Made by a program: the position numbers and the translations under genes. The notes under the pieces are model-generated. The model made no database searches, was not told the origin of the DNA, and saw nothing but the letters and a program-made list of their open reading frames with translations. Shown in pieces: positions 1 through 64,000 of a DNA stretch of 64,000 bases. Source of the stretch: Erythrobacter sp. (GTDB taxonomy: Bacteria > Pseudomonadota > Alphaproteobacteria > Sphingomonadales > Sphingomonadaceae); contig NZ_CP050265.1 in assembly GCF_011765465.1 (NCBI RefSeq), forward strand, positions 806,001-870,000, given 5' to 3'. Within the stretch, counting starts at the first letter, position 1; every line of letters starts with the position of its first letter.

Positions 1-1268
<1,268 letters not shown>

Positions 1269-1277
1269 GTTCTTCCA

Positions 1278-2468
1278 ATGACCCCCGCAGCCCGCGTTCA
1301 GGCCGCGATCGAGGTGCTCGACCTCGTGATCGAGGCGGCGAAGGGCGAGGGGGCGCCCGCCGACCGAATCCTCGCCGATTATTTCCGCGCCCGCCGCTAT
1401 GCTGGGTCCAAGGACCGCCGGGCGGTGCGCGAGCTGGTCTATGCCGCAATCCGCGCGGTCGGGCCGGTGCCGGGCAATGGCCGCGACGCCATGCTCGCCT
1501 ATGGCCGCGCGGACCCGGCCAACCACCACGTCCTTGACCTGTTCGACGGCTCGCCGCACGGCCCTGCGCCGATCGAAGCGGGCGCGATCGAGGCAAAGCC
1601 CGGCCTTGCGCCCGACTGGCTGGTGGCGGCGCTCGCCCGTTCGGGCATCGCGGGCGAGGCGGCAGCGGCGCTGATGGACCGCGCGCCGCTCGACGTGCGG
1701 GTGAACACGCTCAAGGCCGAGCGCGAGACCATCGAACTGCCTGAAAAGGGCGAACACCTCGCCGCGCCTCAGGCCGTGCGCCTTCCTTCGGGCACGCGGA
1801 TCGAGGACTGGGACGCCTGGCGCGATGGCCGGATCGAGGTGCAGGATCTGGGCAGCCAGCTCGCCTGCCTCGCCGCCGCCGCGCAGCCGGGGGAGACGGT
1901 GATCGACCTGTGCGCCGGGGCCGGTGGCAAGTCGCTCGCTCTCGCCGCCGCGATGGAGAACGCCGGCCGCTTGATCGCCTGTGACACCGACAAGCGGCGG
2001 CTCGGCAACCTCCCTCCGCGCGCCGCGCGTGCCGGAGCGGGGCTGGTCGAAACGCGCCTGCTCGATCCGGGCCGCGAGGCCGAGGGGTTGGCGGATATTG
2101 CGGGCAGTGCGGACCTTGTCCTCGTCGATGCGCCCTGTTCGGGGACGGGCACATGGCGAAGGAAGCCCGAGGCGAAGTGGCGGCTCACCCCGCGCGCGCT
2201 CGAAAACTATGCCGCGCTGCAGGACCGTCTGCTCGACATCGCGGCGGGGCTGGTGAAGCCGGGCGGGCGGATCGTCTTCGTCACCTGCTCGCTTCTCGAC
2301 GAGGAAGGCGCGAAGCGGATCGAGGCTTTCCTCGCCCGCCACGAGGGGTTCGAGGCCCCAGGCGTTAACCTTCCGCTCGGCGCGCCGCGCGGGAAAGGGT
2401 GGCGGCTCGATCCGTTCCATCACGGCACGGACGGTTTTTTCATCGCCAATTGCCTGCAGGCGTGTTAG
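1278..2468 (+). CDS. RsmB-like 16S rRNA (cytosine-C5) methyltransferase
   Basis: This is an RsmB/NOP-family class I SAM methyltransferase of 396 residues that probably makes an m5C in small-subunit rRNA. An N-terminal NusB-like helical domain (about residues 1-140) is followed by the Rossmann domain with SAM motif I (VIDLCAGAGGKS, around residue 208). Both family cysteines are present: DAPCSGTG (around 285), which releases product, and VTCSLLDEEG (around 335), which forms the covalent adduct; the family has both. The gene starts nine bases after guaB. RsmB (position 967) is the closest family by architecture, but the exact target base cannot be read from sequence. Confidence 0.87.
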   Translation: MTPAARVQAAIEVLDLVIEAAKGEGAPADRILADYFRARRYAGSKDRRAVRELVYAAIRAVGPVPGNGRDAMLAYGRADPANHHVLDLFDGSPHGPAPIEAGAIEAKPGLAPDWLVAALARSGIAGEAAAALMDRAPLDVRVNTLKAERETIELPEKGEHLAAPQAVRLPSGTRIEDWDAWRDGRIEVQDLGSQLACLAAAAQPGETVIDLCAGAGGKSLALAAAMENAGRLIACDTDKRRLGNLPPRAARAGAGLVETRLLDPGREAEGLADIAGSADLVLVDAPCSGTGTWRRKPEAKWRLTPRALENYAALQDRLLDIAAGLVKPGGRIVFVTCSLLDEEGAKRIEAFLARHEGFEAPGVNLPLGAPRGKGWRLDPFHHGTDGFFIANCLQAC

Positions 2469-2527
2469 CCATATGCCTTATGGCTGAGCCTGTCCGATCC
2501 CGGCCTGCTGCAATCAAGGAGCTGTTC

Positions 2528-3034
2528 ATGCGTTTCGCGCCCGCTGCCGCCGCCCTTTCGCTGTTCCTCGCCACCACGGCGAGCGTGACGAGCGCGGGGG
2601 ACAAGGCACCGGATGTCCGCGCCGAAGCCTTGATCCTCGAAGGGGAGGCGGCGCTTGCCGCAGGCGACACGCAGGGGGCGATCGATGCCTTCGAAGCCGC
2701 GCTTGCGGTGGACCCGGGCTACACGCCGATCTTCGTCCACCTTGCCGAGGCCGCGCGCGAAAACGGGCTCCAGGGCAAGGCGATCCGCTATTACCGCGAG
2801 GCGCTGGCCCGCGACCCTGACAATTTCGCCGCGATTTCGGGCGAAGGCGCCGCGCTGGTCGAAAAGGGCGCGATCGAAAAGGCGAAGCGCAACCTTGCGC
2901 GGCTTCAGTCGATGTGCGGCGATTCCTGCCCCGAAACGGTCGCGCTGCGCTCGACCATCGCGTCCGGAGCGAGCCGTCCGGTCGGCCAGCGGCTCGCGGT
3001 CGATACCGCCGAGGGCGGCAGCTCGGCCAACTGA
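2528..3034 (+). CDS. secreted tetratricopeptide-repeat protein
   Basis: This 168-residue protein has an N-terminal signal peptide (hydrophobic core AAAALSLFLATTA, likely cleaved near SAG/DK) and two or three TPR units. The most recognisable motif is AIDAFEAALAVDPGYTPIFVH, followed by a second unit containing ALARDPDNFAA. TPRs mediate protein contacts, here probably in the periplasm. ATG 2528 was chosen because AAGGA lies seven bases upstream and the signal peptide begins there; an in-frame ATG at 2480 would put 16 charged residues ahead of it. A Cys pair near the C-terminus (MCGDSCPE) could form a disulfide. The partner is unknown. Confidence 0.8.
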   Translation: MRFAPAAAALSLFLATTASVTSAGDKAPDVRAEALILEGEAALAAGDTQGAIDAFEAALAVDPGYTPIFVHLAEAARENGLQGKAIRYYREALARDPDNFAAISGEGAALVEKGAIEKAKRNLARLQSMCGDSCPETVALRSTIASGASRPVGQRLAVDTAEGGSSAN

Positions 3035-3049
3035 GCACGCACCGCACCC

Positions 3050-3724
3050 GTGCTGACGCTGCACCATCTCGAATATTCGCAGAGCTTCCGCATCCTCTGG
3101 CTGCTGGAAGAACTCGGCGCCGAATACGAGCTGAAGACCTACAAGCGCGATCCCGAGACGAACCTCGCGCCCGATGACTACAAGGCCTTGTCGCCGCTCG
3201 GCACTGCGCCGGTCGTCACCGATGGCGACCTTGTCCTCGCGGAGAGCAACGCGATCATCGACTACATTCTCGATTCGCACCCGGACAGCCCGTTGCGCCC
3301 TGCACCCGGCACCCCGGACCGGGCGCGTCACCTGTTCTGGTTCCATGCGGCGCAGGGCTCGCTGATGAGCATTCAGGGTGTCGCCATGGTTCTAACCCTG
3401 CTCGAAAGCCGCACGCCCTGGCCCATCAGCGCGCTGCTGAAGGCGATCTTCGGGCAGGTGCGCAAGCTGTTCGTCAACCCGCGGATGGATGCGCTGTTCG
3501 GCCAGATGGAAAAGGATCTAGGTGAAAAGCCCTTCTTCGGCGGGGACACCCTGACCGCCGCCGACATCACGCTGGTCTATCCCATGTTCGCCGCGCGCGA
3601 CAAAGGGGCGTTCGAATTGGGCTATCCCAATATCGGCAAGTGGTTCGACCGCGTCGAGGCGATGGACAGCTTTAAGGCCGCGCGGGCGAAGGATGACCGC
3701 GATTCCATCATTTTCCGCTTCTAG
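3050..3724 (+). CDS. glutathione S-transferase family protein
   Basis: This 224-residue cytosolic GST-like protein has an N-terminal thioredoxin-fold domain (about 1-80), with the SxS region HLEYSQSFRILWLLEEL and the glutathione-contacting ESNAIIDYI motif. A helical C-terminal domain follows, with the conserved GGDTLTAADITLVYP segment. It probably conjugates or reduces small electrophiles with glutathione; no substrate can be assigned. The start is GTG at 3050, 15 bases after the TPR gene. Its TAG stop (3722-3724) overlaps the oppositely oriented stop of rppH in the palindrome CTAG. Confidence 0.9.
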   Translation: MLTLHHLEYSQSFRILWLLEELGAEYELKTYKRDPETNLAPDDYKALSPLGTAPVVTDGDLVLAESNAIIDYILDSHPDSPLRPAPGTPDRARHLFWFHAAQGSLMSIQGVAMVLTLLESRTPWPISALLKAIFGQVRKLFVNPRMDALFGQMEKDLGEKPFFGGDTLTAADITLVYPMFAARDKGAFELGYPNIGKWFDRVEAMDSFKAARAKDDRDSIIFRF

Positions 3725-4212
3725 CCGCGCAGGTGGTCGCGGAATTCCTCGAGGATTTCACGGTAGACCTGCCGCTTGAACGGGATGATGAGTTCGGGCA
3801 GCTGCTCGGGCTCGATCCAGCGATACTCGTTGAATTCGGGCGGGTCGTGCGCCTCGAGGTCGATATCGGCCTCGCTCCCGAGGAATCTGCCGAGGAACCA
3901 GTGCTGCTCCTGCCCGCGGTATTTCCCCTTCCACACCTTGCCCAGAAGTTCGGGCGGCAGGTCGTAGCGCAAGGGCCGGGAAGCGGGCGCGATGATCTCG
4001 ACGAGATCGGGCGTGATGCCCGTCTCCTCGCCCAGTTCGCGCAGGGCGGCGACCTGTTTGTCCTCGCCCGGATCGATCCCGCCCTGCGGCATCTGCCACA
4101 TCCCGTGCGCGCGCTTTTCGATCCGCTGGCCGACGAAGACGCGGTTCTCGGCATTGAGCAGCATGAAGCCCGCGCAGGGGCGATAGGGCAGGTCGTCCGG
4201 GGAAAGGGTCAT
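3721..4212 (-). CDS. rppH: RNA pyrophosphohydrolase (Nudix)
   Basis: This enzyme removes pyrophosphate from 5'-triphosphorylated RNA (and possibly dinucleoside polyphosphates), which starts 5'-dependent mRNA decay. The protein is 163 residues. The opening YRPCAGFMLLN and the full Nudix box GGIDPGEDKQVAALRELGEETG place it in the RppH/IalA branch. ATG 4212 is preferred over the in-frame TTG one codon upstream. The gene begins three bases after the stop of the esterase gene, so the two form an operon. Its stop overlaps the GST stop. Confidence 0.93.
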   Translation of the reverse strand: MTLSPDDLPYRPCAGFMLLNAENRVFVGQRIEKRAHGMWQMPQGGIDPGEDKQVAALRELGEETGITPDLVEIIAPASRPLRYDLPPELLGKVWKGKYRGQEQHWFLGRFLGSEADIDLEAHDPPEFNEYRWIEPEQLPELIIPFKRQVYREILEEFRDHLRG

Positions 4213-4215
4213 CAA

Positions 4216-5160
4216 TCAGGCTCCGAGCATGAATTTCATCGCCGCGACGACCCGTTCAAGGTCGGCCTGGGTGCTGGGCACGGCCTGGCGCAGGTTGGTA
4301 AAGGAATGGGTGACGCCCTCGATCTCGAGGAAGACGTGCGACCGGCCCGCCTCAGCCAGAGCCTTCGCGTATTCGCGGCCCGAATCGCGAATGGGATCGA
4401 GGCTCGCGGTGACGATCACCGTGGGCGGCGCGCTGGCGTGGTCGCCGAGGATGGGGAAGGCGCGCGCGTCCGCTCGGTCGCCCTGATAGGCGGCATCGAA
4501 GAATTCGACTGCCGCCCTGGTCAGCACGAAGCCCTCGGCAAAGGCTTCGAGGCTGGCGGAGCCAATCGCGTCGGCGGCGAGCGGGAAGAGCGGGACCTGC
4601 AACGCCACCGGCACTTCGGCGGGGTTGGCGGCGAGCAATTGCCCGACCGCGATGGTCGCCGTGCCCCCGGCGCTGTCGCCGATCGTGACAAGCCCGGTCG
4701 CCTCGCGGCCCAGTTCTGCCGGGCTGCCCGCGACCCAGCGCGCCGCCGCCTCGCAATCCTCGATCGCCGCGGGGAAGGGCGCTTCGGGCGCGCGGCGGTA
4801 ATGCGTCGCGACCACCGGCAGGCCGAGCAGCGCGGCAAGTTCGGTGCACAGCGCGTGGTGCGTCTCGAGATCGCCGATGACGAAGCCGCCGCCGTGGAAG
4901 AAGGTCACGACCGGGCCGGGCGCGCGGTTTTCGCGTGCGTCGTAGAGCCTGAGCGGAATATCGCCCGCAGGGCCGGGGCAGGAAAGGTCGCGGATGACGG
5001 CAAGTTCGCGCGCGGGCTTGTCTGCCATGGCATGAAGGGCCACGTAGCTTGCGCGCGCTTCCTCGAGGGTCATATCGGCGATCGCCGGACCCTCCATGGC
5101 GGCGAGCGCATCGAGGAAGGCCTTCATGTCGGGCCGGACGTAGGGGGCGGCTTGGCTCAT
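4216..5160 (-). CDS. alpha/beta hydrolase, hormone-sensitive-lipase (family IV) esterase
   Basis: This is a 314-residue carboxylesterase of the HSL family. Visible motifs are the oxyanion-hole HGGGF, the nucleophile elbow GDSAGG, an Asp in TASLDPIRDSG and a His in GVTHSF, which together complete the Ser-Asp-His triad. Such enzymes hydrolyse short-chain acyl esters or xenobiotic esters in the cytosol; the natural substrate is unknown. ATG 5160 has a GGGAGAG ribosome-binding site upstream; an upstream in-frame extension looks non-coding. It leads the two-gene operon with rppH and is divergent from the membrane-protein gene at 5271. Confidence 0.92.
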   Translation of the reverse strand: MSQAAPYVRPDMKAFLDALAAMEGPAIADMTLEEARASYVALHAMADKPARELAVIRDLSCPGPAGDIPLRLYDARENRAPGPVVTFFHGGGFVIGDLETHHALCTELAALLGLPVVATHYRRAPEAPFPAAIEDCEAAARWVAGSPAELGREATGLVTIGDSAGGTATIAVGQLLAANPAEVPVALQVPLFPLAADAIGSASLEAFAEGFVLTRAAVEFFDAAYQGDRADARAFPILGDHASAPPTVIVTASLDPIRDSGREYAKALAEAGRSHVFLEIEGVTHSFTNLRQAVPSTQADLERVVAAMKFMLGA

Positions 5161-5270
5161 TTGGGTTTCTCTCTCCCTGTTTCGTCCCGCGCTGATAGGC
5201 CGGGGCGGCACGCATTTCCACCGGCCAATCGCACAGGCCGCACACACGAAGAGGTTTACGCGAAGCGCGC

Positions 5271-5651
5271 ATGAAATATTCGGTCAGGACACGTTCGCGG
5301 CTGCCGCTGCTTTTCGCGCCGAGCGCGATGTTCGTGGCCTATTTCCTGCCGCTAGCGAACCAGGTGCAGACCGGCATCTTCGGCATTGCGGTGGGCGCGC
5401 TCGCCGGTTTCGCCGCGCGCGGCAGCATCGAGCGACGGTTCGATCCCGCCGATGCCCCGGCAAGCGTCAAGCGCCGGATCGTGGTCGCGCTGGCCCTGTC
5501 CAAGCTGGTCTTCGGCCTGCTCTTGATGCTGCTCAGCATCCTCGCCTTCGCCGACTGGCTGGCGACGCCGTTCACCGTGCTCGGCGGCTACCTTGCCGGG
5601 ACGACCGCAGCGACGCCGGTTTCGGCGCGCGCCTTCGAGGCTCGTAGCTAG
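5271..5651 (+). CDS. small multi-spanning membrane protein, unknown function
   Basis: This protein has 126 residues with about four hydrophobic segments: LLFAPSAMFVAYFLPLA, GIFGIAVGALAGFAA, VVALALSKLVFGLLLMLLSI and FTVLGGYLAGTTAA. A basic N-terminus (KYSVRTRSR) suggests a cytoplasmic start. No family is recognised. It opens a plus-strand run of closely spaced genes, the next starting 19 bases after its stop. The ribosome-binding site is weak. Its codon usage matches its neighbours, which supports it being a real gene. Confidence 0.65.
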   Translation: MKYSVRTRSRLPLLFAPSAMFVAYFLPLANQVQTGIFGIAVGALAGFAARGSIERRFDPADAPASVKRRIVVALALSKLVFGLLLMLLSILAFADWLATPFTVLGGYLAGTTAATPVSARAFEARS

Positions 5652-5670
5652 GCGAGGGGCGGGGGGCGGC

Positions 5671-6624
5671 ATGGACAATATCACTCACAGCCTCGTCGGC
5701 GCGCTCATCGGGCAGGCGGGGCTCAAGCGCCGCACCGGGCTTGCCATGCCCGCGCTCGTCATCGGGGCGAACCTGCCCGATGTGGACGCGGCGTGCTTCT
5801 TCTGGCTCGACGGGGCCGAGCATCTCGGCTTCCGGCGCGGGATCACCCACGGGCCTTTCGCATGGGCGCTGCTGCCGCTGGTGCTGGCTCTAGCGCTGTG
5901 GGCCTTCGACCGCTGGCAGGACAAGCGCGGGACCCGGCCCGATGGGCGCGCTCCGGTCGATTTCGGCTGGCTTTACTGGCTCTCGCTGATCGGCTGCCTG
6001 ACCCATCCCGCGCTCGACTGGCTCAACGTCTACGGCATCCGCCTGTTCGAGCCGTTCTCGAGCCAGTGGTTCTACGGCGACACGCTGTTCATCCTCGATG
6101 TCTGGCTGTGGGCGCTGCTGGGCGTGTCGCTGTGGCGCTCGCGCCGGACCGAGAAGCGCGGCGGGGCGGGGCGGGGCGAACTCGCAGCGCAGGTCGGTCT
6201 GGGGCTCATGCTGCTCTATGTCGCGTTCAACGGCCTGCTGTCGGACTATGCCGCCTATCACCGCGCCAAGCTCTACGATCCCGAACCCGAGATCGCGATC
6301 GCCTCGCCCGTGCCGCTGCTCTTCTGGGAGCGCGAGCGGATCATCCGATCGGGCGGCCGCTGGTATTCGACCGCGTGGGAAGGCGAGCCTTTCGCCAATG
6401 GCTATTTCGCGCCCGCGGCGACGGTGTGCCGCATTCCCGCCGATGCCGCGGAGGCTTCGGACGAGGCGCGCGCCTTCCTGTTCTGGTCGCGCGCGCCCTT
6501 CGCCGAGAAGGCGGCAGACGGCTCGGTCATCCTGCGCGATGCGCGCTTTTACGACCCGCGCGCGCGCGACCGCTTCAGCGTCGCGCTTCCAAGCCACAAA
6601 TGTGAGGAACTGGATGACGAGTGA
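5671..6624 (+). CDS. YdjM/DUF457-type inner-membrane metal-dependent hydrolase
   Basis: This 317-residue integral membrane protein belongs to the family called membrane-bound metal-dependent hydrolases. The N-terminal metal-ligand motifs are visible: NITHSLVG, ANLPDVD and RRGITHG, followed by several membrane helices and a soluble C-terminal domain. The family is conserved but no substrate has been firmly established. ATG 5671 follows a purine-rich stretch (GAGGGGCGGGGGG). The stop lies 15 bases before the photolyase gene, so the two are probably co-transcribed. Confidence 0.8.
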   Translation: MDNITHSLVGALIGQAGLKRRTGLAMPALVIGANLPDVDAACFFWLDGAEHLGFRRGITHGPFAWALLPLVLALALWAFDRWQDKRGTRPDGRAPVDFGWLYWLSLIGCLTHPALDWLNVYGIRLFEPFSSQWFYGDTLFILDVWLWALLGVSLWRSRRTEKRGGAGRGELAAQVGLGLMLLYVAFNGLLSDYAAYHRAKLYDPEPEIAIASPVPLLFWERERIIRSGGRWYSTAWEGEPFANGYFAPAATVCRIPADAAEASDEARAFLFWSRAPFAEKAADGSVILRDARFYDPRARDRFSVALPSHKCEELDDE

Positions 6625-6639
6625 TGCGCTTTTGCCGGC

Positions 6640-8031
6640 ATGAGTGACGTCCAGATCGTATGGCTGCGGCGCGATTTGCGCATGGCCGACAACCCCGCCC
6701 TTTACGAAGCCGCCCGGAAAGGCCCGGTCTGCGCGGTCTACGTGCTCGACGATGCCGCCGCGGGCCACCACGCCATGGGCGGGGCCTCGCGCTGGTGGCT
6801 GCACCATTCGCTCGAAAGCTTGTCGAAGAGTTTCGGCAAGCGCAACGCGAAGATCGTCCTGCGGCGCGGCGATGCGGTGGAGGAATTGTGCAAGGTCGCC
6901 GAGGCGCTGGGCACGCGTGCCGTCCACGCCAATCGTCATTACGAGCCTTGGTGGAGGAAAGCGCAAGGCGCGCTCTCCGAAAAGCTCGACCTGACGCTCC
7001 ACGATGGCAATTACCTCTTCCCGGCGGGCCACGTGACGACCGGATCGGGCGAGCCCTACAAGATCTTCACGCCCTTCTACAAAGCGATGCGCGCCCAGTT
7101 TCCGCCGCGCGACGTGGTGCCCGAGCCCGAGACCCTGTCCTCGCCCGACGACTGGCCCGATAGCGACGACCTTTCCGACTGGAAGCTGCTCCCGACGAAA
7201 CCCGACTGGTCGGGCGGCATCCGCGATTTCTGGGAAGTCGGCGAGGAAGCGGCCCACGCCCGCCTCGCCGAATGGGAGGACCACGTCTCCGACTATGAGG
7301 CGAAGCGCAACCTTCCGAGCGTCGACGGCTCCTCGCGCCTGTCGCCGCATCTCCACCACGGCGAGATCACCCCGGTGCAGGTCTGGCACGCCCTGAAGCA
7401 CCACCGCTCGGAAGGCTGGCAGAGCTTCGAGAGCGAGCTGGTCTGGCGCGACTACGCGCAGAACGTCATCTGCCAGTTTCCCGCCTATGGCAGCCGCAAT
7501 TACCGCGAGGACTACGACGACCTCCAGTGGCGCGATCCGCACGATGACGAGGCCGCCGCGCGCGACCTGAAGGCATGGCAGAAGGGCAGGACCGGCTACC
7601 CTATCGTCGATGCCGGGATGCGCCAGCTTTGGGAGACCGGCTGGATGCACAACCGCGTGCGCATGATCACCGCGAGCTTTCTCATCAAGCACCTGCTGAT
7701 CGACTGGCGCGAGGGCGAGAAGTGGTTCTGGGACTGCCTGGTCGATGCCGATTACGGCTCGAACTCCGTCAACTGGCAATGGAATTCGGGCACGGGGGTC
7801 GATTCCAATATGTTCGTGCGGATCATGGCTCCGCTTTCCCAGAGCGAGAAGTTCGACGCGGCGGGCTATATCCGCCGCTACGTCCCCGAATTGGCCGGGC
7901 TCGACGAACCGGCGATCCACGATCCCGAGGCGCACGGCTGCCGCCCGAAAGGCTATCCGCGCAAGATCATCGCCCACAAGGCCGGGCGCGAGCGGGCGCT
8001 GTCGGCCTACAAGGCGATGAAGGGCGAATAG
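6640..8031 (+). CDS. phr: deoxyribodipyrimidine photolyase
   Basis: This 463-residue flavoprotein is of the photolyase/cryptochrome family and probably repairs cyclobutane pyrimidine dimers with blue light. The N-terminal antenna-binding alpha/beta domain starts VWLRRDLRMADNPAL. The helical FAD domain carries SRLSPHLHHGEI, ELVWRDYAQ, GYPIVDAGMRQLWETGWMHNR and WQWNSGTG, the class I FAD and DNA-contact motifs. Length and motifs fit an active CPD photolyase. It precedes a cyclopropane synthase-like gene, a pairing also seen among light/singlet-oxygen-response genes of other alphaproteobacteria. Confidence 0.93.
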   Translation: MSDVQIVWLRRDLRMADNPALYEAARKGPVCAVYVLDDAAAGHHAMGGASRWWLHHSLESLSKSFGKRNAKIVLRRGDAVEELCKVAEALGTRAVHANRHYEPWWRKAQGALSEKLDLTLHDGNYLFPAGHVTTGSGEPYKIFTPFYKAMRAQFPPRDVVPEPETLSSPDDWPDSDDLSDWKLLPTKPDWSGGIRDFWEVGEEAAHARLAEWEDHVSDYEAKRNLPSVDGSSRLSPHLHHGEITPVQVWHALKHHRSEGWQSFESELVWRDYAQNVICQFPAYGSRNYREDYDDLQWRDPHDDEAAARDLKAWQKGRTGYPIVDAGMRQLWETGWMHNRVRMITASFLIKHLLIDWREGEKWFWDCLVDADYGSNSVNWQWNSGTGVDSNMFVRIMAPLSQSEKFDAAGYIRRYVPELAGLDEPAIHDPEAHGCRPKGYPRKIIAHKAGRERALSAYKAMKGE

Positions 8032-8093
8032 CGCAGGCAATCTGCGATTGACCCGGCTTGCCCCCGTCCGCGCGGCGAGCCTATGACGGCGCC

Positions 8094-9329
8094 ATGAAGG
8101 CGGGAGAGATCAGAGGCGAGCGGCTGCTTGCCGGCGGAGCGCGCTTCGCGCCGTCGGCTTCTTCCCTCGCGCGCCTACTCGCGCCGTTCTTCCGCACCGT
8201 GCTCGACCGCATCCATTCTGGGCTGGCGACGGGCTCGCTGCTGGCGCACCTTCCCGACGGCACGACCCGCCTGCTTGGCGGCCATGCTCCGGGTTTCGAG
8301 GTCGAGGTCCGGCTCAAGGACTGGCGCGCGCTGGTGCGGCTGGCGACGCAGGGCTCGATCGGCTGGTACCGTGCCTACGAGGCGGGCGAATGGGAGGCGA
8401 GCGACATGGTCGCGCTTTTCGCGCTGTTCGCAGGCAATGCCCGCACGCTGGGCGGGACGGCGCGCTCTTCCGGCCTGTTCCGGCTGATCGCCCGCGCCGC
8501 GCACCGCCTCAACCGCAACAGCCGCGCAGGCGCGGCGCGCAACATCGCCGCGCATTACGACCTCGGCAATGATTTCTACGCCGCCTGGCTCGACGAAAGC
8601 ATGACCTATTCGAGCGCGCTCGCGCCCGGCAAGGACGGCCTCGAAGCCGCCCAGAGGCGTAAGCTCGATACAATCGCCGCGCGGCTCGGCAGACCTGCCA
8701 GCGTGCTCGAAATCGGCTGCGGTTGGGGCAGCCTCGCACAGCGGCTCGCCGAGGACGGGGCGAAGGTGACGGCGATCAGCCTCAGCCGCGAACAGCTCGA
8801 TTGGGCGCGGGCAGGGCGCCCCGGCACGATCGATTTCCGCCTGCAGGATTACCGTGACGTCACCGGGCAGTATGACGCCATAGCCAGCGTCGAAATGGTC
8901 GAGGCGCTGGGGCGCGAATACTGGGCTGCGTTCATGGATTGTATCTCAGGCTGCCTGAAGCCCGGCGGGCGCGCGGCGATCCAGTATATCTCGATGGCCG
9001 ACGACCTGTTCGAAACCTATGCCGCTAGCGCCGATTTCATACAGGCCTATGTCTTTCCCGGCGGGCTCCTCATCAGGACGAGCGAATTCCGCCGCCTCGC
9101 CAAGGAGCGCGGCCTCCAGTGGTGCAACCAGTCGGATTTCGGGCAGGACTATGCCGAAACGCTGCGGTTGTGGCGCGAGCGCTTCGACGCCGCTGTGGAC
9201 GAGGCCCGCCTGCCCGGCGGGTGCGACGATCGCTTTATCCGGCTCTGGCGCTATTACCTCGCCTATTGCGAAGGCGGCTTTCGCGCCGGGACCATAGATG
9301 TGCACCAGGTAACGCTGGTGAAGGAATGA
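8094..9329 (+). CDS. cyclopropane-fatty-acyl-phospholipid synthase family methyltransferase
   Basis: This SAM-dependent enzyme has 411 residues and probably methylenates unsaturated acyl chains of membrane phospholipids. Family marks are HYDLGNDFYAAWLD with MTYSSA, the SAM motif VLEIGCGWGSLA, FRLQDYRD, and the C-terminal WRYYLAYCEGGFRAG. The N-terminal domain (about 1-130) is lipid-binding in the family. ATG 8094 is preferred over a TTG at 8058 because homology begins near there. It is 62 bases after the photolyase gene and 10 bases before the serine hydrolase gene. Confidence 0.9.
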   Translation: MKAGEIRGERLLAGGARFAPSASSLARLLAPFFRTVLDRIHSGLATGSLLAHLPDGTTRLLGGHAPGFEVEVRLKDWRALVRLATQGSIGWYRAYEAGEWEASDMVALFALFAGNARTLGGTARSSGLFRLIARAAHRLNRNSRAGAARNIAAHYDLGNDFYAAWLDESMTYSSALAPGKDGLEAAQRRKLDTIAARLGRPASVLEIGCGWGSLAQRLAEDGAKVTAISLSREQLDWARAGRPGTIDFRLQDYRDVTGQYDAIASVEMVEALGREYWAAFMDCISGCLKPGGRAAIQYISMADDLFETYAASADFIQAYVFPGGLLIRTSEFRRLAKERGLQWCNQSDFGQDYAETLRLWRERFDAAVDEARLPGGCDDRFIRLWRYYLAYCEGGFRAGTIDVHQVTLVKE

Positions 9330-9339
9330 GAGAGAGGGG

Positions 9340-10569
9340 ATGAACACCATGACCAAGCACCGCGGCGCACTCGGCGCTTTCCTTGCCGCCTGCCTCGCCG
9401 GGACGGCGGCCTGCACCGGCAGCTTCGGCAGCGCCGACACCAGTGTGGCGAGCGCCGCGCCCGCGCTGGGCGAGGTCGAGGTGATAACGCCGCCTGCGCG
9501 CGACCCGTCCGATTTGCAGGTCCTGTTCTGGAACAATGAGCAGCGCGCGGCCCGTTTCCGCGCGATGGAGGACTGGTTCGCAGGAATCGAGGTTCCCGCC
9601 GCCTCGCAGACGCGCCCGCTGCCCGAAGGCGAAAGCCTGCCCGCTCCTCTCGCCGCCGAGATCCGCGCGCTGATGGAGGAAAGCGGCGCTGCGGGCGTGA
9701 TGGTGCTAAAGGACGGCAAGGTCCGTTTCGAGGAATACGCCCTCGGCCTCGGGCCAAGGGATCGCTGGACCAGTTTCTCGGTCGCCAAGAGCTTCACCTC
9801 GACCCTGCTCGGCGCGGCGGTGAAGGACGGCTTCATCGCCAGCCTGCAAGACCCGGTGACGCAATACGTGCCCGGCCTCGAAGGCTCGGCCTATGACGAT
9901 GTCACCGTGTGGCAACTCGCCACGATGACGAGCGGTGTCGCGTGGAACGAGGACTACACCGACCCCGACAGCGATGTTGCCAGAATGAATGAATTCGTTC
10001 TCGAATACGGGCCGGACGCGATCGTCGCGCAGATGAAGGAGCTCCCACGCGAAGCCGAGCCGGGCACGAAATTCGTCTACAAGACCGGCGAGACCAATCT
10101 CATCGGCCTGCTGGTCGAGAACGCGGTCGGCCTGCCGCTCGCCGAATACGCGCAGGAGAAGATCGTCGAGCCCGCCGGTTTCGCCGGGCCGATGTTCTGG
10201 ATGACCGACCCGCGCGGCGGGAATATCGGAGGCTGCTGCCTGTCGCTACGCCTGTCGGACTATGCCCGCATGGGCCAGTTCGTGCTCGAGGACGGGGTCG
10301 GAGTCTCGGGCCGCAAGGTCGTGCCCGAAGGCTGGTTCGCCGAGGCGACGGCCTCGCAGGTCGAGTTCGGCAACGGCTTCGGCTACGGCTACCAGTGGTG
10401 GACCTATCCCGAAGGCGATTTCGGCGCGCAGGGGATTTTCGGCCAGTCGATCACGATCATGCCGGAAGAGCGGCTGGTGATCGCGATCGTCAGCAACTGG
10501 CCCACGGCGACGGGCGAATATCGCGGCAAGTGGTTCGCGCTCGCCACTCGGATCGCCGCGACGCAATAG
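9340..10569 (+). CDS. exported serine hydrolase, class C beta-lactamase fold
   Basis: This 409-residue protein has an N-terminal export signal (GALGAFLAACLAGTAAC) that resembles a lipoprotein signal but lacks Leu at -3, so lipidation is uncertain. The beta-lactamase/transpeptidase-like domain contains the SxxK nucleophile (SFSVAKSF) and YKTGETN in the second active-site position. Members are esterases, D-aminopeptidases or DD-peptidases; the substrate is not predictable. ATG 9340 follows GAGAGAGGGG. A GC-rich hairpin lies just after the stop, between this gene and the convergent PilZ gene. Confidence 0.85.
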   Translation: MNTMTKHRGALGAFLAACLAGTAACTGSFGSADTSVASAAPALGEVEVITPPARDPSDLQVLFWNNEQRAARFRAMEDWFAGIEVPAASQTRPLPEGESLPAPLAAEIRALMEESGAAGVMVLKDGKVRFEEYALGLGPRDRWTSFSVAKSFTSTLLGAAVKDGFIASLQDPVTQYVPGLEGSAYDDVTVWQLATMTSGVAWNEDYTDPDSDVARMNEFVLEYGPDAIVAQMKELPREAEPGTKFVYKTGETNLIGLLVENAVGLPLAEYAQEKIVEPAGFAGPMFWMTDPRGGNIGGCCLSLRLSDYARMGQFVLEDGVGVSGRKVVPEGWFAEATASQVEFGNGFGYGYQWWTYPEGDFGAQGIFGQSITIMPEERLVIAIVSNWPTATGEYRGKWFALATRIAATQ

Positions 10570-10574
10570 GGCGG

Positions 10575-10593
10575 GGCGGGAACAGCGCCCGCC
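10575..10593. terminator. possible bidirectional terminator hairpin
   Basis: GGCGGG (10575-10580) pairs with CCCGCC (10588-10593) around a seven-base loop. It lies between the stops of two convergent genes (10569 and 10601). There is no long T-run on either side, so termination strength is doubtful. Confidence 0.4.
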
Positions 10594-10600
10594 TTACGCC

Positions 10601-10948
10601 TTACGCCATCGGGCGATAGACGCCGGTGTTGCTGTAACGCTGCAGGATGTTGTCGTGCACGATCGGGCTCAGGAGCTCCGAGAAGGCGCAGCCGACGATG
10701 CAGTTGTCCCACCACACGACTTCGGCCTGGAGCGATTCGAGGCCGGGCAGGGTCAGCCAGCAGACCTGGCCTTCGTGCATCCGGTTGATTGAGGCCGCCG
10801 AGAAACCCGAAATCGACAGGTCGTGGACGACGCTCTGAAAGGCGCGCCCGCCCGACGCGCGCAGCGTAGCGGGGATCGTGAGCTTGGTGCGCTCGCCGCA
10901 GCGATCTTCCTGCGCAGCGACGCGGTAGCGGTCGGTTTCGATGGGCAT
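10601..10948 (-). CDS. PilZ-domain protein, probable c-di-GMP receptor
   Basis: This 115-residue protein consists almost only of a PilZ domain. Both c-di-GMP-binding signatures are visible: the RxxxR motif (RCGER, about residues 16-20) and the D-x-S-x-x-G motif (DLSISGFSA). It probably binds c-di-GMP and controls a partner in motility, adhesion or polysaccharide production by contact. ATG 10948 begins the domain; an upstream in-frame extension to 11011 looks non-coding. It stands alone between convergent and same-strand genes, so no partner is implied by position. Confidence 0.82.
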   Translation of the reverse strand: MPIETDRYRVAAQEDRCGERTKLTIPATLRASGGRAFQSVVHDLSISGFSAASINRMHEGQVCWLTLPGLESLQAEVVWWDNCIVGCAFSELLSPIVHDNILQRYSNTGVYRPMA

Positions 10949-11059
10949 TGCGTTAAACCTTGTCCAATCAGCCGTGGTATCTTGCCGGTTGGTCTCAAGG
11001 CACACATTCACCTACGAGACCTAACAGCGCATTTCAGCGATTGGTTAACGCGAGGGTAA

Positions 11060-11095
11060 GCCGCCGCTTTCGGCGGCGGGCCGTGCCGTCACGGC
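11060..11095 (-). terminator. tandem hairpins downstream of the purF-SDR operon
   Basis: Two perfect stems lie in a row: GCCGCCG/CGGCGGC (11060-11066 with 11071-11077) and GCCGTG/CACGGC (11080-11085 with 11090-11095), each with a four-base loop. They sit between the SDR stop (11120) and the PilZ start (10948) on the minus strand. There is no strong T-tract, so the terminator call is tentative. Confidence 0.4.
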
Positions 11096-11119
11096 GGCGG
11101 CGCGCGCGCGGCGGCGGGG

Positions 11120-11833
11120 TCAGTCGACCCTTTCGCGGTGGCCGGAGGGAAAATCCTCCTGCACCAGCTGGACGATTCGCGCCGCGACCGTCTCTGGCGG
11201 CTTGACCGTTTCGGGATCCTCGCCGGGATAGGCGCGCGCGCGCATCTCGGTTCGGGTCGCGCCCGGATCGATCACCGCGACGCGCACCGGGCTGAGGCGC
11301 TCCACCTCTGCGCCATAGGTTTCGAGCAGGTTGTCGAAGGCCGCCTTGGTCGAGGCATAGGCGCCCCAGAACGGCCGCGGGTCCGCGCCGACGCTGCTGG
11401 TGAGGCCGATGACGCGCGCGCCCTCGGCCTTGCGCAGCAGCGGGTCGAAGGCGGCGAGCAGCGCCTGCGTTGCGACCACGTTGGTCATGATCGCTTCGTT
11501 GAACTGCTTGGGCTCGACCTGCGAAATGGGTGTGAGGGTCGGCAGATAAGCCGCTGAAAGCACGAGGATATCGATCGTGTCCCAACGGCCCGAAATGGCG
11601 CTGGCGAGGCGGCCGACGCTGTCCGCTTCGGTAAGGTCGAGCGGTGCGATGGTCGATGTGCCGCCCAAAGCGTGGATCGCGTCCTCGACCTCTTCGAGCG
11701 CCTTCACCCGCCGTGCGACGAGGATCACGTGCGCGCCCGCTTCGGCAAGCGCCTTGGCGGTGGCGGCGCCGATGCCGCGGCTTGCGCCGGTGACGAGGGC
11801 GGTCTTGCCGGCGAGGGGTTTTGCGTCGGTCAT
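11120..11833 (-). CDS. SDR family NAD(P)-dependent oxidoreductase
   Basis: This 237-residue classical short-chain dehydrogenase carries the dinucleotide motif TGASRGIG (about residues 15-22), a shortened NNAG position (LSAAY) and the catalytic YASTK preceded by SS. The AR pair after the second strand (LVARR) suggests a preference for NADP(H). The substrate cannot be inferred. It starts 42 bases after the purF stop on the same strand; purF followed by an SDR gene is a common sphingomonad arrangement. Confidence 0.88.
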   Translation of the reverse strand: MTDAKPLAGKTALVTGASRGIGAATAKALAEAGAHVILVARRVKALEEVEDAIHALGGTSTIAPLDLTEADSVGRLASAISGRWDTIDILVLSAAYLPTLTPISQVEPKQFNEAIMTNVVATQALLAAFDPLLRKAEGARVIGLTSSVGADPRPFWGAYASTKAAFDNLLETYGAEVERLSPVRVAVIDPGATRTEMRARAYPGEDPETVKPPETVAARIVQLVQEDFPSGHRERVD

Positions 11834-11875
11834 TGGTTTCTGCTGCCTTGGGAATCTTGGGGTTGCGCGCTGCTA

Positions 11876-13405
11876 TCAGGCCGCTTTCGGATCGGCAAAG
11901 GGAAGCTGCGCCGCGCGCTGTTCCATCATGCGGAAATCGGTCAGCGAGGTCGGATAATCCCCGGTGAAGCAAGCATCGCAGAACTGCGGGCAGCTCTTGT
12001 CGCGGTCCTTGTGCCCGACCGCGCGGTAGAGCCCGTCTATCGAAATGAAGGCGAGGCTGTCGGCCTTGATGAATTCGCGCATCGGTTCCAGTTCCATGCG
12101 CGCGGCGAGCAGTTTGGAGCGTTCGGGCGTATCGACGCCATAGAAGCACGAATGCGCGGTCGGCGGGCTGGCGACGCGGAAATGGACCTCGCGCGCGCCG
12201 GCTTCGCGCATCATCTCGACGATCTTCATCGAGGTCGTGCCCCGGACGATCGAATCGTCGATCAGCACGATCCGCTTGCCTTCGACGAGGCCGCGATTGG
12301 CGTTGTGCTTGCGCTTGACGCTCGAATGGCGGGCGCTGTCGGACGGCTGGATGAAGGTACGCCCGACATAGTGCGAGCGAATGATGCCGAGCTCGAAAGG
12401 CACGCCCGATTCCTGGGCATAGCCGATCGCCGCGGGCACGCCGCTGTCGGGAACGGGGACGACGAGATCGACGTCGGCGGGCGCTTCGATGGCGAGCTGC
12501 GTGCCGATCGCCTTGCGCGCTTCATAGACGCTGCGCCCGGCGAAATAGCTGTCGGGGCGGCTGAAATAGACGTGTTCGAAAATGCAGGGCCGCGCCGGTG
12601 GCGAACCGAAGGGCCGCACGCTGCGGATTTCGCCGTCGAAGCCGACCTGGAGCATTTCGCCCGGCTCGACTTCGCGGATGAGTTCCGCACCGACGACGTC
12701 GAAGGCGACCGATTCGCTCGCGAACAGGATCGCGTCCCCCATCCGGCCCATCACGAGCGGGCGGATGCCGAGCGGGTCGCGGCAGGCGATCATGCCCTCG
12801 GGTGTCATCACGATCAGCGCATAGGCGCCCTCGACCAGACGCAGGGCGTCGATCAGGCGGTCGGCGGTTGTGGGATAGCGACTGGTCGCGACGAGGTGGA
12901 TGATGACTTCGGTGTCGGAGGTCGACTGGAAGATCGACCCCTTCGCGACAAGGTCGGCGCGCAGCGCCTGCGAGTTTGAGATATTGCCGTTATGCGCCAC
13001 CGCGAAACCGCCGCTTGCGAGTTCGGCATAGAGCGGCTGCACGTTGCGAAGGCCCGATCCGCCGGTGGTCGAATAGCGCACGTGGCCCGCCGCCATATGG
13101 CCGGGAAGCTCGCCGATCGCCTCGGACGAGGAGAAGTTCTCCGCCACGTGGCCGAGCCCGCGGCGCGAATAGAATTCGTGCCCGTCGAAACTGGTGATGC
13201 CGACCGCTTCCTGCCCACGATGCTGGAGCGCGTGAAGGCCCAGCGCCGTCGCGGCCGAGGCATCGGCGGCGTTGATCGCGCCGAACACGCCGCATTCCTC
13301 GCGCAGCTTGTCGCCGTCCGCGTCGAGGAAGGGATGAGTGAGATTCGCGTCGAGCCGGTCCCGGATCCGTGCCGGAGCCTCGCCCTTCTGCGGTGAATTG
13401 GTCAT
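11876..13405 (-). CDS. purF: amidophosphoribosyltransferase
   Basis: This enzyme catalyses the first step of purine synthesis, turning PRPP and glutamine into 5-phosphoribosylamine. It has 509 residues. An N-terminal propeptide precedes EECGVFGAI, where the Cys becomes the N-terminal Ntn nucleophile after processing, and the glutaminase domain continues with HALQHRGQEAVGI. The C-terminal PRTase domain has the PRPP loop VLIDDSIVRGTTS. Cysteines near the C-terminus (CPQFCDACF) fit the Fe-S-containing type. ATG 13405 was chosen over a longer in-frame extension. Confidence 0.96.
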   Translation of the reverse strand: MTNSPQKGEAPARIRDRLDANLTHPFLDADGDKLREECGVFGAINAADASAATALGLHALQHRGQEAVGITSFDGHEFYSRRGLGHVAENFSSSEAIGELPGHMAAGHVRYSTTGGSGLRNVQPLYAELASGGFAVAHNGNISNSQALRADLVAKGSIFQSTSDTEVIIHLVATSRYPTTADRLIDALRLVEGAYALIVMTPEGMIACRDPLGIRPLVMGRMGDAILFASESVAFDVVGAELIREVEPGEMLQVGFDGEIRSVRPFGSPPARPCIFEHVYFSRPDSYFAGRSVYEARKAIGTQLAIEAPADVDLVVPVPDSGVPAAIGYAQESGVPFELGIIRSHYVGRTFIQPSDSARHSSVKRKHNANRGLVEGKRIVLIDDSIVRGTTSMKIVEMMREAGAREVHFRVASPPTAHSCFYGVDTPERSKLLAARMELEPMREFIKADSLAFISIDGLYRAVGHKDRDKSCPQFCDACFTGDYPTSLTDFRMMEQRAAQLPFADPKAA

Positions 13406-13481
13406 GGTGTCCGAACCCGCTGCTGCCCCCCACCGTCGCGTCCCCAATGGCGATGTTACCGCTGGATTACAAGGGCGGGGT

Positions 13482-13503
13482 GGGCATCGGTGCCCGGCTT
13501 TTT
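13482..13503 (+). terminator. short terminator-like hairpin in the purF/lolC divergent region
   Basis: GGGCA (13482-13486) pairs with TGCCC (13491-13495) around TCGG, followed by GGC and five Ts (13499-13503). No plus-strand gene ends just before it, so it may be a leader attenuator for lolC, the end of an unseen transcript, or chance. Confidence 0.3.
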
Positions 13504-13617
13504 CGTGACAGTAATGTTACAGCGCGACAAAGCGAGCAGCCCTTGCGGGGGCCATTGCGGGGAACCGGGCCAGCGCCTACAGGCAGCGTTCAGCAACCGG
13601 CGGCAAGACGCACTTTC

Positions 13618-14892
13618 ATGCTCTCACCCTTCGAATGGATGATCTCCAAGCGTTACCTCTGGCCCGGCAAGGGCGAGGCATTCATCGCGCTCGTCGCCGG
13701 GATCTCGGTCGGCGTCGTCATGCTCTCGGTCGCCATGCTGGTAATCGTGATGAGCGTGATGAACGGCTTTCGCGGCGAATTGCTCGACAAGATCGTGGGG
13801 CTGAACGGCCATGCCATCGTCCAGGCCTATGGCGGCAAGCTCGACGACTGGGAAAGCGTGCTCGAGGACGTGCGTTCGACCGAGGGCGTGGTGAGCGCCA
13901 GCCCGCTGATCGAACAGCCGCTGCTGGTCAGTTTCAACGGACGCACGGTCGCAATCCTCGTGCGCGGGCAGACGGACGAGGATATCGCCGAGCTTGGCGA
14001 CAAGATCGTCGCGGGCGAGATCGAGGCGCTTGCTCCCGACGCCGCGCCGAGCCTTCGCCGCGAGACCGGGCCGGCTGCCGGCGCCGTCGCGATCGGCTCG
14101 CGGCTGGCGCAGAACATCGGCGCGCGGGTGGGCGACACGATCACGATCATCAACCCGCAGGGGCGCTCGACCCCCTTCGGCACTTCGATCCGGCGCGTCC
14201 CCTACGAGGTCGGCGCGATCTTCGAGGTCGGGGTCTACGACTACGACGAGAAATTCATCATCATGCCGATCCCCGACGCGCAGTCACTGCTGCTGATGGG
14301 TGATGCCATCGGGATGATCGAGGTGACGGTCGAGGATGCCGACCGGGTGGGCGAAATCCTTGCACCCGTGAAGGAGAACTACGCCGGCCGCGCGGTGGTC
14401 GCCGACTGGAAGACGATCAACGCGGCCTTGTTCGAGGCGCTGCAGGTTGAGCGTGCCGCGATGGGCTTTGCCTTGAGTTTCATGGTTCTGGTCGCCGCTT
14501 TCAACATTCTTTCGAGCCTTGTCATGCTGGTCCGCGCCAAGACCCGCGACATCGCGATCATGCGCACGATGGGCGCGACGCGGCGCAGCCTGCTCAAGAT
14601 CTTCGTCACCACCGGCACCACCATCGGCGCGATCGGGACCATCGCCGGCCTCATACTCGGCGCGGTGGTGCTATTGTTCCGCGAACAGATCGTGCAGGCC
14701 ATCGCCTTCGTCACCGGGCAGGAATTGTGGGATCCCGAGGTGCGCTTCCTTTCGACCATGCCCGCGCGCGCCGACCCGTGGGAAATCCTCGCGATCACCG
14801 CGCTCGCGCTGGTGCTCAGCTTCCTCGCGACGCTCTACCCGGCATTGAAGGCCGCGAACACCGATCCGGTGCAGGTGCTGCGCTATGAATAG
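13618..14892 (+). CDS. lipoprotein-releasing ABC transporter permease (LolC/LolE type)
   Basis: This 424-residue inner-membrane permease belongs to the Lol system, which releases outer-membrane lipoproteins to the LolA chaperone. The N-terminus [20 protein letters not shown] matches the LolC/E family. One membrane helix (about 25-50) is followed by a large periplasmic MacB-like domain and then three C-terminal helices, including [20 protein letters not shown], the segment that contacts the ATPase. Only one permease gene is paired with lolD, as in many alphaproteobacteria where one protein serves both roles. It overlaps lolD by eight bases. Confidence 0.93.
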
Positions 14893-15574
14893 CGGCGGCG
14901 AGAGCGCGCCCATCGTGGCGCTGAGGGGGCTCGAGCGGAGCTTCGAGCAGGGCGGCCAGCGCATCGACGTGCTGCGCGGCGTCGATCTCGACATCATGCC
15001 GGGCGAGATCGTGGCGCTGCTCGGTCCTTCGGGTTCGGGCAAGTCGACCATGCTGCAGGCGGTGGGCTTGCTCGAAGGCGGGTTTTCCGGTTCGATCATG
15101 ATCGCCGGACAACAGGCCGAGAAACTGCCGACCGACGGGCGCACGCGGCTGCGGCGCGAGCATCTCGGCTTCGTCTACCAGTTCCACCACCTGCTGCCCG
15201 ATTTCGACGCGCGCGAGAATGTCGTCATGCCGCAGATGATCGCAGGGCGCACCCGCGCCGAGGCGGAAGAGCGCGCCGACTCGCTGCTCTCCAGCCTCGG
15301 CCTCGGCCATCGTCTGACCCACCGCCCGAGCCAGCTTTCGGGCGGCGAGCAGCAGCGCGTCGCGGTCGCCCGCGCGCTCGCCAACCGGCCGACGCTGGTG
15401 CTGGCGGACGAGCCGACCGGCAATCTCGACGAGGCGACCTCGGACACCGTGCTCGCGCAGTTCCTCGACCTCGTCCGGGGCGAGGGCAGCGCGGCGCTGG
15501 TTGCGACCCACAACGAACGCCTGGCCAAGCGCATGGACCGCGTGGTGCGCCTGCGCGAAGGGCATCTCGAATAG
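14885..15574 (+). CDS. lolD: lipoprotein-releasing ABC transporter ATPase
   Basis: This 229-residue ABC ATPase powers the Lol lipoprotein release complex. Walker A is GPSGSGKST, the Q-loop region is [12 protein letters not shown], the signature is LSGGEQQR and Walker B is [12 protein letters not shown]. The [12 protein letters not shown] stretch is typical of LolD rather than MacB or FtsE. The start ATG lies inside the end of the permease gene, implying coupled translation and a stoichiometric complex. Confidence 0.95.
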
Positions 15575-15626
15575 CGCCGGACCCGAAGCGCCTCCCGGAT
15601 GTTGATGAAGCGAAGGAGGAACGAAG

Positions 15627-15908
15627 ATGTCAGACCATCCCAGCACTTATGACGGCACGCCCGAAAAGAGCGGCGAGACCGCGTGGGAGGACCGCGCCGC
15701 GCTGCACGCCGCCGATGACGGGGACGGCATTTTCGACGGGGCCAAGGCGATCCGCCGCGGGACCTTCGCCGAGATGATCCGCCACATCGTCTCCCTGCCC
15801 GAAGGCGAGCGCGAGCGTTATGTCATCGAAAAGGCGGGCGACCGCGAATATTCTGCCGCCGAGGCGGTCGAACTCTCCAAGCGCGACGATTTCCCCTATC
15901 GCGCGTGA
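15627..15908 (+). CDS. small soluble protein of unknown function
   Basis: This is a 93-residue acidic, hydrophilic protein with no signal peptide or membrane segment. The middle contains AKAIRRGTFAEMIRHIVSLP and the end KRDDFPYRA. No family is recognised. A strong ribosome-binding site (AAGGAGG) lies eight to ten bases before ATG 15627, and codon bias fits the neighbours, so it is probably translated. It lies between lolD and a glutathione peroxidase gene, which gives no functional clue. Confidence 0.7.
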   Translation: MSDHPSTYDGTPEKSGETAWEDRAALHAADDGDGIFDGAKAIRRGTFAEMIRHIVSLPEGERERYVIEKAGDREYSAAEAVELSKRDDFPYRA

Positions 15909-15989
15909 GGTGACGGCGATGCCGGCTTGACTTTGGCCGCCCCGCTGGCGGAGCAAGGGGGCGGAGCTTGTCCAAGCAGGGGATCACCA

Positions 15990-16469
15990 ATGACCACCAT
16001 CGCCGATTTCACCGTCACCACCAATCGCGGCGAGGAGCTCGACCTCGCGTCCAAGAAGGGCAAGGTCCTCCTCGTCGTCAACACGGCGTCGAAATGTGGC
16101 TTCACCCCGCAATATGACGGGCTCGAGGCGCTCTATCAGCGCTTCAAGGAGAAGGATTTCGAAGTCCTCGCCTTTCCCTGCAACCAGTTCGGCGCGCAGG
16201 AACCGGGCAGCGCCGACGAGATCGCCGAGTTCTGCCGCGTCAATTTCGGCGTCTCCTTCCCGCTGATGGCGAAGGTGGATGTGAACGGCCCCGATGCCTC
16301 CCCGCTTTTCGACTGGATGAAGACCGAGGCCAAGGGCCTGATGGGCTCGACCTCGATCAAGTGGAACTTCACCAAGTTCCTGATCGACCGCGAGGGCCAT
16401 GTCGTCAAACGCTATGGCCCGCAGGACAAGCCGGAAGGCATCGCCAAGGACATCGAGAAGCTGCTTTGA
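15990..16469 (+). CDS. glutathione peroxidase family protein (Cys type)
   Basis: This 159-residue peroxidase probably reduces hydroperoxides using glutathione or thioredoxin. The active-site motif is NTASKCGFTPQY with Cys in place of selenocysteine. The supporting Gln/Trp motifs are visible as FPCNQFGAQEPG and KWNFTKFL, and the second Cys in FPCNQF suggests a thioredoxin-dependent type. ATG 15990 follows AGCAGGGG; a longer in-frame start at 15927 adds residues unlike the family. Confidence 0.93.
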   Translation: MTTIADFTVTTNRGEELDLASKKGKVLLVVNTASKCGFTPQYDGLEALYQRFKEKDFEVLAFPCNQFGAQEPGSADEIAEFCRVNFGVSFPLMAKVDVNGPDASPLFDWMKTEAKGLMGSTSIKWNFTKFLIDREGHVVKRYGPQDKPEGIAKDIEKLL

Positions 16470-16543
16470 GCGCCCTTTCGGCTGTGGAGAAATAGGGCGC
16501 GGGCGCGCTTATCGAATCCGCGGCGATTTCCTAGATTGCGCCT

Positions 16544-19500
16544 ATGGCCTTCGCTCCCTTCGTCCCCTTGCGCGTGCTTTCGTCCTATTCGATGCTCGAA
16601 GGGGCGATCGATCCCAAGCGGATTGCCAAGCTGGCGAAGGACCTCGCCTTTCCCGCGATCGCGATCTGCGACCGCGACGGGCTTTACGGCGCGGTCATGT
16701 TCGCATCGGCCTGCAAGGGGGAGGGCGTGCAGCCGATCATCGGCACGCTTCTGGGCGTCGCGCGCGACGGGCCTTCGGGCGCGGCTTCGCAGGGGGCGAT
16801 CGGGTCGAACAAGATCCCGATCGATTACCTACCGCTCTTCGCGCAGGACGAGCGCGGCTACGACAACCTGTGCCACCTCGTTTCCAAGGCGCATCTCGAC
16901 CGCCCGCTCGAATTCGATCCGCACGTGACGATGGACGATCTCGAAGGGCGCACCGACGGGCTGATCGCGCTCACCGGGGCGGGCGAGGGTGCGCTCACCC
17001 GGCTGCTCGCCGAAGGGCAGGACACGGCGGCAAGGGCGCTGTGCGACCGGCTCGACCGGCTGTTTCCCGGGCGGCTCTATATCGAGATCGCGCGCCACGG
17101 CGATCCCGTCTGCGAGACCGCCGAAGAGGCGCTGATCGACCTCGCCTATGCCCGCGAACTCCCCCTTGTGGCGACCAATCCGGCCAATTTCGACACGCCC
17201 CATATGCACGAGGCGCACGATGCCATGCTGTGCATCGCCCATTCCTCGCAGATCGATGCCGAGGACCGCCCCCATTCCAATCCGCAGGCTTTCGTCAAAT
17301 CCGACCGGATGATGGCGGAAATCTTCGCCGACCTGCCCGAAGCAATCGCCAACACGCTCGTCATCGCGCAGCGCTGCGCCTATGCGCCGCCCAACCGCGC
17401 GCCGATCCTGCCGAGCCTTGCCGGCGATCAGGAGGGCGAGGCGAAGATGCTGGCGGAGGATTCGCGCCGGGGGCTGGAGGCGCGGCTCGAACCCTATGGC
17501 GAGATGGCCGAGGAGGAGCGCCGCGCCTATTTCGACCGGCTCGAATACGAAATCGACATCATCGTGAAGATGGGCTTCCCCGGCTACTTCCTGATCGTTG
17601 CCGACTTCATCAAGTGGGCCAAGGAACAGGGCATTCCGGTCGGGCCCGGGCGCGGCTCGGGCGCGGGCTCGCTGGTCGCCTGGGCGCTCACCATCACCGA
17701 TCTCGACCCGATCCGGCTCGGCCTGCTGTTCGAACGCTTCCTCAATCCCGAGCGCGTCTCGATGCCCGACTTCGACATCGACTTCTGCGAAACTCGCCGC
17801 GGCGAGGTGATCCGCTACGTCCAGAAGAAATACGGCCACGACCACGTCGCGCAGATCATCACTTTCGGAAAATTGAAGGCGCGCGCGGTGCTGCGCGATT
17901 GCGGGCGCATCCTGCAGATGGGCTATGGCCGGGTCGACAAGCTGTGCAAGATGGTCCCGAACGCGGCGGCCGATCCGTGGAAGCTCGACGATGCCCTCCA
18001 TGGCAAGTCGAACAAGGACGGCCACCGCTCGCCCCCGGTAGCGGAATTCCGGCGCGAATACGAAAACGACAACGAGGTCAAGCGCCTCATCGACCTCGCC
18101 ATGCAGCTGGAGGGGATGCCGCGCAATTCCTCGACCCATGCCGCGGGCGTCGTGATCGGCGACCGGCCCCTGTCGCAGCTCGTTCCGCTCTACCGCGATC
18201 CGCGTTCGGATATGCCGGTGACGCAATACGACATGAAACACGTCGAAAGCTCGGGCCTCGTCAAGTTCGACTTCCTCGGCCTCAAGACGCTTTCGGTGCT
18301 TAGGAAGGCGGTCGACCTGCTGGCACGGCGGGGTATCGAGATTGACCTTGGCGCGCTGACGCTGGACGATCCGGCGGTCTATGAGCTCATGCAGGCGGGC
18401 AACACGGTCGGCGTGTTCCAGCTTGAATCCGAAGGGATGCGGCGCACGCTCAAATCGGTGAAGCCGACCAATTTCGGCGACATCATCGCGCTCGTCTCGC
18501 TGTATCGGCCGGGGCCGATGGACAACATCGACCTGTTCGGCAAGCGCAAGGCCGGGGTCGTCCCGATCGAATACCCGCACGAGAAGCTCGCCGGAATCCT
18601 CGAGGAAACCTACGGTATCTTCGTCTACCAGGAACAGGTCATGCAGGCCGCGCAGATCCTCGCCGGATATTCGCTCGGCGATGCGGACCTGCTGCGCCGC
18701 GCGATGGGCAAGAAGAACCAGGCCGAGATGGACAAGCAACGCGCCATCTTCATCGAGGGCTGCGCGCGGGTATCGGGCATCGGCGAGGCCAAGGCGAACG
18801 AACTCTTCGACTTGATCAACAAGTTCGCGGGCTACGGCTTCAACAAGTCCCACGCCGCCGCCTATGCCCTGCTCGCCTACCAGACCGGCTGGGTGAAGGC
18901 GCATTATCCCGAGGAATTCTACGCCGCCTCGATGTGCTTCGATATGCATCAGTCGGAGAAGCTCGCCGTCTTCGTCGACGATGCACGGCGCTATCCGGGG
19001 ACCGGGGGCGGGATCGAGCTTCTGCCGCCCTGTATCAATTCCTCCGAAGCGCGCTTCACCGTCGAGCAGACCGATCGCGGCTACGCGGTGCGCTATGCGC
19101 TCGCGGGGATCCGCAATGTCGGGGAAAAGGCGATGGAGGCGATCGTCGCCGAGCGGGAGGCGAACGGGCCTTTCGCAAGCCTGCAGGACTTCTGCGAGCG
19201 CATCCCCCACGGCGCGATGAACCGCCGCCAGTTCGAAGCGCTCGCCAGCGCGGGCGCGCTCGATGCGCTCGAACCCGACCGCGCGCTGGTTTACGGTAAT
19301 GCCGAACACCTGCTCGCAGTCGCCGAGGCCGCCATGCGCGAGCGGACCAGCGGGCAGGCGGGCCTGTTTGGCGGGGATGCAGCGCCCGGCGAAACCCTGC
19401 GTCTTGCTCGCTGCGAGGAATGGGGCCGGGCCGAGCGCATGGCGAAGGAACGCGAGAATTTCGGCTTCTATTTCTCCGGCCACCCGATCCAGGAATTCCG

Positions 19501-20125
19501 CGATGTCGCGCTCGCCAACGGGGCGCGGACCTATCAGGCGCTGATGGAGACGGGCGGCAGCGGGGCGGCCGTGATGGCGGCGATGGTCGAAAAGGCGCAG
19601 AAGGCCCGCACGAAGCGGGGCAAGGACTACGTGCGGGTCGATTTCTCCGACCTGTCGGGCCAGTTCCAGTCGGCCTGTTTCGAGGAAGCGCTCGTTCCGC
19701 AATTCGAACGCTGGGCCGAAAGCGGGGAATGCGTGCTGCTCGATGTCGAGCTCGACGCGCCCGATCCCTCCGACCCGCCGCGCCTCACGATCCGCGGAGC
19801 GAGGCTGCTGGCGAGCGTGAGCGGCTCGACCCCGATGCGGCTGAAGGCGGATATTTCGAGCGTCGATGCGTTGCTCGAACTCAAGGTCGAGCTGGACATG
19901 GCCGCGGACCAGGTGGGTATGGAGCCTGGCATGGGCTGCGGCGAGGTGGTGGTGCGCCTCGCGCTCGAACACGGCGGGCACGTGCCGGTGCGGCTCGGGC
20001 GCGACTACGTGCTGAGCGGCGAGACGATCGAGCGGCTTGCGGGCGTGCCGGGAATCGACAATCTCGAACTCGGCCCTGCTCGTGGCGGGGCATCGGGCAA
20101 GGCGAACCTGCGCCTCGTCGCCTGA
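16544..20125 (+). CDS. dnaE: DNA polymerase III alpha subunit
   Basis: This is the main replicative polymerase, 1193 residues. The order is a PHP domain (1 to about 210), the palm with GPGRGSGAGSLVAW (about 367) and the catalytic PDFDIDF motif (about 408), thumb and fingers with RPGPMDNI and AAAYALLAYQT, and a C-terminal OB-fold (about 1010-1120). In the PHP domain the first metal-ligand position reads LRVLSSYS where many bacterial DnaE proteins have a His, which fits an inactive PHP exonuclease. ATG 16544 begins the family homology (FVPLRV). Its 3' end faces the OmpA-type gene across a hairpin terminator. Confidence 0.96.
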   Translation: MAFAPFVPLRVLSSYSMLEGAIDPKRIAKLAKDLAFPAIAICDRDGLYGAVMFASACKGEGVQPIIGTLLGVARDGPSGAASQGAIGSNKIPIDYLPLFAQDERGYDNLCHLVSKAHLDRPLEFDPHVTMDDLEGRTDGLIALTGAGEGALTRLLAEGQDTAARALCDRLDRLFPGRLYIEIARHGDPVCETAEEALIDLAYARELPLVATNPANFDTPHMHEAHDAMLCIAHSSQIDAEDRPHSNPQAFVKSDRMMAEIFADLPEAIANTLVIAQRCAYAPPNRAPILPSLAGDQEGEAKMLAEDSRRGLEARLEPYGEMAEEERRAYFDRLEYEIDIIVKMGFPGYFLIVADFIKWAKEQGIPVGPGRGSGAGSLVAWALTITDLDPIRLGLLFERFLNPERVSMPDFDIDFCETRRGEVIRYVQKKYGHDHVAQIITFGKLKARAVLRDCGRILQMGYGRVDKLCKMVPNAAADPWKLDDALHGKSNKDGHRSPPVAEFRREYENDNEVKRLIDLAMQLEGMPRNSSTHAAGVVIGDRPLSQLVPLYRDPRSDMPVTQYDMKHVESSGLVKFDFLGLKTLSVLRKAVDLLARRGIEIDLGALTLDDPAVYELMQAGNTVGVFQLESEGMRRTLKSVKPTNFGDIIALVSLYRPGPMDNIDLFGKRKAGVVPIEYPHEKLAGILEETYGIFVYQEQVMQAAQILAGYSLGDADLLRRAMGKKNQAEMDKQRAIFIEGCARVSGIGEAKANELFDLINKFAGYGFNKSHAAAYALLAYQTGWVKAHYPEEFYAASMCFDMHQSEKLAVFVDDARRYPGTGGGIELLPPCINSSEARFTVEQTDRGYAVRYALAGIRNVGEKAMEAIVAEREANGPFASLQDFCERIPHGAMNRRQFEALASAGALDALEPDRALVYGNAEHLLAVAEAAMRERTSGQAGLFGGDAAPGETLRLARCEEWGRAERMAKERENFGFYFSGHPIQEFRDVALANGARTYQALMETGGSGAAVMAAMVEKAQKARTKRGKDYVRVDFSDLSGQFQSACFEEALVPQFERWAESGECVLLDVELDAPDPSDPPRLTIRGARLLASVSGSTPMRLKADISSVDALLELKVELDMAADQVGMEPGMGCGEVVVRLALEHGGHVPVRLGRDYVLSGETIERLAGVPGIDNLELGPARGGASGKANLRLVA

Positions 20126-20152
20126 CCTTCCTATTGAGAATGGGCCGACATG

Positions 20153-20180
20153 AAAAAGGGGCCGGAACGAGCCGGCCCCT
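20153..20180 (-). terminator. Rho-independent terminator of the OmpA-type gene
   Basis: A perfect nine-pair stem (20157-20165 with 20172-20180) has a six-base loop. On the minus strand it is followed at once by five Ts (20153-20157 complement), placed 25 bases after the OmpA-type stop. On the plus strand CTCCCTTTTC follows, so it may also end dnaE transcripts. Confidence 0.8.
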
Positions 20181-20204
20181 CTCCCTTTTCATCGCGCGAG
20201 GCGA

Positions 20205-21347
20205 TCACATTCCCGAATTGGGGCCGTACGTGATCTCGACCCGGCGGTTCTGCGCCTCGCGCACGCCGTCCGCGGTGGGGACGCGCGGCTGCGATTCGCC
20301 GAAGGCTTCGCTCGAGATGCGCCCATCGGGAATGCCGCGGCCCGTCAGGTAATCGCGCACCGACGCGTTGCGGCGGGCGGCGAGCGCCATGTTGTAGGTC
20401 ACGCTTCCCGCCCGGTCGGTGTGGCCGGCCAGCATGACATTGGCCGTGCCGCAGTTCGAATAGGCCGTCACCGCCGCATCGAGGATCGTCGCCGCTTCGG
20501 CCGTGATCGCGGATTCGTCGAAATCGAAGAACACGATGTAGGGCCCCGTGTTGCACGCCGGAGCCGGGGGCGGGGGCGGAGGCGGAGGAGGCGGCGGCGG
20601 CGGAGGAGGAGGGGGCGGCGGAGCGGCGGGCTCCGGCTCGGGTGCCATCACGGGCTCGGGCGCGCCGCCGAAATTGTAGCGCAGGCTCGCGAGGATCGAA
20701 TGGCTCTGGAAATCGGCTTCGAGCGGGTCGCCGAAGGCGCTTTCGAATTCGAATTCGTCGATCACGAAATAGCGATACTTCACGCCCAGATCGAGATTGT
20801 CGCTCACCGCGAAGCGCACGCCGCCGATCAGCTGCCAGGCGAAGTCGGTCGCGCTGTCGTCCACCAGCGTGCCCACGCCGGGCACCTCGACCGGGAGATC
20901 GACATTGGCGAAACCCACGCCGCCGCCGGCGAAGAGCTGCACGTCCTTGCCGTATTCGAAAATCCCGTTGGCCATGCCGGAGAGGACACGGATGTTCTGC
21001 TCGTTATTGACGACATCGCCCGTGCCAAGGCCCGTGCCCGGCGCAAAAGCCGGGTTCACGATCGTCACGCTGTCGGAATAGATGCTCTTGTAGCCGCCCT
21101 CAGCTTCGAGCCGAAAGGCACCGAAATCGTAGCCGAACACGATGTCGCCGTCGAACCCTGTATTGGTGTCGATGAAGGCCGCGTTCTCCTGCAGCCCGTC
21201 GGGCCGGCCGGTGTCGATGTCGATATCGACCTGGTCGTCAAGGATGATCCCCCCGTCGATACCCACGTAAAGCTGCCCGTCGCGCGCCTGCGCGGGAACA
21301 GCGAGAATTGCGGCCGATCCCGCAAGAAGCATCGCCAATCTGGTCAT
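20205..21347 (-). CDS. OmpA-family outer-membrane protein with polyproline linker
   Basis: This 380-residue protein has a signal peptide (LLAGSAAILAVPAQA), an N-terminal eight-strand-type barrel (VGIDGG ... ASLRYNFGG), a linker with 19 consecutive prolines (codons 20565-20621), and a C-terminal OmpA domain. The OmpA domain carries the peptidoglycan-binding motif HTDRAGSVTYNMALAARRN and ends near RRVEITYGP. It should tether the outer membrane to the cell wall. ATG 21347 starts the signal peptide. A strong terminator follows. Confidence 0.93.
   Translation of the reverse strand: MTRLAMLLAGSAAILAVPAQARDGQLYVGIDGGIILDDQVDIDIDTGRPDGLQENAAFIDTNTGFDGDIVFGYDFGAFRLEAEGGYKSIYSDSVTIVNPAFAPGTGLGTGDVVNNEQNIRVLSGMANGIFEYGKDVQLFAGGGVGFANVDLPVEVPGVGTLVDDSATDFAWQLIGGVRFAVSDNLDLGVKYRYFVIDEFEFESAFGDPLEADFQSHSILASLRYNFGGAPEPVMAPEPEPAAPPPPPPPPPPPPPPPPPPPAPACNTGPYIVFFDFDESAITAEAATILDAAVTAYSNCGTANVMLAGHTDRAGSVTYNMALAARRNASVRDYLTGRGIPDGRISSEAFGESQPRVPTADGVREAQNRRVEITYGPNSGM
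20565..20621 (-). repeat. 19-proline codon run in the OmpA-type gene
   Basis: Nineteen successive Pro codons mix CCG, CCC and CCT, so it is not a simple triplet microsatellite. Such runs normally need elongation factor P for translation. Confidence 0.9.
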
Positions 21348-21546
21348 GTCCGTCCTCTCGTTCGGTGATCCTGTCGTGCGCGATAGGAAACATCCGTGGC
21401 AAAGCCGTGACAGGCGTTTCACCACGCTGTCGCATTTGCGCGTTTCCGGCGATTGCCAAGCGCGGCGAGGGTCGGCATGAACGGCGCTTCACGGGATTCA
21501 CGCCCCTGCTTACAGGGGCCCTTTTGGGACAAGGGGAGAGACGAAA

Positions 21547-23151
21547 GTGGCAAAGCTAGGCGCGATGCAGGACTGGACCATGCGCATCACGGCGGTGATC
21601 GATCACGCCGCGCGCGAGGCGGGCGGGCGCGAGATCGTGACCCGCTGGGCCGATGGCAGCGTGACTCGCACCGACTGGGCTGGCATCCGACGCGATGCGC
21701 TCAAGATGGCGCAGGCGCTGCAGCGGCTCGGGATCAAGCCGGGCGAGCGGGTGGCGAGCCTCGCGATGAACCATTCGCGCCATCTCGTCAGCTGGTACGG
21801 CGTTGCGGGCATGGGCGGGGTGCTGCACACCGTGAACCCCCGCCTGTTCGAGGACCAGCTCGAATACATCGTGAATCACGCCGAGGACCGCGTGCTGCTT
21901 TACGATGCGGCGTTCCAGCCGATCGTCGACAAGATGAAGGACCGCTGGCCCACGATCGAGCACTACGTCTGCTACGACAGCGGCGAGAACGCGCCCGCCT
22001 TCGAGGACTGGATCGGTGCCGAGGACGGCGATTTCGAATGGGTCACGGGCGACGAGCGTGACCCGTGCATGATCTGTTACACAAGCGGCACGACAGGCAA
22101 TCCCAAGGGCGTGCAGTACGAGCACCGCTCGACCGTGCTTCATGCGATCGCCGGGCTGCAGCCGGCGGCGTTCAATTTCTCGGGCTCTTCGGTGATGCTG
22201 CCCGTCGTGCCGATGTTCCACGCGGCAAGCTGGGGCCTGCCCTATGCGGGCGCGATGGCGGGTATCAAGTTCGTGTTCTCGGCGGTGAATGACCCGGCCG
22301 TGCTCCACCAGCTGATGATCGATGAGAAGGTGACCGACAGCGCGGGCGTTCCGACCGTGTGGCTCGCGCATTTCCAGTATTGCGACGCGAACGGGCTCGA
22401 CCTGCCGCCGCTGAAAGCCGCGACCATCGGCGGTTCGGCGGCTCCGAAATTCATGATCGAGCGGCTGATGAAGAACGGCACCCGCGTCCAGCACGCCTGG
22501 GGCATGACCGAGACCAGCCCCATCGGCACGGTCGGCGGGCCGACCTGGGACTGGGACCAGCTCACCTTCGAGGAGAAGGTTCAGAAGACCACGATGCAGG
22601 GCCGCCCGATCTTCGGCGTCGAGCTGCGCACGGTCGATCTCGACGACATGGTGACCGAACTGCCGCGCGACGGGAAGACCTCGGGCGCGCTGCAGATCCG
22701 CGGGCCCTGGATCATCAAGCGCTATTTCAAGGCCGAAAAGGACGCGGTCAACAACGAGGGCTGGTTCGATACCGGCGATGTGGGAATCCTCCACCCCGAC
22801 GGCACGCTCCAGCTGACCGACCGCACCAAGGACGTGATCAAGTCGGGCGGCGAGTGGATCAGCTCGGTCGAACTGGAAAACGCCGCGGGTGGCCACCCCG
22901 CCGTCGCCGAGGCGGCCTGCGTCGGGATGCCGCACCCCAAGTGGGATGAGCGCCCCGTGCTGTTCATCGTGAAGAAGGCCGATGCCGAGGTCAGCTCCGA
23001 GGAGATCATCGAGCACCTTCGTCCGCAGGTCGCGAAATGGTGGCTTCCGGACGCGGTCGAGTTCATCGACGAGATCCCGCACACGGCGACGGGCAAGATC
23101 TCGAAGAAGGATCTGCGTGATCGCTTTTCTGACTACAAGCTCGGGGCCTGA
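21547..23151 (+). CDS. acyl-CoA synthetase (fatty-acid:CoA ligase family)
   Basis: This 534-residue AMP-forming ligase activates a carboxylic acid to its CoA thioester. Motifs are the P-loop YTSGTTGNPKGVQYEH, the middle GMTETSP and the C-terminal GWFDTGDVG with DRTKDVIKSGGEWIS; the catalytic Lys lies near GKISKKDLR. Length and motifs fit a medium- or long-chain fatty-acid ligase feeding beta-oxidation. The start is GTG 21547 with GGGGAGAG upstream; ATG 21565 is an alternative. A DUF1330 gene follows six bases after the stop. Confidence 0.9.
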   Translation: MAKLGAMQDWTMRITAVIDHAAREAGGREIVTRWADGSVTRTDWAGIRRDALKMAQALQRLGIKPGERVASLAMNHSRHLVSWYGVAGMGGVLHTVNPRLFEDQLEYIVNHAEDRVLLYDAAFQPIVDKMKDRWPTIEHYVCYDSGENAPAFEDWIGAEDGDFEWVTGDERDPCMICYTSGTTGNPKGVQYEHRSTVLHAIAGLQPAAFNFSGSSVMLPVVPMFHAASWGLPYAGAMAGIKFVFSAVNDPAVLHQLMIDEKVTDSAGVPTVWLAHFQYCDANGLDLPPLKAATIGGSAAPKFMIERLMKNGTRVQHAWGMTETSPIGTVGGPTWDWDQLTFEEKVQKTTMQGRPIFGVELRTVDLDDMVTELPRDGKTSGALQIRGPWIIKRYFKAEKDAVNNEGWFDTGDVGILHPDGTLQLTDRTKDVIKSGGEWISSVELENAAGGHPAVAEAACVGMPHPKWDERPVLFIVKKADAEVSSEEIIEHLRPQVAKWWLPDAVEFIDEIPHTATGKISKKDLRDRFSDYKLGA

Positions 23152-23157
23152 TTCTTC

Positions 23158-23595
23158 ATGGAGTGCGAAACCTATATCGACCCCTCGCGCGAGAATTTCG
23201 AGCAGTTCAAGAAGCTGCCCCGCGACGAGCCTATCCATATGCTCAACCTGCTGCTCTACCGCGAGAAGGCCGAGTATCCCGAAGGCCACGAACACGCGGG
23301 CAAAGGCTGGAGCGGACGCCGCGCCTATGAGGAATACGGCAAGACATCAGGCCCGATCTTCCGCCGCGTGGGCGGGTCGATCGTCTGGCGCGGGGCGTTC
23401 CGGACGATGGTGACGGGGCCGGAATTCGAAACCTGGCACGACGGCTTCGTCGCCCAGTATCCGAGCGCGGCTGCCTTCTTCGAGATGATCAAGGACCCGG
23501 ACTACGCCAAAGCCGTGGTGAACCGCACCGCCGCCCTGGTCGATAGCCGGCTGGTGCGCTTCAGCCCCGGCGAGGCGGGCGAGGGCTTCGGCTGA
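23158..23595 (+). CDS. DUF1330-domain protein
   Basis: This 145-residue protein resembles the DUF1330 ferredoxin-like fold: PIHMLNLLLYREKA at the start of the domain, YEEYGKTSGPIFRRVGG in the middle, and FVAQYPSAAAFFEMIKDPDY near the end. The fold is shared with small monooxygenase-like and dimeric alpha-beta-barrel proteins, but no activity is established. It lies six bases after the acyl-CoA synthetase gene, so it probably belongs to the same transcript and perhaps to the same acyl-CoA pathway. Confidence 0.75.
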   Translation: MECETYIDPSRENFEQFKKLPRDEPIHMLNLLLYREKAEYPEGHEHAGKGWSGRRAYEEYGKTSGPIFRRVGGSIVWRGAFRTMVTGPEFETWHDGFVAQYPSAAAFFEMIKDPDYAKAVVNRTAALVDSRLVRFSPGEAGEGFG

Positions 23596-23616
23596 TCCCG
23601 GATCGCGCGACGGGCC

Positions 23617-24144
23617 TCAGGCCGCGCCGTCCTCGCCTTCGGATTCTTCCTCGCCGTAGAGATAGTCGAAGAAGTCGTTGAGCGAGTTCTCCCACAACTC
23701 GATCTGGCGCTTGTAGTTCTCGCGCGTGATGCCGCCGTCGGCGATGATGTAGAGCCGGACCGAGATCGTCCCGTCGGGATCGACATAGGCGCGGCCGAAA
23801 TTCTCGCGGTAATTGTAAGTGTTGATCGCCTGCGCCACTTCGGCGTCGGAGCGGCCTTCGCGGTTGAACGTGGCGAGGATCGAAGTGCCGTAGCATTCGA
23901 GTTCGAGGTCGTCGTCGGTGCAGGCGAGCAGCACGGCATTGGCGAACACGCCCGACGCGAAAGTGACGTTGATGCTGCGGCTGTCGGCAAGTTCCTCATA
24001 CATGGCCCCGTTCGCTTCGAGCGCCGCGATCAGGTCGGCGCGGGAGAAGGTCTCGAGAGGCTCGCTCTCCTGCGCCGCGGCCGGCCCGGCGACTGCCGCC
24101 GCCATAAGCCCGGCGAGCGCGATGAAGAGAGTGGTGCGTTTCAT
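23617..24144 (-). CDS. secreted YbjN-like protein (copy 1)
   Basis: This 175-residue protein has a cleavable signal peptide (LFIALAGLMAAAVAGPAAAQ) and a YbjN-like domain. The hallmark is the end segment DGGITRENYKRQIELW; a Cys pair (LLACTDDDLELECYG) could form a periplasmic disulfide. The C-terminus is highly acidic (GEEESEGEDG). YbjN-like proteins have been linked to chaperone-like and stress roles, but this one has no assigned function. It is a paralogue of the gene 52 bases upstream. A ribosome-binding site (GGGGAAACGGA) precedes the ATG. Confidence 0.75.
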   Translation of the reverse strand: MKRTTLFIALAGLMAAAVAGPAAAQESEPLETFSRADLIAALEANGAMYEELADSRSINVTFASGVFANAVLLACTDDDLELECYGTSILATFNREGRSDAEVAQAINTYNYRENFGRAYVDPDGTISVRLYIIADGGITRENYKRQIELWENSLNDFFDYLYGEEESEGEDGAA

Positions 24145-24196
24145 TCCGTTTCCCCTTTACGGCCTGGGCGCCGGGCGCCGGGCGGCTTCTTACCGT

Positions 24197-24709
24197 CTAT
24201 TCGCCGGGTCCATAAAGCGCTTCGCCATATTGCGCGATACCGAGCGCGAACAGGCCGAGGCTGATGACGAGGTTTTCGCGCGTCACTCCGCCGTCGAGCA
24301 CGAGGTATGACTTGAGCAAGTGCTCGCCGCGCTCGTTCACGATCACGCTGGCCGGGTTGAAGGTGGCTGAAAAGCGCCGCGCGATCCGTTCCGCCGTGGC
24401 CGGATCGCGGCCTTCGGGCGGGGTGAAGAGGCTGGTCATCAACAGGCCCCGGCACGCCTGCGCCTCGCACCCTGAACGCCGCAAGACAGCGATCCCGCCG
24501 CCGGGAAAGGCGACCCGCAGCACCAGCGCCTCCTCGTCGAGGGGCGTTGCCTCGGCACCCAATGCAGCGAGGGCCTCGCGCAGGGTCGCATCCTCGAGCG
24601 ATTCGATCACGGCGGGCGGCTCGGCCTGCGCGGAGAGCGGAGCGGCCAGCGGCGTGGCAGGACCAGCCAGCAGCACCGCGCTCACCATTATCGTCGAAAT
24701 CCGTTTCAT
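24197..24709 (-). CDS. secreted YbjN-like protein (copy 2)
   Basis: This 170-residue protein has a signal peptide (MVSAVLLAGPATPLAAPLSAQA) and the same domain as the next gene. It shares DGGVTRENLVISLGLF near the C-terminus and ends in LYG like its neighbour. It also has a Cys pair in the matching place (GCEAQACRG). The strong GGGGAGG site before ATG 24709 supports the start. It diverges considerably from copy 1 outside the shared motifs, indicating an old tandem duplication. Confidence 0.75.
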   Translation of the reverse strand: MKRISTIMVSAVLLAGPATPLAAPLSAQAEPPAVIESLEDATLREALAALGAEATPLDEEALVLRVAFPGGGIAVLRRSGCEAQACRGLLMTSLFTPPEGRDPATAERIARRFSATFNPASVIVNERGEHLLKSYLVLDGGVTRENLVISLGLFALGIAQYGEALYGPGE

Positions 24710-24769
24710 CAGCCTCCCCGTCCGGTGCGAGGGGTAAAGCGCAAGCGTCTCTGCGACAAGGAAAACCCC

Positions 24770-25870
24770 TCAGCCGAAAAGGTCGAGCTGCCCTTCGGGC
24801 GAAGGCGGGCAAAAGCGCGAACAGTCGAGTTCGAAGCGATGCTTGCCGATCCCGGCGCGCTTTGCAGCGATACAAAAGCGGCTGCGAAAGAGGTCGGCCC
24901 AAACGCCTTCGGGCTTCATCCGCGTGCCGAAATTGGGGTCGTTGTCCCGCCCGCCACGGATGGATCGCACGATGCTCATGACCTTTCCCGCGCGCTCGGG
25001 ATAATGGACCTCGAGCCATTCGCGGAACAGCGGGGCGACCTCGTGCGGGAGGCGCAGCGGAATCCAGCCCGCGCTCGGCACGCCCAGCTTGCCTGCCTCG
25101 GCGAGAATGCCTTCCATGAATTGGTCGGTGATCGCCGGGATCACGGGCGAGACCGAGCAATGTGTGGGAACGCCCGCCTCGACCAGCCTGCCAAGCGCGG
25201 CGAGCCTCTTGGCAGGGGCGGCGCAGCGCGGTTCGAGCTTGCGCGACAGGCCAGGGTCGAGCGTGGTGACCGAAATCGCCACGGCGACGAGTTTTTCGCG
25301 TGCCATGTCCGCGATCAGGTCAAGGTCGTCGAGCACGCGGTCCGATTTGGTCGTGATCGTCACCGGGTGGCGCGCCTCGCGGCACAGTTCGAGAATCTGC
25401 CGCGTGATCCGCCAGTCGCGCTCGATCGGCTGATATGGATCGGTGTTCGTGCCGAGTGCGATCGGTCGGGGGCGATAACCCGGCTTCGCCAGCGTTTCGC
25501 GCAGCAGTCGCGCCGCGCCCGGCTTGGCGAAAAGCTGCGTTTCGAAATCGAGACCGGGCGAGAGGTCGAGATAGGCATGGGTGGGGCGGGCGAAACAGTA
25601 GATGCAGCCGTGCTCGCAGCCGCGATAGGCGTTGATCGAACGGTCGAAGGGAACGTCGGGCGATCGGTTGAAGCTCAGGATCGAGCGAGGGCGTTCTTCG
25701 GTAACGGTCGTGCGAAGCGCGACGGGCGGCCCGTCGAGCGCGGCGACATGGTCGCGCCAGTCGCCATCCACCTCGCGCGAGGCGAGGCCGAAGCGGGACG
25801 GCGTGCGCGCGGAAGCGGCGCCGCGTCCCTTGAGGGCGGTGCGCTGGGTGTCGGGCATGGCGCGGAACAT
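24770..25870 (-). CDS. PA0069-type radical SAM protein
   Basis: This 366-residue radical SAM enzyme has the cluster motif CEHGCIYC (CxxxCxxC) within RGCEHGCIYCFARPTHAYL, the layout of the spore-photoproduct-lyase-like PA0069 group. Further marks are ALGTNTDPYQPIE and TKSDRVLDDLDLI. The reaction is unknown for this group. The ATG at 25870 is used; an in-frame ATG at 25858 is possible, and neither has a clear ribosome-binding site. The gene starts 27 bases after the exchanger stop on the same strand. C-terminal cysteines (LDCSRFCPP) are a further possible metal site. Confidence 0.88.
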   Translation of the reverse strand: MFRAMPDTQRTALKGRGAASARTPSRFGLASREVDGDWRDHVAALDGPPVALRTTVTEERPRSILSFNRSPDVPFDRSINAYRGCEHGCIYCFARPTHAYLDLSPGLDFETQLFAKPGAARLLRETLAKPGYRPRPIALGTNTDPYQPIERDWRITRQILELCREARHPVTITTKSDRVLDDLDLIADMAREKLVAVAISVTTLDPGLSRKLEPRCAAPAKRLAALGRLVEAGVPTHCSVSPVIPAITDQFMEGILAEAGKLGVPSAGWIPLRLPHEVAPLFREWLEVHYPERAGKVMSIVRSIRGGRDNDPNFGTRMKPEGVWADLFRSRFCIAAKRAGIGKHRFELDCSRFCPPSPEGQLDLFG

Positions 25871-25897
25871 AAAAGGAACAAGTGCGCGTGTCGAGCG

Positions 25898-26932
25898 CTA
25901 TCCGCGCCATATCTGCAAGCCGGCCCCGATCCCCCACAAGCCGATCAATGCGACCGATTCCCAGCCGATCTTGCCCGGACCCTCGCGCTCGCGTCGCAGC
26001 AGGCCGAGCAGCAGGACCGCGGTCATCACGATGACGAGCCCCATCCAGAACACCGTCGCGTCGGATATGGCGTGGTAGATGCTGCCTTCGCGATAGGCGA
26101 AGTCGCTCGCCGCGACGAACAGCGAATCGAACATATTGCCGCCCACGATCCCGCCGATCGCGAGCTGCGGCGCCCCCCGGCGCACGGCAGCGATGGTGGT
26201 GACGAGTTCGGGCAGCGATGTGACGGTCGCCGTGCCGAGCGAGCCGACGAGGCTGCCCGACAGCCCCAACCGCTCCGACAGGGCGAGGCCCGTTTCGCCC
26301 ACGATGTAGCCGGAAAAGCCGACGACGAGGACCAGCCCGCCGAACAGCGCGAACAGGGTCGCAAGCGACTGGCCCTCGTCGTCGTCGTTCGATTCGTCCT
26401 CCTGCGTGTCCTTGGTCTGCTTGGGCAGCCACATCGGCTCCTGGTGAATGCGGTGCGCGTTGTGCAGCCCGACAAGGTAGACCGCGATCAGCACCGGGCT
26501 CAGCAGGTTCACGCCCCACAGCGTGATCGGCGGCGCGGCCCAGGCCATGACGGGCAGGGCGACCAGCACGATCAGCACCGTCGCTTGCCCGAGATTGACC
26601 GCGCTCACCCCGGCGTGTTCGAGATTGACGTTCTTGTAGAAGACATCGGCGAGCGCGAGGAACATGGTCTGCGCGACGATCCCGCCCAAGGCGTTGGAAA
26701 CGCTGAGGTCGGCCGCCCCGCTCGCCGCCGTGCTGGTCGAAGTGACGATGCCTGCGATGCTCGTTCCCGCGCCGAGCAGGACCGACCCGATGAGCGCTTC
26801 GCCAAGCCCCGTCCGGTCCGCGATAACGTCGGCATAACCGGCCATCTTCGATCCGAAAACCGCGATCACCACGGCGCAGGCGGCAAAGGCGAGGCCAAGC
26901 GTGGTGGTCGAATACTGGGCGAGGTCGAGCAA
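25898..26932 (-). CDS. CaCA-superfamily sodium/calcium or cation/proton exchanger
   Basis: This 344-residue protein has two sets of about five membrane helices, separated by a hydrophilic loop rich in acidic residues (TQEDESNDDDEGQ). The second alpha-repeat is canonical (TATVTSLPELVTTIAAV), with Glu for ion binding. The first repeat reads GAGTSIAGIVTSTSTA and has no acidic residue where the family usually has PE. The start is TTG 26932, the furthest-upstream start in frame, with GGGAG six to ten bases before it; the next Met (residue 30) would remove the first helix. Confidence 0.82.
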   Translation of the reverse strand: MLDLAQYSTTTLGLAFAACAVVIAVFGSKMAGYADVIADRTGLGEALIGSVLLGAGTSIAGIVTSTSTAASGAADLSVSNALGGIVAQTMFLALADVFYKNVNLEHAGVSAVNLGQATVLIVLVALPVMAWAAPPITLWGVNLLSPVLIAVYLVGLHNAHRIHQEPMWLPKQTKDTQEDESNDDDEGQSLATLFALFGGLVLVVGFSGYIVGETGLALSERLGLSGSLVGSLGTATVTSLPELVTTIAAVRRGAPQLAIGGIVGGNMFDSLFVAASDFAYREGSIYHAISDATVFWMGLVIVMTAVLLLGLLRREREGPGKIGWESVALIGLWGIGAGLQIWRG

Positions 26933-26995
26933 GGAAGCTCCCGGATGGCGGCGTGATGCCAGACCAATCCGGGTGCGCGGGGCTTTGTTCCGCCC

Positions 26996-27526
26996 CTAGC
27001 TTTCCTTGAGGCGCGGCATCAGCTCGACGAAATTGCACGGCCTGTTGCGCGCGTCGAGCTGTTCAGCGAGGATATTGTCCCAGCCGTCCTTCACCGCGCC
27101 GTTCGATCCGGGCAGGGCGAAGATATAGGTTCCGCGCGCCACCACGGCGCAGGCGCGCGACTGGATCGTGCTGGTGCCAATGGTGTTGAAGCTGACCCAT
27201 CGGAACAATTCGCCGAAGCCCGGAATGTCTCGCGCGCCTTCAATCCGGGCGAGAGCTTCGGGTGTCACGTCTCGGCCTGTCAGTCCCGTGCCACCGGTCG
27301 AGACGACCGCGTCGATTGCGGGATCGTCGATCCACGCGTCGAGTCGCTCGACCAGCAGGGCGGCATCGTCGCGCACGATGTCGCGCGCGGCAAGATTGTG
27401 CCCGGCGGCAGCGATGCGCTGGGCGAGAATGTCGCCTGATGTGTCGTTCTCGGCTGTGCGGGTGTCGGAGACCGTAAGCACGGCGATATTGATGGCAACG
27501 AAGTCCTTCGTTTCGTCGATCGCCAT
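26996..27526 (-). CDS. moaB: molybdenum cofactor biosynthesis protein B
   Basis: This 176-residue MoaB/MogA-family protein is involved in adenylylating molybdopterin before metal insertion. Motifs are VLTVSDTRT, the STGGTGLTGRDVTPEAL loop and FALPGSNGAVKDGW. Members bind molybdopterin and Mg-ATP. Its stop is 63 bases before the exchanger start, and its start lies 15 bases after the lytic transglycosylase stop. No other moa genes are nearby. Confidence 0.92.
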   Translation of the reverse strand: MAIDETKDFVAINIAVLTVSDTRTAENDTSGDILAQRIAAAGHNLAARDIVRDDAALLVERLDAWIDDPAIDAVVSTGGTGLTGRDVTPEALARIEGARDIPGFGELFRWVSFNTIGTSTIQSRACAVVARGTYIFALPGSNGAVKDGWDNILAEQLDARNRPCNFVELMPRLKES

Positions 27527-27541
27527 TAGGTGCGGCCCCCT

Positions 27542-29344
27542 TCAGTCTTCCTGTTCGTACCTCGCCGTGCGAACCTTAGACATCTGCGGGAAGACAGGCC
27601 AGCGTCCTTGTGCGAGCGCGCGGCGGCTGGGCGAGGGAACCCCGGCGGCGCGCTCGTACATCCAGTAATTTCGCATCACGATCGCGACATAGCCGCGGGT
27701 TTCCCAGTAGGGGATCGATTCCATCCAAAGGAGAGGATCGCCCTGGTCCCTGATCTCGGTGTTCCAGCGGTCGACCGGGGTGAGCCCGGCATTGTAGGCC
27801 GCCATGATCTTGGGCAGCAATCCGCCGGTCGCGCCGCTGTCGCGGAGCATTTCGAGATGCTGCTGGCCGTAGGCGAGATTGACCTCGGGATCGTTGAGGT
27901 CGTCGTAACTCGCGCCCAGTTCGAGGCGGCGGTTATGGTCCTGCGCGGTCGTCGGCATGATCTGCATCAGGCCGCGCGCATTCGCGGGACTCACGGCGGC
28001 GGCGCGGAAATTGGACTCCTGCAGCGCATGGGCGAAGGCAAGCGCGGGATCGACCCGCCACCCGGTGCGCGGCTGCCAGCGCGCGACCGGAAAGCGCAGC
28101 GCGCCTTCGGAGCGCATCCCGTAGGGAGCGTGGTGGGCCATGAACAGCTGGGTGGACGGCAGGCCGAGTTCGCGCGCGATCCGGGCAAGGGTGGGATAGT
28201 CGCGTGCGGGCCCGATCCGCGCCTCGTGCCGCAGCACCTCGTCGGCGAGGGCATAGCGCCCGATCTCGACCAGTGCGGCGGCCACGCGGACATTGCCGCG
28301 CCGCTCGAGCGCGCGCCAATCGTCCCGTGTGAAGGCTTCGGGTTCGGTCTCGGCGGGCAATTCGATGCCGAGCTGGTCCGCGGCGAGCATTCCGTAGAGC
28401 GTTTCGTGATAGCGTGCCGCAGCGGCCAGATGCGCCTGCGCCTCACCCGGCTCGCGGCAACGCACCAGCGCGCGGTGCGCCCAGTAATGCGCCGCAGTGG
28501 TAAGCTCGTCATTGGTCGAAAGCCGCGCCGCCTCGGCGAAGCTTTCCGCCGCGAGCGCGCAATAGCCGAGGCGCCATGCGGCGAGCCCTGCGACCCATTC
28601 GCCTTCGGCGACCCACGGTCCGCTGCCCTCGGCGACGGTTTCGGCGAGCGCCAAGGCGGCCGCATCGTCGTTTTCGATGTAGTGGCTCCACGCCACCCGC
28701 TGGCGCCATTCGGCGCGCGCTTCGGGGCTGAGGCTTGCATCGACCTCGGCCAGCAGGCGCTGGGCGGTGGCGGGATCGTCGCCCCGGATCGCATCGAGGA
28801 TCGCCGCGCGGACCGACTGCGGCATCGTCCCGTCCTCGATGGTGCGCGGACGGATGCGCTTGCTGGCGGCGGGCTGGCGGGAGAGCGCCTGCGCTTGCGG
28901 AAGCGGCGGGACGTATTCGAGCCCGCGCTTCGCCCCGAGCCGGCCGAGCTGATCGGCCTGCGGCAGGTCCGTGCCGAGCGCGAACCATGCCGCTATCTGC
29001 TCGGCGCTGACCTTGGGGCTGCGCGCATGGGTGTAATATTCGGCGAGCGCGACCTGCTTCAGCACGCCGTCGTCACCGGCGAGCAGCCGATCAACCGTCT
29101 CCCATTCCTCCCGGTCGAGCGCGGCGAAGATCGCCCGGTAGTGTTCGCGCTCACGCTCGGAAAGGACGGCGGGAAGTTCGGCTTCGTGGCGCGAGCCCCG
29201 GTCGTAATGCGCGACCATGCTCGCGGTCGGTTGCGCGGCGAGGGGAGTTGCCGCCGAGAGCACGCCCGCGCCCACCAAGGCTGCTAGAGCGGCAATGATG
29301 CGACTTGTGATTGTGTTGTGCGTCACGCCTGCGTGGCCGACCAT
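27542..29344 (-). CDS. soluble lytic murein transglycosylase (Slt family)
   Basis: This is a periplasmic enzyme of about 600 residues that cleaves peptidoglycan between MurNAc and GlcNAc, forming anhydro ends. A signal peptide (IIAALAALVGAGVLSAATPLAAQ) is followed by a long helical superhelix domain as in Slt70. The family 1 catalytic domain carries the Glu in ALQESNFRAAAVSPANARGL with MQIMPTTA, and NLAYGQQHL further on. The start is ambiguous: ATG 29344 has GGAG nine bases upstream, but GTG 29326 would overlap the previous stop as GTGA. ATG 29353 is also in frame. Confidence 0.9.
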   Translation of the reverse strand: MVGHAGVTHNTITSRIIAALAALVGAGVLSAATPLAAQPTASMVAHYDRGSRHEAELPAVLSEREREHYRAIFAALDREEWETVDRLLAGDDGVLKQVALAEYYTHARSPKVSAEQIAAWFALGTDLPQADQLGRLGAKRGLEYVPPLPQAQALSRQPAASKRIRPRTIEDGTMPQSVRAAILDAIRGDDPATAQRLLAEVDASLSPEARAEWRQRVAWSHYIENDDAAALALAETVAEGSGPWVAEGEWVAGLAAWRLGYCALAAESFAEAARLSTNDELTTAAHYWAHRALVRCREPGEAQAHLAAAARYHETLYGMLAADQLGIELPAETEPEAFTRDDWRALERRGNVRVAAALVEIGRYALADEVLRHEARIGPARDYPTLARIARELGLPSTQLFMAHHAPYGMRSEGALRFPVARWQPRTGWRVDPALAFAHALQESNFRAAAVSPANARGLMQIMPTTAQDHNRRLELGASYDDLNDPEVNLAYGQQHLEMLRDSGATGGLLPKIMAAYNAGLTPVDRWNTEIRDQGDPLLWMESIPYWETRGYVAIVMRNYWMYERAAGVPSPSRRALAQGRWPVFPQMSKVRTARYEQED

Positions 29345-30117
29345 TCGATCCATCTCCGCCAGAACCGGGCCTTGAGTCGGGGCATCGACATGAGGCTGTC
29401 GAGATCCTCGCTCACCAAGACCGGCATATTTGGCGGCTTATGGTTGAACTTACGTAAATTTCCGTAATCCTTTTTGTCTTCGGAGCCGATAAGCGCGGCA
29501 AGCCCTGCACCAAATGCGACGATCCGCTGCGGCGCGGCGAGTTCGATGTGGTGAGCAAGGACCGCATCCATGCCGCGCGCGGCTTCGGCGGGGCAATCGG
29601 CCATCGGGGTGAAGCGCGGCAGGGCGCTTGCGACATAGGCATCGTTCGGTGTGCAGCCCATCGCCGCGAGGATCGCGTCGAGCAGCCGGCCCTGGGGTCC
29701 CGACAGGAGCCGTTCGCGGTCGCCTTCCTCGGGGTGGATCACCAGCACCATCAGCGCAGCACCCGCCGCCCCGCGCGGCGGAACACGTCCGCGCGGGCCG
29801 ACCGCGTCGAGGCCGGGGGCAGTCATCCACCATTCGCTGAATTCATCGAGCGTTGCGGGCGGCGAATCGCCGAGCAGGTCCGGCGGCGGGGCTAGCGGGG
29901 GTGCATCTGGTGCAAGCGGCTGTCCGGACAATGCGACAGGCCGGGTGACAGGCGGGAGTTGTTGCGCTGCGCTGGTCGCTTCGACCGGCGCGGTCGTCTC
30001 CGGCTCGGCAAGCCATGCCGTAGCGTCATCGACGAAGTCGCAGTCCACGCCCGCCAATCGCCACCATTCGCGATAGGCGGCCAGTTCGCGGGCGAGGACG
30101 GGGTCTTGGGCGGTCAT
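29323..30117 (-). CDS. uracil-DNA glycosylase-superfamily protein, active site apparently degenerate
   Basis: This 264-residue protein has a proline-rich linker (about 60-95) and then a UDG-superfamily fold. It carries VIHPEEGDRERLLSGPQGRLLDAIL (positions 29650-29725 approximately), which aligns with the family-4 active-site loop, and IVAFGAGLAALIG in the core. The usual GExPG start is replaced by IHPEE, the C-terminal HPS-type motif reads VSEDLDSLMSMP without His, and the four Fe-S cysteines are absent. It may bind DNA without catalysis or act differently. The stop overlaps a possible start of the lytic transglycosylase gene. Confidence 0.68.
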   Translation of the reverse strand: MTAQDPVLARELAAYREWWRLAGVDCDFVDDATAWLAEPETTAPVEATSAAQQLPPVTRPVALSGQPLAPDAPPLAPPPDLLGDSPPATLDEFSEWWMTAPGLDAVGPRGRVPPRGAAGAALMVLVIHPEEGDRERLLSGPQGRLLDAILAAMGCTPNDAYVASALPRFTPMADCPAEAARGMDAVLAHHIELAAPQRIVAFGAGLAALIGSEDKKDYGNLRKFNHKPPNMPVLVSEDLDSLMSMPRLKARFWRRWIEWSATQA

Positions 30118-30233
30118 GCTATCCATTGCGGGTCTTGACTGTCCGGGGGGCAGTTAGCAAGTGCAAGGGCAAGACGAGGGGGATCTCGCGCGCCTGCGGG
30201 CGTCCAGCCGGAAACGAAGGAATACAAGAGCGC

Positions 30234-31880
30234 ATGAGCGAACGTGAATCAATGCCCTGCGATGTCGTTATCGTGGGCGGCGGGCCGGCCGGCCTGTCGG
30301 CGGCGATCCGTCTCAAGCAGTTGAACGAGGAACTCGAGGTCGTCGTGCTCGAAAAGGGCTCCGAAATCGGGGCGCATATCCTTTCGGGTGCGGTGGTCGA
30401 TCCCAAGGCGCTCGACGAACTGATCCCCGACTGGCGCGATCAGGGCTGCCCGATGGCCGAGACGCCGGTGACCGACAACTGGCACTGGATGCTGTCCAAG
30501 GGCGGCAAGACCTCGCTCCCGCACGCGATCATGCCCCCGCTGATGAGCAATCACGGCTGCTACACCGGCTCGCTCGGCAACATGACCCGTTGGCTCGGCG
30601 AACAGGCCGAGGCGCTGGGCGTCATGGTCTTCCCCGGCTTCCCGGCGGCCGACGTCATCATCGACGACAACGGAGCGGTCGCGGGCGTCATCACGCAGGA
30701 CATGGGCATCGACGCGAAGGGCGAGAAGAAGCCCGACTACGAGCCCGGCATGGAGATCCATGCGAAATATACCCTTTTCGCCGAGGGCGCGCGCGGTTCG
30801 CTGACCAAGCGGATGAAGGCGAAATACGACCTCGAGGCGAATTGCCAGCCGCAGGTCTACGGCCTCGGCATCAAGGAATTGTGGGACATCGATCCGGCCA
30901 AACACGTGCCGGGCCGCGTCATCCACACGCAGGGCTGGCCGCTTTCCGAAAGCGACACCTGGGGAGGGGGCTTCCTCTATCACCAGGCGAACGGGCAGGT
31001 CGCGATCGGTTTCGTCACCGCGCTCGACTACAAGAACCCGTGGGTTTCGCCCTATCAGGAATTCCAGCGCTGGAAGCAGCACCCCGCGATCCGCGAATAT
31101 CTCGAAGGCGGCAAGCGAGTCGCCTATGGCGCGCGCGCGATCAACGAGGGCGGCTGGCAGTCCGTGCCCAAGCTCGCCTTCCCCGGAGGCGCGCTGATCG
31201 GATGCGCGGCGGGCTTCGTCAACGTGCCCCGGATCAAGGGCAGCCACACCGCGATGAAGAGCGGGATGCTCGCCGCCGAAAGCATCGCCGCGGCTATCGC
31301 GGCGGGCCACGAGAAGACCGAGCTGTCGGACTACGACAGCACGCTGCGTTCGAGCTGGATCGCGGATGAGCTCAAGAAGGTCCAGAACGCCCAGCCCGCC
31401 GTCGCCAAGTACGGCGGCGACATCGGTACGGCGCTTGCGGGCATCGATATGTGGATGCGCACGCTCAAGATCGGCCTGCCGATTTCGATGAAGCACCACC
31501 GCGACCACGAGATGACCGGCCGCGCGGACCTTTACCCGAAGATCGACTATCCCAAGCCCGATGGCGAAATCAGCTTCGACCGGCTTACCAACGTCGCCTT
31601 CAGCTACACCAACCACGCCGAGGACCAGCCCTGCCACCTCCAGCTCAAGGATCGCGAGCTTCAGAAGGAAAGCGAGCTGGAAGTCTATGGCGGGCCATCG
31701 GCGCGCTATTGTCCGGCAGGCGTCTACGAATGGGTCGAGGAAGAGGGCAAGGAGCCGCAGTTCGTGATCAACTCGCAGAACTGCGTCCACTGCAAGACCT
31801 GCGACATCAAGGACCCCAACCAGAACATCAACTGGGTGACGCCGGAGGGTGGCGGCGGGCCGAATTATCCGAATATGTGA
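30234..31880 (+). CDS. electron-transfer flavoprotein-ubiquinone oxidoreductase
   Basis: This 548-residue membrane-associated enzyme moves electrons from ETF, and so from acyl-CoA and amine dehydrogenases, to ubiquinone. The FAD motif is VIVGGGPAGLSAAIRL at the start. The ubiquinone-binding region includes GGGFLYHQANGQVAIGFVTALDY. The C-terminal ferredoxin part has CPAGVYEW and the cluster motif NCVHCKTCDIKDP, then ends NINWVTPEGGGGP as in the family. ATG 30234 begins the homology; an upstream in-frame extension to 30126 does not fit. It is divergent from the UDG-like gene. Confidence 0.96.
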   Translation: MSERESMPCDVVIVGGGPAGLSAAIRLKQLNEELEVVVLEKGSEIGAHILSGAVVDPKALDELIPDWRDQGCPMAETPVTDNWHWMLSKGGKTSLPHAIMPPLMSNHGCYTGSLGNMTRWLGEQAEALGVMVFPGFPAADVIIDDNGAVAGVITQDMGIDAKGEKKPDYEPGMEIHAKYTLFAEGARGSLTKRMKAKYDLEANCQPQVYGLGIKELWDIDPAKHVPGRVIHTQGWPLSESDTWGGGFLYHQANGQVAIGFVTALDYKNPWVSPYQEFQRWKQHPAIREYLEGGKRVAYGARAINEGGWQSVPKLAFPGGALIGCAAGFVNVPRIKGSHTAMKSGMLAAESIAAAIAAGHEKTELSDYDSTLRSSWIADELKKVQNAQPAVAKYGGDIGTALAGIDMWMRTLKIGLPISMKHHRDHEMTGRADLYPKIDYPKPDGEISFDRLTNVAFSYTNHAEDQPCHLQLKDRELQKESELEVYGGPSARYCPAGVYEWVEEEGKEPQFVINSQNCVHCKTCDIKDPNQNINWVTPEGGGGPNYPNM

Positions 31881-31892
31881 TTCGGCGCGATT

Positions 31893-32123
31893 ATGGATGC
31901 CCGCACTCCTCAATTCAGGACACGGCTTCTCCGTGCCCTCAGGAATGCCTATCTTGGGCAAGAGTTCGAGTTTTCTGACACGCCGGACGGGCTTGCTGTC
32001 CGCATCCTGACGGAAGAAGGTCTTCCGCTAGGAAGAGAGGCGAAGTTTCGCGGCAAGCGTGTCACAGATTTGAGCAAGTCCGCGTTGGCCACCCAATTTG
32101 GGATTGAACCGGGCAGCGCGTGA
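31893..32123 (+). CDS. small protein of unknown function upstream of ispE
   Basis: This 76-residue basic protein (PQFRTRLLRALRNAYLGQEF at the start) has no signal peptide or recognised domain. Its TGA stop overlaps the GTG start of ispE (GTGA, 32120-32123), which suggests translational coupling. Its G+C content is about 57% over 31921-32100 by hand count, visibly below its neighbours, with codons such as TTG, GTT and AGA. It could be a horizontally gained or rapidly evolving gene, or a non-coding stretch that happens to stay open. Confidence 0.5.
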   Translation: MDARTPQFRTRLLRALRNAYLGQEFEFSDTPDGLAVRILTEEGLPLGREAKFRGKRVTDLSKSALATQFGIEPGSA

Positions 32124-32932
32124 AACGCACCGAAACCGCCTACGCCAAGATCAACCTCGCGCTGCACGTCCGCAGCCGGCGGGAGGATGGGTATCACGAG
32201 CTCGAAACCCTGTTCGCCTTCGTCGATGCGGGCGATGTGCTGAGCGCCTCTCCGGCGGAGCACGACAACGTTACGACGCTCGGCGAATTCGCGGGCGGGA
32301 TCGAGGACCCGTTCGACAACCTCGTCGCCAAGGGGCTCGCTGCGCTCCCACGCTCACAGGGCCTTGCGATCACATTGGAAAAGAACCTCCCCGTCGCAGC
32401 TGGCCTCGGCGGCGGCTCGGCAGATGCGGGGGCGGTGTTCCGGATCGTCGAGGCGCTTCATGGCCTGCCGGACGACTGGCAGGAGCGCGCTGCGAAACTC
32501 GGCGCCGACGTGCCCGCCTGTGTCCTCAGCCGCACCCATATCGGGCGCGGGACCGGGACCGAGCAGGTTGAGGTGGAGGACGACCTCGCCGGAACCCCCG
32601 TCCACCTCGTCAATCCGCGCGTGCCGCTGTCGACCGGGCCGGTGTTCAAGGCGTGGGATGGAAAGGACCGTGGCGCTCTGCCCGAAGGCCCCGCCCGGCA
32701 CATCGCCTTCGAGGGACGCAACGACCTAGAAGCCCCCGCCATTTCGCTATGCCCGGTGATCGCCGACGTGCTGGATGCGCTCCGCTGCACCGACCCATGG
32801 CTCGTCCGTATGTCCGGCTCGGGCGCGACCTGCTTCGCGCTTTACGACAGCGAGGCCGAGCGCGAAGCGGCCGCCGAACGCATCGCGGCGGACCATCCCG
32901 ATTGGTGGCAACTCAAGGGCAAGCTGCGGTGA
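32120..32932 (+). CDS. ispE: 4-diphosphocytidyl-2-C-methyl-D-erythritol kinase
   Basis: This GHMP kinase of the MEP isoprenoid pathway phosphorylates CDP-ME with ATP. It has 270 residues. The N-terminal AYAKINLALHV, the phosphate loop PVAAGLGGGSADAGA and the C-terminal MSGSGATCFAL are all intact. The start is GTG 32120, overlapping the preceding small gene; its own TGA overlaps the GTG of the next gene in the same GTGA pattern (32929-32932). Confidence 0.95.
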   Translation: MKRTETAYAKINLALHVRSRREDGYHELETLFAFVDAGDVLSASPAEHDNVTTLGEFAGGIEDPFDNLVAKGLAALPRSQGLAITLEKNLPVAAGLGGGSADAGAVFRIVEALHGLPDDWQERAAKLGADVPACVLSRTHIGRGTGTEQVEVEDDLAGTPVHLVNPRVPLSTGPVFKAWDGKDRGALPEGPARHIAFEGRNDLEAPAISLCPVIADVLDALRCTDPWLVRMSGSGATCFALYDSEAEREAAAERIAADHPDWWQLKGKLR

Positions 32933-33651
32933 TCGACGGACAGCCCTTCCGCCATATCGGAACGCCGACGCCGGGCGGGATCGTCTGCGTCGCCGACCAT
33001 GCCTCGAACCACGTGCCCGAGGACATTCCGGTCGGCATCGCGCCCGAATTGCTGGAGGAGCACGTCGCTATCGACATCGGCGTCGCGGGCGTCGCGACCC
33101 GCATGGCAAACCGGCACGGCATCCCCGCGCACCTTGCCACAGTCAGCCGGCTCGTGTGCGACCTCCACCGCGAGGAGGACCACCCGAACGTCGTCCCCGA
33201 GGCGAGCGACGGATACGTGATCCCCGGCAATATCGGTGCCGATATCGAAGGGCGGCTCGACCGTTTCCACCGCCCCTATCACGCCGCGCTCGAGGAATGG
33301 CTCGAAGCCGCGCAGCCCGGCCTTATCGTATCGCTTCATTCCTTCACGCCGCGCATGGCATCGACCGATGAGGAGCGCCCGTGGGACGTTTCACTCCTGT
33401 GGAACACCGACGACCGCGCGGCGCGCCACGCCATCCGCTTCCTGCGCGACGAGGGGCTGAACGTGGGCGAGAACGAGCCCTATTCGGGAGCCGAACTCAA
33501 CGCGACGATGAACCGCCACGCCGAGGCGCACGGGCGGCCCTATTGCTTCTTCGAGATCCGCCAGGACCACATCACGACCCGCGCCCAGCAATCGCGCTGG
33601 GCCGATCTGCTCGCGGACGTCGTCGGAAGGGTTGCGCTGGCGCTTTCCTGA
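32929..33651 (+). CDS. N-formylglutamate amidohydrolase family protein
   Basis: This 240-residue protein belongs to the FGase family (PF05013 type), zinc enzymes that split N-formylglutamate or similar amides. Marks are VCVADHASNHVP at the N-terminus, VCDLHREEDHPNVVPEASDGY, LIVSLHSFTPRM and the end region FEIRQDHITTRAQQSRWADLL. His and Asp residues in the first and third motifs are the likely metal ligands. No histidine-utilisation genes are near, so the substrate may differ from formylglutamate. The GTG 32929 start is coupled to ispE. Confidence 0.88.
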   Translation: MIDGQPFRHIGTPTPGGIVCVADHASNHVPEDIPVGIAPELLEEHVAIDIGVAGVATRMANRHGIPAHLATVSRLVCDLHREEDHPNVVPEASDGYVIPGNIGADIEGRLDRFHRPYHAALEEWLEAAQPGLIVSLHSFTPRMASTDEERPWDVSLLWNTDDRAARHAIRFLRDEGLNVGENEPYSGAELNATMNRHAEAHGRPYCFFEIRQDHITTRAQQSRWADLLADVVGRVALALS

Positions 33652-33657
33652 AGGCAG

Positions 33658-33677
33658 GGCTGTTGCGCGAAACAGCC
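33658..33677 (+). other. hairpin between the amidohydrolase and ilvD
   Basis: GGCTGTT (33658-33664) pairs perfectly with AACAGCC (33671-33677) around GCGCGA. It lies between a stop at 33651 and the ilvD start at 33694. It lacks a T-tract, so it may be a processing or leader structure rather than a terminator. Confidence 0.35.
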
Positions 33678-33693
33678 AGTGACGGGAAAGAAA

Positions 33694-35415
33694 ATGTCCG
33701 AACGCTTCGACAAGTCGAAACTGCCCAGCCGCCACGTCTCGGTCGGCCCCGAGCGCGCGCCGCACCGCTCCTATTACTACGCGATGGGCATGACCGAGGA
33801 GGAGATCGCACAGCCCTTCGTCGGCGTGGTCAGCGCAGGGAACGACAGCGCGCCGTGCAATACGACCCTGAACGCGCAGGCCGACATCGCGCGCGAAGGC
33901 GTGATCGCCGGGGGAGGGACGCCGCGGCGCTTCAACACGATTACCGTGACCGACGGGATCGCGATGGGCCACCAGGGCATGAAAAGCTCGCTCGTCAGCC
34001 GCGAGGTGATCGCGGATTCGGTCGAAGTTTCGGTGCGCGGCCATTGTTATGATGCGCTGGTGGGCTTCGCGGGCTGCGACAAGAGCCTGCCGGGCATGAT
34101 GATGGCGATGCTGCGGCTGAACGTGCCCTCGATCTTCGTATATGGCGGCTCGATCCTGCCCGGCACCTACAAGGGCGAGGACGTCACCGTTGTCGACGTG
34201 TTCGAGGCGGTCGGCCAGCACGCGGCGGGCAATTGCCCCCTGCAGGAGCTGATCGCGCTGGAAAAGGTCGCCTGTCCCGGCCACGGCGCCTGCGGCGGCC
34301 AGTTCACGGCCAACACGATGGCCTGCGTCGGCGAGGCGATCGGATTGTCATTGCCGAACAGCAACATGGCGCCCGCTCCTTACAAGTCGCGTGAGGAAAT
34401 CGCGCGCGCGGCGGGCAAGCAGGTGATGAACCTTGTCGAGAAGCAACTGCGACCGCGCGACATCGCCACGCGCGCCGCCTTCATGAACGCGGCGCGCGTC
34501 GTCGCGGCGACCGGCGGCTCGACCAATGCGGCCCTGCATCTTCCGGCCATGGCGAACGAGGCAGGGATCGATTTCGACCTGTTCGACGTGGCGGAAGTCT
34601 TCAAAACAACCCCTTACATTGCGGACCTGAAGCCCGGCGGGAAATATGTCGCCAAGGATATGCACGAGGCGGGCGGCGTCTACATGGCGCTGAAGACGCT
34701 GCTCGACGGCGGCTTCATCGATCCCGAACCGATCACCGTCACCGGCAAGACGCTGGGCGAGAACATCGAGGAGATCACCTGGAACCCCGACCAGAAGGTC
34801 TTCTACGAGGTCTCCAACCCGATCACCCCCACCGGCGGCGTCGTCGGGCTCAAGGGCTCGCTCGCGCCCGACGGGGCGATCGTCAAGGTTGCCGGCATGG
34901 CCCGGCTCCAGTTCTCCGGCCCAGCGCGGGTGTTCGATCGCGAGGAGGATGCTTTCGCGGCCGTGGAGGCGCGCGACATCGCGGAAGGCAGCGTGATCGT
35001 CATCCGCTACGAAGGGCCCAAGGGCGGCCCCGGAATGCGCGAGATGCTTTCCACCACCGCCGCGCTATACGGGCAGGGGATGGGCGAGAAGGTCGCGCTC
35101 ATCACCGACGGGCGCTTCTCGGGTGCGACGCGCGGCTTCTGTATCGGCCATGTCGGTCCGGAAGCGGCGGAATGCGGTCCCATCGCGCTGGTCGAGGACG
35201 GGGACATCATCTCCATCGACGCGGTCGCCGGCACGATCGACCTCGAAGTCGAGGAATCGGTGCTGGAAGAGAGGCGCAAGGCGTGGCAACCGCGCGAGCA
35301 TGATTACCAGTCGGGCACGCTCTGGCGCTATTCGCAAACCGTTGGCCCGGCGCGCTACGGCGCGCTCACCCATCCGGGGGCCAAGGCCGAGAAACACTGC
35401 TTTGCGGATATCTAG
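33694..35415 (+). CDS. ilvD: dihydroxy-acid dehydratase
   Basis: This 573-residue Fe-S dehydratase makes the 2-keto acids of the valine and isoleucine pathway. Cluster ligands are visible in [18 protein letters not shown] and [17 protein letters not shown]. The C-terminal [13 protein letters not shown] and GHVGPEAAE motifs are typical. The shorter length and first-Cys context fit the type that can carry a [2Fe-2S] cluster rather than the 616-residue E. coli type. ATG 33694 was chosen over GTG 33679 because homology starts there. Confidence 0.95.
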
Positions 35416-35743
35416 CGCGGCTCTCCTCGCTCTGGGGCTCTCAGCCTGCGCGCCAGAGGCGGGCGCTCCGCAAGGCGAGACCATCGCCTGCGCGATCGGG
35501 CCGGGGGCAGAATTCGCGGACGAATGCGTGCTCGAAAGGCGGGCGTTGGAGGAGGGGCGCGAAATGCTCGTTATCCACCATCCGGGCGGCGGCTTCCGGC
35601 GCTTCGTGATGGAGCGCTCCACCCTGCTCCCGCTCGACGGGGCCGAGCCGCTGGTCATGGTCGCACTCGACGCTGCGAGCGGCATCGAGTTCACCGTCGC
35701 AGGCGACCGCTACCGCCTTCCCCCTGCGGGCGAGCCGGAATGA
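35402..35743 (+). CDS. small lipoprotein, unknown function
   Basis: This protein of about 113 residues begins at TTG 35402, inside the end of ilvD, with a clear lipoprotein signal [15 protein letters not shown] (lipobox LSAC). The mature part contains one Cys pair ([16 protein letters not shown]) and ends in [11 protein letters not shown]. No family is recognised. The TGA overlaps the nnr ATG (ATGA, 35740-35743), so it sits in an ilvD-nnr operon. The TTG start is inferred from the signal peptide, as there is no ATG or GTG in a suitable place. Confidence 0.65.
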
Positions 35744-37134
35744 ACGACAGCCAGATCCTGACTGCCAGCGAAATGCAGGCCGCCGAGCAGGCGATCTTCG
35801 ATAGCGGCACGAGCGTTTCGGAGCTGATGGAGATCGCCGCCGGGGGTGCGGCAGAGTGGGTCCGCCGCCTCGCCGCCGGGCGTTCGGTCACGGTCCTGTG
35901 CGGTCCCGGCAATAATGGCGGCGATGGTTATGTCATTGCCCGTCGGCTTGCCGAAGCGGGCAACCGGGTCGAAGTAGTGGCCCCGATCGAGCCCAAGACC
36001 GATGCAGCGCAGTCGGCGCGCGGGCGGTTCGAAGGGCCGGTCCGATCCTCTGGCCGCGATGTCCGGGCGGAGGTGCTCGTCGATTGCCTGTTCGGCACCG
36101 GCCTCGCGCGGCCGCTGTCGGGCGAGCTGGCGCTCTTGCTGCGTGACCTTGCCGGGCGCCATCCGATGCGCGTTGCGGTCGACCTGCCTTCGGGGATTGC
36201 CAGCGACAGCGGCGAACTGCTCAACGAGAAGCTGCCGGACTACGACCTCACGCTTGCGCTCGGCGCTTGGAAATTCGCCCACTGGAGCCTGCCGGGCCGG
36301 GCAAAGATGGGCACGAAGCGGCTTGTTCCCATCGGGATCGCTCCCATCGAGGGCGCGGCTCGGTTGATTGAACGGCCCCGGATCGCTCCGCCGGAGCGCG
36401 ACAGCCACAAGTATCGCCGCGGCCTTTGCGCCATCGTTGCAGGCGAAATGCCGGGGGCCAGCCTGCTAGCAACGCTCTCCGCCCAGCGTTCGGGCGCGGG
36501 CTATGTCAAGCTGCTCGCCGAGACCGCGCCCGCCGCGCCGCCCGCCGATCTCGTGGTCGATACGTCGGAGTTGGCCGAGGCGCTGGGCGATGATCGGATC
36601 GACGCGCTGCTGTGCGGCCCCGGCCTCGGACGCAGCGATGCCGCGCGAGCGCGGCTCGAAACGGCGCTGGGTTCGGACAGGCCGATGGTGCTCGATGCCG
36701 ATGCCCTGATGCTGCTGCGGCCCGACATGATCGGCAAGGGAACGCTGATCGCAACGCCGCACGACGGGGAACTCGCGACCCTGTGCGAGAATTTCGCCGT
36801 GCGCGCCGAAGGACGCCGCGACAGGGCGAGGGCGCTCGCCGCAACGAGCGGGATGGTGGTCGTCGCCAAGGGCCCCGACACGGTGGTCGCCGCTCCCGGT
36901 GGAACACTCGCGCTTGCCGCGCCTTCGCCGAGCTGGCTGTCGGTCGCGGGCACGGGCGACGTGCTCGCCGGGATCATTGCGAGCCGGCTCGCGACAGGCT
37001 GCGAGGCTTTTGAAGCCGCCTGTGAAGCGGTCTGGCTTCACGGTGAGGCCGCGCGGCTGTGCGGTCCTGCCTTCACGGCGGAAGAGCTCGCGCGCGCCGC
37101 CTCGCGCAGCCTTGCCGCGGCGCTTGTAGCGTGA
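35740..37134 (+). CDS. nnr: bifunctional NAD(P)HX epimerase / ADP-dependent NAD(P)HX dehydratase
   Basis: This enzyme repairs hydrated NADH and NADPH. It has 464 residues. The N-terminal YjeF_N epimerase domain (about 1-205) has VLCGPGNNGGDGYVIARRL. The C-terminal dehydratase domain (about 225-455) has LCGPGLGRSD, VLDADAL, ATPHDGELA and the key VAGTGDVLAGI motif. The full two-domain form is present. Both ends overlap neighbouring genes (ATGA upstream, GTGA downstream at 37131-37134). Confidence 0.95.
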   Translation: MNDSQILTASEMQAAEQAIFDSGTSVSELMEIAAGGAAEWVRRLAAGRSVTVLCGPGNNGGDGYVIARRLAEAGNRVEVVAPIEPKTDAAQSARGRFEGPVRSSGRDVRAEVLVDCLFGTGLARPLSGELALLLRDLAGRHPMRVAVDLPSGIASDSGELLNEKLPDYDLTLALGAWKFAHWSLPGRAKMGTKRLVPIGIAPIEGAARLIERPRIAPPERDSHKYRRGLCAIVAGEMPGASLLATLSAQRSGAGYVKLLAETAPAAPPADLVVDTSELAEALGDDRIDALLCGPGLGRSDAARARLETALGSDRPMVLDADALMLLRPDMIGKGTLIATPHDGELATLCENFAVRAEGRRDRARALAATSGMVVVAKGPDTVVAAPGGTLALAAPSPSWLSVAGTGDVLAGIIASRLATGCEAFEAACEAVWLHGEAARLCGPAFTAEELARAASRSLAAALVA

Positions 37135-38342
37135 GCGAGCCCGGCGAGATCGTCCGCATTGCTGCCAAGGGCGACGGCGTGACCCCCGACGGTCGCCATG
37201 TCGCGCGCGCCGTGCCGGGCGACCGGCTTGCGGAGGACGGCACCGTGCTCCGCGGCCCCCACCATGTCACGCCGCCCTGTCCCCATTTCGGCCCCTGCGG
37301 CGGCTGCCAGCTCCAGCACGCCGACGAGGACGTGCTTGCCGATTTCGTCCGCGACCGGGTGGTCAACGCGGCAGGCGGGCAGGGCGTCGAGCCGGGCGAG
37401 GTGCTCCCCGTCCACCTCTCGCCGCCCGCCAGCCGTCGCCGTGCGAGTCTCCACGGCCTTGCTACGCAGAAGGGCGCGGTGCTCGGGTTCCGAGAAGGCG
37501 GCTCGCACCGGATCGTCGACATGACAGCCTGTCCGGTCCTGCGCGAAGAACTCTTCGCCCTCGTCGCGCCGCTGCGCGCCTTCATCGCCGCGCATGGCGG
37601 CAAGGGCGGGATCGAGGCGCAGCTGAGCCTTGCCGATCAGGGTGTGGACCTGGCCCTGTCGAACATCGCGCTCGATGGCCTTGCCGCGACCGAGGCGGCG
37701 CTCGATTTCGCGCGGGAGCATCGCCTCGCCCGGCTGTCGATCGACCAGGGCTACGGGCCGGAGACGGTGTGGGAGCCTGACCCCGTGACGGTCACCCTGT
37801 CGGGAATGCCCGTCGGCCTCCCGCCCGGTGCGTTCCTGCAGGCGACCGAGGACGCGCAGGCGCGTATGGCCGCCGATGCCTGCGACTGGCTGGGCGAAGC
37901 GCGCATCCTCGGCGATCTTTTCGCCGGGCTCGGCACCTTCGCCTTCGCGCTGCTCGGGGACGGGCCCGAAGGTCGCAAGGTGCTCGGCGTGGAGGCCGAG
38001 CGCGTCGCGCATCTCGCCTTCAAGGCCGCCGCCGCGCGCACCGGGGGAAGGGCGCTCGCGCTTCACCGCGACCTGTTCCGCGCGCCCTTGCAGGCGAGCG
38101 AACTCGCGCGCTTCGATGCGGTGCTGCTCGACCCGCCGCGCGCCGGAGCCAAGGCGCAGGTCGCCGAAATCGCCGCGAGCGACGTGCCCCGCGTCTGCTA
38201 TGTCAGCTGCAACCCGTCGAGCTGGGCGCGCGATGCGGCGCGGCTCGCCGAAGGCGGCTTCCGGCTCGCGAAGCTGCGCCCGGTCGGCCAGTTCCGCTGG
38301 TCGACCCATGTCGAACTCGTCAGCCTGTTCGAGCGCGCCTGA
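37131..38342 (+). CDS. RlmD/TrmA-family 23S rRNA (uracil-C5) methyltransferase
   Basis: This 403-residue SAM-dependent RNA methyltransferase has a short N-terminal TRAM-like part (EIVRIAAKGDGV) and Fe-S cysteines in CPHFGPCGGCQLQH. The class I domain has FAGLGTFAF and LLDPPRAGA, and the catalytic Cys is in YVSCNPSSWARD. It probably makes m5U in 23S rRNA. It is somewhat shorter than E. coli RlmD because the TRAM region is reduced. The start is GTG 37131, coupled to nnr. Its stop lies three bases from that of the convergent hydrolase gene. Confidence 0.88.
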   Translation: MSEPGEIVRIAAKGDGVTPDGRHVARAVPGDRLAEDGTVLRGPHHVTPPCPHFGPCGGCQLQHADEDVLADFVRDRVVNAAGGQGVEPGEVLPVHLSPPASRRRASLHGLATQKGAVLGFREGGSHRIVDMTACPVLREELFALVAPLRAFIAAHGGKGGIEAQLSLADQGVDLALSNIALDGLAATEAALDFAREHRLARLSIDQGYGPETVWEPDPVTVTLSGMPVGLPPGAFLQATEDAQARMAADACDWLGEARILGDLFAGLGTFAFALLGDGPEGRKVLGVEAERVAHLAFKAAAARTGGRALALHRDLFRAPLQASELARFDAVLLDPPRAGAKAQVAEIAASDVPRVCYVSCNPSSWARDAARLAEGGFRLAKLRPVGQFRWSTHVELVSLFERA

Positions 38343-38345
38343 CCC

Positions 38346-39140
38346 CTAGGCCCGCAGGGCGGCGAGGATCTGTCCGTCGAGCCAGTCGCGATGCTCGGGC
38401 CGGTCATAGGCATGGCCCGCGCCCTCGCAGCGCGCGATCCGCGGGTCGGCCGCATCCCAGTTTTCGGCAAAGACCTGCGCGGTGCGATCGGCGCTCGCCA
38501 GCAGGATGCGCACCGGCCCGGCGAATTCGGCCAGCCCCGCGCGCATCTCCTCGGCGAGGCTCGACGGGGCGGGGCCGGGCGCGAGCGACTTGACGAGGCC
38601 GCGACCGAGTTTCCTGAGGTCCACCCCGCCGCGCAGCAGGCGGGCCACCTCGCGCGGATTTCTGAGCTTTGCGGCATAGCGCGCGCGGATCGCGGAAGGG
38701 GGCGGGGTGGGATCGCTCTCGCCAGCTGCATCGCCGTCCTCCTCGATCGTCCAAGGGTTCGACAGGACCAGCGCATCGAACCCCTTGCCCTTCGCCAGCA
38801 TCAGCGCCGAGGCCGCGTCGCAATTGCCGAAGCCGACCACCCGGTCGACCTGCGGGGCGAGGGCTCGAAACGCCTCGAGCGCGGCGGCGATGTCACGCGC
38901 ACTATGGCGGAAACCCCGGTTCTCGCCCTCGCTATCGCCAATGCCTCGCCGGTCGAAGCGGAATACGGGAAAGCCCGCCCGCGCGATCCGGGCCGCGAGC
39001 AGCGACTGGCCGGAAAAGGCGCCCGCACGGATCTCGTTTCCGCCGCTGACGATCAGCAGCCCGGTCGTGCCCGGTGCGGTGTCGAGCGTGCCGGCGAGCT
39101 TGAGGCTTCCGCAGCCGAAATCGAGCGGGAGCCGGGTCAT
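38346..39140 (-). CDS. XrtA (exosortase A)-associated hydrolase 1
   Basis: This 264-residue alpha/beta-hydrolase-fold protein matches the exosortase-A-associated hydrolase 1 type. The features are LLIVSGGNEIRAGAFSGQ, FDRRGIGDSEGE, the nucleophile-elbow equivalent GFGNCDAASALML (no GxSxG Ser), and a late His in GAGHAYDRPEH. The Cys/Asp in place of Ser is typical of this subgroup. It probably acts on an activated acyl intermediate made by the ligase and carrier protein of the locus; this is inferred from context. ATG 39140 overlaps the hydrolase 2 stop (ATGA). Confidence 0.85.
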   Translation of the reverse strand: MTRLPLDFGCGSLKLAGTLDTAPGTTGLLIVSGGNEIRAGAFSGQSLLAARIARAGFPVFRFDRRGIGDSEGENRGFRHSARDIAAALEAFRALAPQVDRVVGFGNCDAASALMLAKGKGFDALVLSNPWTIEEDGDAAGESDPTPPPSAIRARYAAKLRNPREVARLLRGGVDLRKLGRGLVKSLAPGPAPSSLAEEMRAGLAEFAGPVRILLASADRTAQVFAENWDAADPRIARCEGAGHAYDRPEHRDWLDGQILAALRA

Positions 39141-39841
39141 TGTGCCTCCTCCTCCTCCGCCTCGCCGCCGACAAGGGCCGCCGCGATGATCCTTGCGATC
39201 GCGTCTGCCTGTGCCGCGTCGTGATCGGGTTCGGCGCGCAGCCACAGGCCGGGGCCGCCGAGCGCGCTCTGCGCAATGTGGTGCTGGTTGTCCGAGGGCA
39301 CGGGCTCGGCCTCGGCGAATTCGGCGAAGAAAGTCGCGCCGAGCGGCCAGCCGGCCAGCACCAGACCTTCGCGCCGCCCCGTCTCCATCAGCGCCTCGGA
39401 GCTTTCCTCGCGCCCTTCCTCGCGCGCGGCGATGGTGCGGGCGCGGATCATCCCGCGCAGCTGCTTCGGCCCGTTTTGGGGGGCATAGCGCCAGCAGGGA
39501 AGGCTCTCGGGTGCAAGCAGCGCTCCCGCCCGGATCGCAAGCACGTGGGTCGCCGCGAAAGCCTCCGTCGCCGCCTGCGCCGCCGCGCGCCAGTGCGCGA
39601 TGGTCTGGTCCTCCAGCGGTGCAAGGCTTTCATTGCAGCCGGGAAGGTCGGGCAGGAAACTGTCGATCCCGGCCTCGTCGAGCCGCCGCATGACCTCGAC
39701 GGTGAAATGGCGCAGCTTGTTCGCCTCGTCGAACCAGGCAGGCAGGACGATTAGCCGGGCCGCGCGTCCGCTATCGAAGGAGAAGAGCAGTTCCTCGCGC
39801 GTCGCGCCGTCGATAAGCGGGGCCGTCCAGGTGCCGATCAC
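39137..39841 (-). CDS. XrtA-associated hydrolase 2
   Basis: This 234-residue protein fits the second hydrolase-like family of exosortase A loci. It has a domain start RLIVLPAWFDEANKLRH, LPDLPGCNES, and VLAIRAGALLAPES where a catalytic elbow would be. The last lacks a Ser nucleophile, so it may not hydrolyse by the usual triad. The C-terminus is very acidic (GGEAEEEEAQ). The start is GTG 39841 with AGGAG seven bases upstream. It lies between the acyl carrier gene and hydrolase 1 in one minus-strand arm. Confidence 0.8.
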   Translation of the reverse strand: MIGTWTAPLIDGATREELLFSFDSGRAARLIVLPAWFDEANKLRHFTVEVMRRLDEAGIDSFLPDLPGCNESLAPLEDQTIAHWRAAAQAATEAFAATHVLAIRAGALLAPESLPCWRYAPQNGPKQLRGMIRARTIAAREEGREESSEALMETGRREGLVLAGWPLGATFFAEFAEAEPVPSDNQHHIAQSALGGPGLWLRAEPDHDAAQADAIARIIAAALVGGEAEEEEAQ

Positions 39842-39869
39842 GCAAGGCTCCTGTCAGTCGGGTGAAGGA

Positions 39870-40202
39870 TCAACCTTTGGCGAGCTTGGCCTCGGCGAAA
39901 GCGAGCAATCCGCCATAGGTTTCGAGCATTTCGCCGTCCACATCCTCGTCGTCGATCATGATGTCGAGCCGGTCCTCCATCTCGGTCAGGAGGCCCGCCA
40001 CCGCCATGGAATCGAGTTCCGGAAGATGGCCGAACAGGCCGGATTCCGGGCCCAGCGCCGCGGCCTGGGCGGCGTCGATGCCGAGCACGTCCGCGATGAT
40101 CGCCTTCAATTCGCTGTCGATGGCATTCCGGTCCATTCCCGTTCCCGTCTGGCTGCCTTCCGCATCGGCTGCGGCGGTGTTGATGGCCGGATTGGTGCTC
40201 AT
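39870..40202 (-). CDS. acyl carrier protein of the XrtA locus
   Basis: This 110-residue protein has an ACP core: DSELKAIIADVLGID, then the phosphopantetheine-attachment Ser in ELDSMAVAGLL, and an acidic helix (IMIDDEDVDGE). It should carry an acyl or aminoacyl group activated by the AMP-ligase of the locus. ATG 40202 has AAGGGA upstream but gives a 22-residue N-terminal tail; ATG 40136 would begin right at the conserved core. It is the second gene of the minus-strand arm. Confidence 0.88.
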   Translation of the reverse strand: MSTNPAINTAAADAEGSQTGTGMDRNAIDSELKAIIADVLGIDAAQAAALGPESGLFGHLPELDSMAVAGLLTEMEDRLDIMIDDEDVDGEMLETYGGLLAFAEAKLAKG

Positions 40203-40270
40203 TGCGATCGGATCCCTTGCTGGACGCGCGCAGCATTCGCAAAGGCGCGGCCCCTTCGTGGTGCGCGGCC

Positions 40271-41293
40271 TTAGCCAGCAGGCGGCGCGGGCGCAAGTTC
40301 CGGGACGTGCGCTTCGGTCAGGCGGCGCGCGGCGAGGCGGGCAAGATCGATCCAGGCGCGCGGGCGTGTCATCGCGAGACAGTCGATCTGGTAGCGCGGG
40401 CGCACTTCCTCCATCCAGTCGGCCTTGTAGGGCTGGTCGCCCGTGCCGAAATCGACCGTGGAGACCCCGTCGCGGTCGATGACGTGCTCGAACAGGGCGG
40501 CCGTCAAGGTCGTTCCGGCGGAGAGGTGGCGGTGGCTTTCGAGATGGGCGAGCTTGTGGATGAAGGCCGTGCCCGCCTCGACCGTCCAGCATTGCGCCGC
40601 GACCGGCTCCTCTTCGTGCCAGGCCATGCCGAAGCGTAGCCGTCCCGCCGCTCCCTCGGCCTGGGCGAAGTCGCGCAGCATCGCAGGTTGATCCTCCTCC
40701 GGCTTCCAGCTTTCGGCGTAGATGCGTTCGTAATGCGCCCACAGGTCGGGATCGAAATGGGTCAGCACACGCGTTTCGACCTTCTTCGCCTTGCGTTTCA
40801 ATGTGGTGCGCATCCGCCCCGGGCGACCCGCCCAGTATTCTGCGAAGCTGCGTCCGCGCACGTGCAGCACGTGGTTGAGATCGCACACGGTCACTTCCAC
40901 ACGCCACCCGGCGGCGCGAAAGGCGCGGGCGAGGCGGGAGGCCGAGCCGTCCTCCTCCGGCACGGGTGCGAGCGTCACACGGTGGCCTTTCGCCTTGAGC
41001 TGGCGCGCGATCTCGACCAGCAGGCGGTCGCCGCGCTCGCCGGGCGGGGCAAGCTGGCGCCAGGTGAAGCTGTACCAGTTGCGCAAGGGGGCGATCCGCC
41101 CGTCCTTTTCGGTCAGCGCAAGGGCGGCGCGCGTGTCGGCCTCGCCGGCGATCGCGATCAGCGGGACCAGCCCGGTCGCGGCGAGCAGTTCGTACCACTC
41201 TGCCCGGTCGAAGGGCGAGGGCGCGGGAAGACTGTGCGCGCCCGCAAGATCGCGCAGGGCGTTAACGCTATCGTGACAGGTCGATACGATCAT
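40271..41293 (-). CDS. GNAT/FemAB-like acyltransferase of the XrtA locus
   Basis: This 340-residue protein has a BioF2/FemAB-type GNAT domain. The central part shows YWAGRPGRMRTTLKRKAKKVE and ESWKPEEDQP; later come AFIHKLAHLESHRHLSAGT and DFGTGDQPYKADW, which line the acyl- or aminoacyl-binding groove in this superfamily. It probably transfers the group carried by the ACP to a sugar. It leads the minus-strand arm, starting 58 bases from the divergent ligase gene. A second FemAB-like gene lies at 51239. Confidence 0.83.
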   Translation of the reverse strand: MIVSTCHDSVNALRDLAGAHSLPAPSPFDRAEWYELLAATGLVPLIAIAGEADTRAALALTEKDGRIAPLRNWYSFTWRQLAPPGERGDRLLVEIARQLKAKGHRVTLAPVPEEDGSASRLARAFRAAGWRVEVTVCDLNHVLHVRGRSFAEYWAGRPGRMRTTLKRKAKKVETRVLTHFDPDLWAHYERIYAESWKPEEDQPAMLRDFAQAEGAAGRLRFGMAWHEEEPVAAQCWTVEAGTAFIHKLAHLESHRHLSAGTTLTAALFEHVIDRDGVSTVDFGTGDQPYKADWMEEVRPRYQIDCLAMTRPRAWIDLARLAARRLTEAHVPELAPAPPAG

Positions 41294-41351
41294 TCTACCC
41301 AGTCCGCTCCGCCTTCTTCGAACGCTCCATCGCTCCTTCTGGAAAAGCCCG

Positions 41352-42923
41352 ATGTCCAGCCTCTCCCAGCCCGAGACCGCCGGTAAAGCCCCTCCGTCGC
41401 CCGATCCCGCGCCGCGCCCGATCGACCATGTCGCGGTGCTGGCGGCGGAGCGGGGCAGGGGTTCGGACCCGGCGCTCGTCTTGCGCTCGGGGGTTCTAAG
41501 CCACGATGCGTTAAACTTGCGTGTTGACGATCTTGCCGCCTGGCTGGCGCGCGAAGTGCCCGAGAAGGGCGCTCGGGTGGCGACATGGGCGGCGAAGGGA
41601 GAGCTCGCCTGCCTCATGCCGCTCGCCGCGGCGCGCGCGGGGCTGGTCCACGTGCCGATCAACCCGCTTCTGAAGCGGATGCAGGTCGCCCATATCCTCG
41701 CCGACAGCGGGGCGCGGTTGCTGGTGGGCACGGGCTCACGGCTCGCTTCGCTGGAGGCGGGCGACGTGCCTGAAGGATGCGTTACGGTCGAGGAAGCCGA
41801 CGCCCTGACGGCTGCGAGTGAGGCGGGGGAGGGGCCGGGCCCGTCCGATGCCGACCCGGACGATCTTGCCGCGATCCTCTACACCAGCGGTTCGACCGGG
41901 CGGCCCAAGGGGGTGATGCTGAGCCATGCGAATATGTGGCTCGGTGCGGTGTCGGTCGCGCATTACCTCAAGCTGGCGCATGATGACGTGACGCTTGCGG
42001 TGCTGCCATTGAGCTTCGACTACGGGCAGAATCAGCTTTTCTCGACCTGGCTGGCCGGGGGAAGTGTCGTGCCGCTCGACTTCCTCTTCCCGCGCGACGT
42101 GGCAAATGCTTGCGCCAAGCACGGCGTGACGACGCTGGCGGCGGTCCCGCCGCTGTGGGTGCAGCTGGCCGAGATCGACTGGAAGACGGAGGAAAGCGCC
42201 CCGCTGCGACGCCTGACCAACAGCGGGGGCGCGCTGACGGTTGAGCTTGTGCAATCGCTCCGGGGGATTTTCCCGCAAGCCGATCTCTATCCGATGTATG
42301 GACTGACCGAGGCTTTCCGGTCGACCTTCCTTGATCCGGCTTTGGTCAAAAAACATCCGACATCAATGGGTAAGGCGATACCTTTCGCAGAGATTCTGGT
42401 GATTGGCGATTCCGGCGAAGTCGCCGCTCCGGGTGAGGAGGGCGAGCTCGTCCATTGCGGGCCGCTGGTGGCGCAGGGTTACTGGCAGGACCCCGAGCGA
42501 ACCGCCGAACGCTTCCGGCCAGCGCCTGCCGCCTCGCGTTATGGCGGGACCGCGGTGTGGTCGGGCGACCGGGTTCGACGCGATTCCGAAGGGTTGCTGC
42601 ATTTCGTCGCGAGGCGCGATGCGATGATCAAGAGCGCGGGCAACCGCATCTCCCCGCAGGAGGTGGAGGAGGCCGCGCTCGCGACCGGCCTTGCAACCGA
42701 GGCGGTGGCATTGGGCGTGCCGGATCCCCGGCTCGGGCAGGCGGTCCACCTGGTCGTGCGCGGGCCGGGCGATGCCGATGCGCTCGCCAAGGCGCTCAAG
42801 ACTGCGCTGCCCAATTTCATGCAGCCCGCCGTCATTCACTGGCGCGAAGCCCTGCCGCTCAATCCCAATGGCAAGATCGACCGCACCGCGCTCGCCGCCG
42901 AACTCAAGGACACCGCCGCATGA
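41352..42923 (+). CDS. XrtA-associated acyl-CoA ligase, AMP-forming
   Basis: This 523-residue ANL-superfamily enzyme adenylates a carboxylic or amino acid and probably loads the ACP encoded on the other strand. Motifs are YTSGSTGRPKGVMLSH, PMYGLTEAFRSTFLDP, WSGDRVRRDSEGLLHFVARRDAMIK, and LNPNGKIDRTAL with the catalytic Lys. Order and context match the exosortase-A-associated AMP-ligase family. It opens the plus-strand arm and overlaps the decarboxylase by ATGA (42920-42923). Confidence 0.9.
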   Translation: MSSLSQPETAGKAPPSPDPAPRPIDHVAVLAAERGRGSDPALVLRSGVLSHDALNLRVDDLAAWLAREVPEKGARVATWAAKGELACLMPLAAARAGLVHVPINPLLKRMQVAHILADSGARLLVGTGSRLASLEAGDVPEGCVTVEEADALTAASEAGEGPGPSDADPDDLAAILYTSGSTGRPKGVMLSHANMWLGAVSVAHYLKLAHDDVTLAVLPLSFDYGQNQLFSTWLAGGSVVPLDFLFPRDVANACAKHGVTTLAAVPPLWVQLAEIDWKTEESAPLRRLTNSGGALTVELVQSLRGIFPQADLYPMYGLTEAFRSTFLDPALVKKHPTSMGKAIPFAEILVIGDSGEVAAPGEEGELVHCGPLVAQGYWQDPERTAERFRPAPAASRYGGTAVWSGDRVRRDSEGLLHFVARRDAMIKSAGNRISPQEVEEAALATGLATEAVALGVPDPRLGQAVHLVVRGPGDADALAKALKTALPNFMQPAVIHWREALPLNPNGKIDRTALAAELKDTAA

Positions 42924-44146
42924 AGCCCGTCGGCCCGATCCCCCCCGGCTACGAGACGCTGGACGGCGAACTCGCCATTTCCGGCCGCACGGCGAGCGCG
43001 CTGGTCGACGGAGCGGGCGGCACTCCGCTGTTCGTCTATTCGCGCGCGCTCCTGAGCAAGCGCGTCGCCGACCTGCGCAAAGCCCTGCCGGAGCGGATCG
43101 GGGTCAATTACGCGGTCAAGGCCAACCCCATGGCCGAGGTCGTCGCCCACATGGAGCCGCTGGTGGACGGTTTCGACATCGCCTCCTCGGGCGAACTCGC
43201 GATCCTTCAGCGCGTGGGCATCGACCCGGCCCGCATCAGCTTCGCCGGGCCGGGCAAGCGCGACGACGAACTCGAAGCCGCGATCGCCGCCGGGGTCACG
43301 CTCAATTGCGAATCCGCCGGCGAGGCGGCGCGGTCGCTCGCGATCGGCGAGCGGCTCGGCAAGGCACCGCGCATCGCGATCCGGGTCAATCCCAGTTTCG
43401 AGCTCAAGGGCTCGGGCATGAAGATGGGCGGCGGGGCCAAGCAGTTCGGGGTCGATGCGGAGAAAGTGCCCGCATTGGCCCGCAACGTCATCGGCGAAGG
43501 AGCCGAATGGCGCGGCCTCCATATCTTCACCGGCAGCCAGGCGCTGAGCGCAGAAGCCATCGCAGAAACGCAGGGCAACGTCTTGAAACTGGCTGCGGAA
43601 CTTGCCGAGGAGATCGGCCACGGTCTGCCCAAGCTCAACATGGGCGGCGGTTTCGGCATACCCTATTTCCCCGGCGACGAACCGCTCGACCTCGTCGCCG
43701 TGGGCGCGGCGCTCGCGGAGCGGGTCGCGCACCTGCCGCCGGTGCTCGCCGAAACCGAACTCTGCCTTGAACTCGGGCGCTATCTCGCGGGCGAGGCGGG
43801 GGTCTACCTGTGCCGCGTCATCGACCGCAAGGAGAGTCACGGCGTGACCTATCTCGTCACCGATGGCGGACTCCACCACCAGCTTGCCGCCTCTGGCAAT
43901 TTCGGGACCGTGGTGCGGCGCAATTACCCTTCGGCCATCGCAACCCGCTATGGCGAGGAACCGGTGGAGGAGGTCAACATCGTCGGCTGCCTTTGCACCC
44001 CGCTCGACCGGCTCGCCGACCAGGCGATGATGCCGCGCGCGGATGTCGGCGACATCGTCGCGGTGTTCTGCGCCGGGGCGTATGGCGCGACCGCTTCGCC
44101 GAGCGCCTTCCTCGGCCACGGTCCGGCACGCGAACTGGTGGTCTGA
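42920..44146 (+). CDS. XrtA-associated PLP-dependent (DapDC-like) decarboxylase
   Basis: This 408-residue fold-type III decarboxylase resembles diaminopimelate/ornithine decarboxylases. PLP Lys is in NYAVKANPMAEV; other motifs are FDIASSGELAIL, HIFTGSQAL, the glycine-rich LNMGGGFGIPY, ELGRYLAGEAG, and VGCLCTPLDRL with the active-site Cys. It may supply an amine or amino acid for the carrier/ligase system. Its start overlaps the ligase stop, so the two enzymes probably work in sequence. A palindromic terminator-like element follows. Confidence 0.92.
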   Translation: MKPVGPIPPGYETLDGELAISGRTASALVDGAGGTPLFVYSRALLSKRVADLRKALPERIGVNYAVKANPMAEVVAHMEPLVDGFDIASSGELAILQRVGIDPARISFAGPGKRDDELEAAIAAGVTLNCESAGEAARSLAIGERLGKAPRIAIRVNPSFELKGSGMKMGGGAKQFGVDAEKVPALARNVIGEGAEWRGLHIFTGSQALSAEAIAETQGNVLKLAAELAEEIGHGLPKLNMGGGFGIPYFPGDEPLDLVAVGAALAERVAHLPPVLAETELCLELGRYLAGEAGVYLCRVIDRKESHGVTYLVTDGGLHHQLAASGNFGTVVRRNYPSAIATRYGEEPVEEVNIVGCLCTPLDRLADQAMMPRADVGDIVAVFCAGAYGATASPSAFLGHGPARELVV

Positions 44147-44205
44147 CGCACCGCCCGACAGCCGCGCGTTAACCTGCCGCAGATCCCTGTCCCAAGGCGG
44201 GATAG

Positions 44206-44226
44206 GCCCGCAATTGCGGGCTTATT
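44206..44226 (+). terminator. possible terminator after the decarboxylase gene
   Basis: GCCCGC (44206-44211) and GCGGGC (44216-44221) form a perfect stem around AATT, followed by TTATT. This would separate the ligase-decarboxylase pair from the export genes. The T-tract is short, so read-through is likely. Confidence 0.45.
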
Positions 44227-44277
44227 CCTAACATTCTGTTCACCATTTTCGGGCACACGCAGCAGTGCAACTCGCGA

Positions 44278-44320
44278 GGGCCGGATGGTGCAGGTCGCTC
44301 CTGCACGGATCGTGCGGCCC
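44278..44320 (+). other. nested hairpin in the leader of the EpsL gene
   Basis: An outer stem GGGCCG/CGGCCC (44278-44283 with 44315-44320) encloses an inner perfect stem GTGCAGG/CCTGCAC (44288-44294 with 44300-44306, five-base loop). It ends 30 bases before the EpsL start codon and may be a regulatory RNA structure or an operator. Confidence 0.45.
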
Positions 44321-44350
44321 GTCGCAGTCACGGCCCGAGGACCAGTATCG

Positions 44351-45016
44351 ATGTTTTCCAACCCGCTCTTTTCTGTTCCGCCCCAGGCTCGGCTCGCGCG
44401 GCCCATCGGCCTCATCGGCGTGTCGCTGGCCCTCGCCGCTTGCGCCGGGACCGGCCCGGAACTGCCGCCCGCGACCTACACCGCCGCGGCCGAACAGCCT
44501 TCGGAGGAATACCGCATCGGCCCGCTCGACGACATCACCATCCACGTCTGGCGCAACCCGGAATTGAGCGCGGAGAAGGTCAAGGTCCGCCCCGACGGGC
44601 GGCTGACCATCCCGCTGGTGCAGGACATCCCGGCGGTCGGCAAGACCGCGACCGAACTACAGGATTACATCGCGGGCGAACTCGCCCAGTATATCGAGCA
44701 GCCGATCGTTTCGGTGATCGTCAACACGCCCGGCGGAACCTACGACCAGCGGGTGCGCGTCGTCGGCTCGACCGAACAGCCCGCTTCGCTTCCCTACCAG
44801 GCCAACATGACCGTGCTCGATGCGATGATCGCCGTCGGGGGCCTCGGCGAATTCGCCAGCGGCAACCGCGCCAAGCTGATCCGGCTCGACCGCGAAAGCG
44901 GCACGCAGAAGGAATACCGCCTGCGCCTCGCCGACCTGCTCAAGCGCGGCGATGCGAGCGCCAATGTGATGCTGCGGCCGGGCGATACGATCATCATTCC
45001 GGAGAGCCGCTTCTAA
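44351..45016 (+). CDS. XrtA-associated polysaccharide export lipoprotein (EpsL/Wza type)
   Basis: This 221-residue outer-membrane polysaccharide export protein has a lipoprotein signal (IGLIGVSLALAAC, lipobox LAAC). The export domain starts at YRIGPLDDITIHVWRNPELS and includes GRLTIPLVQDIPAVGKTATELQ; an SLBB-like part follows with AVGGLGEFASGNRAKL and LRPGDTIIIPESRF. It should form the outer-membrane channel for the polysaccharide. ATG 44351 has GAGGA nine bases upstream; ATG 44285 lies inside the leader hairpin and is rejected. Confidence 0.92.
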   Translation: MFSNPLFSVPPQARLARPIGLIGVSLALAACAGTGPELPPATYTAAAEQPSEEYRIGPLDDITIHVWRNPELSAEKVKVRPDGRLTIPLVQDIPAVGKTATELQDYIAGELAQYIEQPIVSVIVNTPGGTYDQRVRVVGSTEQPASLPYQANMTVLDAMIAVGGLGEFASGNRAKLIRLDRESGTQKEYRLRLADLLKRGDASANVMLRPGDTIIIPESRF

Positions 45017-45031
45017 CGGGGCGCCGGGCGA

Positions 45032-46555
45032 ATGGACGAACTTTTCGACGAGGTGCGCGCGGCGCTGTGGTCGGTCTGGCACCGGCGCTGGATCGCGATC
45101 GCGGTTGCCTGGGGGGTGTGTCTGCTGGGCTGGCTCGTCGTTGCGCTGATTCCCAATTCCTACGAATCCAAGGCGCGGATCTACGTCGATGTCGAGGATG
45201 TCCTGTCCGAACAGCTCGGCATCGCGGGCGACGGTCGCGAGGAAATCATGCGGGTGCGCCAGACGCTCGCCAGCAATGTGAATCTCGAACGGGTAATCAA
45301 AGGCACGCGGCTCGGCGAAGGGATTTCGACCCGGGGCGAGATGGACAACGCGATTGCCGACCTGTCGAAACGGGTCGCTGTGCAGAGCGAGGAGGACAAC
45401 CTCTTCGCTATCACCGCGACGGTCGGCAAGAGCGACCTTTCCGACGCCGAGAACGCGGTGCTGGCGCGCAATGTCGTGCAGAAGCTGCTCGACATCTTCC
45501 GCGAGGAACACATTGCTGGCAACCGGGCGGGGATCGACCAGGCGCTGGCCGAACTCGATTCCCAGCTCGAGGAACGCAAGGCCGAACTCGAGGCGGCGGA
45601 GGAGCGCCGCCTGTCCTTCGAGGCGCAGTATCCCGAACTCATCGGCGGCTCGCAGACTCTGTCGAGCAAGGTCCAGCAGGCGCGCACCGAATTGCGCGAC
45701 GTCGAGGCCGATCTCGCCGCCGCGCAGAGTGCGCTGGCCGCGATCGAAGGGCAGATCTCCGGCACGCCGCGCACCATCGTCACGCCCGGAGCGGCGACGG
45801 GGCCGCGCGGGGCGCTGATGCAGGCGCAGGCGCAGCTCGCCGAATTGCGCTCGCGCGGGCTGACCGACGAACATCCCGACGTGGTGGCGACGAAGCGCCA
45901 GGTAGATCTCCTCGCCAGGGCGGCGGCTGCGAGCGGGGCCGAGGACGCGGGCGGCACGCCGAACCCGGCCTATACCTCGCTCATCGCGATCCGTGCAGAC
46001 CGGCAGGCGGCGGTCGAATCGCTCCAGGCGCGCCGCGCGGCGCTGCAATCGACTCTCGCCGGGCTGATGGCGAGCCAGGCCAGCGAGCCGGCGATCGCGG
46101 CCGAGGCGAACCGCATCAGCCGCGACTACGACGTGCTGCGCAAGAATTATGAGGATCTTCTCCAGAACCGCGAGGAAATCCGCACCCGCGGCGACGTGGT
46201 GGACGAGACGAGCCAGTACAAGTTCGACCTGATCGACCCGCCGGTCGTGCCCCAGAAGCCCGCCGCGCCCAATCGCCCCGTGCTGCTGCTGGGCGTGCTG
46301 GTCGTCGGTCTCGGCGCGGGCGCGGGGGTGGCCTGGGCGCTCGGCCAGCTGCGCTCGGGCTTCGCCACGCCGCAGAAGCTCGAACGTGCTTTCGACCTGC
46401 CGGTGGTGGGCGCGATCTCGCTGACCCTTTCGGATGCCGCGAAGGCGCTGGAACGACGCAGGCTCAAGCAATTCGCCGGCGCCTGCGCGGGGCTCGGCGC
46501 GATATTCGTGATCCTGCTCGCGATCGAGGTCGTCTCGGTCGGGACGGTGGCGTGA
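45032..46555 (+). CDS. XrtA-system chain-length determinant (Wzz-like)
   Basis: This 507-residue inner-membrane copolymerase controls glycan chain length and partners the kinase encoded next. It has an N-terminal helix (IAIAVAWGVCLLGWLVVALI), a periplasmic domain starting SKARIYVDVEDVL, long coiled coils (QALAELDSQLEERKAELEAA and further), and a proline-rich helix (DPPVVPQKPAAPNRPVLLLG). A last helix lies near FAGACAGLGAIFVILLAI. The kinase domain is not fused. It starts 15 bases after the EpsL gene. Confidence 0.92.
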   Translation: MDELFDEVRAALWSVWHRRWIAIAVAWGVCLLGWLVVALIPNSYESKARIYVDVEDVLSEQLGIAGDGREEIMRVRQTLASNVNLERVIKGTRLGEGISTRGEMDNAIADLSKRVAVQSEEDNLFAITATVGKSDLSDAENAVLARNVVQKLLDIFREEHIAGNRAGIDQALAELDSQLEERKAELEAAEERRLSFEAQYPELIGGSQTLSSKVQQARTELRDVEADLAAAQSALAAIEGQISGTPRTIVTPGAATGPRGALMQAQAQLAELRSRGLTDEHPDVVATKRQVDLLARAAAASGAEDAGGTPNPAYTSLIAIRADRQAAVESLQARRAALQSTLAGLMASQASEPAIAAEANRISRDYDVLRKNYEDLLQNREEIRTRGDVVDETSQYKFDLIDPPVVPQKPAAPNRPVLLLGVLVVGLGAGAGVAWALGQLRSGFATPQKLERAFDLPVVGAISLTLSDAAKALERRRLKQFAGACAGLGAIFVILLAIEVVSVGTVA

Positions 46556-46565
46556 GGAGGAGCGG

Positions 46566-47540
46566 ATGACCGAACATCGCAGGATCACGCCTCCTTCGGG
46601 CGAGCCTGAGGGCCGCAAGCGGCGCTCGCTGATCGAGCGGGCGGGGGATGTCTTCGGGACCGACCGGCTCGGCCCGTTCGCGGTTCCGCGCGACCTGCCG
46701 GAGCCGCGGCGACCCGTTGCCGACCCTGCACCACCCGAGCAGCCCGCACGGGCCCCTGCGGGCGACCTCGGCCCGGCCGCGCCACCGCCGCGCGTCGAAC
46801 CTGCGGTTGCGCTCGCCGGCCCGCGCCAGTCGGTCGACCGCGAGCGGCTGCGCGACGAAGGTCTCATCGTTCCCGAGGAACCGGTGACCGGCCAGCTCGA
46901 GGAATTTCGTATCGTCAAGCGCGAGCTGCTTGCCGAAGCGCGCGGGGCGGACGATCCGCTGGCGCGGCGGATCCTCGTGTGCTCGCCTCATCCGGGCGAG
47001 GGCAAGACCTATTGCGCGGCCAATCTCGCCATTGCCATGGCCGCGACCCGTGACATCGAGGTCGTGCTGGTCGATGCCGACACGGTCAAGCCGTCTGTCA
47101 CCCAGCGGTTCGGGATCGAGGGCGGGCCGGGGCTCTTGGACGTGCTCGCCGATCCCGCGATCCGTCCCGAAAGCTGCGTGATCCGCACCGATATCGAAGG
47201 GCTCTTCGTCCTCCCTTCAGGCAGCGCCACTTCGCGCGATTCCGAATATCTCGCGAGCGCGCGGACCGGCGAAGTGCTCGACCGCCTGACCCGCGGCGCG
47301 CCCAATCGCATCCTCATCTTCGACACGCCCCCCGCGCTCGCCGCCTCGCCCGCGGCCGAGCTCGCGCGCCATGTCGGACAGGCGCTGCTGGTGGTGCGCG
47401 CCGATGAAACCAGCCGCGCCGCGCTCGAAGATGCACGCCAGCTGCTTTCGGCCTGCCCGGACATCAAGCTGCTGCTCAACGCCGCGCGCTACAGCCCTTC
47501 AGGCCGACGCTTCGGCGATTACGGGAAAGCGAGGGACTAG
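46566..47540 (+). CDS. XrtA-associated tyrosine autokinase (BY-kinase)
   Basis: This 324-residue protein has a disordered proline/arginine-rich N-terminus (about 1-100) and a bacterial tyrosine-kinase domain. Walker A is SPHPGEGKTYCAANLA, Walker A' is VVLVDADTVKPSV and Walker B is ILIFDTPPA. It should phosphorylate its own C-terminal tyrosines to gate export with the Wzz-like protein. The C-terminal tail is short and has only two tyrosines (ARYSPSG and GDYGKARD) instead of the usual tyrosine cluster. Confidence 0.9.
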   Translation: MTEHRRITPPSGEPEGRKRRSLIERAGDVFGTDRLGPFAVPRDLPEPRRPVADPAPPEQPARAPAGDLGPAAPPPRVEPAVALAGPRQSVDRERLRDEGLIVPEEPVTGQLEEFRIVKRELLAEARGADDPLARRILVCSPHPGEGKTYCAANLAIAMAATRDIEVVLVDADTVKPSVTQRFGIEGGPGLLDVLADPAIRPESCVIRTDIEGLFVLPSGSATSRDSEYLASARTGEVLDRLTRGAPNRILIFDTPPALAASPAAELARHVGQALLVVRADETSRAALEDARQLLSACPDIKLLLNAARYSPSGRRFGDYGKARD

Positions 47541-47544
47541 GCTC

Positions 47545-49164
47545 ATGCGCCCGATGCTTCTCGCCCTTTCTGTCCTTACCGGCCTGGCCGCCGCTGCCCC
47601 GGCCCATGCCCAGGACAACCGCCAGGACACGGCCGACGGGCGCACTTTCGTGCGGCCCTATATCGAAGTCGGCCAGGTCCTTTCGGCCGAGCTGTCGCCG
47701 GGCGACGACGTACTCACATTCACTCAGGTCGCCGCTGGGGTCGATGCCAACCGGCAGGGCCGCAATTCGGGCGTCTCGGTATCCCTGCGCTACGAACGCA
47801 ACATAGCCTGGGGCGACGACCAGGTCGACACCGAAACGCTGAGCGGGGTCGCGCGCGGCTATCTTTCGCTCGTCCCGCGCGCGCTGACGTTCGAGGCGGG
47901 CGGGCTCGCGAGCCGCACGCGGGTTGACGGCGGCGGGGGCGTCTCCAGCAACCCGCTGGTGCGCGAGGACGCGGAAAGCCAGATCTATTCGATCTATGCC
48001 GGGCCGACGCTCGCCACCAATGTCGGAGCGGTCGCCATCAACGGCTTCGCGCGGGTCGGCTACAACCGTTTCGAGACCGAGAACGCGGTGTTCGACAACG
48101 CTGGCAATGCCATCGACGTGTTCGACGACAGCGTGACCTATAACGGCCGCGTGACCGCCTCGACCCGCTCGGGCGAACCGCTTCCGGTCGGGCTCGCAGT
48201 GACGGGCGGGATCTTTCAGGAGGAGATCTCCAATCTCGACCAGCGCGTGCGCGATGCCTTCGTGCGCGCCGATGTCACCGTGCCGCTTACCCCCTCGCTC
48301 GCGCTGGTGGGCGGCGTGGGTTACGAGGACGTGGAAATTTCCAGCCGCGACGCGCTGCGCGATGCGAACGGCGATCCGGTGATCGGAGCGGACGGGCGGC
48401 TCGTGACCGACACGGCAAGCCCGCGGCTTATCGCATTCGATGTAGACGGCCTGCTTTGGGACGTCGGCGTTCTGTGGCGCCCGAGTTCGCGCACCTCGCT
48501 TGAAGCGCGGGTCGGAGAGCGTTACGACTCAACGACTTACTACGGAAACTTCACCTATCGTCCGAATACCCGCAGCGCGCTGGCCATTGTCGCTTATGAC
48601 GGGGTGAGCGGCTTCGGCGGGGTGCTGAACAACGCGCTCGCCGGCCTGTCGAGCGACTTCACCGCTTTCCGCAATCCCGTCACCGGCGATTTCGGCGGCC
48701 TCGTGAGCGGCGGCGAAGGTCTCGGCACGATCGGCGCGCTCGGCTCGGTCCGCTCGGCGGCTTTCCGCGGCCGGGGTGTGCGGGCGAGCTACCAGCGCAC
48801 CATCGGCAGGCTCAATGCCGCGATCGGCGCGGGATACGACCGGCGCACCTTCATCGCTGCGGCCGGAACGCCGCTCGAAGCGGCGGACGGCCTGACGGAC
48901 GAAAGCTATTACATCACCGGCGCGCTCTCGCGACAGGTGGGCCAGCGCGCGATCGTCACCGCCAATGCCTATGTCAACTGGTTCGAAAGCGCGACCGACG
49001 GGGGCGATGTGACCGCCTTCGGCGCTTCGGCCTCCTATAACCGCTCGCTGACCCAGCGCCTGTCCGCCCGTGCCGCGCTGTCGGTCGATTATTTCGACAG
49101 CGAGTTCACCGCCGAGGACTTCGCCTTCGCCACGGCGCTGCTCGGCCTGCGCTACGATTTCTGA
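47545..49164 (+). CDS. XrtA/PEP-CTERM-system-associated outer-membrane beta-barrel protein
   Basis: This 539-residue protein has a signal peptide (MLLALSVLTGLAAAAPAHA) and many alternating beta strands, such as GVSVSLRYERNIAW and TSLEARVGERYDSTTYYG. It ends in ATALLGLRYDF, with the terminal Phe typical of barrels inserted by BAM. It belongs by position and pattern to the TIGR03016-like outer-membrane family of exosortase loci and may take part in passage of the glycan or sorted proteins. The start ATG 47545 is four bases after the kinase gene. Confidence 0.85.
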   Translation: MRPMLLALSVLTGLAAAAPAHAQDNRQDTADGRTFVRPYIEVGQVLSAELSPGDDVLTFTQVAAGVDANRQGRNSGVSVSLRYERNIAWGDDQVDTETLSGVARGYLSLVPRALTFEAGGLASRTRVDGGGGVSSNPLVREDAESQIYSIYAGPTLATNVGAVAINGFARVGYNRFETENAVFDNAGNAIDVFDDSVTYNGRVTASTRSGEPLPVGLAVTGGIFQEEISNLDQRVRDAFVRADVTVPLTPSLALVGGVGYEDVEISSRDALRDANGDPVIGADGRLVTDTASPRLIAFDVDGLLWDVGVLWRPSSRTSLEARVGERYDSTTYYGNFTYRPNTRSALAIVAYDGVSGFGGVLNNALAGLSSDFTAFRNPVTGDFGGLVSGGEGLGTIGALGSVRSAAFRGRGVRASYQRTIGRLNAAIGAGYDRRTFIAAAGTPLEAADGLTDESYYITGALSRQVGQRAIVTANAYVNWFESATDGGDVTAFGASASYNRSLTQRLSARAALSVDYFDSEFTAEDFAFATALLGLRYDF

Positions 49165-49179
49165 CCCGGAGCCACGCTT

Positions 49180-50328
49180 ATGTACGAGGAATTCTACGGC
49201 TTCAGCGCCCGCCCCTTCCAGCTCACGCCGGACCCGCAGTTCTGGTTCGAGAGCGTCACGCACAAGAAGGCGATGAGCTATCTCGGCTATGGTCTTGGCC
49301 AGGGCGAAGGCTTCATCGTCATCACCGGCGAAGTCGGCGCGGGCAAGTCCACGCTGGTCGCGCACCTCATGGAACGGATCGACCCCGAGGCGCTCACCGT
49401 CGCGCAGGTGGTCACCTCGTCGCTCGACGGAGAGGAGATCGTTCACGTTGTCGCACAAGCTTTCGGCCTTGCGGTCGAAGGGCATGACAAGGCCGCCGCG
49501 CTCGGCGCGATCGAGCGCTTTCTGCAGGACGAGGCGCGCGCCGGGCGGCGCTGCCTGCTGGTGGTCGACGAATGCCAGAACCTCGCGCTCGAAGCGCTCG
49601 AGGAACTGCGGATGCTGTCGAATTTCCAGCTCGGCTCGCATCCGCTGCTGCAGAGCCTGCTGCTCGGCCAGCCCGAATTCCGCCGCACGCTTGCCCATCA
49701 CCCCGGGCTAGATCAGCTGCGCCAGCGGATCATCGCCTCGCATCACCTCGCGCCGCTGGGCGAGGACGAGATCGAAGCCTATGTCACGCACCGCCTCATG
49801 CAGGTCGGATGGGACGCCCGCCCGGCGCTGGGCGAGGGGCTGGTGGAGAAACTCTACATCGCCTCCGAGGGAATCCCGCGGCGGGTTAACCGGCTGATGA
49901 ACCGCCTCCTGCTGCTCGGCGCGATCGAGGAAGAGGAAGCGCTCACTCCCGCCATGCTCGAAGCCGTGGTCGAGGAGATGGCGGGCGATGAAGCCGAAGG
50001 ATCGCAGGCCGAAGCGCCGAAGCCTGCGCGCTCGCACGCTCAGCCCGCCGAGCCGCAGGAAGCGGGCTCGGTCCCTCCGGAAGAGGTCGCCGCGCTTCTT
50101 GCGCAGCGCGATGCCCGCACTGCCGAGCTCGAAGCGGCGATCCTCGAATTGCAGGCTGCCGGGGCTTCGACCGGCGGGGATGATGCTCCGCGCGCGCTCG
50201 ACCCGGAGATTGCCGAAACGATCCGCAAGCTCGAAGCGCGGCTCGAGGAGCAGGAGCAGTCGCTGCGCCACGTGCTGACAATGCTGATCGAATGGTTCGA
50301 GGACGACGCCGCGCGGGAGGCGGCCTGA
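49180..50328 (+). CDS. XrtA-associated ATPase (ExeA-like)
   Basis: This 382-residue AAA-type ATPase opens YEEFYGFSARPFQLTPDPQFWF. Walker A is GEVGAGKSTL, Walker B is CLLVVDECQNL, and the sensor region includes HHLAPLGEDEIEAYVTHRL. The family is usually about 270 residues; here a further ~110 residues follow, with an Ala/Pro/Glu-rich linker and coiled-coil segments (ARTAELEAAILELQAAG and IRKLEARLEEQEQSLRHVL). It starts 15 bases after the barrel gene. The extension may mediate contact with other locus proteins. Confidence 0.9.
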   Translation: MYEEFYGFSARPFQLTPDPQFWFESVTHKKAMSYLGYGLGQGEGFIVITGEVGAGKSTLVAHLMERIDPEALTVAQVVTSSLDGEEIVHVVAQAFGLAVEGHDKAAALGAIERFLQDEARAGRRCLLVVDECQNLALEALEELRMLSNFQLGSHPLLQSLLLGQPEFRRTLAHHPGLDQLRQRIIASHHLAPLGEDEIEAYVTHRLMQVGWDARPALGEGLVEKLYIASEGIPRRVNRLMNRLLLLGAIEEEEALTPAMLEAVVEEMAGDEAEGSQAEAPKPARSHAQPAEPQEAGSVPPEEVAALLAQRDARTAELEAAILELQAAGASTGGDDAPRALDPEIAETIRKLEARLEEQEQSLRHVLTMLIEWFEDDAAREAA

Positions 50329-50330
50329 CC

Positions 50331-51242
50331 GTGTCCGCCGCGCTCGCCTCGCCCATGCCTGCCAACGGCCTGTCGGTCGATGTCGAGGAGTGGTTCCAGG
50401 TCGGCGCGTTCGAGCGCGTGATCGGGCGCGGCGAGTGGGACGGGATCGCGAGCCGGGTCGAGGGCAATGTCGACTTCCTTATCGACCTGTTCGCCGCAGC
50501 CGGGGTCCACGCGACATTCTTCACGCTGGGCTGGGTGGCGGAGCGGCAACCGGCGCTGATGCGGCGCATCATCGATGCGGGACACGAGATTGCCAGCCAC
50601 GGCTATGACCACGCGCGCGTCTTCACCCTTTCGCGCCGCGCCTTCGCCGAGGACATCGCAAGGGCGCGCCGCATCATCGAGGATGCTGCGGGCGTGGCTG
50701 TGAAGGGCTACCGCGCGCCGAGCTTTTCGATCGATGCGCGCAATCCATGGGCCTTTGAGGAACTGGCGGCGCAGGGCTATGCTTATTCCTCCAGCGTCGC
50801 GCCGGTGGTGCACGACCATTACGGTTGGCCCGAAGCGCCGCGCTTCGCCTTTCGTCCGGTTGCGGGCTCCGACCTCGTCGAGCTGCCGGTGACCACCGCC
50901 ATGCTCGGCCGCCGGCGGGTCGCGGCGGGCGGAGGCGGGTTCTTCCGCGTCCTGCCCTATGGCTTTTCACGCTGGGCGATCCGGCAGGTCAACCGCGTCG
51001 ATGAACGCCCGGCGATGTTCTATTTCCACCCCTGGGAGATCGATCCCGGCCAGCCGCGCGTGGGCAACGCCCCGCTGCGCTCGCGCCTGAGGCATTACAC
51101 CGGGCTCGAGGCGATGGCGGGCAAGCTGCGCCGCCTGCTGGGCGATTTCGCCTGGGGGAGGGTCGATGCGGTGGCGGAGCGCGAGGTGCTGCGGGCGGAA
51201 GACTGGCCGGTGGCATCCCCGCCCGCAAGGCAGGCCGCATGA
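50331..51242 (+). CDS. XrtA-system polysaccharide deacetylase
   Basis: This 303-residue protein has a NodB-homology domain. The metal/catalytic Asp is in LSVDVEEWFQ, the metal His pair in EIASHGYDHARV, and the later motif RAPSFSID and WEIDPGQPR complete the set. It probably removes acetyl groups from GlcNAc-type sugars of the exported glycan. The start is GTG 50331, two bases after the ATPase stop. It overlaps the FemAB gene by ATGA (51239-51242). Confidence 0.92.
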   Translation: MSAALASPMPANGLSVDVEEWFQVGAFERVIGRGEWDGIASRVEGNVDFLIDLFAAAGVHATFFTLGWVAERQPALMRRIIDAGHEIASHGYDHARVFTLSRRAFAEDIARARRIIEDAAGVAVKGYRAPSFSIDARNPWAFEELAAQGYAYSSSVAPVVHDHYGWPEAPRFAFRPVAGSDLVELPVTTAMLGRRRVAAGGGGFFRVLPYGFSRWAIRQVNRVDERPAMFYFHPWEIDPGQPRVGNAPLRSRLRHYTGLEAMAGKLRRLLGDFAWGRVDAVAEREVLRAEDWPVASPPARQAA

Positions 51243-52306
51243 ACGCGCCCGTTCGCCTGTCCGAGACCGTGCGCGCGGTCGACCTGCACGATCCCGGCGA
51301 GGTGCGCCGGATCGAGGCTTTCGTGCGCGAACGCGGCGCGAGCCTGTTCCACCGTCCGGCCTGGCTGCTCGGGGTCGAAGCGGGGACGGGCCAGCGCGCG
51401 GGCGGCTTCTTCGCTCAGCGCATGGGAACGATCACAGGCTGGCTCCCGCTCACCGAAGTGCGCTCGGCCCTGTTCGGCAAGGCGCTCGTCTCGAGCGGCT
51501 TCGGCGTCGGCGGCGGGATCTGCGCGGAAAGCGAGGCGGCGGTGGATGCGCTCGCCGCCGCGGCCGAGCGCGCTGCCGAAACGCGCGGCTTCGCCAGTGT
51601 CGAACTGCGCGGGACGCCCATTCCCCCCCGCGAAGGCTGGCGGCAATGGGACGACCGGCATTGCGGGTTCGAACGGGCGCTTGCCGCCGACGACGAGGCG
51701 GAACTCCTCGCCATCCCGCGCAAGGCCCGCGCCGAGGTGCGCAAGGGGCTCGCGAACCAGCTCCCGGTACGCGTCGGGCGCGGGCGAGACGACCTGGCCG
51801 CGCATTATGCGGTCTATTCGCAAAGCGTGCGAAATCTCGGCACGCCCGTCTTCCCGAAAAAGCTCTTCGCCGCGATGCTCGCCGCCTTTCCGGATGAGGC
51901 CGACATCCTCACCGTCTTCGCAGACGGTGCGCCGATCGCGAGCGTCCTTTCCTTCTATCACGACGGTGCGGTCATGCCCTTCTGGGGCGGCGGCACGCAG
52001 GCCGCGCGAGGGGCTCGGGCGAACGAGCTGATGTACTACGAGCTCATGCTGCACGCCCGCAAGCGCGGCATGGAGCGGTTCGATTTCGGGCGCTCCAAGA
52101 CCGGCAGCGGGCCGTGGAAGTTCAAGAAGAACTGGGGCTTCACGCCGCAGCCGCTGACCTATGGCGAATGGAGCGCGCCGGGCCGCCGCCCCCGCGACAT
52201 CGACCCGACCAGCGCGGCCTATTCGCGCCGGATCGAGCTGTGGAAGAAGCTTCCGCTACCGCTCGCCAACCTCATCGGTCCGCCGATCGCGCGCGGGCTC
52301 GCCTGA
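51239..52306 (+). CDS. FemAB-family XrtA/PEP-CTERM-system protein
   Basis: This 355-residue GNAT/FemAB-fold protein probably transfers an amino-acyl or acyl group to the glycan or its lipid intermediate. Characteristic stretches are SLFHRPAWLLGVEAGTG, AIPRKARAEVRKGL, NLGTPVFPKKLFAAML, MPFWGGGTQAARGARANELMYY, and the C-terminal FDFGRSKTGSGPWKFKKNWGF. The last motif is diagnostic of this exosortase-linked family. It lies between deacetylase and glycosyltransferase genes. Confidence 0.92.
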   Translation: MNAPVRLSETVRAVDLHDPGEVRRIEAFVRERGASLFHRPAWLLGVEAGTGQRAGGFFAQRMGTITGWLPLTEVRSALFGKALVSSGFGVGGGICAESEAAVDALAAAAERAAETRGFASVELRGTPIPPREGWRQWDDRHCGFERALAADDEAELLAIPRKARAEVRKGLANQLPVRVGRGRDDLAAHYAVYSQSVRNLGTPVFPKKLFAAMLAAFPDEADILTVFADGAPIASVLSFYHDGAVMPFWGGGTQAARGARANELMYYELMLHARKRGMERFDFGRSKTGSGPWKFKKNWGFTPQPLTYGEWSAPGRRPRDIDPTSAAYSRRIELWKKLPLPLANLIGPPIARGLA

Positions 52307-52324
52307 GCCTTGGCGGAGGGCCGC

Positions 52325-53551
52325 ATGGGCGACATCCTGTTCCTTGCGCACCGCGTGCCGTTCCCGCCCGACCGCGGGGACAAGATCCGCTCGCACCACC
52401 TGCTGCGCAAGCTCGCGCAGCTCGCCCCGGTCCATGTCGGCACGCTTACCGAAAGCGCCGCCGACCGCGCGGGCGAGGGCGCACTCGCGGCGCTGGCGGC
52501 AAGCCATTTCGCGCCTACGCGCGCCAAACCGCTCGCCCTTGCCGGGGTCGAGGCGGTGCTTTCCGGCAAGCCCGTCAGCCTTACCGCCTTTCATTCCGCC
52601 GCGCTCGACAACTGGGTGCGGCGCACGATTGCCGAGCGGAAGATCGACACGATCGTCGTCTTCTCGGGCCAGATGGGGCAATACGTGCCGGACGATTTCG
52701 CAGGGCGCGTGGTGATCGACCTGTGCGATGTCGACAGCGCCAAGTTCGCGAATTACGCCGAGGCCGGCCAGCGCGTCTGGCTCAACCGCCGCGAAGCGCG
52801 CCTGCTTGCGTGCGAAGAGGAACGGCTCGCTGCGCGCGCCGATGCGACGATCCTAATCAGCGAGCCGGAGGCAAACCTGCTGCGCGCCCGGCTGCCCGCG
52901 CCGGTGGCGGACAAGGTTCGGGTGATCGGCAACGGGATTGACGCTGCCCGCTTCGATCCCGCCGCCTGCGCTGCACACCTGGGTATCGTCGCGCGCGAGG
53001 GGCCGCATATCGTCTTCACCGGGCAGATGGATTACCCGCCCAACGAAAAGGCCGCGAGTTTTGCCGCGCGCGCGTTCCTCCCGCGCCTGCGCCGGGCCTT
53101 GCCGAAGGCCGAACTCCACGTCGTCGGTCGCAGCCCGACCCGCGCTGTGGAGGCGCTGGGCGAATGCGAAGGCGTGAGCGTTTGGGGCGAGGTACCCGAC
53201 ATCCGTCCCTTCCTTGCCGCCGCCGACTGCGTCATCGTCCCGCTCGAAATTGCGCGCGGAGTGCAGAACAAGGTGCTCGAAGCGATGGCGATGGCGCGGC
53301 CCGTCCTGCTTTCGCCCCAGGCTGCGACCGGTATTGCGGCCCGCTCCGGCGAACACTGGCTGGTGAGCGCGCTCGACGGCGAGGCCATGGCCGGGGCGGC
53401 CTGCGACCTCATCGCCGATGCCCCCCGCGCGGCGGCGATGGGGCAGGCGGCGCGGCGCTTCGTGATCGATCACCACGGTTGGGAGGCGATGCTCGCACCG
53501 CTGGATGCGCTTGTCGGTCGATATGCCGGAAAGGCGCGCGATGCCGCCTGA
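52325..53551 (+). CDS. TIGR03087-type XrtA-system glycosyltransferase
   Basis: This 408-residue GT-B (family 4-like) glycosyltransferase starts DILFLAHRVPFPPDRGDKIR, the hallmark of this exosortase-linked family. The middle has DLCDVDSAKFANYAE, the interdomain part has VRVIGNGIDAARF, and the donor-binding half has VFTGQMDYPPNEKA, LHVVGRSP and VPLEIARGVQNKVLEAMAM with the EX7E-like Glu. ATG 52325 is used because GGCGGAGGG precedes it; TTG 52310 is also in frame. It overlaps the exosortase gene by 11 bases. Confidence 0.93.
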   Translation: MGDILFLAHRVPFPPDRGDKIRSHHLLRKLAQLAPVHVGTLTESAADRAGEGALAALAASHFAPTRAKPLALAGVEAVLSGKPVSLTAFHSAALDNWVRRTIAERKIDTIVVFSGQMGQYVPDDFAGRVVIDLCDVDSAKFANYAEAGQRVWLNRREARLLACEEERLAARADATILISEPEANLLRARLPAPVADKVRVIGNGIDAARFDPAACAAHLGIVAREGPHIVFTGQMDYPPNEKAASFAARAFLPRLRRALPKAELHVVGRSPTRAVEALGECEGVSVWGEVPDIRPFLAAADCVIVPLEIARGVQNKVLEAMAMARPVLLSPQAATGIAARSGEHWLVSALDGEAMAGAACDLIADAPRAAAMGQAARRFVIDHHGWEAMLAPLDALVGRYAGKARDAA

Positions 53552-54551
53552 GGCCGTCACCTTCACAGGCGCCGATCGCCGCACGCTCGAGGGCGGTTGG
53601 CGGGCTGCACTGACTCGGCTCGGCCTCGCTGCCGCGGCGCTTGCCTGCGTGAGCGCGCGCGAATGGGGCGAGATGCTGCACCAGTGGTGGAACATCGACA
53701 CCTATAATCACATCCTCATCGTGCCCTTCATCCTCGCCTGGCTGGTCGGACTGAAGCGTGAGGCGCTCGCCGAGGTCGAGCCTCGTGCGTGGTGGCCGGG
53801 CGTGATGCTGGTCGGCGCGGCGCTCGCGCTGTGGGGTACAGGGCGCGCGAGCGGGATCAACCTCATCGCCCATGCGGGGGCGGTCGGGGCGCTGCAGGGC
53901 GCGGCGGTCGCACTGCTCGGCCCGCGGATTGCCGCGCTGCTCGCCCTGCCATTGGGCTTCGCGGTGTTTCTCGTGCCCTTTGGCGACGAGCTCATTCCCG
54001 CGCTTCAGGTCGTCACCGCCGAAATCGCCGCTGCGCTCACCCGCATGAGCGGCATCCCGGCCGAGCTCGACGGGCTCCATATCCTGACACCCTTTGCCCT
54101 CTTCATCGTCGCAGAAGCCTGTTCGGGCGTGAAGTTCCTCGCCGCCACCCTCGCTCTCGGCGTGCTGGTCGGCTTCACCCGCTTCGCCTCGTGGCGGCGG
54201 CGCGCGATGCTCCTGGGGGCCTGCATCGTCGTCCCGATCCTCGCCAACGGGGTGCGGGCGTGGGGGACGATCATGGTCGCGCGCAGCTTCGGCATCGAGG
54301 CCGCCGAGGGCTTCGATCACATCGTCTATGGCTGGGTGTTCTTCGCGCTTGTCACCGCCGGCCTGCTTGCCGCCGCCTGGCCGTTCTTCGAGCGCGAGCC
54401 GGAAGAGCATAGCTGGGGCTTGGCGCAGCTCGAAGGATCGCCGGTCCTAACCCGCTTTGAAAGGGGAGAAGGGCAGCGGCGCGGGGTCTTCGCCGCCATT
54501 CTCGGCCTCTCGCTCCTCGCCGCGATTGTCGCGCTCGCCCCGTTGGGCTAG
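53541..54551 (+). CDS. xrtA: exosortase A, without EpsI domain
   Basis: This 336-residue integral membrane cysteine transpeptidase is expected to cut the C-terminal PEP-CTERM anchor of exported proteins. About eight helices are present. The catalytic triad is visible: Cys in EACSGVKF (codon 54120-54122, residue 194), Arg in NGVRAWG (54255-54257, residue 239) and His in FDHIVYGW (54318-54320, residue 260). The protein ends just after one more helix (FAAILGLSLLAAIVAL). Many XrtA proteins continue here into an EpsI domain (total ~500 residues), which is absent. Confidence 0.92.
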   Translation: MPPEAVTFTGADRRTLEGGWRAALTRLGLAAAALACVSAREWGEMLHQWWNIDTYNHILIVPFILAWLVGLKREALAEVEPRAWWPGVMLVGAALALWGTGRASGINLIAHAGAVGALQGAAVALLGPRIAALLALPLGFAVFLVPFGDELIPALQVVTAEIAAALTRMSGIPAELDGLHILTPFALFIVAEACSGVKFLAATLALGVLVGFTRFASWRRRAMLLGACIVVPILANGVRAWGTIMVARSFGIEAAEGFDHIVYGWVFFALVTAGLLAAAWPFFEREPEEHSWGLAQLEGSPVLTRFERGEGQRRGVFAAILGLSLLAAIVALAPLG

Positions 54552-54562
54552 CCCCAGCGCCC

Positions 54563-56461
54563 ATGTGCGGGATTGCCGGAATCTTCCATGCCGAAACGCC
54601 CAAACCGGTCGATCCCGCGCGGGTCGAGCGGATGTGCGAGGCGCTGGTCCATCGCGGACCAGACGGGGCAGGCGTGTGGACCGCGCCGGGCGTCGGGCTC
54701 GGCCACCGCCGCCTGTCGGTGATCGACCTCGAAGGCTCGCCCCAGCCGATGCATTCGACCGACGGGCGCTGCGTCATCGTGTTCAACGGCGAGATCTACA
54801 ATTTCCGGCAATTGCGCCGAGAACTCGAAGCGGCGGGCGCGCGGTTCCGGACTTCCGGCGATACCGAGGTGATCCTCGCCGCTTATCAGCGCTGGGGGTT
54901 GGATTGCCTCGAGCGGCTCGACGGGATGTTCGCCTTCGCGCTCTACGACCTCGACAGGCGTGCGCTGCTGCTCGCCCGCGACCGGTTCGGGGTGAAGCCG
55001 CTTTTCCTCGCTCGGCTTTCCGACGGTAGCCTCGCTTTCGCCTCCGAGCTCAAGGGCCTGCTCGCCCATCCGCTGCTGCGGCGGCGGGTCGATCCCAAGG
55101 CGCTCGATGCCTACCTTGCCTGGGGCTACGTGCCCGACAGCCACGCGATCCTTGCCGGAACGCGCAAGCTGCCCGCGGGGCATTTCCTGTGGGCCGAGCA
55201 CGGCAAGCCGCTGCCCGAGCCGCGCCGGTGGTGGGACATCGATTTTTCGCAGCGCGCGCACGGGAGCGAAGCGGACCTTTCGGCCGAGCTCCTCCACCTC
55301 ATGCGGGAGGCGGTGCAGTCGCGCATGGTCGCCGATGTCCCGCTCGGCGCCTTCCTCTCGGGCGGGGTCGACAGCTCCAGCGTCGTGGCGCTGATGAGCG
55401 AGGCGAGCGCCGCGCCCGTGCGAACCTGCTCGATCGGCTTCGATGTCGAGAGCCTCGATGAAACGAGCCATGCCGAAGTGGTGGCGCAGCGCTTCGGGAC
55501 CGATCACACCGCTCGCCGCGTCGGGCACGGCGATTTTGCGGCGGTGGACGAGCTCGCGGCGATGTTTGACGAGCCTTTCGCCGATGCCTCGGCGCTTCCA
55601 ACATGGCACGTCTGCCGCCTTGCGCGCGAGCAGGTGACGGTTGCGCTGTCTGGCGACGGGGCGGACGAGGCGTTCGCGGGCTATCGCCGGCAGGTCTTTC
55701 ACCGCCAAGAGGAGCGCGTGCGTTCGCTCCTTCCGGCGGGCCTGCGCGCGCCCCTGTTCGGTGGGCTCGGGCGGGCCTGGCCCAAGGCGGACTGGGCTCC
55801 GCGCCCCCTGCGGGCCAAGGCGACACTGCTGGCTCTCGCGGCGAGCGGCGAGGAAGGCTATTCGCGCGGCCTGTCGGCGACCACGGCGGAGCAGCGCGCT
55901 GCGCTTTATTCGCCAGAACTCGCGCGCGATCTTGCGGGCTTCCGAGCCGAAGACGAAGTCGTGGACCTTATGCGCACGGCCCCGGCGCGAAGCGGGCTCG
56001 ACCGGGCGCAATACGCCGATCTCGCCTTCTGGCTGCCGGGCGACATCCTGACCAAGATCGACCGCACCAGCATGGCTGTCAGCCTCGAGGCGCGCGAGCC
56101 GCTGCTCGATCACCGGCTCGTCGAATTCGCCGCGCGCCTGCCCGAAAGAATGCGCGTGCGGCGTGGGACGGGCAAATACCTGCTCAAGCGCTGCATGGAA
56201 CGCTACCTGCCCTCCGACATACTTTATCGGCCCAAGCAGGGCTTCGTCACGCCGATCGCCGAATGGCTGCGCGGGCCGCTCGCCGGTGAAGCGCGGGCGA
56301 TCGCGGCAAGCCCGGTGATCGCCGAAAGCGGCTTCTTCGACGGTAGCGCACTCGCGCGGCTCGCCGAGGCGCATATTGCCGGGCGCGCCGACAATTCGAG
56401 GCTCCTGTGGCAATTGCTCATGCTCGAGAAGTCGCTGACAAGACTCGGCATTTCCGGCTGA
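54563..56461 (+). CDS. XrtA/PEP-CTERM-system amidotransferase (asparagine-synthase-like)
   Basis: This 632-residue protein has an N-terminal glutaminase domain whose Cys2 is the nucleophile (MCGIAGIF), with HRGPDGAGVW and VFNGEIYNFRQLR. The C-terminal synthetase domain carries the PP-loop FLSGGVDSSSVVALM and YRPKQGFVTPIAEWL. It probably amidates a carboxyl group on the glycan or its precursor using glutamine and ATP. Length and position match the exosortase-A amidotransferase family. It is the last gene of the plus-strand arm, 11 bases after xrtA. Confidence 0.93.
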   Translation: MCGIAGIFHAETPKPVDPARVERMCEALVHRGPDGAGVWTAPGVGLGHRRLSVIDLEGSPQPMHSTDGRCVIVFNGEIYNFRQLRRELEAAGARFRTSGDTEVILAAYQRWGLDCLERLDGMFAFALYDLDRRALLLARDRFGVKPLFLARLSDGSLAFASELKGLLAHPLLRRRVDPKALDAYLAWGYVPDSHAILAGTRKLPAGHFLWAEHGKPLPEPRRWWDIDFSQRAHGSEADLSAELLHLMREAVQSRMVADVPLGAFLSGGVDSSSVVALMSEASAAPVRTCSIGFDVESLDETSHAEVVAQRFGTDHTARRVGHGDFAAVDELAAMFDEPFADASALPTWHVCRLAREQVTVALSGDGADEAFAGYRRQVFHRQEERVRSLLPAGLRAPLFGGLGRAWPKADWAPRPLRAKATLLALAASGEEGYSRGLSATTAEQRAALYSPELARDLAGFRAEDEVVDLMRTAPARSGLDRAQYADLAFWLPGDILTKIDRTSMAVSLEAREPLLDHRLVEFAARLPERMRVRRGTGKYLLKRCMERYLPSDILYRPKQGFVTPIAEWLRGPLAGEARAIAASPVIAESGFFDGSALARLAEAHIAGRADNSRLLWQLLMLEKSLTRLGISG

Positions 56462-56616
56462 AACGAACGGGTTTCTTCGGCAAGAATGTGAGTCCTTTGG
56501 GCAACGCCCGCCCCATTTCGGGACTCGCAAATGTGACTTGGTAAATATTTGATTGCCAAGCGACTCCTGCCTCGCTTAGATTCAGCGCAACAGAGCCAAA
56601 GGGCCGTGAAGCCGAT

Positions 56617-56634
56617 CCGGCGGGCACCCTGCCG
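56617..56634 (+). other. hairpin in the leader of the DSF-synthase-like gene
   Basis: CCGGC pairs with GCCGG across an inner GGG/CCC, ending about 30 bases before the start codon. It may affect translation or transcription of rpfF. Confidence 0.25.
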
Positions 56635-56666
56635 GGAACAGACGGGGCGTGTCGGAGAACGGAACC

Positions 56667-57593
56667 ATGGACAGCAGTGCCACCAGCGCGGTCCCCTTGA
56701 CCGGTGAGGACGAAGAGCTTCTCGCCGAAAGCGCGCTTCACGCGGCGATCCCGCAGGAGCTTTTCGGACTGGGCGAACTCGACGTCCTCTACGACGATCG
56801 CGCGGCCGCGCTCTGGACTTTCATGAACCCGGAGGGGCGCCCCAGTTTCACACCCGCAATGTTGCGCGATTTCGAGAGCTGGCAGGAACTGATCGGGGAG
56901 GGCTTCGGGCCGGGCAAGGTGCCGCTGCGCTATCTCATCCTCGGCAGCCGCGCGCGCGACGTGTTCTGCTTCGGCGGCGATCTCGAACTGTTCCAGCGGC
57001 TCATCCGCGACCAGGACCGCGACGGGCTGGTGCGCTACGGCCACCGCTGCTGCGCGATCCTCGACCGGAACATCAACACGCTCGGGATCCCGATGCTGAC
57101 CGTGGGGCTGGTGCAGGGCGCGGCGCTCGGCGGCGGGTTCGAGGCGCTCCTTTCCTTCGACTACATCATCGCCGAGCGCCAGGCGACTTTCGGCCTGCCC
57201 GAGATCATGTTCGGCCTCTATCCCGGCATGGGCGCGCACGCCTTGCTCGCGCGCAAGCTGGGGAGCGCGATGGCCGACCGGATCATCGTCTCGAACCGGA
57301 CCTACACGGCCGAGGAAATGTACGAGATGGGCATCGTCCACGCGCTCGCCGAGCCGGGGGATGGGGTGGGCGCGGTGCGCGATTTCCTCAAGAAATCGGA
57401 CCGTCGCCATGCCGGCCTCGTGGGTTCGCGGCGGGCAATCAAGGAGGTCTGGAAGCTCGATGTCGCCGAACTCAACCGCATCACCGAGATGTGGGCCGAC
57501 ACCGCGCTGCAGCTTACTGAGACCGATCTCAAGGTGATGAACCGCCTTGTCGCGGCGCAAGCGCGCCTCGCGGAACGGATCGCGGCCGCTTAA
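56667..57593 (+). CDS. rpfF: DSF synthase, RpfF-type crotonase
   Basis: This 308-residue enoyl-CoA-hydratase-fold protein resembles RpfF, which makes the cis-2-unsaturated fatty acid signal DSF from acyl-ACP. Motifs are CFGGDLELFQRLIRDQDRD, VQGAALGGGFEALLSFDYII and ATFGLPEIMFGLYPGMGAH; the Glu residues of GGGFEA and GLPE are the catalytic pair of the family. ATG 56667 has GGAG upstream; GTG 56649 is an alternative. It lies 205 bases after the XrtA amidotransferase gene. Its stop overlaps the zapE stop (TTAA, 57590-57593). Confidence 0.85.
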   Translation: MDSSATSAVPLTGEDEELLAESALHAAIPQELFGLGELDVLYDDRAAALWTFMNPEGRPSFTPAMLRDFESWQELIGEGFGPGKVPLRYLILGSRARDVFCFGGDLELFQRLIRDQDRDGLVRYGHRCCAILDRNINTLGIPMLTVGLVQGAALGGGFEALLSFDYIIAERQATFGLPEIMFGLYPGMGAHALLARKLGSAMADRIIVSNRTYTAEEMYEMGIVHALAEPGDGVGAVRDFLKKSDRRHAGLVGSRRAIKEVWKLDVAELNRITEMWADTALQLTETDLKVMNRLVAAQARLAERIAAA

Positions 57594-58707
57594 CCTTCCT
57601 CTCCATGGCCGAGCGCCATGTAGTCGTCGCTCTGCATCTCGTTCAGCCGGCTGACGGTGCGCTCGAATTCGAACGCGCCGTCGCCAGAGGGATAGAGGTC
57701 TTCGGGCAGCGCAGAGGCGGTGGCGAAAAGCTTCACCCGGTTTTCGTAGAGCGCATCGATCAGCGTGACGAAGCGCGCGGCCTCGTTGCGGTTCTCGGGG
57801 CCCATGCGCGGGATGCCGACGATGATGACCGTGTGGAAAGCGCGCGCGATGGCGAGGTAGTCGCGCGCGCCCCGCGCCGCTCCGCACAGCCGCTGGAAAC
57901 TGAACACCCCGACACCCTTGAGGCTCTTGGGCACGTGGACCGTTCGCTTGGCGCCGACGGGCAGGTCCTCGCTCGGCACGTGCGCGGCATCCTCGGGCGC
58001 GAAATCGGTCAGGCGAAAGAACGCCTCGCGCACCTTCTCCGTTGCCTCGTCGCCCAATGGCGTATGCCAGGTTGCCAGCCCGCCGATCCGGTCGAGCCGG
58101 TAATCGGTCGGCCCGTTCAGGGGCAGGACGTCGAGCTCGCCCTCAATGAGGTCGATGAAGGGCAGGAAATGCTCGCGGTTGAGGCCGTCCTTGTAGAGAT
58201 CGGTCGGCGGGCGGTTCGAGGTGGTGACGATGGTGACGCCGCGTTCCCGGATGAGCTGGGTGAACAGCCGGCTCATGATCATCGCATCGGCGGAATTGTT
58301 CACCACCATCTCGTCGAAAGCGAGACAGCGCACCCCTTCCGCCAGGCGCTCGGCAACGCGCGGGATGGGGTCGCCTTCGCGGAGCTGGCGGACCTCGCGC
58401 ATCGTCTCGTGGACGTCCTGCATGAAGGCGTGGAAATGCACGCGGCGCTTCTGCGCTATTCCGAGCGTCTGGTGGAAGAGGTCCATCAGCATCGACTTGC
58501 CGCGCCCGACACCGCCCCACATATATACGCCTTCGGGACGCTTCGGTTGCTTGGCGAAGAGCTTGCCGAAAAGGCCGGGGAAGGCTGAGCTTGCTCGAGT
58601 TCGCGTTGCAACCGGTCGAGCCGCTCAGCCGCCGCGCGCTGGTCCGGGTCGGCGCGCAGTTCGCCGCTTGCGATCAGATCTTCATAGCGCGCGAGCAGGC
58701 CCGCCAT
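57590..58707 (-). pseudogene. zapE: zapE (AFG1-like ATPase), interrupted by a frameshift
   Basis: ZapE is a cell-division ATPase that acts at the Z-ring. The first part runs from ATG 58707 in one frame (GLLARYEDLIASGELRADP ... RELEQAQ); the rest continues in another frame from about 58584 (AFPGLFGKLFAKQPKRPEG, then the Walker A WGGVGRGKSM and AFDEMVV). Restoring one G between 58584 and 58585 would join the frames as QAQAFPGLF and give 372 residues, the normal length. The first-frame reading ends at a stop around 58486. The ATG overlaps the thioesterase stop (TGATG). It may be a real mutation or a sequence error. Confidence 0.88.
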
Positions 58708-59177
58708 CAGCGCGGTTTCATCTTGCGCACGATGCCCGAATAGCTCGCCACCACGTCGTCTCCCTGGACAGCCTGCCCGCGCAGGAACAGCATCCGCCCG
58801 GTCTCGCGCACGATTTCGGTCACGGCGTCGAGCGGCCTTTCGGGATCGCCTGCGCCGACGAATTGCGTTGACAATTCGACCGTCACCGACGGCCCGGCAT
58901 CGCCGTGTCCGACAAGGTGCATGGTGGCGAACAGGGCGATGTCGATCAGGCCCAGCGTCGCCGCGCCGTGGATATTGTCACCGAGATTGGTGTGGCGGCG
59001 CTCGGGAAACATCCGCAGGCGGCACTGGTCGCCTTCGCGGCGCACGTGCATATCGCCCAGCACCGCGGTGTTGTAGCGCGTCCGATCGACGAGGTTCCAG
59101 CTGTACCAGCCGTCCTCGCCGCCCGCCTCCTCCGGTGGGATGGCGCGATAGTCGAACGGGGGACCGGCATCGTTCAC
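58707..59177 (-). CDS. PaaI-type hotdog thioesterase
   Basis: This 156-residue hotdog-fold protein probably hydrolyses an acyl-CoA or acyl-ACP thioester. The typical stretch is LGDNIHGAATLGLIDIALFA with the catalytic-helix residues, followed by SVTVELSTQFVGAGDP and a strand end YSGIVRKMKP. The start is GTG 59177 with a strong GGAGGAG site eight bases upstream. It lies 43 bases after sdhB and overlaps the zapE start, so these three form an operon. The substrate is unknown. Confidence 0.85.
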   Translation of the reverse strand: MNDAGPPFDYRAIPPEEAGGEDGWYSWNLVDRTRYNTAVLGDMHVRREGDQCRLRMFPERRHTNLGDNIHGAATLGLIDIALFATMHLVGHGDAGPSVTVELSTQFVGAGDPERPLDAVTEIVRETGRMLFLRGQAVQGDDVVASYSGIVRKMKPR

Positions 59178-59220
59178 GACCCGTCTCCTCCCGGCAATTC
59201 CCTCCCAGCCATGCGGAAGG

Positions 59221-60003
59221 TCAGAGCTCGCGCTCGGCCATCATCTTCTTGGTCTCTGCGATCGCCTTGGCCGGCGAAAGACCCTTGGGGCAGACATTCG
59301 CGCAGTTCATGATCGTGTGGCAGCGATAGAGCCGGAAGGGGTCCTCCAGCGCATCGAGCCGCTCGCCCGTCATCTCGTCGCGGCTGTCGGCGAGCCAGCG
59401 GTATGCCTGCAGCAGGATCGCGGGGCCGAGGAACTTGTCCGAGTTCCACCAGTAGGACGGGCAGGCGGTCGAACAGCACGCGCACAGGATGCACTCGTAG
59501 AGCCCGTCGAGCTTTTCGCGCTGTTCGGGCGACTGCAGCCGCTCCTTGCCCGAAGGCGTCGGGCTGACGGTTTGCAGCCACGGCTTGATCGAGGCGTATT
59601 GCGCGTAGAAATGCGTGAAATCGGGCACGAGGTCCTTGATCACGTCCATGTGCGGCAGCGGGGTGATGCGGATCTCGCCCTTCAGGTCCTCGATCGCGGT
59701 GGTGCAGGCGAGGCCGTTCTTGCCGTTCATGTTCATCGAGCACGATCCGCAGATCCCTTCGCGGCAGGAGCGGCGGAAGGTCAGCGTCGGGTCGATCTCG
59801 TTCTTGATCTTGAACAGGGCGTCGAGGACCATCGGCCCGCACTGGTCGAGGTCGATCTCGAACGTGTCGTAGCGCGGGTTCTCTCCGCTGTCGGGATCGT
59901 AGCGATAGACCTTGAAGCTCTTCACCCGCTTCGCGCCGTCAGCCTTGTGGACGCGGCCCTGCTTCTTGATCTTGGAATTCTTCGGAAGGGTGAAAGTCGC
60001 CAT
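59221..60003 (-). CDS. sdhB: succinate dehydrogenase iron-sulfur subunit
   Basis: This 260-residue subunit of complex II carries three Fe-S clusters between the flavoprotein and quinone. Cluster motifs are [16 protein letters not shown] with a later Cys (LACTT) for [2Fe-2S], [17 protein letters not shown] for [4Fe-4S], and [15 protein letters not shown] for [3Fe-4S]. ATG 60003 begins the homology; an in-frame extension to 60090 is unlikely. No sdhC, sdhD or sdhA is adjacent; it is the first gene of an operon with a thioesterase and zapE. Confidence 0.96.
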
Positions 60004-60095
60004 GGTGGTCGTGATCCCGGTTTGAACGTGCGCCCTATCTAACGGCTCGAGTGGACGAGGCAAGGCGGCAGGTGTTGCGTCGTTTGGCACGAAGC

Positions 60096-60122
60096 TTGTC
60101 CGCGCTTCAATAAGGCGGACAA
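60096..60122. promoter_or_regulatory. inverted repeat upstream of sdhB
   Basis: TTGTCCGC (60096-60103) and GCGGACAA (60115-60122) are perfect inverted repeats separated by 11 bases, in the 272-base region between the divergent sdhB and SDR genes. It could be an operator for either gene. No known regulator site is recognised. Confidence 0.35.
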
Positions 60123-60275
60123 AAGTTACACCCTGTCACTTTTATGTTCGCCTCCCAGCCGGTTGAAAAGAATGGGTTTTCTGATGGATTTGGCGAGCGG
60201 ACGGACAGGGGGGCGGGGTTGATTTATGTTGCAATCTCCTTGGAACCGCTCTCGCCTTCCCGCGCTTTAGCTGAC

Positions 60276-61010
60276 ATGACCGAGGTAGGAAATTGGCCGC
60301 GCCGCGCGGCGGTGTGGGGATGTTCGGGCGGGATTGGCCGCGCGCTGTGCGAGGGGCTCGCCGAACACGGCTGCGAGACGATCTACGCGGGATCGCGCGG
60401 CGGCGATGAGCCTTCGGGCGGACCCTTCCGTCCTTTCGCCTTCGACCTCACCGACGAGGGCAGCATCGCATCCGCCGCCGAGGCGATGAAGGACGAGCCG
60501 CCTGAATGGGTCATAGTCGCGAGCGGGGTGCTGACGCTGGCGGACGGGACCGGGCCGGAGCGCAGCTACCGCCATGTCGAGGCGGCGAGCATGGCCGAAG
60601 TTTTCGCGGTGAACACGATCGGCCCCGCGCTTGTCGCCAAGCACTGCCTGCGGCTGATGCCGCGCAGGGAGCCCTTCGTCTTCGCTGCATTGAGCGCGCG
60701 GGTCGGCTCGATTTCGGATAACGGGATCGGAGGGTGGCATTCCTACCGCGCCTCGAAAGCGGCGCTCAATATGCTGCTGAAGAACTACGCGATCGAGATG
60801 GGCCGCACGCATTCCGGGGGCGTGGTGGTCGGCCTCCACCCCGGCACGGTCGATACGGCGCTGTCCGAGCCGTTCCAGAAGAACCTGCCCGATGGCCAGC
60901 TGACCGCGCCGGGCGAGGCGGCGGGCAAGCTGCTCGGCGTGCTCGCCGGGCTGGGGCCGCTGGACAGCGGCAAGGTGTTCGACTATGCCGGGCGCGAAGT
61001 GCCGGCTTAG
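60276..61010 (+). CDS. SDR family oxidoreductase (CsgA-like)
   Basis: This 244-residue protein has an SDR fold with an altered dinucleotide motif (VWGCSGGIG), a conserved NTIGPALVAKHCL helix, the S of AALSARVGSI and the catalytic YRASKAALNML. The end GKVFDYAGREVPA is typical of the C-factor-like subgroup. The substrate is unknown. ATG 60276 was chosen because upstream in-frame residues do not fit the family. Its TAG overlaps the stop of the convergent membrane-protein gene (61007-61010). Confidence 0.85.
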   Translation: MTEVGNWPRRAAVWGCSGGIGRALCEGLAEHGCETIYAGSRGGDEPSGGPFRPFAFDLTDEGSIASAAEAMKDEPPEWVIVASGVLTLADGTGPERSYRHVEAASMAEVFAVNTIGPALVAKHCLRLMPRREPFVFAALSARVGSISDNGIGGWHSYRASKAALNMLLKNYAIEMGRTHSGGVVVGLHPGTVDTALSEPFQKNLPDGQLTAPGEAAGKLLGVLAGLGPLDSGKVFDYAGREVPA

Positions 61011-61303
61011 TCGAATATCACGACGGCAAGCTCCGCCCAAACTGCGAGAAAACCGAAAGCCGAAAGCGCAATGCCCGCGATCCGTCCAGCGGGACGGGCG
61101 AACGCGCGCAGGGCGAGCTCGACCCCGGCCCACAGCGCGGCGAGCAGGGCAGCAGCGACGAGAAAATCGCCCGGTCCCCAGTCGACCTCGCCGGTGAACT
61201 GCATCGCAACAAGCGGCACTGCGAGAAGCGCGAGCGCTCCCGCGGCAAAGGCGCGGCGCAGCCCGCGCAAGGAGAGTGCCGAACCGATCGAGGCGGCGTT
61301 CAT
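61007..61303 (-). CDS. small membrane protein, unknown function
   Basis: This 98-residue protein has three hydrophobic segments (AFAAGALALLAVPLVAMQF, FLVAAALLAALWAGVELAL and IAGIALSAFGFLAVWAELAVVIF). The ribosome-binding site GGAAAGGA precedes ATG 61303. No family is recognised. It lies 89 bases after the ATP-grasp gene on the same strand and may be co-transcribed with it. Confidence 0.68.
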   Translation of the reverse strand: MNAASIGSALSLRGLRRAFAAGALALLAVPLVAMQFTGEVDWGPGDFLVAAALLAALWAGVELALRAFARPAGRIAGIALSAFGFLAVWAELAVVIFD

Positions 61304-61392
61304 GTCGTGTCCTTTCCGGCCTGCGGGATTACTCTCACCGATTGGCTTTAGCTTCGATGAACAGCGCGGCGTGCCGCCCCGCAGACGATCGC

Positions 61393-62409
61393 TCAGCCCG
61401 CGATCAGCCCGTTGCGGCGCCAGCTTTCGGCGAGCAGCGTCTCGAGAAGGTCGGCATGGCTGAAACCTGCGTGCGCGGCGGCCTTGGCCATGACCTTTTC
61501 CGACCACAGGTTGCAGTTCAGGTTGATCTCGATGAAATTGATGTCGCCTGTCTCGAGGTCGAGTCTGAATTCGATCCGGCCATAGTCGAACGGCACGAAT
61601 TCGCGCGCGAGAGCCTTGGCCATCTCCTCGATCTTCGCAGCGAAATCGGCATGGTCGAAGGCCTTGAGCGCGGCTTTCTCCGTGTTCTGGACGAGATCGC
61701 GCTTCTCGTAATAGGTCCACAACCGCTGCGTGTCCTCGCGCTCGTACCACAGCATCGGCAGGGCCGTCGGCTGATCGTTGAGCGTGATGAAGGCGCACTG
61801 GATGTCGTAGCCGTCGAGATAGGGCTCGACGATCGCATCGTGCCCCTGGCCGTGGATATCGGCGACTGCATTGGCGACGCCGGTGAAGTCGAACGCGTCG
61901 GAAATGCCCCAGCTTGCCGAAGAGGCGTTGGGCTTGATCACCCAGCGACCCGCGGGGCTCGCGGGCAGGTTCGCCTCTTCCACCGGGGCGCCCCGGCGGT
62001 AGCAGAACCAGTCTGCGGTCGGCACGCCCGCATGGCGAGCGACCAGCTTGGAGACCGACTTGTCGTCGCCCAGCCCGCGCAGGAAGGGCATCGCGCCGAG
62101 ATAGGGGATGCGCTGCATATTGCACAGCAGGGGCACCATCATCTCCGAATTCACGAAGCCGCCGCGATTGAGCAGCGGGAACACGAAATCGACCTCGGGC
62201 CGCGTGAAGAGGATGTCGTAGCTGTCGCCCAGCTGCAGGTTCAGATCCAGCCCCTCGAGCGTCTGGCGCACCTCGTGATGGTAAATCGCGTGGTTCCCGT
62301 CCTCCGGGTGCATCCCGCCGCCCCACTTGGCGTGCTTGGCCATGTAGAGCAGGCGCACGCGCGCCTTGTCTTCGGGGGAAATGCGCAAGGGAGCGATGGA
62401 TTGGGTCAT
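61393..62409 (-). CDS. ATP-grasp family protein, unknown substrate
   Basis: This 338-residue protein has an N-terminal pre-ATP-grasp domain (HAKWGGGMHPEDGNHAIYHH, DFVFPLLNRGGFVNSEMMV) and an ATP-grasp domain. The ATP-grasp part has RWVIKPNASSASWGISDAFDF as the nucleotide-binding loop, AIVEPYLDGYDIQCAFIT, and the Mg-binding end DINFIEINLNCNLWS. The arrangement resembles D-Ala-D-Ala ligases, so it should form an amide or peptide bond. ATG 62409 is used; the in-frame region upstream is not family-like. It is divergent from the methyltransferase gene. Confidence 0.85.
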   Translation of the reverse strand: MTQSIAPLRISPEDKARVRLLYMAKHAKWGGGMHPEDGNHAIYHHEVRQTLEGLDLNLQLGDSYDILFTRPEVDFVFPLLNRGGFVNSEMMVPLLCNMQRIPYLGAMPFLRGLGDDKSVSKLVARHAGVPTADWFCYRRGAPVEEANLPASPAGRWVIKPNASSASWGISDAFDFTGVANAVADIHGQGHDAIVEPYLDGYDIQCAFITLNDQPTALPMLWYEREDTQRLWTYYEKRDLVQNTEKAALKAFDHADFAAKIEEMAKALAREFVPFDYGRIEFRLDLETGDINFIEINLNCNLWSEKVMAKAAAHAGFSHADLLETLLAESWRRNGLIAG

Positions 62410-62564
62410 CGGTACGTCCGTGGAAGAGGGAAAACTGGCGGCGCTGATTACAGTCTCGCGCTCCGCTCCGCCACACAAATCGTCGGCCGCGTGCGGTTGC
62501 GAAAGCGCTTGGCAGGCGGGTCGGATTGGGGAAGACTGGCAGCGGGGCAAGAGGAGACGGAGCG

Positions 62565-63200
62565 ATGGGACTGGGGCAATGGTACGATCGCCACGTGATG
62601 CCGCGTCTCATCACCTGCGCCTGTTCGCAAGGACAGGTGATGAAGCGCCGGGCGGGCGTCGTGCCGCTGGCGAAGGGCGACGTGTTCGAACTCGGCTGCG
62701 GGGGCGGGATAAATCACGAGTTCTACGACGCGTCCGCGATCACCTCCTATGCCGGGATCGACCCGCATGAGAAGCTGCTTGACGGTGCGCGCGAGGCGGC
62801 GCGGGAGAAGGGCTGGAGCGCCGACATCCGGCAGGGGCGGGGCGAGGCGATCCCCTTTGCCGATGCCTCCTTCGACACGGTGGTGTGCACTTTCACCCTG
62901 TGTTCGGTCGACGACCCCGCGCAGGTGCTTGCCGAACTGGGGCGCATCCTCCGCCCCGGCGGGCAGGCGCTGTTCCTCGAACACGGCCGCGCGCCCGATG
63001 CGGGCGTGGCGAAATGGCAGGACCGGATCGAGCCCGTGTGGAAGCGCATGGCCGGCGGCTGCCACCTGACACGCCCGATCGGAAGCGCGTTTCGCGGTGC
63101 GGGATTCCATGTCGCTCCGATCGGGCAGGGTTACACGCCCCAGGCACCGAAATTCGCCGGGTGGATGGAATGGGGCGCTGCGATCAAGCCGGGCGGGTGA
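62565..63200 (+). CDS. class I SAM methyltransferase (UbiE/METTL7-like)
   Basis: This 211-residue methyltransferase has SAM motif I VFELGCGGGINHEFYD, the acidic loop GIDPHEKLLD, the FADASFDTVVCTFTLCSV post-motif and ILRPGGQALFLEHG. The order and the GxGGxNxxFY form resemble the METTL7 thiol/lipid methyltransferase group, and some quinone methyltransferases. The substrate is unknown. The ribosome-binding site GAGGAGA lies nine bases before ATG 62565. Confidence 0.88.
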   Translation: MGLGQWYDRHVMPRLITCACSQGQVMKRRAGVVPLAKGDVFELGCGGGINHEFYDASAITSYAGIDPHEKLLDGAREAAREKGWSADIRQGRGEAIPFADASFDTVVCTFTLCSVDDPAQVLAELGRILRPGGQALFLEHGRAPDAGVAKWQDRIEPVWKRMAGGCHLTRPIGSAFRGAGFHVAPIGQGYTPQAPKFAGWMEWGAAIKPGG

Positions 63201-63220
63201 GGGCAAGCCCCACCGCCCGG
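63189..63220. terminator. possible terminator at the methyltransferase 3' end
   Basis: CCGGGCGG-TG pairs with CA-CCGCCCGG (one bulged G) across the gene's stop codon. No T-tract follows. It lies between convergent genes and could act for both. Confidence 0.35.
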
Positions 63221-63253
63221 CCTGTCACCTGAGCATCACTCGCCGCCTGAAAA

Positions 63254-64000
63254 TCACTCGCCGAACGTGCGCTGCCACCAGCCGCGCTTCTTCGGGGCGG
63301 GCTTTTCCTCGCTCTTTCCAGTGCTTTCGACTTCCTCGGCTTCCGCTTCGGCCGGGGTGGGAGCGGGGGAAGTGGCGGGCTCGTCCGCAACCGTGCTGGC
63401 GCTCTCGCCCGCGTCATCGGCCTTTTTCGCGGGCGCCTTGCGGCGGCGCGGAGCCTTGGGCTTGGGCTCGGGCTCGGGCTCGGGCTCGGGTTCGGGCTCT
63501 GCCTCGACGGATGCCTCGGCGGGAGCGGCATCGGTCTCGCCCGCAGCGGCTGCCGCCTCGGCGTCCTTCTCGGCCTTGGTCTTGCGCGGGGCGCGCTTGC
63601 GCTTGGGCTTCTCCGCGGCGGGAGCCTCTTCGGAAGGCGTATCGCTGCCGGTGTCGGCTTCGGCCCCGGTATCGGCGGGCGCTTCGTCGGCCTTCTTCTT
63701 GCGCGGTGCACGGCGGCGCTTGGGCTTTTCCTCGGCGGGAGCCTCCTCCTGCACCATTTCCCCGGCGGTCTCGGGAGCGTCGTCTGGGCCGGAGACGACG
63801 GTCATGTCCTCCTTGACCTGCTCGGCGACCTCCTCGAGCTGGTCGGCACCCTGTTCGAGTTCATCGTCCGAACCCTCGTCGCCGTCCTGCCGCCGCGAGC
63901 GTCCGCGACCGCCGCGCCGGCGGCGCTTCTTGGGCTTCTCGCCGTTCTCGCCGCCTTCGCTCTCATCGCCGGACGCGCCGGAGTCGGAGCTTTCATCGCT
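63254..64000 (-). CDS. rne: probable RNase E, C-terminal disordered tail (5' end outside the window)
   Basis: The frame is open to the window edge, so the start and catalytic domain are not seen. The visible ~248 residues are disordered and charged: an Arg-rich block (PKKRRRRGGRGRSRR), an acidic stretch, three imperfect KPK-R-APRK-type basic repeats, an (EP)n run, and the end KKRGWWQRTFGE. This tail, with RNA-binding basic blocks, fits sphingomonad RNase E, which builds the degradosome. The call rests on composition and the WWQRTFG end; another low-complexity protein is possible. A start at 63805 is in frame but unlikely. Confidence 0.55.
   Translation of the reverse strand, partial: SDESSDSGASGDESEGGENGEKPKKRRRRGGRGRSRRQDGDEGSDDELEQGADQLEEVAEQVKEDMTVVSGPDDAPETAGEMVQEEAPAEEKPKRRRAPRKKKADEAPADTGAEADTGSDTPSEEAPAAEKPKRKRAPRKTKAEKDAEAAAAAGETDAAPAEASVEAEPEPEPEPEPEPKPKAPRRRKAPAKKADDAGESASTVADEPATSPAPTPAEAEAEEVESTGKSEEKPAPKKRGWWQRTFGE
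63464..63499 (-). repeat. hexanucleotide repeat encoding Glu-Pro units
   Basis: Six units of GGGCTC (one is GGGTTC) lie in tandem on the plus strand. On the minus strand they encode Glu-Pro pairs in the probable RNase E tail. Copy-number change would stay in frame. Confidence 0.85.

Follow-up and report, generated by a model that had tools for sequence, protein, structure and literature searches.

A predicted aspartate-activating carrier-protein trio within the exosortase A-associated gene cassette of sphingomonads

Described carrier-protein systems and the Erythrobacter locus

The closest precedents for the genes described here are the starter-unit cassettes of vicenistatin (VinN/VinL/VinO) and fluvirucin (FlvN, for Asp, and its partners), as described in PMC11284099; VinN loads 3-methylaspartate onto an acyl carrier protein (ACP), and the role of its pocket Asp comes from the same paper. 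Both cassettes contain a stand-alone adenylation enzyme with an Asp/Ser/Arg pocket, a stand-alone ACP, and a PLP decarboxylase that acts on the loaded ACP, and in these respects they match the trio predicted here. An amino acid is also decarboxylated on a carrier protein in the formation of the butirosin side chain, by BtrK, which is an L-glutamyl-[ACP] decarboxylase by its database name; to our knowledge, its partner ligase, BtrJ, is not an AMP-forming enzyme.

A further described set is the "exosortase A (XrtA) system-associated" cassette of NCBIfam (TIGR03098, TIGR03099, TIGR03100, and TIGR03101), whose models have "hypoth_equivalog" names with no function attached. Haft 2006 (PMC1569441) uses none of the words ligase, decarboxylase, hydrolase, acyl carrier, or amidotransferase, nor the name TIGR03098. 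Among the open-licence PMC papers listed in our searches, PMC11631085 and PMC11340318 included, we saw no description of the cassette or of an ACP-dependent beta-alanine route, which does not imply absence from print. Insertions in a gene named "amidotransferase, exosortase associated" altered colony morphology in a Sphingomonas isolate (PMC11340318), and sphingomonad transposon-fitness data may bear on whether the cassette is already in print.

In the window, by which we mean the whole 64,000-nucleotide stretch of Erythrobacter sp. DNA that was analyzed, this gene set is present as six intact open reading frames with matches far beyond chance, in a polysaccharide locus that extends as far as XrtA and its amidotransferase:

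38346..39140, minus strand: hydrolase 1 (TIGR03100), alpha/beta hydrolase with a Cys nucleophile (NCBIfam 214.9 bits, cut-off 168.45)
39137..39841, minus strand: hydrolase 2, resembling TIGR03101, with an alpha/beta-hydrolase fold and Arg in the nucleophile position (weak NCBIfam match and AF2 model)
39870..40202, minus strand: stand-alone acyl/aminoacyl carrier protein (ACP) with a PELDSM phosphopantetheine site (PF00550 27.4 bits, cut-off 20.8)
40271..41293, minus strand: GNAT/FemAB-like transferase (PF13480 65.5 bits, cut-off 22)
41352..42923, plus strand: AMP-forming ligase (TIGR03098; NCBIfam 635.7 bits, cut-off 592.35)
42920..44146, plus strand: fold-III PLP decarboxylase, BtrK-like (TIGR03099; NCBIfam 578.8 bits, cut-off 478.45)
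44285..53551, plus strand: XrtA-type polysaccharide block (NCBIfam)
53505..54551, plus strand: exosortase A (XrtA; TIGR03109 291 bits, cut-off 208)
54563..56461, plus strand: XrtA/PEP-CTERM system amidotransferase (TIGR03108)

The ligase and decarboxylase reading frames share 4 bases at the ligase stop. The polysaccharide block encodes an export protein, a chain-length protein, a Tyr kinase, an outer-membrane protein, an ATPase, a deacetylase, a FemAB protein (TIGR03019), and a glycosyltransferase (stp1). The ligase, decarboxylase, and hydrolase 1 exceed the curated NCBIfam cut-offs and XrtA is encoded in the same genome, whereas hydrolase 2 falls far below its own cut-off (TIGR03101, 38.4 of 202.75 bits; no Pfam match at an E value of 0.001); the GNAT/FemAB-like protein matches no NCBIfam family. 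The original prediction had listed these six kinds of genes, and all were recovered with family scores over the cut-offs except that of hydrolase 2 in NCBIfam; it had placed them at 38346 to 42923, an interval that does hold five of the genes but ends short of most of the decarboxylase. Its view that the chemistry was not established agrees with NCBIfam, which describes an association only. Unlike the VinN and FlvN cassettes, the locus has no VinM-like second ligase and no polyketide synthase in the annotated interval from 30252 to 62598; it would work like a beta-amino-acid macrolactam starter cassette but is not a member of that class. Another AMP-binding protein is encoded 18 kb away, at 21547 to 23148.

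Active sites of the ligase, decarboxylase, and hydrolases

The best PDB match to the pocket fragment of the ligase is VinN (E value of 1e-15), and ligase residues D223, S291, and R323 align to VinN chain residues 246, 315, and 347, with a single-residue gap between the first two; we take Ser299 and Arg331 of VinN to be the carboxylate-binding residues of its pocket. At these columns, 118 ligases have Asp in 117 cases with one gap, Ser in 107 or Thr in 11, and Arg in all 118, in a set that, like the other active-site alignments, counts the window's own protein and holds certain genomes in duplicate (L126 = G155, L132 = G127, L172 = G453, and perhaps others). Among the seven other ligases of the same genome, none has the Asp or the Arg, and one has Thr at the Ser column. 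Judged on the 118 ligases and these seven controls, the family has the amino-binding Asp and the carboxylate-binding Ser/Arg at the VinN positions, and with this VinN-like pocket the enzyme is predicted to be an L-aspartate:ACP ligase acting on the side-chain carboxylate. A fatty acyl or CoA ligase appears unlikely from the pocket Asp and Arg. D-Alanylation of the DltA/DltC kind was rejected on score (TIGR01734, 147.8 of 559.85 bits). In the ACP, the Asp-Ser pair is conserved in 113/113 aligned sequences.

Among solved structures, the decarboxylase is nearest to BtrK, with an E value of 1e-60 compared to 1e-40 for the best diaminopimelate decarboxylase. It has the CTPxD motif of BtrK (CTPLD in the window) in place of CExxD, which reads CETGD in the one diaminopimelate decarboxylase compared, and residues C, T, P, and D are kept in 124/124 aligned decarboxylases. 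On this motif and a score of 230.4 of 297.9 bits, we rejected a lysine/diaminopimelate decarboxylase (LysA, TIGR01048). We predict that the protein is an aspartyl-ACP decarboxylase, which would act on its carrier as BtrK does but on aspartate rather than glutamate. The active sites of the two enzymes appear to fit an ACP-tethered amino acid and not a fatty acid, in keeping with the original proposal, here read as a small pathway in which an amino acid is activated and then decarboxylated with the help of a carrier protein.

The two hydrolase-like proteins had been noted to lack a classic Ser nucleophile, and this is correct and can be sharpened. Hydrolase 1 has Cys107 as its nucleophile in 78/78 aligned sequences, the window included, with Asp218 and His243 each in 77/78, and its AF2 model (pLDDT of 85.5) has an esterase/lipase fold. 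Hydrolase 2 has Arg104 at the nucleophile place in all 79 aligned sequences, again with the window, and an alpha/beta-hydrolase fold in its AF2 model (pLDDT of 93.8); its profile reached 16 relatives, and the TIGR03101 cut-off is passed in just 4 of the 22 genomes searched, with the same place and fold here. The two proteins are fused in one reading frame at locus L054. Hydrolase 2 is probably a non-hydrolytic partner of hydrolase 1, and the Cys and the gene distribution of hydrolase 1 suggest that it may act as a transferase. Cys is also the nucleophile of CmaE and SyrC, whereas that of LgnA is Ser. These three thioesterase- or transferase-like proteins shuttle aminoacyl groups from one carrier protein to another (PMC8748450), and the likeness to hydrolase 1 is one of description only.

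Distribution of the cassette as two units

We found that the cassette splits into unit 1, consisting of the ACP, ligase, and decarboxylase, and unit 2, consisting of the hydrolases and, usually in sphingomonads, the GNAT. In a sample of 199 family genomes free of decarboxylase-based selection bias (E value thresholds of 1e-90 for the decarboxylase, 1e-50 for XrtA, and 1e-30 for hydrolase 1), the decarboxylase, used as the marker of the trio, is present in 169, comprising 129/130 XrtA-positive and 40/69 XrtA-negative genomes. Hydrolase 1 instead tracks XrtA, being found in 125/130 XrtA-positive genomes, with 5 and 5 discordant genomes and 64 that have neither; put another way, it is present in 124/129 genomes with the trio and XrtA and in 6/70 otherwise. 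In a phylum sample of 299 genomes, hydrolase 1 is present in 17/17 genomes with XrtA and the decarboxylase (16 over the cut-off and 1 just under) and is over or near the cut-off in 0/5 genomes with only one of these two. Three phylum genomes have XrtA without the cassette, and genus g225 (G382, G446, and G497) has XrtA and the decarboxylase with hydrolase 1 absent at an E value of 1e-30.

The same split is seen in gene neighborhoods. Named loci were found via the decarboxylase, so that genomes having lost everything are not among them, and 18 of the 80 were excluded for too little flank; of the remaining 62, all six genes are present in 54, and 8 have the trio without hydrolase 1. In 37 genomes the decarboxylase occurs while XrtA and hydrolase 1 are both missing; from these, a further 26 loci, with their places listed, were read, and 24 of the 26 have the trio without hydrolase 1. 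The ACP is present at 18/18 loci of a first set and 62/62 named loci and is not nearby in 2/26 XrtA-less loci, while the GNAT is present at 7/18 loci of the first set, 54/54 named loci with hydrolase 1, 0/8 trio-only named loci, and 1/26 XrtA-less loci. One XrtA-positive locus (L044) has no ligase within 20 kb. The polysaccharide block adjoins the trio at 0/8 trio-only named loci and, among the XrtA-less loci, wholly at 1/26 and partly at 1/26; genome G340 keeps the block but is missing XrtA and hydrolase 1.

On the tree, XrtA changes state 12 times, 8 of them forced by starred branches, with six distant rows dropped before counting and with the state of named loci taken from hydrolase 1 and the adjoining block (whole-genome searches covered just 12 named genomes). 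Each of the eight XrtA-less locus pairs compared gives a dN/dS ratio below 1. No conserved new partner gene was found beside the trio at the 26 loci of XrtA-less genomes, and the other clusters present in at least 6 loci look like housekeeping genes, as judged from their first residues. Thus, in contrast to the NCBIfam description, the trio also exists without XrtA, and unlike in the vicenistatin and fluvirucin clusters, it is either linked to exosortase A or free-standing and is widespread in a bacterial family. Since it occurs without XrtA in many relatives, and most of the loci read there have no polysaccharide block adjoining, its product would have a use outside this locus.

Beta-alanine supply and competing readings

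Beta-alanine is a building block of vitamin B5. Its usual enzyme, PanD (aspartate 1-decarboxylase), has the same net product as that predicted for the trio, beta-alanine from aspartate, but unlike the trio it is an unrelated pyruvoyl enzyme that uses a free substrate, no ATP, and no carrier. We found PanD in 0/169 genomes with the decarboxylase and in 8/30 without it (P = 1.1e-7). Counted by genus, the contrast is 4/12 against 1/84 (P = 7e-4), and the exclusion rests on 5 genera with shared descent only roughly controlled. In genus g199, the decarboxylase is missing from the single PanD-positive genome and present in both of its sisters, and in three loci panB and panC adjoin panD. As 22/30 decarboxylase-less genomes also lack PanD, the two are not complementary throughout. 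PanD is absent from the window's own genome. A published table (Table A2, PMC7142369) lists relatives that possess PanB and PanC yet no recognized origin for their beta-alanine; for Erythrobacter sp. SD-21 (trio-only locus L149), it gives both of these enzymes and none of ADC, PYD2, PYD3, or GAD. We propose that the sphingomonad trio is a beta-alanine source standing in for the missing PanD.

The reading that we favor, with a probability of roughly 0.55, is that the trio makes beta-alanyl-ACP from L-aspartate and that the hydrolases hand the group on in an XrtA-linked step. The ligase would adenylate the side-chain carboxylate of L-aspartate and load it onto the ACP, and the PLP decarboxylase would remove the alpha-carboxylate on the carrier to give beta-alanyl-ACP. 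Hydrolase 1 would take the beta-alanyl group from the ACP as a Cys thioester with the help of its Arg partner, hydrolase 2, and unit 2 would then transfer it in an exosortase A-linked step, while beta-alanine from the trio would be supplied to CoA synthesis. We infer the substrate, the decarboxylation on the carrier, the transferase role, and the CoA supply from homologies, active-site residues, and gene distribution read in the sequences. Making a simple amino acid by a route that needs ATP and a carrier is costly, which counts against this reading, and no unit 2 hydrolase accompanies the trio where XrtA is gone, which leaves the release of free beta-alanine without explanation.

The NCBIfam association without function was known; the two-unit split, the VinN-like pocket, the PanD exclusion, and the Cys and Arg nucleophile sites are new. 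Orphan families found across hundreds of genomes gain concrete and cheaply testable chemistry, the proposed route would fill a published hole in sphingomonad vitamin B5/CoA synthesis, and the exosortase A-linked portion of the cassette is now set apart, pointing at the acceptor of exosortase sorting. A speculative extension, to which we give a small chance, is that exosortase A needs an amine. The Cys hydrolase and Arg partner would pass beta-alanyl from the ACP to a surface acceptor, where its free amine would be the transpeptidation nucleophile that takes over the cleaved PEP-CTERM protein, and sphingomonads would have co-opted beta-alanyl-ACP for CoA, lost PanD, and kept the trio when the exosortase was lost. 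The near confinement of hydrolase 1 to genomes with the trio and XrtA supports this, as does its loss along with XrtA in G340 though the polysaccharide genes stay; the phylum genomes with XrtA but no cassette and genus g225 weaken it.

Because BtrK, the decarboxylase's closest solved relative, is named for glutamyl-ACP, conversion of Glu to GABA is conceivable, and the trio might make gamma-aminobutyryl-ACP or another omega-aminoacyl-ACP, as happens in butirosin synthesis. The product would then be added to a surface molecule, and the PanD pattern would be lineage history. We consider this improbable, since the ligase pocket matches that of VinN, a 3-methylaspartate enzyme, at three binding residues, and glutamate gives no reason for the absence of PanD from 169/169 decarboxylase genomes or for retention of the trio without XrtA. 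The original prediction of a module that decorates the polysaccharide by adding an aminoacyl group to the glycan has in its favor the gene neighborhood, where one block encodes both a deacetylase and FemAB, and the 54/62 named loci with all six genes. As a single module serving the glycan it is not supported, and we find it similarly doubtful, given the trio without hydrolase 1 at 8/62 named and 24/26 XrtA-less loci, nearly all with no block within reach, and G340, where the block outlasts both XrtA and hydrolase 1.

Least credible is an ordinary system for fatty acyl-ACP, with AasR/AcpR in sphingolipid synthesis as an example, or an acyl supply for N-acyl amino acid synthases, although AMP-ligase and ACP pairs of the AasR/AcpR kind are known in sphingomonads (PMC9386255) and the GNAT gene adjoins the ligase. 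The pocket Asp and Arg, the overlap of the ligase and PLP decarboxylase genes, a locus whose annotated genes include no serine palmitoyltransferase, and a GNAT that matches no NCBIfam model would all speak against it. N-Acyl amino acid synthases were reportedly found beside PEP-CTERM/exosortase genes by Craig, Cherry and Brady in 2011.

Gene layout and predicted chemistry of the trio

The original prediction was of a carrier-protein module that makes an amine or aminoacyl group and attaches it to a glycan. The gene module itself holds, and all six genes were located in the 64-kb window, which spans 806001-870000 of its 3.3-Mb genome and has a G+C content of 0.64 to 0.72 in 2-kb steps; the closest named relatives are Erythrobacter/Porphyrobacter.

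38346-39140, minus strand: hydrolase 1 (TIGR03100)
39137-39841, minus strand: hydrolase 2 (TIGR03101-like)
39870-40202, minus strand: acyl carrier protein (ACP)
40271-41293, minus strand: GNAT/FemAB-like protein
41352-42923, plus strand: AMP-forming ligase (TIGR03098), divergent from the four minus-strand genes
42920-44146, plus strand: PLP decarboxylase (TIGR03099)

After the decarboxylase gene come XrtA (exosortase A)-type polysaccharide genes, a FemAB-family protein, XrtA, and XrtA's amidotransferase. NCBIfam names this gene set the "exosortase A system-associated" cassette and assigns it no function. The gene ilvD (dihydroxy-acid dehydratase, 33679-35412), whose product makes the precursor of pantoate, lies roughly 4.5 kb away from that of the ACP and is probably a housekeeping neighbor.

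In a search of solved structures, the full-length ligase matched numerous adenylation domains, with VinN (3wvn, 188.4 bits) as the top stand-alone enzyme. The higher-scoring chains were multi-domain synthetases; one, linear gramicidin synthetase, scored 114.8 and 150.8 bits in the per-domain comparison made for it, and 8xjz, also multi-domain, was compared by whole chain. For the acyl-pocket fragment of the ligase, VinN was the top match (E 1e-15; runner-up, 2e-10). Ligase residues D223, S291, and R323 align to positions 246, 315, and 347 of the VinN chain, the alignment having a gap of one residue between D223 and S291, and each of these VinN positions exceeds by 16 the number of the pocket residue that we take it to be (Asp230, Ser299, and Arg331). 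In VinN, Ser299 and Arg331 hold the free carboxylate of 3-methylaspartate. Across 118 ligases, including that of the window, the pocket columns contain Asp in 117 (one gap), Ser in 107 or Thr in 11, and Arg in all 118. Both the Asp and the Arg are absent from all 7 other ligases of the window's genome whose DNA was retrieved, and 1 of these has Thr at the Ser column. PMC11284099 describes the Asp as holding the amino group of the substrate in VinN's enzyme class.

The top solved relatives of the decarboxylase were two BtrK entries (E 1e-60), named in the database L-glutamyl-[BtrI acyl-carrier protein] decarboxylase, followed by diaminopimelate decarboxylases (1e-40). BtrK and the decarboxylase family have CTPxD in common, the C, T, P, and D being present in 124 of 124 aligned sequences, and the one diaminopimelate decarboxylase compared has CETGD. 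The role of the motif Glu in diaminopimelate decarboxylase bears on the far end of the substrate, and the missing acidic residue would fit a substrate with a thioester, not an amino acid, at that end. In vicenistatin and fluvirucin synthesis, a lone ACP receives an Asp-type amino acid, which is decarboxylated afterwards (PMC11284099), and the trio of ACP, ligase, and decarboxylase is predicted to work in a similar way. The VinN-like pocket, the BtrK-like decarboxylase, and this precedent together predict a route from L-Asp through beta-aspartyl-ACP to beta-alanyl-ACP, which we consider reasonably probable from sequence comparison.

Neighboring ACP, ligase, and decarboxylase genes that score below the XrtA-family cut-off at four loci (L057, L064, L065, and L068) keep the D/S/R pocket and an LCTxxD motif, so this type of chemistry apparently extends beyond the XrtA system.

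Distribution of the trio and the hydrolases

The trio and the hydrolases are two units, not one. Leaving the window aside, an initial set of 18 loci whose decarboxylase passes the cut-off contained ACP in 18, ligase in 17 (all except L044), hydrolases 1 and 2 in 16, and GNAT in 7. Among 80 named loci found via the decarboxylase, 62 had sufficient flank to be counted; the trio was present in all 62, with hydrolase 1, hydrolase 2, and GNAT in 54 and alone in 8. Each polysaccharide gene from the export protein through the glycosyltransferase was within reach in 43 to 47 of the 54 full loci, and at the trio-only loci the ATPase was found in 3, the deacetylase in 1, and the other polysaccharide genes in none. 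Whole-genome searches found XrtA or hydrolase 1 over the cut-off in none of the 8 trio-only genomes, 3 of which carry another exosortase (114 to 128 bits), and both in 4 of 4 comparison genomes. A PRK08788-family crotonase, distantly RpfF-like (196 of 550 bits), is encoded at the end of the window's polysaccharide block (56649-57593), and a copy lies near the trio in 3 of the 8 trio-only loci.

Among 199 genomes sampled evenly from the family, we found the decarboxylase in 169, XrtA in 130, hydrolase 1 in 130, and all three in 124; 37 had the decarboxylase without XrtA or hydrolase 1, and 40 of the 69 XrtA-less genomes had the decarboxylase. Hydrolase 1 and XrtA were concordant in 189 genomes (125 with both, 64 with neither). 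Four of the 10 discordant genomes are <90% complete, and three (G382, G446, and G497) come from a single genus, g225, in which XrtA and the decarboxylase are present and hydrolase 1 is not found at E 1e-30; this is either a true exception or a case of a diverged hydrolase 1 copy. Of 26 XrtA-less loci, 24 contain the full trio and 2 (L189 and L201) the ligase and decarboxylase with no ACP found nearby; 1 (L198) has a GNAT-like gene.

On the tree, XrtA state requires 12 changes over 98 loci, 8 of them forced by well-supported branches (6 and 5, respectively, in a first, earlier tree). Between XrtA-less loci, dN/dS was 0.10 to 0.31 for the ligase and 0.05 to 0.23 for the decarboxylase (eight pairs) and 0.04 to 0.50 for ACP (seven pairs), ratios that are rough because synonymous distances were 0.4 to 1.6; these low values indicate that the trio genes are under selection there. 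The chemistry of the original prediction stands in outline, but its glycan frame was too narrow, the trio being kept in many relatives without XrtA.

Genome G340 (locus L212) retains the polysaccharide block together with deacetylase, FemAB, glycosyltransferase, and amidotransferase genes, but the stretch separating the last two (9075-10854) lacks an exosortase gene. Searches of the whole genome found no XrtA at E 1e-50 and no hydrolase 1 at E 1e-30, so in this case hydrolase 1 tracks XrtA rather than the polysaccharide. XrtA polysaccharide loci of another family (L092, L093, and L094) lie in genomes without decarboxylase or hydrolase 1 over the cut-off (G007, G015, and G267), and thus XrtA can work without the cassette.

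Hydrolase features and a candidate transfer step

In the alignments, hydrolase 1 has Cys107 in 78 of 78 sequences and Asp218 and His243 in 77 of 78 (one gap each), and hydrolase 2 has Arg104 at the nucleophile place in 79 of 79, with E39 and N41 in 78 and R44 in 79. AF2 models are alpha/beta-hydrolase folds (pLDDT 85.5 for hydrolase 1, with low confidence at residues 136-147, and 93.8 for hydrolase 2) that come closest to feruloyl esterases and lipases, at a TM of about 0.6 for hydrolase 1 and 0.5 for hydrolase 2. The two are fused in one open reading frame in G126 (L054). Distant tandem proteins of ~600 residues (L082-L088, L099, L100, and others) repeat the hydrolase 2 and hydrolase 1 pair, with a GxCSGA Cys in the second domain; at L091, the pair is preceded by a long N-terminal part, apparently membrane-spanning from the appearance of its sequence.

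In 299 phylum genomes, hydrolase 1 was over the cut-off in 16 and slightly under in 1 (G126, 166 of 168.45 bits), and these 17 genomes, 12 of them from one family and thus non-independent, are exactly those over the cut-off for both decarboxylase (19) and XrtA (20). Hydrolase 1 was near the cut-off in neither decarboxylase-only genome (G107 and G155) and in none of the three XrtA-only genomes (G007, G015, and G267), the best scores being 58 bits in G107, from a distant tandem protein, and 46 in G007. This co-occurrence fits a step that would hand the product of the trio on to an acceptor dependent on XrtA, and we give even odds that the hydrolases carry out such an XrtA-linked transfer.

A possible beta-alanine supply and PanD

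Should the trio yield beta-alanine, the relatives that carry it could perhaps dispense with PanD, the usual aspartate 1-decarboxylase. PanD was found in 0 of 14 genomes with the decarboxylase and 5 of 12 without among the first 26. In the 199 family genomes, a sample drawn before the idea was formed and tested, PanD was present in 8, all without decarboxylase (0/169 versus 8/30; Fisher, 1.1e-7), and by genus in 4 of 12 without versus 1 of 84 with decarboxylase (P = 7e-4), shared descent being controlled only roughly in both statistics. The one genus of 84, g199, comprises a PanD-positive genome without decarboxylase and two sister genomes with it.

Table A2 of PMC7142369 lists Erythrobacter sp. 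SD-21, which is our trio-only locus L149, with PanB and PanC and without ADC, PYD2, PYD3, or GAD. In 14 of its rows for Novosphingobium, Sphingobium, Sphingomonas, and Sphingopyxis, PanB and PanC are present in all, ADC and GAD in none, and PYD3 is missing in 12; GAD is present in E. litoralis HTCC2594 and NAP1. That the trio product serves as the sphingomonad beta-alanine supply is a tentative proposal, a little short of an even chance. For the whole reading, in which the trio would form beta-alanyl-ACP, its product would supply beta-alanine, and the hydrolases would perform an XrtA-linked transfer, we estimate a probability of roughly 0.55.

A trio/PanD swap leaves unexplained 22 family genomes without decarboxylase or PanD, which are either auxotrophs or users of another beta-alanine route. 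At the five PanD loci where panD neighbors were tested (L218-L222), the one other neighbor examined was neither panB nor panC in L218 and L221, and panB and panC adjoin panD in L219, L220, and L222.
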